Positions 1-31,193 of a DNA stretch of 31,193 bases are shown piece by piece. Each line of letters opens with the position of its first letter. Within the stretch, counting starts at the first letter, position 1. The DNA lies in the NCBI GenBank assembly GCA_025774805.1, contig JALGZR010000039.1, forward strand, positions 1 to 31,193, in the 5' to 3' direction. Origin of the DNA: a bacterium (lineage in GTDB: Bacteria > ARS69). The translations under genes and the position numbers were made by a program. Under the pieces are notes generated by a model. It saw only the letters and a list, made by a program, of their open reading frames with translations, was not told the origin of the DNA and ran no database searches.

Positions 1-340
1 ACGTCGATCTGCCCTCGAATCTCCGGACGCTCACGTAGGCCTTGAGGAAGACCTCCTGCGCGAGATCCTCCGCGTCCCCTTCGGAGCCGGCGAGAAATCG
101 ACAGTTCGTGACCACTTGGTCCTGGTAGCGCTCCACGAGAACGCCAAACGCGCGCGTGTCCCCGGGAATCGCCTCCGCGGCCGCTCTCGCGAGAACCTCA
201 TCGGGCTCGAAACGGTCGAACCGGCTCGAGGAACCTCGTGTCTTCAAGACGCATCTCGGGGCGGATAGGTCACCGAAAACCTCCCGGCGCGGGCCCACGC
301 GCACCTCATACTTCTCGGGGCTCCGACGGACTCCCGTCAC
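1..340 (-). CDS. ECF-type RNA polymerase sigma factor, partial (N-terminal part)
   Basis: The minus-strand frame is open from the window edge up to a GTG at 340 (113 codons), and the gene continues beyond the window. The readable part contains DTRAFGVLVERYQDQV followed by EGDAEDLAQEVFLKAY and RRFEGRS. This is the region 2.1-2.3 pattern of ECF (sigma-70 family group 4) sigma factors, which bind core polymerase and melt the -10 element. The start is uncertain. GTG 340 has a GGAAGGG just upstream, GTG 304 and GTG 298 lie in the same frame, and TTG 247 would give a more usual short N-terminus. It lies 32 nt after the ATP-grasp gene on the same strand, so it is probably the last or a late gene of that operon. 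No anti-sigma factor is visible, but one could lie outside the window. Confidence 0.8.
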   Translation of the reverse strand, partial: MTGVRRSPEKYEVRVGPRREVFGDLSAPRCVLKTRGSSSRFDRFEPDEVLARAAAEAIPGDTRAFGVLVERYQDQVVTNCRFLAGSEGDAEDLAQEVFLKAYVSVRRFEGRST

Positions 341-372
341 GGGCCCTTCCGGGCCCGACCTTCGCTCGATTC

Positions 373-1419
373 CTAGAGCGTCGCCATCTCCACGTTGTCG
401 AAGTTGCGCCGGTAGTAGGACATGTACTCGACCTTGCGCTCGAGGGCCGCGATGACGCCGTGCGAGAAGTTCACCTGCTCGAACTTCTGGGCGCTGCCCA
501 GGCCGCCCGGACTGAAGACGTTGATCTCCATCAGCTTGTCGCCGACGATGTCGAGACCCACGAGGAACATCCCGTCCTGCACGACCTTGGGTCGCACGAT
601 CTCGGCGATCCGCATGTGATCGTCGGTGAGGGCGGCCCGCGCCAGCCGGCCGCCCGCGTGGATGTTGCTCCGCATGTCGTCCCCGGACCGTATACGTCGG
701 AACGCCGCGTACTTGCCCCGGTAGCGAAGAGGCACGCCGTTCATGAGGAAGAGCCGGGTGTCCCCCTGCTCGGCCGCGGGCAAGTACTCCTGTGCGATCA
801 CGTAGCCGTCCCGACTGACGGCGTCGACCATCTGGTTCAGATTCGGGCCGTCGCTCTCGCGCACGAGGAAGACACCCTGGCCGCCGGAGCCCTGCAGCGG
901 CTTGAGCACGATGGTGCCACCCTCCTCCTTCCAGAAGGCGCGAACCTCCTGCCGATCGCGCGTGATGATCGTACGCGGGCGGACCTCCTCCGGGAAGAGC
1001 TCGAAGTACATCTTGTTCATCGCTTTGGCGAGGCCGTTCGGATCGTTCAGCACGATGAGCCCACGGCGCATCCCGACCCGTCCGAAGTCGATCCCGGCCC
1101 CCTGGGCCCAGGCACGATGGGTCGCGTCGACCGACGGATCGCTCCGGAGCATGAGAACGTCCAGATCGTCCACGGTGATTCGCTCGACTCTCGCGTTGCG
1201 GCCGGTGAGGTCGGCCAGGTAGGTCTCCGAGGACTTGTACTTCGTGCGGGGGGCGGTGCACGCCCGCGCCCGCACCATGTCGTCCGCGTCGTAGGCGAAC
1301 TCCCCGGCCCCGATGACCCACGCCTCGTGGTCGCGATTGATGGCGGCCATCGCGAGGCGCGTCGTCGTGTAGCCGGTTTGCTCCGTGCGGACCTCGTTGA
1401 CGACGAAACCGATTCTCAT
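373..1419 (-). CDS. Glutathione synthetase-like ATP-grasp ligase
   Basis: The 348-aa product resembles prokaryotic glutathione synthetase (GshB) over most of its length. It has LRSDP near residue 91, the ATP-grasp lysine segment ILKP-like VLKPLQGSGGQG at 171-182, AQEYLPA at 209-215, the glycine-rich SNIHAGGR at 251-258, and the metal-binding FVGLDIVGDKLMEIN at 286-300. ATP-grasp enzymes join a carboxylate to an amine through an acyl-phosphate. The ATG at 1419 is chosen because GAGAAGGAA precedes it and it overlaps the upstream stop by ATGA; the frame stays open further upstream but without family similarity. No GshA (glutamate-cysteine ligase) is present nearby. The QEGLA-peptidase neighbour suggests a substrate other than glutathione, perhaps a peptide or protein end. 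Membership of the ATP-grasp family is firm; the substrate is not known. Confidence 0.85.
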   Translation of the reverse strand: MRIGFVVNEVRTEQTGYTTTRLAMAAINRDHEAWVIGAGEFAYDADDMVRARACTAPRTKYKSSETYLADLTGRNARVERITVDDLDVLMLRSDPSVDATHRAWAQGAGIDFGRVGMRRGLIVLNDPNGLAKAMNKMYFELFPEEVRPRTIITRDRQEVRAFWKEEGGTIVLKPLQGSGGQGVFLVRESDGPNLNQMVDAVSRDGYVIAQEYLPAAEQGDTRLFLMNGVPLRYRGKYAAFRRIRSGDDMRSNIHAGGRLARAALTDDHMRIAEIVRPKVVQDGMFLVGLDIVGDKLMEINVFSPGGLGSAQKFEQVNFSHGVIAALERKVEYMSYYRRNFDNVEMATL

Positions 1420-3329
1420 TTCCTTCTCCGATCGATCAGGTCGAACACGTTCACTCCGTTTCGTAGTCGGATCACTCTCTCCGGGGCGCCCGGAAGCTCG
1501 AGCCAGCGGGGACGGAGGGACGGCTCCCGCAACACGCCCCGCCACTGCAGCTCCCGGATGATCTCGATGTGGGACCGGGCGATCTTCCCCACGAAGAGGA
1601 TGTCGAGATCTCCTCCCTGTTTCAGGTAGTCGAGCAGCACGGTCAGTCCCCGGAGGTAGACCGCATCCTTCGTGAGCCCGCCGCTTCGGAAGACGCGCAT
1701 CGCGACCGTGAAGGACGTGCTCTGATCGAAACCGTAAGCCTGTCGCAGCTCCTCGAATACCTCGGGAAAGGAGGCCCCGTCCAGCATGCGACGCACGGCG
1801 ACGACCCGGGCGGCCAGGAGGCGCAGGCGGGGTCGACTGAGCCCCCCCGCGAGGTACTCGGCGGTCACGGCCAGCCCCTCCTGGAGTTCCTCGTAGCCTG
1901 CGAGCCCGACGTGGAGCTGCCGGAACGGCTGCGCCCTCGCGTTGAAGTAGGTCAGGACGTGCGTCCCGATCTCGTGGCTGAGGAGGGCCTCGACCCGCGA
2001 GAGGGGGATCCGGGCCTCACGCCCCACGAGCAGGTTGCCGCGGGACACCATGAGTCCCGTCACGTCTTCCCGGATCTCGACGGTGGCGGTGACTCCCGGG
2101 TCGATTCTCCGGTAGTGGTCGATCTCCGCCCTCGCGCGCTCGGCGAACTCCTCGGCGCCCAGCGCGTTTCGCGTGCTGTCGTCCCGGGTCCGCCTCGGTA
2201 GTCGATTCAAGAGCTCGTAGGAAAGGCTGAGGAGGCCGTCATCCACTCCTCCGTAGAGCTGGAGGCTTCCGTACCGGAACTCCGGTCGGCCTCGATCGCC
2301 GAGCAAGGTCAGCTTTCGGTCGATCTCGATTTGCTGAAGGCGAAACAACATGTCGAGGGTCGGATCCTCGATCCGCTCGACGGGGATCGCATAGAGTCGT
2401 CGCTTCAGCAGCGACGGGTCGACCGGCAGGGGACGCGAAACGAAGACCGGCTCCGTCTGGAAGCGGTTCCGGCGGAACTCGCGCCAGGCCTGGGCCGAGT
2501 TGACCGGGGTGACCTGAAGAAGGAAATCGAAGCTCCCGCTGACGCTCGCGAGTTCCCGGTCGACGTCCCACACCGCCTTGACCACGCTCCGGCGCCCCAG
2601 CGCGTGGTAGTGAGGTGGGCGGTGCGTCGTCTCACGGCGAGTGAACTCGAACGCCGCCCGCTTCAGCGCGCGCGAGAGACCACGGTGGAGAGCGCGGCGC
2701 ACCAGCGGCAGGGACTGGCCCGCTTCCGCTGCGCGGTACACCGGGCGCACGGCGATTCCCAGGATCGAGCACGGCGCCTCGCCGCTCGCCGCGCGGAGCG
2801 GCAACGGCGGAAGTCCGGGGGGAGCGACCCGCGCCGCCGGCACGACTTCCACCCGGGCGAGGTCCCCCTTGATCCTGATTTCCCCGAGGGCGCGAGAGAG
2901 CGTCTGGACGGTCGAGCTCAGCCGATGCCCCCTCGCGCGGAGCACTCGAAAGTGGGGAGAGTAGGGTCCCTGATCTCCCGACTCGTCCGGCCCGTCCGGA
3001 TCGGCCCAGATCTCGAACAGCAGGAAGGCTCCGAAGCTCGGGGCGAACGTGTCCACGACGGCCCGAACGAGGGCGGTCACGCCCGGGCGGTGCTCGCGCG
3101 CCGAGGAGGCCAGAAGATAAGAAGCCTCCCCCGTGACCAGGCGGTCGGTCTCGGGATCCTCGCGATCCTCCGGTCGACGGTAGACGACCAGGAAGGGGAG
3201 CTGCCGGTCGATGTGCACCCGCCCCCATCCCGGGAGGCTGCGCCTCAGGGGAGCGCCGTCGCGGAGCCGCGCGCACGCGCTCTCGATGAACTGCTCGGTG
3301 ATGCGGGTGGGCTTGCGACGAGCGTCCAC
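1416..3329 (-). CDS. QEGLA-motif (DUF1704, MATCAP-related) metallo-carboxypeptidase
   Basis: The 637-aa product has the zinc-binding HEIGTH at 452-457 and the ELQEGLA segment at 481-487. These are the two signatures of the bacterial 'flavohemoglobin expression-modulating QEGLA motif' family. As known from the literature, the same DUF1704 fold in animals is MATCAP, which removes the C-terminal tyrosine from tubulin; its metal ligands are the HExxxH histidines plus a downstream glutamate, which E484 could supply. The first 300 residues form a separate family-specific region containing LPFLVVYRRP. The GTG start at 3329 shares one base with the TAG of the amidohydrolase gene, with GGGGGAA upstream, and the stop overlaps the ATP-grasp start by 4 bp, so the three genes are translationally coupled. 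The real substrate in bacteria is unknown to me. Confidence 0.88.
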   Translation of the reverse strand: MDARRKPTRITEQFIESACARLRDGAPLRRSLPGWGRVHIDRQLPFLVVYRRPEDREDPETDRLVTGEASYLLASSAREHRPGVTALVRAVVDTFAPSFGAFLLFEIWADPDGPDESGDQGPYSPHFRVLRARGHRLSSTVQTLSRALGEIRIKGDLARVEVVPAARVAPPGLPPLPLRAASGEAPCSILGIAVRPVYRAAEAGQSLPLVRRALHRGLSRALKRAAFEFTRRETTHRPPHYHALGRRSVVKAVWDVDRELASVSGSFDFLLQVTPVNSAQAWREFRRNRFQTEPVFVSRPLPVDPSLLKRRLYAIPVERIEDPTLDMLFRLQQIEIDRKLTLLGDRGRPEFRYGSLQLYGGVDDGLLSLSYELLNRLPRRTRDDSTRNALGAEEFAERARAEIDHYRRIDPGVTATVEIREDVTGLMVSRGNLLVGREARIPLSRVEALLSHEIGTHVLTYFNARAQPFRQLHVGLAGYEELQEGLAVTAEYLAGGLSRPRLRLLAARVVAVRRMLDGASFPEVFEELRQAYGFDQSTSFTVAMRVFRSGGLTKDAVYLRGLTVLLDYLKQGGDLDILFVGKIARSHIEIIRELQWRGVLREPSLRPRWLELPGAPERVIRLRNGVNVFDLIDRRRK

Positions 3330-4114
3330 TATTCCCCCACTTCCAGCTCCCGGCGCAATCCCTTCGCCGCCGTCCGCAGCACCTCGTGCACGGCTCGAAG
3401 CTCATCCTCGTCCGGTCGGCCCGTCCACTCGTCCATGAAGAATTTCTTGAATTCCACGGCAAGGCAGCACACCGAGTCGGGAAACGTCGCATGCAACCAG
3501 CGTGAGAAGTGCCCGCCGCGAAACTTCACGTTCTCCCGAACGTCGAGCCGGCGTCCCCGGAAGTCGAAGCCGCGGACGTCCGCGAGGAAGCCATCCACGA
3601 GCTTCGCCCACCTCTCCCGGTCCATCGTTCCGGTGCCGAGGTTCACCTCCGGATTGCGTGCGGGATCGTCGTGCGGGGCCTCCGGGCCCTCCCGCCGATG
3701 GTTGTAGGAATGGAGATCCAGGACGACCACCCGTCCGCATCGCGACACCAGCCGCCCGACGACATCGCCCATCGCGGCGTAGAAGTCGTCGTACCGCGAG
3801 AGGGATCGCGCGATGATCTTGGGCGGTGGGGGGCTCTTCCAGACGCGCAGGCCCCACGCGTCCGCCGGCTTCAGGTAGACCGCCTTCTCCCGCGCCCGGT
3901 TGAGATCCACCTCGAATCGCGATTGACGGACGACGACCCTCGTGGGAGCCACGTCCGTCCACGTTCCGGTGAACGGGTCCTCCTCGCGGAGACGATCCGC
4001 GTCGCTCAGAAGCATGAGTTCCGCGACCTCTCGGCGGAGCCCGTGGCCGTCATGGATCGCCGTTGCGATCAGAGGGCCTTCGCCCTCCTCGATGTGCCAG
4101 GCTTCCTCGTTCAC
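3329..4114 (-). CDS. N-formylglutamate amidohydrolase-like protein
   Basis: The 261-aa product carries the N-formylglutamate amidohydrolase (FGase, HutG-type) pattern. Readable pieces include a DRLREEDPFTG segment, FEVDLNR, VVLDLHSYNHRR, PEVNLGTG, FRGGHFSRW and the C-terminal AVEFKKFFMDEWTG. FGases are zinc enzymes that hydrolyse an N-acyl amide, releasing formate and glutamate at the end of one histidine-degradation route. No hut genes are present. The gene instead heads an operon with a QEGLA peptidase and a GshB-like ligase, so the substrate is more likely an N-blocked glutamyl or similar small compound (inference). The ATG at 4114 is the first good start and follows a 216-bp gap that should hold the promoter. 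This assignment is secure at family level only. Confidence 0.85.
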   Translation of the reverse strand: MNEEAWHIEEGEGPLIATAIHDGHGLRREVAELMLLSDADRLREEDPFTGTWTDVAPTRVVVRQSRFEVDLNRAREKAVYLKPADAWGLRVWKSPPPPKIIARSLSRYDDFYAAMGDVVGRLVSRCGRVVVLDLHSYNHRREGPEAPHDDPARNPEVNLGTGTMDRERWAKLVDGFLADVRGFDFRGRRLDVRENVKFRGGHFSRWLHATFPDSVCCLAVEFKKFFMDEWTGRPDEDELRAVHEVLRTAAKGLRRELEVGE

Positions 4115-4330
4115 TCCATCCTCCCCGGGCGGTTACCGCCGTTCGGGATTGCTGGCCATGTCCTCTCGTTCCGCCGCGCTCTTGGGCACGAGTACACCAG
4201 ATCGCGGCCGAGTATATCGAATCGCGTCATCTTCGGCGGCACGGAGATTATCGAACCCCCGTCGCGGCGCCCGGACGGAAATGCCGGCTCCGGTCCGGTC
4301 GCGCATCGGCGGGACTCGCAGGGCCGGCGA
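4115..4330. other. Intergenic leader of the amidohydrolase operon
   Basis: This is the 216-bp gap upstream of the minus-strand amidohydrolase operon. It contains a small perfect hairpin, GGCGG-TTA-CCGCC, around 4129-4141. On the minus strand a TATACT at 4216-4211 could be a -10 element, but no convincing -35 lies 16-18 bp upstream. A nine-codon minus-strand reading frame (MASNPERR) preceded by GAGAGGAC ends inside the hairpin. I see no larger gene. Confidence 0.3.
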
Positions 4331-5647
4331 CTAGGGGCTCGATTCGGCGTCGGAACCGCCGGAATCCCTCTCGACCAGCACGCGAGAAACCCTCGTTGGC
4401 TCCGACGCGAGGACGGTAATCGTGTGGTCCCCCAGCCGAACGATCTCTCCGGCGCGCGGGATGTGTCCTAGCGACTCGATGAGGATCCCGCCCACGCTGT
4501 CGACCCCGAGTCCCTCCGGGATCCGGACGCCGCACTTCTCGGCAAAATCGTCGATCGGACACCTCGCGTCGACCTCGAAGCCGTCTCCCCTCTTCACGAT
4601 GAGCGGAGCCTCGTCGGCGTCGAACTCGTCCTCGATCGGCCCGACCATCTCCTCGAGGACGTCCTCGAGCGTGATCATTCCCGAGACGGAGCCGTACTCG
4701 TCCACGAGGATGGCCATGTGCGTCTTCGCCTTCTGGAACTCCTTGAGCAGGCTGTCGAGCTTCACCGTCTCGGGGAGGAACACCGCCTCACGGGCGACTT
4801 GCACGAGCGACGCCAGCTCTCCATCGAGGGTCATGGCGTTGAACACGTCCTTGATGTGGACCGTTCCCAGGATGTGGTCCAGATCTCCTTCGCACAGGGG
4901 CAGCCTCGTGTGGCCCGATCGGGAGGCCTTCTCGAGCTTGTCCTTCATCGAGTCGTTGCGGTTCAGGTACACGATCTGATTGCGTGGCACCATGTACCGG
5001 CGGGCCATCTTGTCCGCCAGGTCCAGGACGTTCTCCATGATGCGCCGCTCTCGGGCGCTGAGGTGACCCACCGCCGCCGACTGCGTGAGGATGACCCGCA
5101 CCTCTTCCTCCGTGATGGCTTGGTCATGCTCCGAAACGGTCTCCAGGCCCACGAGCTTGAGAATCCCGTTGCTCGAGACGTTGATCAGCCAGATGAAGGG
5201 CCTGAACATCCGATAGAACAGCGCGAGCGGGTAGGCGACCAGAAGAGTGGTCTCGCGGGCCTTCTGAATCGACGCGATCTTCGGGGCCTGTTCTCCGACG
5301 GTCAGGTGCAGAAACGTGATGACGCCGAAGGCCAAGGGGAAGGCGACGTAGTGCACCCTCTCCTCGGGCAACCCGAGAGTTCGAAACGCGGGCTCGATCA
5401 TCCGGGCCACCATGGGCTCGCCGGCCCATCCCAGGCCCAGACTGGCAAGCGTGATGCCGAGCTGACAGGCCGAGAGGTAGGCATCCAGGTGTTCGAGCAT
5501 GTGGTGGGCGAGACGCGCGGACCTGTCGCTGCGATCCGCGGCGCGATCGATCTCCGAGCCCCGAACCTTGACGAGGGCGAACTCCGCCGCGACGAAGAAT
5601 CCGTTCGCTCCCACCAGGAGCAGGACGACAACGATCTGCCAGATCAT
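4331..5647 (-). CDS. CNNM/CorC (HlyC)-type membrane protein with CBS pair
   Basis: The 438-aa product has the three-part architecture of the CNNM/CorC family. An N-terminal DUF21 membrane domain (about residues 1-190) starts directly with a hydrophobic helix and GANGFFVAAEFALVKVR. A CBS-domain pair follows (about 205-330, with MVPRNQIVYLNRN, GTVHIKDV and MAILVDEYGSVSGMITLEDVLEEMVG). A C-terminal CorC_HlyC transporter-associated domain ends near VLVERD. The family exports or controls Mg2+ and divalent ions, with the CBS pair sensing nucleotide or Mg2+. The ATG at 5647 was chosen over longer frames because the family begins exactly with this first helix and because it overlaps the stop of the preceding protease stump (ATGA). 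With MgtE at 16079, the window holds two Mg2+-related systems. Confidence 0.9.
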   Translation of the reverse strand: MIWQIVVVLLLVGANGFFVAAEFALVKVRGSEIDRAADRSDRSARLAHHMLEHLDAYLSACQLGITLASLGLGWAGEPMVARMIEPAFRTLGLPEERVHYVAFPLAFGVITFLHLTVGEQAPKIASIQKARETTLLVAYPLALFYRMFRPFIWLINVSSNGILKLVGLETVSEHDQAITEEEVRVILTQSAAVGHLSARERRIMENVLDLADKMARRYMVPRNQIVYLNRNDSMKDKLEKASRSGHTRLPLCEGDLDHILGTVHIKDVFNAMTLDGELASLVQVAREAVFLPETVKLDSLLKEFQKAKTHMAILVDEYGSVSGMITLEDVLEEMVGPIEDEFDADEAPLIVKRGDGFEVDARCPIDDFAEKCGVRIPEGLGVDSVGGILIESLGHIPRAGEIVRLGDHTITVLASEPTRVSRVLVERDSGGSDAESSP

Positions 5648-5925
5648 CGTTCCAATTCTCGCATCGGCCCGATCGTACCTCTCAAGGCGATGAGCGGCGA
5701 CGTCAGGCGAGTGCCTCCCGGCCGGCCTCTTCGAGCCCGCCAAGAAGGCCACTTTGCCTGGCAACCGAAGATCGCGAGGAGGAACCCCACCTCGACGATC
5801 GTGGCGGCGACCGATCGGCTCGTCTCCCAGTGCCCGAACGCGATCCAGCCGATGAGGAGCAGGAACGTCGCGTGATCGTGGACCCCGATCCCGGCGAACT
5901 CCCCGATTCTCCACGACCACTTCAT
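5644..5925 (-). pseudogene. Truncated site-2 protease (peptidase M50) remnant lacking HExxH
   Basis: The first 55 residues (MKWSWRIGEFAGIGVHDHATF, then a hydrophobic stretch ending AIFGC) match the start of bacterial site-2 protease/SpoIVFB-like M50 proteins. In those proteins this is followed directly by V-LHELGHA. Here it continues QAKWPSWRARRGRPGG and stops after 93 aa, so both the zinc motif and all later domains (LDG motif, CBS domains, 350+ aa) are absent. A good ribosome binding site (AAAGGGGAGAG) and the ATG remain, and the TGA overlaps the CNNM start by 4 bp. It may therefore still be translated as a leader peptide that couples expression of the CNNM gene. An internal deletion is more likely than a single frameshift, because no other frame restores HELGH. 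It could alternatively be a small functional membrane protein. Confidence 0.7.
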
Positions 5926-6083
5926 GGAATCTCTCCCCTTTCCGAACCGCCCGGAGTCTCGGATGATCGTATTCTGAAGTCAATCGGTCCGTCGGCCCGA
6001 CGTGATTCCCCTGCGCCACTTGCCCGGCGGGAATCGGGCGACGGGAGAGCCCCACCCCGGTTCGGTCGAGAAGGACGAAAGGC

Positions 6084-7865
6084 TTGCTGTCCATTTCCCT
6101 CCTCATGATTCTCACGGGTCTCGCCGCGATCGAGCCGGAACCGGTCGCCCCGGAGCGGATCGACGCCGCCTACCGGGGACTTCCGGTCTCCTCGTTGGAG
6201 ATCGAGGGGGTGGAGCGCGATCTCCGCGAACCGCTCCGCAGCGGCCTCGCCCTCGCGGGCCGCCGCCGGACGCTCGGACGCGAGCGCGCCCTCTTGTTCC
6301 CCGAGACCCTGGAGCAGGATCTGGCCCGCTGCCGCCTGTTCCTCGCGCGGCACGGCTACCCGGCGGCACGCGTGATTCCCGAGATCCGAGCCGCCGCCGA
6401 CGGGGCGAGTGTCCGGATCACTCTGCGAATCGCTCCGGGGTCGCCCGTACGCATTCGGGAGGTCGTGGCGCTCAGGCTGCCGGACGAAGCCGCTTCCGTG
6501 CGCGAGCCGAGAGCGGGCGACGTGTTCCGGGACGCCGCCGTGCGCGCGGCGGCGGATGATCTGGAGACGCGCCTCCGCGATCGAGGGTACGCTTTCGCCG
6601 AGGTCCAGCTCCGGGTCGAGACCGTCGACTCCACGCAAGTGGACGTGATCCTCGCGGCCGAGCCCGGGACGCGGTACCGGGTCGACCACGTCCGTGTCGA
6701 GGGTGTGAGTCCCGACCTCGTTCCTCTCGTGAAGGCGACTCCCGGATTGCGCACGGGCCGGCCGTTCTCTCCCGCCCGGCTCCGTGAGGCGGAGGTCGAT
6801 CTGCGCGAGCTCGAGCTCTTCCGCCAAATCCGCCTCGACCTCGTACCGCTCGGAGAGGAGCGGCTCGAGGTGCGGTGCGACCTCTCGGAGCGACCGCCGC
6901 GCACGCTCACCGTGGGAGTGGGCTACTTCAGCGACGAGCGGTTCCGCCTGGAGACGGACTGGGTCCACCGCAACCTCCTCGGCGGAGGGAGAGGCGGTCG
7001 GGTGGCCGGCCGGTTCTCGGAGTTCCTCCAGACCGCCCGGACCGAGCTTCTCTGGCCCCGGCTTTGGGGAACGAGGACCCGCGGGGCCGCCGGACTCGCC
7101 GTGCGGCGCGAGGACGAGGAGGCCTATCTGGTCTGGGACGTGCGCCTCGAGCTCACGGCACGCCGCCGATTGTCCCGGGTCCACGCCGTGACCGCGGGGA
7201 TCGCGACCTCCTACGTCGACGTGGAGTCGCGCACCGAGGACCCTGCCGCGATCGAGGAGCCCGCCGGTTTCATCACCGCGCTCCCCGTCTCCTGGACGCG
7301 CGACACCTCGGACCACCCGATCTACCCGAAGGAGGGGTCCCTTACGCGCGTTCAAGTCGAGGTCACGCCGCCGGGGATCGGCTCCGTCGCCCACTACGCA
7401 CGCGGCGAGGCGCAGGCGAGCCTCTACCGTCCGGCCGGAGGTACGGTTCTCGCCGCCCGCGCCCTGTTGGGCGCCGCGCATCCCCTCTCAGGCAGCGAGA
7501 CGGTGCTCGCCAGCAAGCGGCTTTTCTCGGGAGGCAGCCGCTCGATGCGCGGCTTCGGGCGCCGGGAGCTCGGCCCGCGAGACGCCGACGGCGACCCCCT
7601 GGGGGGCGAGGCGAAGGTCGAGGCTTCACTCGAGTGGCGCTTTCCCGTATTCGGGCGCTTCGAGGCCGCCGTTTTCGTCGACGCCGGACAGGTGTGGAGC
7701 GATCCGGCCTCCCTGCAACTCGCGGACTTGCGCTGGGCGGCCGGTCCGGCAGCGATGGTCCGTACCCCGGTCGGTCCGCTCCGCCTCGACCTCGGGTTTC
7801 TCTTCGATCCCGGGGAAGGAGAGTCCCGCCGCGTTCTCCACTTCTCCGTGGGACATCCGTACTGA
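6084..7865 (+). CDS. TamA/BamA-like outer-membrane protein (Omp85, POTRA + barrel)
   Basis: The 593-aa product begins with a short hydrophobic signal sequence (LLMILTGLA) and then has POTRA-like repeats up to about residue 300, with PVSSLEIEGV, PVRIREVV and YRVDHVRVEGV as strand starts. A C-terminal barrel with the bacterial surface antigen pattern follows. The barrel contains the conserved SMRGF motif (residues 487-491) of the lid loop of Omp85 proteins, and the chain ends in an aromatic residue (HPY). Omp85 proteins insert beta-barrels into the outer membrane, and the TamA branch works with TamB. The TTG at 6084 is preferred because AAGGACGAAAGG precedes it and it gives a complete signal peptide; ATG 6105 is the alternative. 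The stop overlaps the TamB start by one base (TGATG), which supports the TamA role. Confidence 0.9.
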   Translation: MLSISLLMILTGLAAIEPEPVAPERIDAAYRGLPVSSLEIEGVERDLREPLRSGLALAGRRRTLGRERALLFPETLEQDLARCRLFLARHGYPAARVIPEIRAAADGASVRITLRIAPGSPVRIREVVALRLPDEAASVREPRAGDVFRDAAVRAAADDLETRLRDRGYAFAEVQLRVETVDSTQVDVILAAEPGTRYRVDHVRVEGVSPDLVPLVKATPGLRTGRPFSPARLREAEVDLRELELFRQIRLDLVPLGEERLEVRCDLSERPPRTLTVGVGYFSDERFRLETDWVHRNLLGGGRGGRVAGRFSEFLQTARTELLWPRLWGTRTRGAAGLAVRREDEEAYLVWDVRLELTARRRLSRVHAVTAGIATSYVDVESRTEDPAAIEEPAGFITALPVSWTRDTSDHPIYPKEGSLTRVQVEVTPPGIGSVAHYARGEAQASLYRPAGGTVLAARALLGAAHPLSGSETVLASKRLFSGGSRSMRGFGRRELGPRDADGDPLGGEAKVEASLEWRFPVFGRFEAAVFVDAGQVWSDPASLQLADLRWAAGPAAMVRTPVGPLRLDLGFLFDPGEGESRRVLHFSVGHPY

Positions 7866-10800
7866 TGGAGGCCGCGCGCGGGAAGCGCCTCCTCCGGGCG
7901 CTCGTGCTGGCCGCCATCGTGGTAGCGCTCGCCGCGATCGCGCTCGCGTTCGTCTTCGCCGTGCCGGGGATCCGGGCCGGTCTCCTGCGAGAGGCGCTGC
8001 GCCGGACGGACGATTCCGTCCACGGGCGGCTGACGGTCTCGCGCCTGGCCTGGCCGCGGCTCGGGCGCTGGGAGCTTCGCGCTCTCCGCTGGACGAATGG
8101 AGCCGATACCCTCGCGGCCTGCGAAGGGCTCGATCTGCAGGTGAACGTCCGCGCGCTGCTCCGGCGCGATGTCCACGTGGAGGAGCTCACGGTTCGCGGT
8201 CTGCGGGTCGACGCGCCGGCGATCCGCGCCCTCTTCCCCCCGGAGGCGGGCGACGGAGCGAAGCCCGCCCCTCCGGCCCCGTTCCCCCGCGTGGGAAGTC
8301 TGCCGGCACTTCCCTCCTGCGCGGTCGACAGGTTCGACGTCGAGATCACCCGGCTGCGCCTCGCCACGGAGACGCCGCCCTCGCGAGGACGGGCTTCCGG
8401 CACGTTCGATGCGCGGGCCGGGCGGCCGCCCCGTCTCGTCCTGGAGAGCGTGACCGCGGAGCACCCGGCCGCTGGCGTCCTCCTCGGGCCGGGGCAACTG
8501 TCGATCGATCTCGCGACCGGCAGGTTCGAGGGCCGCGTTCCCGGGAGCTGGCGCGATCGGCCGTTCACGATCGCGGCGCGGCCCGAGCGGGACGACGGGT
8601 TCCGCCTGACGATCGGAATCACCCCCCGGCTTCCCGGTCTTCCCTCGGACGAGACGCTCGAGCTGCGCGTGACGGGGGACGCTCGGGTCGATCCGACCCC
8701 GGCCGCTCGACTGCACGTTTCCGCCGGTCCCTTCGCCGGGCTCGATTCGCTGTCGATGGACGTGGTCGCCGGCCCGGACCGGGCTTCCGTGTCCGATCTG
8801 CGCCTCTCCGGTGAAGGGCTCCGGCTCGCCGGGAGTTGGAGCATGGTCCGAGGACATCATGATCTCGCCGTCGATGCGCGGGTCGACGGCTCCGACTGGA
8901 TCGCGCCCTTCGTTCCCGCGGGCTCGCTCCCCGATTCGCTGGCCCTCAGCGTCGACCTCTCGGCGGAGGGTCCCGCGGACGGTCTCCGCGGCCGCGCGCT
9001 CATCGCGGGTAATCTCCGAGCGGACGCCGTCGCGGTGGACTCGCTGGAGCTCTCGATGCACGGGGCCTTCACGGGAAGCGATCCGCTCGCCTTCACGGGG
9101 GCCGCCCGCGCGCACGAGTTGTGGCTGACCGGAGCGGGAGATCTCGTCGGCCGTGATCCGGTGGAGGTCCGGCTCGGACCCTGGCGGCTCGGCGGAGAGC
9201 GGCTCGAGCCGCTGGGGTCCCGAGGGACCCGCGTGCGGTTCTACCCGCGGGACGAACGGATCACGGTGGAGGACCTGCGGCTTGCCGGCTGGCCCGGAGA
9301 CGTCCTCCTGAACGGCGGGTGGTCTCGCGACACCGGGGGCGAGGCCGATCTCCGGATTGCCTGGCCGGAGCCGCCGGCCGCGCTCGTGGCGCGGCTCCGC
9401 GCACCCCCCGATTCCCTGGCGGCACTCGCCGAACGGTGGAGGCGCGAGAGCGGATCGGGAGTCCGCGCCTCCGGGCGCCTCGATCCGGCGGGCGGATGGA
9501 CGGCGGACGCGCGCATGCGACTGCCCGGTCCTTCCACGCTCGCGCCGGTCCTGCCTCCGGGCCCCCGCTGGGAGGAGCTGTCGGCCGTCCGGGCGAGAGT
9601 CCGGGCGTCGGGCGATTCCACGGGTTTCGTCGCGCGCGTCGACGCGAGGGACACCGCCTGGCTGGAGGACGCGCGGCTCTCGCTGCGGGGGAATCACGGG
9701 ACGATCACTCTCGAGGAGGGAATCGTCCGGGGGCTCGGTCTGCTCGTGGAAGCGTCGGGAGTCGCGTCGGCCGAGAACGTCGATGCGAGGTTGGCGCTCG
9801 ACCTGGAGGGCGACGCCGGACTGCGTCTTCTCGCATCCGATCTCCCCGAAGAGATCACGGTCGGCGCCGCTGCCGACGTCGCGCTGCTCGGCCCTCCCGG
9901 GGCGCTGGCGGTTCGGGCCGACGCCAGCCTCCAGGCGCGGGGGCCGACCTGGCACGTGCCCGGTCTTCTCGTCACGGCGGAGATGGAAGGGGGTGCGCTC
10001 CGGCGGATCCGCGCGGACGGCGTGGACACCCTACGCGTGGGCTCGTACCGCTTCCACCGGTGGGCCGCGGCGATCCGCCCGCTCGCGCCCGCGACGGAAG
10101 AGTCGCGCCCGCCCCTCCTGGCCGCGCTCGAGCTGGAGGGAGACGAGCTCGGGTGGGCACAGGTCGCGAGCGTGGAATCCGGCGACCACTGGCGCGCGCA
10201 GACGGATACCCTCACGCTTCGGGTCAAGGACCGTCACCTCCGCACGGAGCGTCCGTTCCTCGTTCGCTGGAGCCCGTCGGACTCCGGGCTCTCCGTCGAG
10301 GGGCTGAGACTCCGGGGCGACCTGGGCTCGATCCGTGGCGACGGCGGGGTCGGCCCGGCGGAAGGGGACTTGCGTGTCGAGATCGATCTCGAGCGTCCGC
10401 CGAAGCTCGACGCCTGGTCGGTGCCTCCCGGGCTCTGGCCCGACCGGATGACCGGATGGGTCGAGATCGCGCGCCGGGACTCCGTGCGCGCCGACGTCGT
10501 GGCCGCAGGTTTGGAGCTCGGCCCTCTCCGCGAGGTCGACGCGCGGCTCACCGCGGAGACCGGTTCCGCCGGTCTCTTCGCTCACCTCGACATCGAGGAC
10601 GGTGACGCTCGACCGCTCCGGGTCGACGGGCACGCACCCTTCCTTCTGGACGTACTCGCGGCTCGAGCGACCGACACCGGCGGCGACCTCGATGTGACGC
10701 TCACCGCGAACAGGCTGCCCCTGCCGGAGCGCATCGATGGGGCGGCTCTCCGCTCCTACCTGGAGGGAGAGAGCGGCGGGGACGGCCCGCGCCTCGACGG

Positions 10801-12163
10801 GACGGGGGCGCTGCGGGGCCGGCCGGAGGCGCCCGCCGGGCGGTTCGACGCTCGAGTCACCTTCCCCGGATGGCCCCGCCTGCGAGATCACGACGTCCGC
10901 CTCGAAGCGACCGTGGATTCCTCCGGGACGACGGGTCTTGCGGCCCGGCTCGACTGGCGACGTCTGGGCGCTCCGGTCGCGTCGGCCCAGCTGGAAGTGC
11001 CGCCGCCGTTCTCGCCGCTCGCGCCGCCTTCACCGGAGACTCCCGTCCGACTCCTCGTGCGGATGAACGACACGGACCTGGAGGACTTCGGGGCGTTTCT
11101 GCCCCGCACGCTGCGGGTCAGCGGCCGCCTCGGCTGTGATCTCCGGATCGAGGGGGTTCCGCGGACGGCGCAGATCGCAGGGTGGCTCGAGGGACGCGGG
11201 ATCGGGATCTCCACCGCCCGCGGCGACCGCGCGCGCGCCGAGGGTCGCGTGGAGTTCACCGGGTCCCTCGACGCGCCGCAGGTGGTGGGGAAGTTCACCG
11301 TTTCCCAGGGGCGGCTCCTGATACCGGACCCGCCGCGAGCGCTGCACGACGCTCGGGGCGAGGCGCTGCTCTGGAGGCGCCCCCCTTCACCGGCCTCCGT
11401 CGCGGCCCCGGAGGCGCCTCCCACCACCGGCGGCCCCACGCTCGAAGTCGTCGACTTGGGGATCGACCTGACGATCCCCGGAGCGTTCTGGATCCGCGGT
11501 CGCGGTCTGGATGTGGAGATGGCCGGAGATCTGAGCCTCGTCCTGGCGGGGGGCCGCCCCCGTCTCGACGGGGAGCTGCGGGCCGTCCGCGGAACGCTCT
11601 CGCTCTTCGCGAACCGCTTCGACCTGGAACGCGGCCGGGCGGTCTTCTACGGGGACGAGGCGAACGACCCCGATCTCGACATCGTCCTCTCTCGGCGAAA
11701 GGGAGACGTCCGGGTCCAGGTCCGGGTGACGGGTCGCTCCAGCGAGCCGCGCCTGGAGCTCTCGTCCGAGCCGGCGATGGAGGAATCGGACATCCTCTCC
11801 CATCTCTTCTTCGGGCGCTCGAGCTCCGACCTCGATCGCGAGCAGACCGGCTTCCTGGAGACGCAGGCCACCGCGGCCTTGCAATCGTTCGCGATTCCCG
11901 GTCTCGAACGCGAGCTCGGCTGGAGGCTCGGGCTCGACGTGGTTCGGTTGCGGGCCCGCGACGACAAGAGCGGCGGGCTCTCGATCGTCGTCGGGAAGTA
12001 CCTGAGTCCCCGCGCTCTCCTCAAGTACGACCAGAGCCTCGAGCGGGGCAGTGACGCCATCGTCAACCTGGAATACTGGCTGACCCGCCACGTCCGGCTC
12101 GAGACGATCACCGGGAGGCAGAGCCAGTCCGGCATCGAGATGAACTGGAGCCGCGACTACTGA
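7865..12163 (+). CDS. tamB: TamB-like translocation/assembly module protein (DUF490)
   Basis: The 1432-aa product has one N-terminal inner-membrane anchor (about residues 9-32), a very long region of repeating beta-strands typical of AsmA/TamB bridge proteins, and a C-terminal TamB (DUF490) domain. The C-terminal domain includes AVFYGDEANDPDLDI, SEPAMEESDILSHLFFGR and a final GKYLSPRALLKYDQSL...IEMNW segment that closes the family. TamB spans the periplasm, links to an Omp85 partner, and is implicated in barrel assembly and phospholipid transport. ATG 7865 overlaps the preceding stop; the frame is open for another 990 bp upstream, but that part lies antiphase inside the Omp85 gene. This gene makes a two-gene operon with the Omp85 gene. 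Confidence 0.93.
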   Translation: MEAARGKRLLRALVLAAIVVALAAIALAFVFAVPGIRAGLLREALRRTDDSVHGRLTVSRLAWPRLGRWELRALRWTNGADTLAACEGLDLQVNVRALLRRDVHVEELTVRGLRVDAPAIRALFPPEAGDGAKPAPPAPFPRVGSLPALPSCAVDRFDVEITRLRLATETPPSRGRASGTFDARAGRPPRLVLESVTAEHPAAGVLLGPGQLSIDLATGRFEGRVPGSWRDRPFTIAARPERDDGFRLTIGITPRLPGLPSDETLELRVTGDARVDPTPAARLHVSAGPFAGLDSLSMDVVAGPDRASVSDLRLSGEGLRLAGSWSMVRGHHDLAVDARVDGSDWIAPFVPAGSLPDSLALSVDLSAEGPADGLRGRALIAGNLRADAVAVDSLELSMHGAFTGSDPLAFTGAARAHELWLTGAGDLVGRDPVEVRLGPWRLGGERLEPLGSRGTRVRFYPRDERITVEDLRLAGWPGDVLLNGGWSRDTGGEADLRIAWPEPPAALVARLRAPPDSLAALAERWRRESGSGVRASGRLDPAGGWTADARMRLPGPSTLAPVLPPGPRWEELSAVRARVRASGDSTGFVARVDARDTAWLEDARLSLRGNHGTITLEEGIVRGLGLLVEASGVASAENVDARLALDLEGDAGLRLLASDLPEEITVGAAADVALLGPPGALAVRADASLQARGPTWHVPGLLVTAEMEGGALRRIRADGVDTLRVGSYRFHRWAAAIRPLAPATEESRPPLLAALELEGDELGWAQVASVESGDHWRAQTDTLTLRVKDRHLRTERPFLVRWSPSDSGLSVEGLRLRGDLGSIRGDGGVGPAEGDLRVEIDLERPPKLDAWSVPPGLWPDRMTGWVEIARRDSVRADVVAAGLELGPLREVDARLTAETGSAGLFAHLDIEDGDARPLRVDGHAPFLLDVLAARATDTGGDLDVTLTANRLPLPERIDGAALRSYLEGESGGDGPRLDGTGALRGRPEAPAGRFDARVTFPGWPRLRDHDVRLEATVDSSGTTGLAARLDWRRLGAPVASAQLEVPPPFSPLAPPSPETPVRLLVRMNDTDLEDFGAFLPRTLRVSGRLGCDLRIEGVPRTAQIAGWLEGRGIGISTARGDRARAEGRVEFTGSLDAPQVVGKFTVSQGRLLIPDPPRALHDARGEALLWRRPPSPASVAAPEAPPTTGGPTLEVVDLGIDLTIPGAFWIRGRGLDVEMAGDLSLVLAGGRPRLDGELRAVRGTLSLFANRFDLERGRAVFYGDEANDPDLDIVLSRRKGDVRVQVRVTGRSSEPRLELSSEPAMEESDILSHLFFGRSSSDLDREQTGFLETQATAALQSFAIPGLERELGWRLGLDVVRLRARDDKSGGLSIVVGKYLSPRALLKYDQSLERGSDAIVNLEYWLTRHVRLETITGRQSQSGIEMNWSRDY

Positions 12164-12261
12164 CCAGGGGACCCACGGGCCTCACCGCCCCGTCCGATCC
12201 GCTCTGCGTCCCGGTTCGGCGATCCGGCCCGGACGGTCCGGCGGGGACGAAGCTCCCCTCA
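12164..12261. terminator. Possible bidirectional terminator between convergent genes
   Basis: This 98-bp gap separates the convergent TamB and amylosucrase genes. It contains the inverted repeat CCGTCCG (12190-12196) and CGGACGG (12230-12236), flanked by further GATCCG/CGATCCGG pairing. No T-run follows on either strand. It could act as a G+C-rich termination hairpin, but this is only suggestive. Confidence 0.3.
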
Positions 12262-14214
12262 TCACGCCACGCGGGCAAGAATCGCCAGCTGGTAGGGCTC
12301 CAGCACCAGCTCCTGAGTCGCGGTGATCGTCCGGCCGGCGAACAGGTCGACCATCGTCTTGCGCATGCCCATCTGTCGCAGTCGACGCGCCTCCACCTGC
12401 TGGCTCTCTTCGGTGAAATTGGCCAGGACGAAGACCGTCCCCTGCTCGTTGCTCCTCAGGAACGCGAAGACGTGCTCGTTGCCGGTCTCGACGACCTCGG
12501 TCTCCGCGCGGGTGAACGCGAGGTTTTGACCCCGCAACTGGATCAGGCGCAGGATCTGCTGGTAGACGCGTCCCGGGACCGTCGCGGGATCGCGCCGCAG
12601 CTCCGCGCGCTCCTGGTCGAACGTGAAGCGATGGAGCCAGCGGGAGTCTCCCGCCTTTTCGGGATCCGCATCGTAGTCGTAGTCGTTCAGCATGGCGATC
12701 TCGTCCCCGAGATAGATCAGCGGAATCCCCCCGATGGTGAAGATGATTCCGTGGATCAGCAGGACGCGTCGTATCGCGAGGTCGAGCGCGCGTTCGTCTT
12801 CCTCGTCCAGGGCCTTCTCCACTCCGGCGAGGGACGCGCAGGTCCCCGAGACCCGCGCCTCCCCGGTGCGAGGGTCCTCCTGGAAGGCCTCCCCGCGGGC
12901 GAAGCTGTTCTCGAAATCCCCCGTGTACAGCCGCGTCAGGAAGCGCCGGTGCTGATCGGGGCTGAAGCCGACCTCCCGGACGTCATCGTCGGCGAAGGCC
13001 CAGCCGATGTCGTCGTGACAGCGTACGTAGTTCACCCAGGCGCAGCCCGCCGGAATGCCGAACCGCTTCCGCATGGCTCGCCGCAGCACGCGAACGTCCC
13101 TCGTCGCGAGAGCCTCCCAGAGCAGAGCCATGAGCTGCGGGTTGTAGGAGAGAGGGCACTCCTCGGGACTGATGTATCTCGCGACCTCGTCGGGGTGCAC
13201 GATGGCCTCGGACTTGAAGACCATTGCCGGCGCCGCGATGTTCGCGATGGCGTTGAACGCCTGGATCACCCAGTGCGCCTCGGGCAGGTTCTGGCAGTTC
13301 GTCCCCAGACGCTTCCAGAGGAACGCGACCGCATCGAGGCGGAGAACCTCGACCCCCTGGTTGGCGAGAAACAGCATCTCCTCGAGCATCCGGTTGAAGA
13401 CGACGGGATTCTCGTAGTTGAGATCCCACTGGTACGTGTGGAAGGTGGTCCACACCCATTTCTTCATGCGGGTGGAATAGGTGAACGCACCCGGGTGGTC
13501 CTCCGTGAAAACCTCGGGCATGTTGCGTTCGAAGGCATCGGGTGTTTCCCGGTCCGGATACAAACGATAGTAATCTTGATACTCTTTGTCACCAGCAAGA
13601 GCCTTCTTCGCCCAATCGTGCTCGTCCGACGTGTGATTGAAGACGAAATCGAGGACAAGGGAGATGCCGTGGTGGCGGAGCTCGGTGGTCAGCTCCGCGA
13701 GCTCGTCCATCGTGCCCAGCTCCGGATTCACCTCACGATAGCTGCTGATCGCATAGCCCCCGTCGTTGTCCCCCATCGGGACCTTGAAGAGCGGCATCAA
13801 ATGGAGATAGGTGACCCCGAGCTGGGTGAGATACGGGATTCGTTTGCGGAGTCCCCGGAGATCTTCAGCAAAGAGGTCGACGTAGCACATGGCGCCGACC
13901 ATGCGGTTGCTCAGGAACCAGTGGGGATCGGCCTCGCGAAGCGCGTCGAGCGCCTTCAGCTCGTGGGAGCGGCCGAGCCACATTTCGGTGGTCGAGAGGA
14001 GAACGGACTCCAGGTGGTAGAAGAAGTCGTAGTGAGCTCCGTAGAGGGCGTGAAACCGGGAGAAGAGGCGCGGGAAGTGCCGCTTCAGCCGCTCCACGTA
14101 GGCCTGCCACTCCGCCGGGTCGGTGCCGCTCGCGAAGCGTGACTCGATTCGGGGCAGAAGGCGCCGGAGCGAGGACGCGGCATGCTCGATCAGCCAGAGT
14201 TCGTCTTGCTTCAC
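12262..14214 (-). CDS. Amylosucrase (GH13 glucansucrase) or sucrose hydrolase
   Basis: The 650-aa product matches amylosucrase in length and motifs. It has the N-terminal helical domain, then DFVFNHTSDEHDW, VEVLRLDAVAFLWK (nucleophile D294), VFKSEAIVHPDEV (acid/base E336) and VRCHDDIGWAF (H400, D401), then YLGDEIAMLNDYDYDAD. These catalytic positions are each eight residues later than D286, E328, H392 and D393 of the Neisseria enzyme, a consistent offset. Amylosucrase uses sucrose to build alpha-1,4-glucan, releasing fructose; close relatives mainly hydrolyse sucrose. The GTG at 14214 was chosen because AAAGGAAA lies about 8 nt upstream and it gives the family length. No sucrose transporter, fructokinase or glycogen gene is adjacent. 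The MscS gene ends 37 bp upstream on the same strand, so the two could be co-transcribed. Confidence 0.9.
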   Translation of the reverse strand: MKQDELWLIEHAASSLRRLLPRIESRFASGTDPAEWQAYVERLKRHFPRLFSRFHALYGAHYDFFYHLESVLLSTTEMWLGRSHELKALDALREADPHWFLSNRMVGAMCYVDLFAEDLRGLRKRIPYLTQLGVTYLHLMPLFKVPMGDNDGGYAISSYREVNPELGTMDELAELTTELRHHGISLVLDFVFNHTSDEHDWAKKALAGDKEYQDYYRLYPDRETPDAFERNMPEVFTEDHPGAFTYSTRMKKWVWTTFHTYQWDLNYENPVVFNRMLEEMLFLANQGVEVLRLDAVAFLWKRLGTNCQNLPEAHWVIQAFNAIANIAAPAMVFKSEAIVHPDEVARYISPEECPLSYNPQLMALLWEALATRDVRVLRRAMRKRFGIPAGCAWVNYVRCHDDIGWAFADDDVREVGFSPDQHRRFLTRLYTGDFENSFARGEAFQEDPRTGEARVSGTCASLAGVEKALDEEDERALDLAIRRVLLIHGIIFTIGGIPLIYLGDEIAMLNDYDYDADPEKAGDSRWLHRFTFDQERAELRRDPATVPGRVYQQILRLIQLRGQNLAFTRAETEVVETGNEHVFAFLRSNEQGTVFVLANFTEESQQVEARRLRQMGMRKTMVDLFAGRTITATQELVLEPYQLAILARVA

Positions 14215-14251
14215 GATGCTTCGTTTCCTTTGGTCGAAAAGGGGAGCGCCC

Positions 14252-15082
14252 TCACCGGCCGATCTGCTCCTCGATGAGTGCGCCGTTGGGAACCGTCCAG
14301 GCATGATCTCCGTCCCGGAAGAGCGTGTCGACCGGGCCGACCCGTTCCACGACGCCCCTCTGCCCCCGGACCTCGACGCTCGCCCCGGTGACGAGAGACT
14401 GTCGCAGGAAGTGCCCGGCGAAGATGTGGGTGAAGACCTTTCTTGCGCCGAGTGCCAGCGAGAGCCCCATCGAGAGGCCGACGGTCGCGGACAAAGTCGT
14501 GGCGATCAGAGTGAGAAACCAGGTCTCGATGCCCAGCTGTTCGAGCGCGAGGACGATGACGATCATCACGACGAGACCGCCCGCGGCGGTGGCGAGGTGG
14601 CGCGCCTGCCCGAGGTTCGCGACCGCCGCCGCCGATTCCACCACGTTTTGCACGAACCGACCCGTCAGGAGCCCGACGAGAAGAATCAGCGTGGCGGCCA
14701 GCACGTTGGGGAGATAGGCGATGAGGCGGTCGACGGTGGTCGCGACCGCGGCCAGCTCGAGCACCTCGAGCGCGGGCAAGAGGAAGGCCAGGATCAGGAT
14801 CCAGAACAGGAGCTGGGCCAGGACCCCCGATGCCCCCGTCGTGATTCCCGCCTGCCTCAGGGCGTCCGAGATGCGAAGGCGGTCGGCCGCCCGATCCACT
14901 CCGAATCGGCGCAGAGCTCGCGCGGAGACCTTTTCGACGAGCTTGGAGACGGCCCACCCGATCGCGAGAATGACGAGCGCCGCCACGAGCTTCGGTGCGG
15001 AGCCGGCCAGTGTCTCCCCGACCTGTCGAAAGGATTCTGTCAATACGTTGCGCCAAGCCTCGACGCTGGACATTCCGTTCAT
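14252..15082 (-). CDS. MscS-family mechanosensitive ion channel
   Basis: The 276-aa product has four to five membrane helices (PKLVAALVILAIGWAV, a QLLFWILILAFLLPAL segment, NVLAATLILLVGLLTGRF and GGLVVMIVIVLAL). The pore-lining stretch TLSATVGLSMGLSLALGARKVFTHIFAG follows, then a short beta domain (GQRGVVERVGPVDTLFRDGDHAWTVPNGALIEEQIGR) with the MscS PNG signature. It lacks the larger cytoplasmic C-terminal domain of E. coli MscS. Such proteins are often described as TM-helix/MscS fusions. They open under membrane tension to release solutes on hypo-osmotic shock. ATG 15082 is preferred over upstream alternatives because GGAGGGG lies about 8 nt before it. Confidence 0.88.
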   Translation of the reverse strand: MNGMSSVEAWRNVLTESFRQVGETLAGSAPKLVAALVILAIGWAVSKLVEKVSARALRRFGVDRAADRLRISDALRQAGITTGASGVLAQLLFWILILAFLLPALEVLELAAVATTVDRLIAYLPNVLAATLILLVGLLTGRFVQNVVESAAAVANLGQARHLATAAGGLVVMIVIVLALEQLGIETWFLTLIATTLSATVGLSMGLSLALGARKVFTHIFAGHFLRQSLVTGASVEVRGQRGVVERVGPVDTLFRDGDHAWTVPNGALIEEQIGR

Positions 15083-15230
15083 TCTTCTGTCCCCCTCCAG
15101 GCGATTGAACTCCACGTCTTTTCGAGCACGAGTTGGCGGTGAGAGAGCCCGTTGACCCGTAGGGTAAATGCGTGCATGCTCACCTCGACCGCTCGGCCGC
15201 CGGAGCGGTCGCTTCACGTGCGGGGCAGCG

Positions 15231-16082
15231 ATGGATCTCGAGCACAGTCTAGCCTACGCCGCTCTGGAGGCACATCCTCACGATGCGGCCCGGATCCTGG
15301 AGGATCTTCCCCGAGACGCTTCGGTGGCGATGCTGGGAAGGGCGACCCCCGACCTGGCCGCCGAGATTCTCAAGTTCGGTGCTCCACACTTCGCACTCGC
15401 CGTTCTCGAGGCCCTTCCGCCGGTCGAGGCCGGGCGTATTCTCGAGAGGACACCCGTCGAGGTCGCGGCGGGGCTCCTGGGGCGCCTCGGGGAGAACGAG
15501 CGGAACCCCCTTCTCGATGAGCTTCCCGGCTCCCGCGCACGCACGATCCGTTCGCTGCTGCGATACCCTCCGGGTTGCGCGGCCTCTCTGATGGATCCCC
15601 GTGCCCTGGCTCTACCGGAAGACGTCACGGTCGACGAAGCGTTGAAGCGCATTCGCCGGGAGCCCGGGAACGCGCTCTTTGAATTGTACGTGCTCGACCG
15701 CGCCGATGTGCTTCGGGGCGTCTCGAGCCTTCCGGCGGTGCTTGCGGCCCGCCCCGCGGACCCGCTGGGGACCATCATGAGCGCACCGGTTCCGAGCGCT
15801 CCGGCCCGGGCCTCCCGTCTGGCCGTTCTCGAACATGCCGGGTGGCGGACTCTCACGTCCCTTCCCGTGGTTGATGAACGGGGTGTCTTTCTGGGTGCGA
15901 TTCGCTGCCAAGTGTCTCGACAGTTCGAGATCGACTTCCGTACGGGAGAGCGCGATCCGAGAATCCAGACCGCTCGAGCGATCGGCGACATCTTCTCGGC
16001 GGCGGTCGGAGGTGTCGTCGAGGCCGTGGCCACGGGACTATCGGCTCCGCGGACGCCGCGCGGGGGGGGGCAGGGTCAGTGA
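15231..16082 (+). CDS. Soluble MgtE-N/CBS-type protein, no membrane domain
   Basis: The 283-aa product repeats the cytosolic half of MgtE. A helical superhelix resembling the MgtE N domain comes first (ILEDLPRDASVAMLGR, ILERTPVEVAAGLLGRL), then RSLLRYPPGCAASLMDPRALALPEDVTVDEALKRI, then a CBS-like region with SLPVVDERGVFLGAI. It ends in a Gly/Arg-rich tail without any transmembrane helix. In MgtE this half senses cytosolic Mg2+ and closes the pore. Its stop overlaps the GTG of a full-length MgtE by 4 bp, so the two are made together. It could be a regulatory partner subunit or a duplication that lost its pore. ATG 15231 is the start most consistent with similarity; its ribosome binding site is weak. 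Confidence 0.85.
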   Translation: MDLEHSLAYAALEAHPHDAARILEDLPRDASVAMLGRATPDLAAEILKFGAPHFALAVLEALPPVEAGRILERTPVEVAAGLLGRLGENERNPLLDELPGSRARTIRSLLRYPPGCAASLMDPRALALPEDVTVDEALKRIRREPGNALFELYVLDRADVLRGVSSLPAVLAARPADPLGTIMSAPVPSAPARASRLAVLEHAGWRTLTSLPVVDERGVFLGAIRCQVSRQFEIDFRTGERDPRIQTARAIGDIFSAAVGGVVEAVATGLSAPRTPRGGGQGQ

Positions 16083-17386
16083 AGACAGGGACGCGCCGGG
16101 CCGCGGCATCCCTCTCTCGGATGCTCTTGGACGTCTACCCGACCGAAGCTCTTCCTATCATCGAGTCCGCACCCGTGAAGGAGATCGCCGGCCTCCTTCG
16201 GAGAGAGCGGGCACGACGGGCGGCGGACATCCTGACGCGCCTCACCCCGGAGACGGCGGCCCAAGCGATCGCACAAGTCCCCCCCGAAGAGGTCGGCCCG
16301 ATTCTCGTCGAGCTCGAACCGAATCGAGCGGCCCTTCTTCTGGCGAGGCTCGACCCGGATGTCCGTGAGGAGCATCTGTCGAAGCTCGATCTGGAGCTGT
16401 CGGGCGAACTCCGGTCGCTCATGACCTATCCTCCCGACAGTGCCGGATCCCTGATGGATCCCCGGGTCATCACGTTTCGACCGGATACAACCGTGCGAGA
16501 AGCTACGCAGAAGATACGCCGGGTGCGCCGGAGACGGGTCCAGGACGTGTTCGTCGTGGATGAGGTCGGCCGGCTCGTTGGGTCCATTCCTCTGCAAGAG
16601 ATGTTCCTCGCGTCTACGAACGAGCCACTGCGAAGCGTCATGCGCGAGTCCCCTCCGCATGTCGAGGTGACGGCATCCAGGGACGCCGTGATCGAGATCC
16701 TGCAGCAGCACGGGTCGGAGAGCCTCCCCGTCCTGGATTTCGAAGGAAAGCTGGTCGGCGTGCTGCGGCAGCAGGAGCTCATCGCCACCGCCAGCGAAGA
16801 GGCGGCGGCGGGCGTCGTCACGATGACCGGGGCCAGTGTCGACGAGCGGGCCCTCTCCTCCCCCACCTTCGCCGTTCGCAAGCGTCTGGGCTGGCTCCAG
16901 GTCAATCTCCTCACCGCCTTTCTAGCCGCTGCGGTCGTCGGGATCTTCGAGGACACCATCGCTCGATTCACGGCTCTGGCGGTCCTCCTGCCGGTGGTGG
17001 CCGGTCAGTCGGGGAACACGGGAGCCCAGGCTCTCGCGGTGACCATGCGGGGTTTGGCCCTGCGGGAGATCCGCGTGCGTCACTGGCTGCGCGTGACGGT
17101 CAAGGAGATGATCGCCGGTTCGGTGAACGGGATCGCGGTGGGCCTCACGACGGCCGTCGCGGTCTACGTCTGGAGTCGCTCGACGGGCCTGGCCCTCGTC
17201 ATCGGCGTGTCCATGGTCATCTCCATGGCCATGGCCGGTCTGGCCGGAGCGACGATTCCGATCGCTCTCAGCTCTCTGCGGCAGGATCCCGCCCAGGCGT
17301 CCTCGATCATTCTCACGACGATCACGGACATCGTGGGATTCCTCAGCTTCCTCGGAATCGCGACCGCGTTCGCCTCGTTCTTGTGA
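16079..17386 (+). CDS. mgtE: MgtE magnesium channel/transporter
   Basis: The 435-aa product is a complete MgtE. The N domain (about 1-115) precedes YPPDSAGSLMDPRVITF at 117-133, which opens the CBS pair (to about 235), and five membrane helices occupy 270-435. The pore signature LLPVVAGQSGNTGAQALAVTMRGLAL (303-328) and TDIVGF (416-421) are present; D417 corresponds to the pore aspartate of the Thermus protein. MgtE imports Mg2+ and is gated by Mg2+ binding between the N, CBS and plug regions. Translation starts at GTG 16079, overlapping the stop of the soluble sensor-like paralogue (GTGA). No M-box-like leader was recognised in the 148-bp gap before 15231. Confidence 0.95.
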   Translation: MKTGTRRAAASLSRMLLDVYPTEALPIIESAPVKEIAGLLRRERARRAADILTRLTPETAAQAIAQVPPEEVGPILVELEPNRAALLLARLDPDVREEHLSKLDLELSGELRSLMTYPPDSAGSLMDPRVITFRPDTTVREATQKIRRVRRRRVQDVFVVDEVGRLVGSIPLQEMFLASTNEPLRSVMRESPPHVEVTASRDAVIEILQQHGSESLPVLDFEGKLVGVLRQQELIATASEEAAAGVVTMTGASVDERALSSPTFAVRKRLGWLQVNLLTAFLAAAVVGIFEDTIARFTALAVLLPVVAGQSGNTGAQALAVTMRGLALREIRVRHWLRVTVKEMIAGSVNGIAVGLTTAVAVYVWSRSTGLALVIGVSMVISMAMAGLAGATIPIALSSLRQDPAQASSIILTTITDIVGFLSFLGIATAFASFL

Positions 17387-17468
17387 TCGCGAAGACCTTC
17401 CGGGAACGCGCGTCACAACGGAGCGCGCCCCGCATCCGGAACGGGAGAGACTGACCCGGATCCTGGGG

Positions 17469-18551
17469 TCACCGGGCCGCCAGCGCCATCACCGGGTCGA
17501 AGCCGAGTCCGGGGGCATCCGTCGGGCGTAGCTCACCGTCCTCGAGGATGACTGCATCCGCGGCGGGGTCATTCCGCAGGTCCAGGTGGCCGTCGAGATC
17601 GGCGTACAGGACGTTGGCGCGGGACAGGGCGAAGTGCAGGCCCGCGGCGATGGCGAGGGCCGACTCGTCCATGCACCCGACCATGACCTCGAGGCCGGCG
17701 GCCCGGGCGACGGAGTTCACGTGCAGGGCCTGCGCAATCCCTCCGACCTTCATGAGCTTGACGTTGACCATGTCGGCCAAAGCCACGGAGGCGATCCGAA
17801 ACGCATCCCGCAGGCCGAGCAGGCTCTCGTCGGCCATGACCGGGAGCGGGGCCATCTGGCGGACCTCGGCGAGCTGATCCGGCTTGCCTCGCGGCGTCGG
17901 CTGCTCCAGCAGCTCGAGGCGCGCGTCGCGGGTGCGCTCGACGAACTCCGCCGACTCCGCGACGGTGAACCCCTGATTCGCGTCGAAGCGAAGCTCCACG
18001 CCCGCTCCCACCGCCTTGCGGATGCCGAAGACCCTTTCGATGTCCTCCTCGAGGCACTTCCCCCCCTTGATCTTCAGAGCTCGGAACCCCTCGCCGACGC
18101 GGCGACGGGCCTCCTCGACCGCCCGCCGAACCGGAAGGATTCCGATCGTCACGCTGGTCGGGATTCGGTCTCGATATCCGCCGAGGATTTGCCAGAGCGG
18201 GAGTCCGGCGCGCTTGCCGAGGATGTCGTGCAGGGCCATGTCTACGGCAGCCAGGGCCGAGCGGTCGGTTCTGAGGGGTTCGGCCAGCTCCTCGAGCAGG
18301 CGGATCCGAGCCAGGGGGTTCTCCCCGTGCAAGGCCGGCTCGACGACGTCGCCGAATCGCGCGAGGACGGACTCGGGTGTCTCGCCGGTGACGGCCCGGT
18401 CCGGCGCCGCGCACCCCCATCCGAGAACGCCGTCATCGGTGCGCAACCGGAGAAAGACGTTCGTGGCGGTCGCCACGGTCTCGTAGGAGATGGCGTACGG
18501 CTCCGCGAGCGGCATCTCCACGGCCCAAAAGTCGATCCCGACGATTCGCAC
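17469..18551 (-). CDS. Dipeptide epimerase / N-acyl-glutamate racemase-like (enolase superfamily)
   Basis: The 360-aa product is a complete muconate-lactonising-enzyme subgroup member of the enolase superfamily. The two active-site lysines are at K160 (KIKGG, 160-164) and K265 (VKLMKVGG). The Mg2+ ligands are D190 (FDANQGF), E216 (EQP) and D241 (ADES). The C-terminal DLD at 318-320 is typical of dipeptide epimerases such as L-Ala-D/L-Glu epimerase. The related DgcA racemises N-acetyl-D-glutamate next to a DUF1611 partner (DgcN), and a DUF1611 gene lies two genes upstream here. Reaction: 1,1-proton transfer at an alpha-carbon. The GTG at 18551 is 7 nt after the fusion gene's stop with GAGAG upstream. 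The choice between dipeptide and N-acetyl-glutamate substrate cannot be made from sequence alone. Confidence 0.88.
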   Translation of the reverse strand: MRIVGIDFWAVEMPLAEPYAISYETVATATNVFLRLRTDDGVLGWGCAAPDRAVTGETPESVLARFGDVVEPALHGENPLARIRLLEELAEPLRTDRSALAAVDMALHDILGKRAGLPLWQILGGYRDRIPTSVTIGILPVRRAVEEARRRVGEGFRALKIKGGKCLEEDIERVFGIRKAVGAGVELRFDANQGFTVAESAEFVERTRDARLELLEQPTPRGKPDQLAEVRQMAPLPVMADESLLGLRDAFRIASVALADMVNVKLMKVGGIAQALHVNSVARAAGLEVMVGCMDESALAIAAGLHFALSRANVLYADLDGHLDLRNDPAADAVILEDGELRPTDAPGLGFDPVMALAAR

Positions 18552-18558
18552 GGCGCTC

Positions 18559-20913
18559 TCAGTACCTCCGCTCGTAGATCTCGTCGAGGGTCATGCGCTT
18601 CAGGTGCTCGACGAGCTCCACGAGATTCCGAATCATCGTCTCCCAGATTCTCTCGCCCTTCTCCCGCGTGGCCCGTGTCGGATCCCCCAGAACGCCCTGC
18701 GTCGAGATCCTCTTCGTTCGCGCGTACCACTCGACGCTCCGCTTTCCGCTGAAGTCCAGGTACGTGCTCGAGAAACGGGGAACGAATCGCCGGGCGCCCG
18801 CCATGTCCACTAGATGAGGGCGCACCGCGAGGGTCGTGCTCGTTTCGATCTCTCCGGCGTGGACATCGTTCGGGGTCTCGGCGATCGTCGCGACGTCCGC
18901 GTTCGAGGTCTCACCGGTGTCTACGCACGTGAAAATGTGGGCGTCGCGGTTGATCATCTGAGCCGCGAACTGGAGCGTGGGGGCGTTGCCCCCGTGTCCG
19001 TTGACGATCACGAGCTTCGTGATCCCGTTCCGCGCAGCTCCGAGACCGATCTCGTAGACGAAGCGCGCGAGCGTCTCGTTCGTTACGCTGAGCGTCCCGG
19101 GGAAGTCCTCGTGGTGATATGAGACGCCGTAGGGCACGAGGGGGAGCACGAGCGGGTGCGGCTCGGTGCAGGTCTCCGCGACCCGTTCGGCCAAGTACTG
19201 CGCGTCGAAGGCGTCCGTGTCGAGCGGCGAGTGCGGGCCGTGCTGCTCGAGCGCCCCGACGGGGAGCAGTGCGAGGTCCACGCGCTTGAGGCGATCGCGC
19301 GCTTCGGGCCAGGTGAGCTCTCCGAGGATGTGGGAGCGCTTCCGGGGAGCCGCTTTGGCGGCTCTGCCGGGTGCGACGTTCGCGGGGCCGCCGCCTTCCG
19401 CTCCGTCCCCCGATCGCCGGTCGAAGGGGAAGGGCCGATGGACCTCCGGGTCGGTTCGGAAGTCGAGATCGACCCAGACACGGCCCTGACGACGAACCGC
19501 CCCATCCGCGTGCTGATCGAAGATCTCGAGCAGGGGTAGACGGATGTCGGACGGAACCGTGTCCAGGGGAGATCGATCCGGATCGATCCGGATCTTGCGG
19601 ATCACCGCGTGCTCACGGGCGGCGGGGACCGGCGGAATCATTCCCTTCTCGGCGAGCCGGAAGAGGAGATGCGAGACCCCCGCCGGCTCCTGCTTCAAGG
19701 AACGCTGCGGGAGCGTCTCGAGACAGCGGCGAATCTGCTCGTCCGTGTAACCGCAAGGACGGGGGTCCGCACCGATCGCGGTCATCATGCCCACGATGCG
19801 CCGGCACTTCTCACAGTTGCCGCAGGGGCGAACGCGCTCGCCGTCGAGATGCGTCGCGTGGCACGACATCTGGTGACGTTGCAGGTCCGGATACCGCCTC
19901 GCCAAGATCTCCTGGATGAGCATCTCGGAGAGCGGGCGCAGAACCGAGAATTGACTCACGCACCAGCCCTTGCGGTGGAAGAAACGCGTCATCGCCGAGT
20001 CGAACCACCGGCTCTGATCGTACATCCCGTCGTAGTGCGTGATGCCGTGGAACGCTCCTCGGGTGGATGTGTCGAACTCGTCCCCGATGACGAGGCGGCC
20101 CACGCCCCGACGGCGAAGGATCGGCAACGCGCCGAAGAGGAAGACTGCGACCGTCCAGAGGCGAATGGGGTAGATGTCCGATCGGACGCGGGAGAAATCC
20201 GACCGCACAAAGGGGAGCTGCCGCAGCATCCAGGCGAAGAGGCGGTCGCAGTTCGTCCATACCCGTGCGGTGCCGGGAACGTGTTCGCGGAAGTGGCGGT
20301 AAGCGTTGAGCGCCGTATACCAGTGCCTTCCCGACTCGTTCACGAACACCGGGAGAGGGTTCGCGCCGATTTCGCGGAGGAGGCCGAACGTCAGGAGGCT
20401 GTCCTTGCCACCGGAGGAGAGGACCGCGTGCCGGGTGGCCTCTCCCGTCCACGCGGAGGAGCGGGTCGCCGGCACGGGCTCGTCGAAGAGGAGCTCGGCG
20501 CGCGTGTGGCGGTCCGCGCGCTCCGGCCGCTCCGGCCGGGTCCCGTTCACGAGGAACGGATTCTCGCCGAGGATCTTGTGAACCCAGATCTCGCGAGACG
20601 TGTTCTCCATCATCTTCAGGAGAAACGCCCGGTCGGCGCCGTCCAACGGACCTCGCAGAACGATCTCCCGGCAGAAGAGACCGTAGTTGAGCGCCACTTG
20701 GGCGCCGATCAGCGCCGCCAGATTGCGGTCCTCCTCCGCGTCGGGGCGTAGGACGTCCTCCTCCCAGCGGTAGATCAGGTCGTGGGAGTCGGTGCGGTCG
20801 CCGACCGTCACGTGATAGGGGACGACCACGCGGCGTGTCTCCACCACCGGCGGGCCCACGGCGAGCCGGTCGATTACCACGAGCCGATCCGAAACCGGGC
20901 GCGTCATCGTCAT
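18559..20913 (-). CDS. Fusion of PP-loop ATPase (MurL/QueC-like) and creatininase-family amidohydrolase
   Basis: The 784-aa chain has two halves. Residues 1-155 are a beta-rich region followed by helices. Residues 160-400 are a PP-loop AMP-forming ATPase with SSGGKDS at 166-172 and a Cys cluster, C351 plus CGNCEKC at 364-370, like the zinc motif of QueC. The N-terminal layout resembles MurL, which epimerises the glutamate of a peptidoglycan precursor through an adenylate. After a Pro/Gly-rich linker (about 440-525), residues 527-784 are a complete creatininase-family domain: GALEQHGP (E556, H558), D567, NGHGGN (638-643) and HAGEIETS (685-692), which carry the metal ligands. ATG 20913 overlaps the DUF1611 stop by 4 bp. 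Adenylating ligase or epimerase plus amide hydrolase in one polypeptide is unusual; the substrate is unknown. Confidence 0.87.
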   Translation of the reverse strand: MTMTRPVSDRLVVIDRLAVGPPVVETRRVVVPYHVTVGDRTDSHDLIYRWEEDVLRPDAEEDRNLAALIGAQVALNYGLFCREIVLRGPLDGADRAFLLKMMENTSREIWVHKILGENPFLVNGTRPERPERADRHTRAELLFDEPVPATRSSAWTGEATRHAVLSSGGKDSLLTFGLLREIGANPLPVFVNESGRHWYTALNAYRHFREHVPGTARVWTNCDRLFAWMLRQLPFVRSDFSRVRSDIYPIRLWTVAVFLFGALPILRRRGVGRLVIGDEFDTSTRGAFHGITHYDGMYDQSRWFDSAMTRFFHRKGWCVSQFSVLRPLSEMLIQEILARRYPDLQRHQMSCHATHLDGERVRPCGNCEKCRRIVGMMTAIGADPRPCGYTDEQIRRCLETLPQRSLKQEPAGVSHLLFRLAEKGMIPPVPAAREHAVIRKIRIDPDRSPLDTVPSDIRLPLLEIFDQHADGAVRRQGRVWVDLDFRTDPEVHRPFPFDRRSGDGAEGGGPANVAPGRAAKAAPRKRSHILGELTWPEARDRLKRVDLALLPVGALEQHGPHSPLDTDAFDAQYLAERVAETCTEPHPLVLPLVPYGVSYHHEDFPGTLSVTNETLARFVYEIGLGAARNGITKLVIVNGHGGNAPTLQFAAQMINRDAHIFTCVDTGETSNADVATIAETPNDVHAGEIETSTTLAVRPHLVDMAGARRFVPRFSSTYLDFSGKRSVEWYARTKRISTQGVLGDPTRATREKGERIWETMIRNLVELVEHLKRMTLDEIYERRY

Positions 20914-22025
20914 GGGACTGCTCGCCGGTCCTCGACGGGCAGGGCGTCCACGCCGTGAACGGGGGCCAGCGAGCGCACGAGCGGAGCGGCGCCCTCCAGG
21001 AGCACGTCGTGGGCGGGAAGTCCGGTCTCCTCCCGGATCCTCGCGCAAACCTCCGGCACCGCCTCCGGATCGAGCCCTTCGTGGTTCACCGTGATCGCCA
21101 CCACGGGGCGCCCGGAGATCAATTCGACGGCCCGGATCTGATCGGTCAGGGCGTGGATCGGATAGCCGGGGAACCCGTCGTAGTCCCGGCGGGCGGGCGC
21201 GTGCTGGAGAACGACGGCGTGAGGCCGTCCCGCGGCGAGGAGCTCGAAACCTCCCGGGTAGGCGGGATTCATCAAGCTCCCTTGTCCCTCGAGTACGATC
21301 ACGTCGGGCCGGAGCTCCCGCCAGGCTCTCCAGACCATGTGCTCGATCTCACCCGACACGAAATCGTTGACGAGCGAATCCAAGATGATCGAGTAGTCCG
21401 CACCCTGGAACCAGGCCGTCTGGCCGGTTCCAGCCAGAACTGCGGAGAGCCCGGCGTCGTGCAGCCCATCGACGAGCTCCCACGCCGTCGTTCGCTTTCC
21501 GACCGCAGAGTCCGTCCCGAGTATCGCGATTCGAAGGGAGCCGACCTCTTCGATCTTCCCGGAGAAGGAGTGGAGCTCCGGTCGTGGCGGAGGCCGGCGA
21601 ATGTCGCGAATCCGGACTCTGCGCGCCGCAGCGGCCGCCGCTATGGTCGGATCCTCGGAGAGAAACGTGTGCAGTCCCGAGTCCACGTGGAGTCCGGCGG
21701 CGATCGCACGCAGCACACGTTCCCGATCCGTGGACGCGAGCCGGCCCCCGTCCGGGGCGAGTCCCATGACGAAGTGCGTCAACCGGTTTCCCACGCGGGC
21801 CGCCTGGGCCACGGCCGTCACCAGATTGGGAACGATGGGGATCCCGCAGGGCTCTCCGTCGAGAACGTCCCCCGCGTCTCTTCCCGCCAACCGCGAGTCG
21901 ATCACGGAGCTCACGACGTACCGACGGGTTCGCCGCACGAGACCGTGCGCCGTCTTCCCATTTGTCGTGCCGAACGCCCGCTCGCAGTAGACGACGGCGT
22001 TCCCCTCCGGGAATCTCCACATCAT
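20910..22025 (-). CDS. DUF1611 P-loop protein (DgcN-like)
   Basis: The 371-aa product belongs to the DUF1611 family. It has an N-terminal Rossmann-like domain (RRYVVSSVIDSRLAGRDAG, THFVMGLAPDGG) and a C-terminal P-loop domain with GTDSAVGKRTT at 170-180 and VLEGQGSLMNPAY near 244-256. One studied branch, DgcN, acetylates D-glutamate ahead of the racemase DgcA; an enolase-superfamily epimerase is in the same operon here. The first two codons are both ATG (22025 and 22022) with GGGGAGAGG just before. The gene overlaps its neighbours by 4 bp on both sides. N-acyltransferase activity on an acidic amino acid or peptide is therefore a reasonable guess, not shown by the sequence. Confidence 0.85.
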   Translation of the reverse strand: MMWRFPEGNAVVYCERAFGTTNGKTAHGLVRRTRRYVVSSVIDSRLAGRDAGDVLDGEPCGIPIVPNLVTAVAQAARVGNRLTHFVMGLAPDGGRLASTDRERVLRAIAAGLHVDSGLHTFLSEDPTIAAAAAARRVRIRDIRRPPPRPELHSFSGKIEEVGSLRIAILGTDSAVGKRTTAWELVDGLHDAGLSAVLAGTGQTAWFQGADYSIILDSLVNDFVSGEIEHMVWRAWRELRPDVIVLEGQGSLMNPAYPGGFELLAAGRPHAVVLQHAPARRDYDGFPGYPIHALTDQIRAVELISGRPVVAITVNHEGLDPEAVPEVCARIREETGLPAHDVLLEGAAPLVRSLAPVHGVDALPVEDRRAVP

Positions 22026-23122
22026 CCTCTCCCCGTCGCCACGGCGACGTAGCGGTCGCTTCCGAGGGGGCTCTTCCGATGGCCGTCGATCAACGCGATC
22101 AGCCCGGCCATCGACGCGGGCAGTGTGCTGAGGCCCTCCCTCTCCCGCATCGTACGGGCGAACTGTCGCATGGCGCGGTCACTCGCGTAGGAGGCCCAGC
22201 CGTTCGTCGCCCGCACCGCGTCGAGCGCCGTTTGGCCGTCGGAGGCGTGCCAGTTGACGAGCGGCTCGTTCACGGCGGACTCGCGCACCCGCGCCGGGTC
22301 GAGGTCCTCGCACTGCGTGGAGCCCCTGAGATACGATTCGACGATCGGGTTCTTCCGGAACGTGGAGCCCGCGATCATCCGGGGGATGCGTGACGTCTTG
22401 CCCCGCCGGTACAGGCTGAGAAACCCGTGATGGATCCCGGCCAGTGTCGTTCCGTTCGACACCGGGACGGCGACCGCCGCGGGGGCGTCGCGGAGCTCGT
22501 CGTAGATCTCGTACGCGATCTCACCGTAGGCCCGGAGCTGCAGGAGCGTGTTCGATCCCCCGGGATTCGCGTCGTACACATCCTCCCGCGCCGCGCACTC
22601 GCGCGACGCCGCCACCGCCGCTTCGTAGTCCCCCGGGGCGCGTCGAACCTCGGCTCCGAGCGACTCGATCTCCGCGATCCGGCGGGTGCGGTAGCCCTCC
22701 GGGACGAACACCACGCAGCGGAGCCCCCCGCAGTTCGCGGCCAGCGCCATCGCGACCCCGTAGTTCCCGCACGAAGCGGCGGTGATCGCGTCGAACCCTC
22801 GCCGCAGTGCGTCCATCGCCTGCGTGAACGCGATCCGGTCCTTCTGGGTACCGGTCGAGTTACCGCCCTCGAACTTCACATAGAGCTGGCGAATCCCGAT
22901 CTCCCGCTCGATGTTGCGGGCCCGTGCGAGGGACGTGTCCCCGATCTCCGACTCGAAGAGGTGCTCGAAGCTCTCCAGACGGGTTTCGAGAGGCGCACGG
23001 TGATCGGCGGCGACGCGGCGATCCTCGTCCCAGATCCCGAGGCTCAGATCGGAACTCGGAATCGCCGCGTCGAGAAGAGTGGGAGTCTCGTCGGTCGCCA
23101 CCTGCGGCTCGGATCGCTCCAC
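22022..23122 (-). CDS. Threonine-synthase-like PLP-dependent enzyme (fold type II)
   Basis: The 366-aa product is a fold-type II PLP enzyme. The Schiff-base lysine is K94 in GGNSTGTQKDR. The SCGNYGVA segment at 117-124 holds the asparagine that contacts the cofactor, and VSNGTTLAG forms part of the phosphate loop. It is most like threonine synthase or related beta/gamma-replacement enzymes, but it lacks the long N-terminal domain of classical ThrC. The first 60 residues are poorly conserved and acidic. The GTG at 23122 is only two bases after the stop of the small acidic ORF, and the stop overlaps the DUF1611 start. No other threonine-pathway gene is near. In this operon it may supply or consume an unusual amino acid for the PP-loop/creatininase enzyme (inference). 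Confidence 0.83.
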   Translation of the reverse strand: MERSEPQVATDETPTLLDAAIPSSDLSLGIWDEDRRVAADHRAPLETRLESFEHLFESEIGDTSLARARNIEREIGIRQLYVKFEGGNSTGTQKDRIAFTQAMDALRRGFDAITAASCGNYGVAMALAANCGGLRCVVFVPEGYRTRRIAEIESLGAEVRRAPGDYEAAVAASRECAAREDVYDANPGGSNTLLQLRAYGEIAYEIYDELRDAPAAVAVPVSNGTTLAGIHHGFLSLYRRGKTSRIPRMIAGSTFRKNPIVESYLRGSTQCEDLDPARVRESAVNEPLVNWHASDGQTALDAVRATNGWASYASDRAMRQFARTMREREGLSTLPASMAGLIALIDGHRKSPLGSDRYVAVATGRG

Positions 23123-23124
23123 CG

Positions 23125-23337
23125 CTAGGGCGCCCCGAACGCGTCCCGATCGTCGTACAGATCGAAGTCCTCGTGATCATCCCGTGACGTCCCGTCCCCA
23201 TCCTCGCCAATCGCGGAATCGTCATCCTCCCAGCCTTCGTCCCAATCATCCTCCCAACCCGACTCTCGCTGGAAGCGGTCGGGGAGTCGGGGGGGGCGCC
23301 TGAGGTCGTCAAACGCGAAACGGTAGGTGCGTGACAT
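23125..23337 (-). CDS. Small acidic hypothetical protein, first gene of operon
   Basis: This 70-aa reading frame starts at ATG 23337 with GAGGAGAAT about 8 nt upstream, a strong ribosome binding site, and ends two bases before the PLP-enzyme start. After a basic head (MSRTYRFAFDDLRRPPRLP) the rest is strikingly acidic and Trp-rich (EDDWDEGWEDDD, then DDHEDFDLYDDRD). I recognise no family. Its position and tight spacing make it part of the five-gene operon. It could be a carrier or scaffold peptide, a substrate of the downstream peptide-type enzymes, or an intrinsically disordered regulator; none of these is shown. Confidence 0.6.
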   Translation of the reverse strand: MSRTYRFAFDDLRRPPRLPDRFQRESGWEDDWDEGWEDDDSAIGEDGDGTSRDDHEDFDLYDDRDAFGAP

Positions 23338-23743
23338 CTGGGATTCTCCTCGACCAAAGAGGAAAGAGGTTGCGACGAAGGTGCGCCCGGATCGATTCCG
23401 GCCGCGGCCGGGGTCGGACTCGGCACACGACCCGTGTGGCCGATCGCCCGTGATCCTGAGGTGGATTCCCTTGTCGCTGCGTCGGAATCCGACCTCCGTG
23501 CCGTACCGGAGGCGACCGAGCGCCTCACCCCACGCGACAGCAAGCGCCGGGCCAGGATCGGGCCGTGGCTGACGACGTCGTATTCGAAAGGAGAGCAATG
23601 ACTTCGGCTTGACCTTGCCGTGTGGTGGCACGCATCGGGAGGTCCGGTTCCGAAATGATCGGAATCCCGTCTTCCGAATCGCAGAGGAGCGTGGAGGAAC
23701 CCTGCCGTGAGGGCTGCAATCGGCGGGGGGCGGTCCGGCGACG
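23338..23743. other. 406-bp gap upstream of the five-gene operon; no convincing gene
   Basis: Open frames cross this stretch, including an in-frame upstream extension of the small acidic ORF, but none has a recognisable family, and I treat the extension as non-coding. It should hold the operon promoter and the end of the sigma-54 activator transcript. The only promoter-like match found is the sigma-54-type element at 23540-23554. Confidence 0.5.
23540..23554 (-). promoter_or_regulatory. Possible sigma-54 (-24/-12) promoter for the five-gene operon
   Basis: Read on the minus strand this is TGGCCCG-GCGC-TTGC. It keeps the invariant GG and GC with the required 10-bp spacing and differs from the consensus TGGCACG-N4-TTGC at one base. 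It would start transcription near 23528, about 190 nt before the small acidic ORF. The match could arise by chance in such G+C-rich DNA. Confidence 0.3.
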
Positions 23744-25186
23744 CTAAGCCTCCGGTGGCCGAACTCGCTTGAAGTCCTCCTTGCGGAGACCGAGCTGCTT
23801 CATTCTCTCGAAAAGCGCCCGCGGGGACACGCCCGCCTGTCTTGCGGTCTCGCCGATCTGTCCCCCGGTGAGCTCCAGAAGGGCGCTGAGGTATCGCCGT
23901 TCGAATGCCGCGGCGGCCTCGCGACGGGCCTCCGGGAGAGGCAGGCGGAGCCAGGACTCGTCCAGCGGGACGTCGCTCGATTCCGCGAGTCCGGAGGAAC
24001 CGGCGATCGGGGAGGGCCTGACCCCTGCGATCGACGGTGGCAGATCGGCTAGCGTGATCTCCTCTTGGGTGCAGAGCAGAACGGCCCTCTCCATGACGTT
24101 GATCAGCTCCCGTACGTTCCCCGGCCAGTCGTGTTCCACGAGCGCTTCCATTGCGTTCCGGTCGATCCCGTATACGGCCCGGCCCAAGCGAACCCGGTAG
24201 ATCTCGAAGTAGTTCGCCACGAGATCCGGTATGTCCTCCCTTCGCTCCCGCAAGGGCGGCACAACCAGAGTCACGACCCCGAGTCGGTAATACAGGTCCC
24301 GACGCAAACGCCCGGCCTCCATCTCCTCGACGGGATCGCGGTTGGTCGCGGCCATCACTCGGACGTCCACCGGGATCAGGCGCTCGCTCCCGACAGGCTG
24401 GATCGTCTTCTCCTGCAACGCGCGAAGGAGCTTGACCTGAACCTGCGAAGACATCTCCCCGATTTCATCGAGAAACAGAGTTCCTCCGTGAGCGAGCTCG
24501 AAGTGCCCACGGCGATCGCTCGTGGCTCCGGTGAATGCGCCCTCCTTGTGGCCAAAGAGCTCACTCTCGAGCAGACCCTCGGGGATGGCGCCGCAGTTGA
24601 TCGCGAGGAACGCTCCCCCGGAGCGAGGCCCTTCGGCGTGGATTCCCCGGGCGACCCACTCCTTGCCCACACCGGTTTCCCCGAGAATCAGAAGAGTAGT
24701 GTCCGAGGCCGCGACGCGACGGGCGATGCTGAGGAGCTGACTCATCGAGGGACTGGAAGAGACGAAATCACCCAGTCTCTGATCATCGGGCCTCGACAGA
24801 AGTCGAAGGCGGGAGTTCTCCCGGCGACGTTCCACGAGCGACGCGAGGGACTCACGAAGAGTGTCGTCGTCGAGCTCGAGATTGACGACCGCGAGGCAAC
24901 CGGCCGCCAGCAACTCCGCTCTCTCTTCGGCGTTCTCCTGCGAGGAGACGACGATCACGTCTGGCGAGTACGGGAGATCGCGGATTGCCCGAAGGGTCTC
25001 GCCCGCCGGTTCCGACAGCGCCCCTCTCACGGTCACGAGAAGATCGAAGGGCTCGCTCCCTGCCCCCTCCCACAGGGCGGTCTTCTTTCCCACGGTCGAG
25101 AGGAGAACACCGGGACCTCCCAACAGGGTTCGGATTCTCTTGAGCTCCCGTGGTGAGTCGATGGCAAGGAGCGTGCGGACCAGCAT
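23744..25186 (-). CDS. NtrC-family sigma-54 activator with degenerate receiver domain
   Basis: The 480-aa product has the receiver-AAA+-Fis layout. The N-terminal domain (1-120) follows the receiver fold, but the phosphoacceptor position after FDLLVT is V53 instead of Asp, and the conserved late lysine is not seen (AVVNLEL near 99-105). It is probably not controlled by ordinary phosphorylation. The AAA+ domain has Walker A GETGVGKE at 169-176, the sigma-54-contacting GAFTGA at 216-221 and Walker B TLFLDE at 236-241. The C-terminus is a Fis-type helix-turn-helix (QIGETARQAGVSPRALFERMKQLGL). ATG 25186 has AGGAGGGAA upstream; the longer frame lacks similarity. It is divergent from a stress operon with a consensus sigma-54 promoter 163 bp away, so it is the likely activator of that operon. 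Confidence 0.92.
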   Translation of the reverse strand: MLVRTLLAIDSPRELKRIRTLLGGPGVLLSTVGKKTALWEGAGSEPFDLLVTVRGALSEPAGETLRAIRDLPYSPDVIVVSSQENAEERAELLAAGCLAVVNLELDDDTLRESLASLVERRRENSRLRLLSRPDDQRLGDFVSSSPSMSQLLSIARRVAASDTTLLILGETGVGKEWVARGIHAEGPRSGGAFLAINCGAIPEGLLESELFGHKEGAFTGATSDRRGHFELAHGGTLFLDEIGEMSSQVQVKLLRALQEKTIQPVGSERLIPVDVRVMAATNRDPVEEMEAGRLRRDLYYRLGVVTLVVPPLRERREDIPDLVANYFEIYRVRLGRAVYGIDRNAMEALVEHDWPGNVRELINVMERAVLLCTQEEITLADLPPSIAGVRPSPIAGSSGLAESSDVPLDESWLRLPLPEARREAAAAFERRYLSALLELTGGQIGETARQAGVSPRALFERMKQLGLRKEDFKRVRPPEA

Positions 25187-25230
25187 GCCGTTCCCTCCTG
25201 TCGAGCGAAAACAAAAGCATAGGAAAGAGT

Positions 25231-25322
25231 ACTTCCGAGAGCAGCGGAGGCAACACTTCCGATTCCCCGGGACGACCGCGGTTCGGGGATGCCAGGTAAC
25301 TCTAGACATCAGAATCGGTTAC
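25231..25322. promoter_or_regulatory. Candidate activator-binding repeats upstream of the sigma-54 promoter
   Basis: Between the divergent activator gene and the -24 element I see three short repeats. ACTTCCGA occurs at 25231-25238 and 25255-25262, 24 bp apart. The inverted pair TCCCCG (25264-25269) and CGGGGA (25284-25289) lies next to it. The inverted pair GTAAC (25296-25300) and GTTAC (25318-25322) follows. Spacings near two helical turns and distances of about 30-120 bp from the promoter fit enhancer sites for an NtrC-type protein. Confidence 0.4.
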
Positions 25323-25348
25323 GTGTCCCCGGGGCAGGGATCGGAGGC

Positions 25349-25363
25349 TGGCACGCCGGTTGC
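25349..25363 (+). promoter_or_regulatory. Consensus sigma-54 promoter (-24/-12) of the chaperone operon
   Basis: The sequence reads TGGCACG-CCGG-TTGC, identical to the sigma-54 consensus at every conserved base, with the required GG-N10-GC spacing. Transcription should start near 25375, about 50 nt before the first small gene. It lies downstream of, and divergent from, a sigma-54 activator gene, and it points at the Hsp20-CBS-GroES-GroEL genes. No CIRCE-like inverted repeat (TTAGCACTC/GAGTGCTAA) was seen in this region. Confidence 0.85.
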
Positions 25364-25427
25364 GAACAATGCAGCGCAGCCGGCCGGTGAGACCTCTCTC
25401 GGCGGCCGCGAGCGTGGAGGGATCCGC

Positions 25428-25580
25428 ATGCAGGGCGACCCGAAGAAGGCACCCAAGAACGACACGGGGTCGGAGGCGGCGGAGGTTCGACCGAAAGATC
25501 GAAACCAGCACACCTTGGAGCGCGATCCGCGCATCACACGACCGCCGATCCGCCGCTATCCGCCCCGCCCGAAACGCTGA
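25428..25580 (+). CDS. 50-aa basic, proline-rich small protein
   Basis: ATG 25428 follows GGAGGG by about 8 nt and opens a 50-codon frame ending 34 bp before the Hsp20 start. The product is hydrophilic: a mixed-charge half (MQGDPKKAPKNDTG) then an Arg/Pro-rich tail (ITRPPIRRYPPRPKR). It is the first translated frame after the sigma-54 start site. I recognise no family. Its composition suggests a disordered peptide, perhaps RNA- or nucleoid-binding. It could also be a leader frame without a function of its own. Confidence 0.55.
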   Translation: MQGDPKKAPKNDTGSEAAEVRPKDRNQHTLERDPRITRPPIRRYPPRPKR

Positions 25581-25614
25581 TCCGTTTGCAGGCCATAGGA
25601 GGAATCCCACGGAA

Positions 25615-26085
25615 ATGGCACGAACCGCACTTCCGACGCTCCTGACGCGTTGGGACCCGTTCTCGCACTTGGACGATCTTCGCCGGGAGATGAACCTCGT
25701 CTTTGATCGCACGCTTGGCCGCAACCTGCCCGAGAGAACCGGGATCGGCCAGACCTTGACCTGGCTTCCGGACGCAGAAGTCGTCGAGGAGGAGAAGAGC
25801 TACGTCGTTCGAATGGACCTTCCCGGGATCGATCGGGAGAGCATCGATATCGGTCTGGCCAACAACGTTCTCACGATCCAGGGAGAGAGGAAGACCGAGA
25901 AGGAGCGCAAGGAGGAAAACGTTCACGTGAGTGAGCGGGCGTACGGACGTTTTCTCCGCAGTTTCACGCTTCCTCAGGAAGTGGATGCGGAAAAGGTCGA
26001 CGCGAAGTTGCACCACGGGGTGCTCGAAATCCGGCTCACAAAGATGGCCGAAGCCAGGTCCCGGAAGATCACGATCCAGACATAG
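25615..26085 (+). CDS. hsp20: Hsp20/alpha-crystallin small heat shock protein
   Basis: The 156-aa product has the short N-terminal arm (TRWDPFSHLDDLRREMN, an amphipathic helix common in bacterial Hsp20) and the alpha-crystallin domain. The domain runs from VVEEEKSYVVRMDLPGI through the NNVLTIQGER strand to HHGVLEIRLTK. A C-terminal ITI (I-x-I) motif docks neighbouring subunits. Small heat shock proteins hold unfolding proteins until ATP-driven chaperones refold them. ATG 25615 has AGGAGG about 12 nt upstream; the frame runs further upstream but overlaps the 50-aa ORF and has no family similarity. It lies in the sigma-54-driven operon with groES-groEL. Confidence 0.93.
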   Translation: MARTALPTLLTRWDPFSHLDDLRREMNLVFDRTLGRNLPERTGIGQTLTWLPDAEVVEEEKSYVVRMDLPGIDRESIDIGLANNVLTIQGERKTEKERKEENVHVSERAYGRFLRSFTLPQEVDAEKVDAKLHHGVLEIRLTKMAEARSRKITIQT

Positions 26086-26100
26086 CATCGGTCAGACTCG

Positions 26101-26128
26101 CTGGGGCCGTCCCTTGGGCCGGCCCCAG
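26101..26128 (+). terminator. Strong intergenic hairpin between hsp20 and the CBS gene
   Basis: CTGGGGCCG (26101-26109) pairs perfectly with CGGCCCCAG (26120-26128) across a 10-nt loop. There is no T-run after it. It may act as a partial terminator or an RNA-processing/stability element that lets hsp20 be expressed at a different level from the downstream genes. Confidence 0.5.
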
Positions 26129-26176
26129 GAGACCGGATACCGATCGATCGTCAGGCCCCGACCAAAGGAGGTCAAT

Positions 26177-26635
26177 ATGCAGGTCCGCGAGCTAATGGAC
26201 CATCAGGCTTCGCTCTGCAGGCTCGAAGACACACTGGATGTCGTGATCCGTCGAATGATGGACTCCGGTGCACCCCTCCTGCCCGTAGTCGATCCGGCCC
26301 GGTCGTTGGTTGGCACGATATCGGAAAGGGACATCTGCATCGCACTCCATTTGGAGGACGCATCCCCATCCAGGGTCACGGTCGGCGAGGCGATGAACTC
26401 GCGGCGGCCGTCCTGCGATTCCGATGATCGGGCCGAAGACGCCCTCCGGATCATGCGGCGCTTTCGAATTCGTTGCCTGCCGGTGACTGATCGGTCTGGA
26501 AGGGTCCTGGGCATGGTGGACGGAAACGATTTGGAGATTGCCCTCCAACACGAGGACGAAGTCTTCGTCAGTGACTACGGGGTTCCAGGAAGCTCGGCCC
26601 GCCCCACGCCGCGTATCCGCCGCATGTCGGCCTAG
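26177..26635 (+). CDS. CBS-domain-pair protein
   Basis: The 152-aa product is a stand-alone pair of CBS domains. The first spans about residues 1-60 (MQVRELMDHQASLCRLEDTLDVVIRRM, then LLPVVDPARSLVGTISERDI). The second spans about 70-130 (VGEAMNSRRPSC, then IRCLPVTDRSGRVLGMVDGNDL). A Ser/Arg/Pro tail follows. CBS pairs bind adenine nucleotides and act as energy or stress sensors. The start ATG 26177 has a near-perfect AAAGGAGG. Its stop overlaps the ribosome binding site of groES (9-nt gap), so it belongs to the chaperonin operon. It could report nucleotide status to the stress response, but no partner is visible. Confidence 0.9.
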   Translation: MQVRELMDHQASLCRLEDTLDVVIRRMMDSGAPLLPVVDPARSLVGTISERDICIALHLEDASPSRVTVGEAMNSRRPSCDSDDRAEDALRIMRRFRIRCLPVTDRSGRVLGMVDGNDLEIALQHEDEVFVSDYGVPGSSARPTPRIRRMSA

Positions 26636-26644
26636 GAGAGCCGA

Positions 26645-28655
<2,011 letters not shown>

Positions 28656-28685
28656 TCCACCTGGTCCGCTCGTCGGGGGAGCGAT

Positions 28686-28708
28686 GGCAAGCGGCCTCCC
28701 GCCTTGCC
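28686..28708 (+). terminator. Probable terminator hairpin after groEL
   Basis: GGCAAGCGG pairs with CCG-C-CTTGCC across a CCTC loop with a single bulged C, 30 bp beyond the groEL stop. No clear U-tract follows, only TTAG, so termination strength is uncertain. Confidence 0.45.
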
Positions 28709-28778
28709 TTAGACCCAGGCACCCGGACGCCTCTCTCGACAGGAGGACGAGACTTGCCTCAATTGGAGCCGTGGATCC

Positions 28779-28854
28779 CAGCCTGCATATCTCACCAGTC
28801 TCTGCTGCGGCAGCGGCAAAGCCGCGCGACGAGCCTGGTGAGATATGCAGGCTG
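28779..28854. repeat. 19-bp perfect palindrome, REP-like element
   Basis: CAGCCTGCATATCTCACCA at 28779-28797 is repeated as its exact reverse complement at 28836-28854. The 38-nt loop contains its own hairpin GCGGC-AAA-GCCGC. No T-run follows on either strand. The size, nested hairpin and intergenic position between groEL and tRNA-Leu resemble REP/BIME or small non-autonomous mobile elements rather than a simple terminator. The 28656-28926 interval holds no gene. Confidence 0.7.
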
Positions 28855-28926
28855 GTCCTTGATCTTCGTGGCGAGGATGAGAATACGGGCGCAACGCCTG
28901 CGAGAGCCCCTCTAGGCGGGAATAAG

Positions 28927-29015
28927 TGGTGCCGGCGGCCGGAGTCGAACCGGCACAGGGATCGCTCCCCGGCGGATTTTGAGTCCGCTGCGTCTACCCA
29001 TTCCGCCACGCCGGC
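28927..29015 (-). tRNA. tRNA-Leu (anticodon CAA)
   Basis: On the minus strand the acceptor GCCGGCG (from 29015) pairs with CGCCGGC, followed by discriminator A and an encoded CCA (ending 28927). The anticodon arm GCGGA-CTCAAAA-TCCGC gives anticodon CAA. A long variable arm (CGGGGAGCGATCCCTG region) and the GGTTCGACTCC T-arm are present, as expected for a class II leucine tRNA of 89 nt including CCA. Confidence 0.96.
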
Positions 29016-29130
29016 ACGGCACCGGAGTAGATCACCCGCATTCGAGGCGCGTCAAGGAGGCCCCCGATCGTCCCCGGGGGATCGTCGGCCGCCCGGCCCG
29101 CCCGAGCTCGCTCGCCGGCCGAGCCGACAC

Positions 29131-29192
29131 TTGACCCGCCCCGGGATGGTGGCTAACCTCCCTTGGCTCAATCGCCGAAAACGGCCGATTGA
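29131..29192 (+). promoter_or_regulatory. Promoter and leader hairpin of tRNA-Ala
   Basis: TTGACC (29131-29136) lies 17 bp before TAACCT (29154-29159), a fair sigma-70-type pair. Transcription would begin near 29166, about 80 nt before the tRNA. A hairpin, TCAATCG...CGATTGA (29168-29192), begins right at the predicted start and may be removed during tRNA 5' processing. Confidence 0.5.
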
Positions 29193-29246
29193 ACGTCCCG
29201 GGGCCACGGGCTCAGGGACCGACGGATTGGGCCGTCCGAAGGGAAT

Positions 29247-29322
29247 GGGGCTGTAGCTCAGTTGGGAGAGCGCATGACTGGCAGTCATGAGGTCAGGGGT
29301 TCGATCCCCCTCAGCTCCACCA
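29247..29322 (+). tRNA. tRNA-Ala (anticodon GGC)
   Basis: This is a 76-nt cloverleaf. Acceptor GGGGCTG pairs with CAGCTCC and includes the G3-U70 wobble that identifies alanine tRNAs. The D-arm is GCTCAGTTGGGAGAGC, the anticodon arm CATGA-CTGGCAG-TCATG has anticodon GGC, the T-arm is AGGGGTTCGATCCCCCT, and CCA is encoded. The 3' half of such genes is a common integration site for mobile elements; the DNA beyond it differs in character from the rest of the window. Confidence 0.97.
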
Positions 29323-29402
29323 CCCTGGCCCGTTTCCAGGCCCTTTCAGGGTAGCAGGGTTTGGCTAGGTAGTCGCGTAGGTAGTCAGACTGCGCGGGTT
29401 AT

Positions 29403-30125
29403 CTACTTGGCGGGCCGCTCGGGTAGTTCGGCGCGGAAGTGCGCACTGGCCGGGCTTGCCTCCCCGTAGTGAACCTCTATGAGCCCAGTAATCGGTCCCC
29501 CTTCCAGTTTCCCCTTGAGTCGAACCGCGGCAATCGGGACCCGGGTTTCATCGGTCGGGCTGAGGTTGGTGGGGGGACCGTCCGCCTCGATGCTTCCAGG
29601 ATACGCCCTTCGGCTACTGGGATGGATCACGTTCCAGGAGAAGTAAGAATTCCAGGGTGCGTCTCCATGTTCGACTTCGGCCGTGACGAATATTTTGAGC
29701 GACGTCACTGATCCAGTTCCAGCACCCACGTTTTTGACCGAGAAGCCGGTTAGGTCTATTCGGCCCCGGTCGACAGGGGGGAGCAGAGCTACAGAGTCAC
29801 CCAGAGACTCGCCTTGGTATAGGATCTCGAATTCCGGACGCCTTAGGGCATCGGCGGCGAGTCTCTCAAACTGGGAATTCATTCGTTCAATCGCCTGATC
29901 GACGCGTTCGATCGCCTGATCGACGCGGCGCTCGGCGCTGAAGGTCTGGATGCCCGCATAGACTGCGAGCGCCAGGAAGATCAGCGTCACGAAGCCGATG
30001 GCCAGCTTGTAGATGCCCCTGTCCGAGTCCCGGAGCGACTCCGACACTTCGCGGCGGACTTTTTCCAGCTCGGCTTCCAACCCGGCGTCGGCCTCCACCC
30101 CGGCGGGGGCATCCAGCTCCTTCAT
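29403..30125 (-). CDS. Hypothetical single-span membrane protein with coiled coil
   Basis: The 240-aa product has an acidic cytoplasmic head (1-37), one transmembrane helix at about 39-60 (LAIGFVTLIFLALAVYAGI), and a heptad coiled coil (about 63-92) that contains the duplicated IERVDQA. A C-terminal domain of alternating beta-strands follows (ILYQGESLGDSVALLPP, then VKNVGAGTGSVTSLKIFVTAEV). This domain resembles a generic Ig-like fold, probably outside the inner membrane. I recognise no named family. ATG 30125 follows a GAGAGAAGATAG stretch. It is divergent from the PadR-type regulator and lies in the accessory-looking region after tRNA-Ala. Confidence 0.7.
   Translation of the reverse strand: MKELDAPAGVEADAGLEAELEKVRREVSESLRDSDRGIYKLAIGFVTLIFLALAVYAGIQTFSAERRVDQAIERVDQAIERMNSQFERLAADALRRPEFEILYQGESLGDSVALLPPVDRGRIDLTGFSVKNVGAGTGSVTSLKIFVTAEVEHGDAPWNSYFSWNVIHPSSRRAYPGSIEADGPPTNLSPTDETRVPIAAVRLKGKLEGGPITGLIEVHYGEASPASAHFRAELPERPAK
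29886..29927. repeat. 21-bp tandem duplication inside the coiled coil
   Basis: Two copies of a 21-bp unit, 29886-29906 and 29907-29927, differ at one base. They encode exactly one extra heptad (IERVDQA), so the duplication lengthens the coiled coil without breaking frame. Confidence 0.85.
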
Positions 30126-30194
30126 CTATCTTCTCTCCGTTTGACCGGCACCCTAGACCCGCCCGGGCGGCCGGTCAACCTCAGGTCCCGGCCC

Positions 30195-30236
30195 TTGACA
30201 GTCCCCGGTGCAGGAGCTATCTTACGACTTGTAAGA
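30195..30236 (+). promoter_or_regulatory. Sigma-70 promoter overlapped by a palindromic PadR operator
   Basis: A perfect -35 TTGACA (30195-30200) is 17 bp from TATCTT (30218-30223). The -10 is overlapped by the perfect inverted repeat TCTTAC-GACTT-GTAAGA (30220-30236). The start site would be about 30230, 27 nt before the PadR-type gene. The arrangement fits autorepression by the regulator encoded immediately downstream. Confidence 0.7.
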
Positions 30237-30256
30237 CTCACTCAAAGGAAGGCCAG

Positions 30257-30538
30257 ATGCCAGAGATTCCGCGGCTCTCCGGGAAGGAGATGCTGATCCT
30301 CCAGATGTTGGTGGGCGGGGGCCAGGCGTACGGCTTGGGGCTCGTCCGCAACTCGGGTGGGAAGCTTAAGCGCGGAACGGTGTACGTGACGCTGATGCGG
30401 ATGGAGGAGAAGGGGTACGTGGAGTCCCGGACGGCGGAGATCGACGGTGAGCTTCCCCGTAGGCTCTACAAACCGACGGGGTACGGCGTCCGCGTTCTCA
30501 GTGCGTGGGAGGCAGTGGGGGCGAGGTTGGCGACGTGA
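30257..30538 (+). CDS. PadR-family transcriptional regulator
   Basis: The 93-aa product shows the PadR winged-helix layout. LSGKEMLILQMLVGGGQAYGLGLV matches the first helices, LKRGTVYVTLMRMEEKGYVESR matches the recognition helix and turn, and the wing follows with RRLYKPTGYGVRVL. It lacks the long C-terminal dimer helix of many PadR proteins and is close to the minimal size. PadR proteins are repressors that bind short palindromes such as the one overlapping its own promoter. ATG 30257 has AAAGGAAGG upstream. Its stop overlaps the GTG of the next gene (GTGA), a frequent arrangement in which PadR controls a co-transcribed partner. Confidence 0.88.
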   Translation: MPEIPRLSGKEMLILQMLVGGGQAYGLGLVRNSGGKLKRGTVYVTLMRMEEKGYVESRTAEIDGELPRRLYKPTGYGVRVLSAWEAVGARLAT

Positions 30539-31193
30539 ATCGCATCTTGTACATGTGGAAGAGACGGGAGGAGAGAACCTCCAAAGGCAGCAGGCGATAT
30601 CGCGCACAGGGTTTCAAGGGGCAAAGACTGGAAGACAACCCAGGTACTCCCGATCCGTCGGCTCTTGAGGAGATCGAGCGGAGCTTGGGGGAGGAAGTAC
30701 CCGTTGCCCATGAACCGGAGGGCCTTACCAGTGCGAAGTTGGAGGCCATGGCTGAGAAGTACTGGCGGATCGCCGAGAGGAGACGGGGACACCGAGCGAC
30801 AGAAGAGGCTGAACCAGAGGGCCTTACCAGTGCGAAGTTGGAGGCCATGGCTGAGAAGTACTGGCGGATCGCCGAGAGGAGACGGGGACACCGAGCGACA
30901 GAAGAGGCAGCGAAGGAACAGCACCCAAGCACGGACCCGCAACCGCCCCACAGGCGCCCCAGTGGCTTCTTACCAATCGTCCAGACGGCCCTTCAAAAGC
31001 TAACCGGCTCGGGCGAACAGCGTGTTCGGCCTGCCCCCGGAACTCACGTCCTCTCAGTGGTGACATTCGTATACTCGCGGAAGACCGTTGAGCGCGTCTT
31101 CGTACCGCTCACGGCCGACATGCGCGAGGAGTACTACGAGGCACTCCAGCAGGGCAGGACGTTGAAGGCTCTTTGGATCCGGTTCCGCTTCTA
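30535..31193 (+). CDS. Hypothetical protein with duplicated 33-aa segment, partial
   Basis: From GTG 30535 (4-bp overlap with the PadR gene) the frame stays open to the window end, giving at least 219 residues. The N-terminal part is hydrophilic and charged, with a 33-residue unit (PEGLTSAKLEAMAEKYWRIA and onward) present twice in tandem. A Pro-rich linker (STDPQPPHRRPSG) follows, then VLSVVTFVYSRKTVERVFVPL and DMREEYYEALQQGRTLKALW. The last part resembles a motif (YS/FS-K-T-ERVF-P, EEYYEAL) that I associate with small predicted membrane proteins of soil bacteria, but I cannot name a function. The tail, probably including the membrane helices, lies outside the window. Confidence 0.75.
   Translation, partial: MNRILYMWKRREERTSKGSRRYRAQGFKGQRLEDNPGTPDPSALEEIERSLGEEVPVAHEPEGLTSAKLEAMAEKYWRIAERRRGHRATEEAEPEGLTSAKLEAMAEKYWRIAERRRGHRATEEAAKEQHPSTDPQPPHRRPSGFLPIVQTALQKLTGSGEQRVRPAPGTHVLSVVTFVYSRKTVERVFVPLTADMREEYYEALQQGRTLKALWIRFRF
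30711..30908 (+). repeat. 99-bp tandem direct duplication
   Basis: Copies 30711-30809 and 30810-30908 are identical except for one base near the start (CCGGAG against CCAGAG, synonymous). The unit is 33 codons, so reading frame is kept. Near-identity at DNA level indicates a very recent duplication or ongoing copy-number change. Confidence 0.95.

Follow-up and report, generated by a model that had tools for sequence, protein, structure and literature searches.

The window analysed here, a bacterial contig of 31,193 nucleotides (JALGZR010000039.1), holds a cassette of four minus-strand genes that encode five enzyme activities and overlap or abut one another between positions 17469 and 23122. 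Read from the upstream end, the order is a PLP enzyme, a DUF1611 protein, a PP-loop–creatininase fusion, and an epimerase, with 4-base overlaps at both the PLP/DUF1611 and DUF1611/fusion junctions and a gap of 7 bases between the fusion and the epimerase. An earlier note on this DNA had described a five-gene operon. All five of its open reading frames lie on the minus strand where it placed them, and the operon holds as four overlapping or abutting genes kept across phyla, without the small acidic gene at its head. That gene codes for 70 residues (23125..23337, minus strand) directly upstream of the PLP gene and in the same gene run here; the ORF that contains it matches nothing in Pfam or NCBIfam. 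In other cassettes, the 900 bases ahead of the PLP gene show no acidic ORF like it, save for a possible relative in L027, and the gene therefore falls outside the conserved unit; its candidacy as a cassette-borne LysW-like carrier or QueC-type protein substrate was rejected on the same ground. A scan for promoters and terminators found none.

A search for relatives of the PP-loop domain in about 85,000 species genomes confirmed 116 places, and the best 80 of these, spread over about a dozen bacterial phyla, were read. Among those best 80 of 116, and counting loci whose contigs allow a call, the partners lie beside the PP-loop gene in conserved order in 67/72 cases for the PLP enzyme, 65/73 for DUF1611, 69/72 for the creatininase, and 50/59 for the epimerase. 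This co-occurrence exceeds chance, because the identical gene order returns across phyla. Some cassettes have no epimerase (L066 and L105) or no DUF1611 (L033, L054, and L105), so the pathway may do without these two or have paralogues in their place. The parts are ~50–70% identical among about a dozen phyla, and the pairwise distances of the five correlate (r 0.43–0.81, to which shared host ancestry contributes), most strongly for PLP/PP-loop and PP-loop/creatininase (0.81 each). The idea of a mobile element was rejected, as 72,556 plasmid records gave no match. The undescribed, tightly linked operon proposed earlier is thus borne out as a widely conserved unit: DUF1611, PP-loop/creatininase, and epimerase genes adjoin in most loci, the orthologues are not scattered apart, and the literature searched, outside which most subscription papers lie, held no description of it. 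Queries there for DUF1611 paired with an epimerase, for a creatininase paired with a dipeptide epimerase, and for the cassette components at large returned nothing.

The first gene (22022..23122, minus strand) encodes a fold-type II PLP enzyme of 366 residues (PALP, 179 bits) with its Schiff-base lysine, K94, in a GTQKDR motif that, like CGNYG, is kept throughout the family. Its description as threonine-synthase-like is upheld by the threonine synthase model PRK06381, passed at 408 bits (407 in Kordia) against a cut-off of 266; the thrC model TIGR00260 is not passed (83 bits, cut-off 167). A separate thrC scores over the cut-off in 9 of the 12 hosts examined, which rules out the cassette enzyme as sole threonine synthase in those nine and argues that it is not simply the housekeeping enzyme. 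In two draft MAGs (G000 and G003), no thrC better than the cassette enzyme was found.

Downstream, the 371-residue DUF1611 protein (20910..22025, minus strand) combines a Rossmann-like N-terminal domain with a C-terminal P-loop domain that we take, from its GTDSAVGKRT motif, to be BioD/CobB-like. Scores of 204 bits for PF07755 and 80 bits for PF17396, both over gathering, secure its place in the family; solved relatives are 2g0t, 2obn, and 7xrj. The DgcN likeness suggested earlier fares less well, as the DgcN model NF041892 gives 143 bits against a cut-off of 480. At positions 173, 256, and 258, the cassette proteins carry S, Y, and G, and six paralogues carry C, G, and C.

The fusion spans 784 residues from an ATG at 20913 (20913–18559, minus strand; a longer ORF of 829 residues begins inside DUF1611). 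Residues 1–500 (19414..20913) constitute a QueC/QatC-like PP-loop ATP pyrophosphatase domain with an N-terminal extension and a Zn-type four-Cys motif. The predicted model (pLDDT 92.5) has the QueC fold and matches QatC (9y02, Z 14.3 over 317 residues), QueC (2pg3, Z 13.1), and Cap9 (9nto, Z 13.0), the QatC match extending over the N-terminal extension as well. By fold, the domain belongs to the QueC family, with its PP-loop Rossmann core, SGGxDS loop, and Cys4 zinc motif. No Pfam family exceeds its cut-off on this part (best DUF6395, 17.8 bits), and PF06508 (QueC), with a gathering score of 22, reaches 12.6 and 11.6 bits in two relatives (L003 and L004), the window's protein being unlisted. 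In the pyrophosphate-binding SGGKDS loop (residues 167–172, 20398..20415), S167, G168, G169, K170, and S172 are found in 67/67 sequences and D171 in 63/67, the loop reading SGGK[DE]S across the family. The motif C351..C364-x2-C367-x2-C370 (19804..19863; 67/67) resembles the zinc sites of QueC, C(x)8CxxCxxC (PMC13329287), and QatC, C334/C354/C357/C360 (PMC13279940). H293, D299-Q300-S301, and F304-D305 are also invariant and, placed by eye without structural superposition, fall in the region of the YPDC motif by which QueC recognises its nucleobase substrate, the D-Q-S after Y/F298 being at the likely position. Of the earlier label "MurL/QueC-like", the QueC half stands by structure and the MurL half does not: NF041275 gives 28.3 bits, over residues 364–418 only, against a cut-off of 700. 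MurL itself requires ATP and releases AMP (PMC5808125).

A linker predicted to be disordered (about residues 500–524, 19342..19416; pLDDT <50) leads into the creatininase (amidohydrolase) domain (residues 525–784, 18559..19341), whose 244 bits for PF02633, over the gathering score, bear out the fusion claimed earlier. Its metal motif, EQHG..DTD..NGHGGN..HAGE, is intact, with EQHG, D.D, H, and E conserved in the family. The best NCBIfam match is MftE (TIGR03964), not passed at 154 bits (147 in Kordia; cut-off 172), and the NCBIfam creatininase model gives 101 bits against 235. The disordered linker and a whole-fusion pTM of 0.65 permit no inference on contact between the domains. Many Bacteroidota encode these two parts in separate adjoining genes; occurring either fused or side by side ties them to one pathway.

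The last gene (17469..18551, minus strand) encodes an enolase-superfamily, dipeptide-epimerase-like protein of 360 residues (MR_MLE N and C, 69 and 169 bits), with the dipeptide epimerases 3rit, 1jpm, and 3jva as best solved relatives. The predicted catalytic bases K162 (in a KxK motif, 18066..18068) and K268 (17748..17750), the D318-L-D320 motif (17592..17600), and the metal ligands E216 and D241 are each present in 59/59 cassettes. The DxD of dipeptide epimerases presumably holds the free amino group of the substrate. The bases of YkfB are numbered identically, K162 and K268 (PMC5808125). These residues sustain the dipeptide-epimerase part of the earlier assignment; the DgcA part is not supported by the N-acetyl-D-Glu racemase model NF042940 (164 bits against 400). 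Models for L-Ala-D/L-Glu epimerases are likewise not passed (NF041118 from Thermotoga, 219 against 500 bits; PRK15129, 103 against 343). The DUF1611-linked paralogues found in four of the same genomes (L119–L122) also fall under the epimerase cut-offs, so this test alone does not separate them from the cassette enzyme. At position 24 (18480..18482), the cassette epimerases have E in 56, D in 2, and A in 1 of 59, and the four paralogues have K, K, K, and R; alignments put R24 in YkfB and in 3rit. Arg24 of YkfB and its E. coli counterpart is, we assume, the contact for the substrate Glu side chain. Because 3rit, which we take to be a cationic-dipeptide epimerase, nevertheless has Arg24, specificity must depend on more than residue 24.

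As judged from sequence and predicted structure, the fold-type II PLP enzyme, the creatininase, and the two-lysine, DxD epimerase with its reversed charge at position 24 are intact; beside them stand a DUF1611 P-loop enzyme and a QueC/QatC-type PP-loop ATP pyrophosphatase, to which a flexible linker usually joins the creatininase. The reading that we tentatively prefer, at somewhat less than an even chance, is a conserved metabolic cassette whose small compound, of amide or dipeptide type, contains an epimerised residue, D-configured at some stage, that is not glutamate and is perhaps cationic. In such a pathway, the PLP enzyme would supply a non-standard amino acid by β- or γ-replacement or elimination, as its relatives do. 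QueC-family enzymes perform ATP-dependent carboxylate chemistry, including formation of an amide bond to a protein N-terminus (PMC13279940; PMC13329287), and the QueC-like domain might adenylate a carboxylate and couple it to an amine, giving an amide. This amide-forming step rests on fold analogy, since the PP-loop domain is the sole conserved ligase candidate. ATP-grasp genes occur near L035 only, and the neighbour families examined (f4 and f11) are two-component and sigma-54 regulators, which eliminates a conserved extra ligase. The epimerase could then invert the α-carbon beside the free carboxylate, with a positive or neutral side chain opposite E24 where glutamate would present its carboxylate; the creatininase domain may hydrolyse an amide of the pathway in release, deprotection, or proofreading; and DUF1611 may work on that molecule in a second nucleotide-dependent step, either activation or acyl transfer.

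The same parts would also suit a pathway of hydrolysis or salvage. Most creatininases and dipeptide epimerases serve catabolism, ammonia-lyases are among the relatives of the PLP enzyme, and transporters adjoin some cassette copies, so that the cassette might degrade an unusual D-residue-containing or cyclic amide, with the PLP enzyme as a lyase and the epimerase and creatininase in degradative roles. We consider this unlikely: the tightly linked core includes a PP-loop enzyme that consumes ATP, and among the neighbours scanned, no one transporter or peptidase is kept with the cassette. Synthesis of a compatible solute, either a neutral amide or an acylated amino acid, serving osmolyte or ion homeostasis and compatible with the amide/dipeptide explanation, seems to us improbable to a similar degree. 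The weak ion/osmotic neighbourhood hints at osmoadaptation. First neighbours among 107 proteins scanned include MscS (4), AA_permease/SLC12 (5), CorA (2), TerC (3), and DUF2179 membrane proteins (8); beside the cassette in the window lie a gene for an MscS-type TM protein and two MgtE genes, with a CNNM/CorC gene at a distance of 11 kb, and in L035 a lysine-2,3-aminomutase, a pair of ATP-grasp genes, and a GNAT gene are found within a few kb. Against distal control genes, however, only DUF2179 stands out (8 versus at most 1; Fisher p 0.007–0.035, uncorrected for multiple tests), MscS (4 versus 2) and AA_permease (5 versus at most 1) are not significant, and some hosts apparently come from hot springs or a freshwater lake. 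None of 18 hosts has an ectoine synthase that passes its cut-off, but this count, made in hosts only, is uninformative on a role for the cassette in place of ectoine.

The glutamate focus that the earlier note gave to the operon is weakened. A D-glutamyl pathway, in which N-acyl-D-Glu or L-Ala-D/L-Glu is supplied or salvaged for the cell wall, could draw on the weak MurL match, on 1jpm, an L-Ala-D/L-Glu epimerase, among the closest solved epimerases, and on the pairing of DUF1611 with an enolase-superfamily epimerase at the four non-cassette sites examined (L119–L122), as in DgcN/DgcA. Yet the MurL, DgcN, DgcA, and L-Ala-D/L-Glu epimerase models all score under their cut-offs, position 24 is acidic rather than K/R in 58/59 cassettes, and murI, whose absence from hosts the note had proposed to check, exceeds its cut-off in 17/21 hosts, the window's genome included. 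The remaining 4/21 comprise two Desulfosarcina and two MAGs, one deltaproteobacterial and the other from the Phycisphaerales. The cassette as a murI substitute is thereby rejected, and a D-glutamyl role is quite improbable. Modification of a protein or peptide as by Cap9 or QatC, the latter thought to act on the N-terminus of QatB (PMC13279940), with the acidic protein encoded upstream in the window as substrate, would suit the QatC match across the N-terminal extension but is very unlikely, given that other cassettes, bar the possible relative in L027, have no such ORF, that no partner protein is conserved, and that the neighbouring genes encode small-molecule enzymes. A QatC/Cap9-type defence system is set aside: PADLOC gave no match for three PP-loop proteins, and the neighbours are metabolic enzymes, not QatA/B/D or a CD-NTase.

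Returning to the amide or dipeptide-like compound, a more specific form is possible but doubtful: a new, probably horizontally spread pathway built on a QueC-family enzyme, mostly with a creatininase fused to it, that forms an amide between two amino-acid-like units, and on a charge-reversed dipeptide epimerase that inverts the product. Marine, sediment, and other bacteria would thereby form a new D-residue metabolite that might be an osmolyte. If true, the QueC scaffold, which recent work found to have been turned to protein modification in defence against phages, would be used again in small-molecule metabolism. Presence in about a dozen phyla suggests that the cassette makes or handles something useful, although the models that its parts hit bear the names threonine synthase, DUF1611, creatininase, and muconate cycloisomerase. 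It can be tested directly in cultured hosts, among them Kordia, Muriicola, Robiginitalea, Maribacter, Flexithrix, and Desulfosarcina.

Among known systems, the cassette shares with the QueC family (QueC, Cap9, and QatC) the PP-loop fold, SGGxDS loop, and four-Cys motif, and with QatC the N-terminal extension, but its protein is usually creatininase-fused and far under the QueC Pfam cut-off, and the cassette has neither queD nor queE. Likeness to MurL does not go beyond a weak match (28 bits) near the Cys motif, with the 700-bit cut-off not neared and other operon partners. The adjoining DUF1611 and enolase-superfamily genes recall the DgcN/DgcA D-glutamate pathway, but both cassette proteins are far under the NCBIfam equivalog cut-offs and have additional PLP, PP-loop, and creatininase partners. 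The creatininase domain keeps the metal-ligand motifs of the mycofactocin creatininase MftE, its best NCBIfam match, but scores under the cut-off, and no other mycofactocin gene is recognised in the cassette. In alignment, the PLP enzyme differs from thrC in the GTQKDR lysine loop and the SNGT loop. The epimerase resembles the dipeptide epimerases (YkfB 1jpm/1tkk; 3rit/3ro6; Thermotoga 2zad) in K162, K268, DxD, length, and numbering, but has E24 in place of the R24 of YkfB and 3rit; its family has KGG where the paralogues have KIG, and also carries GC[MIL]DE.

In the window, five ORFs, all on the minus strand, occupy 17469-23337, as the earlier note had placed them. The genes for the PLP enzyme and the DUF1611 protein overlap by four bases, as do those for DUF1611 and the PP-loop–creatininase fusion, and seven bases separate the fusion from the dipeptide-epimerase-like enzyme. 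Pfam recognizes PALP, DUF1611_N and DUF1611_C, creatininase, and the N- and C-terminal MR_MLE domains, with no family above cut-off in the PP-loop region. The fusion is present in three of the five genomes of the window's phylum that were searched, and in the two of these three other than the window's own the readable neighbours agree with the cassette. A profile of the PP-loop domain, run against a collection of 84,980 species genomes, recovered 116 relatives. The best 80 of these were fetched, and they span Bacteroidota, Thermodesulfobacteriota, Myxococcota, Acidobacteriota, Gemmatimonadota, Planctomycetota, Latescibacterota, Krumholzibacteriota, Zixiibacteriota, Ignavibacteriota, Calditrichota, and others. 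Across loci, the genes keep the order PLP, DUF1611, PP-loop, creatininase, epimerase. Among these best 80, counting only loci with enough contig to hold the partner, the PP-loop gene is adjoined by the PLP gene in 67/72, DUF1611 in 65/73, creatininase in 69/72, and epimerase in 50/59, which bears out the conserved co-occurrence that the earlier note had proposed as a check.

Some absent partners are encoded at another site in the host's genome. The PLP and DUF1611 genes of Muriicola are ~8 kb away from its remaining cassette genes, and one locus (L105) has only cassette-type PLP, PP-loop, and creatininase genes. PP-loop and creatininase are two separate neighbouring genes in many Bacteroidota, supporting a shared pathway for the domains that are fused in the window. 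The distribution is patchy, as seen in Flavobacteriaceae, the family of Kordia, where 7 of 299 genomes have the cassette. In the PP-loop tree, starred branches split Bacteroidota, Thermodesulfobacteriota, and Myxococcota, and a Desulfobacula sequence (L100) is placed amid Bacteroidota; this pattern suggests horizontal transfer, with the reservation that many rows of the tree are MAGs. Pairwise distances of the cassette parts are correlated with one another (r 0.43-0.81), in line with the parts being a unit, although the hosts' common descent also contributes. The 70-aa acidic ORF (23125-23337, minus strand) had been counted as an operon member. A search of the 900 bases ahead of the PLP gene in other cassettes gave no comparable acidic ORF, save a possible relative in L027, a locus from a genome of the window's own family, and the acidic gene is therefore excluded from the cassette.

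An osmotic role for the cassette is a lead only. Nearby genes include MscS, SLC12-type permeases, CorA, TerC, and DUF2179 proteins, but DUF2179 is the sole family, of many compared, to stand out, being more frequent among first neighbours than in the distal control (8 vs at most 1 of 107). Membrane proteins of the YitT or DUF5698 type that carry a DUF2179 domain (families f6 and f12) lie close to the cassette at L029, L030, L034, L035, L037, L041, L042, L045, L054, L068, L079, and L098. In the window, four ion-handling genes surround it at 14252-17386 and 4331-6115: one encodes an MscS-type TM protein, two resemble MgtE magnesium transporter genes (that at 15168-16082 has N and CBS parts only), and the fourth is a CNNM/CorC gene.

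Elsewhere in the window, a separate tight minus-strand group at 373-4114 encodes a glutathione-synthetase-like ATP-grasp protein (373-1545), a MATCAP/DUF1704-type peptidase (1416-3329), and an N-formylglutamate amidohydrolase (3329-4114); we take this group to resemble predicted amidoligase clusters. Two long minus-strand ORFs (519 and 843 aa; 5922-9955) have no Pfam match, and on the plus strand 27036-28655 encodes a chaperonin of the TCP-1/cpn60 family (252 bits). At L035:1-4163, a few kb from that cassette, are genes for a lysine-2,3-aminomutase, two adjoining D-Ala-D-Ala-ligase-like ATP-grasp proteins, and a GNAT protein.

The focus on glutamate stereochemistry is weakened. The earlier note had proposed checking whether hosts lack murI; murI scores above cut-off in 17 of 21 hosts, the window's genome included, and no cassette protein comes near any glutamate-related equivalog model. 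(G060, G061, G075, and G077, the genomes of L053, L061, L037, and L079, have no murI above cut-off.) The two catalytic lysines of the epimerase, numbered as in YkfB K162/K268 (PMC5808125), are invariant, as are its metal ligands and DxD motif. Position 24 is acidic in 58 of 59 cassette sequences but Lys or Arg in four DUF1611-linked paralogues of the same genomes and Arg in YkfB. R24 of YkfB presumably faces the Glu side chain. Given E24, glutamate would be an unlikely epimerised residue.

The likeliest reading, which we propose tentatively and with rather less than even confidence, is that the cassette encodes a pathway that forms and epimerises an amide or dipeptide. What each step would do chemically is taken from the enzyme superfamilies of the parts; their order, the substrate, and the product are what we infer. 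All of these superfamilies are already known. The literature searched, with most subscription journals outside its scope, contains no description of the combination or of a QueC-like/creatininase fusion, and a categorically new pathway is a live possibility.

The PLP enzyme scores above cut-off for PRK06381 and not for TIGR00260, and 9 of 12 hosts have a separate thrC. DUF1611 retains an intact P-loop. The cassette proteins carry S173, Y256, and G258, against C, G, and C at these positions in six paralogues. Four cassette-bearing genomes also contain a second DUF1611 and epimerase pair (L119-L122), with ~40% identity to the cassette pair and K/R24. The creatininase domain has intact metal motifs, and its closest curated family is MftE, at a score slightly below cut-off. 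The PP-loop domain contains SSGGKDSLL and Cys4 motifs, and its AlphaFold2 model, built with 67 homologues, is confident (pLDDT 92.5, pTM 0.92). Among solved folds it is nearest to QatC (Z 14.3 across 317 residues, the QatC N-terminal extension among them), QueC (Z 13.1), and Cap9 (Z 13.0), with other PP-loop enzymes under 10. Members of the QueC family act on a carboxylate in an ATP-dependent manner, QueC forming an amide and a nitrile and Cap9 a protein amide (PMC13279940, PMC13329287). The cassette domain differs from this family in the probable substrate-recognition region, where an invariant D-Q-S follows Y/F298.
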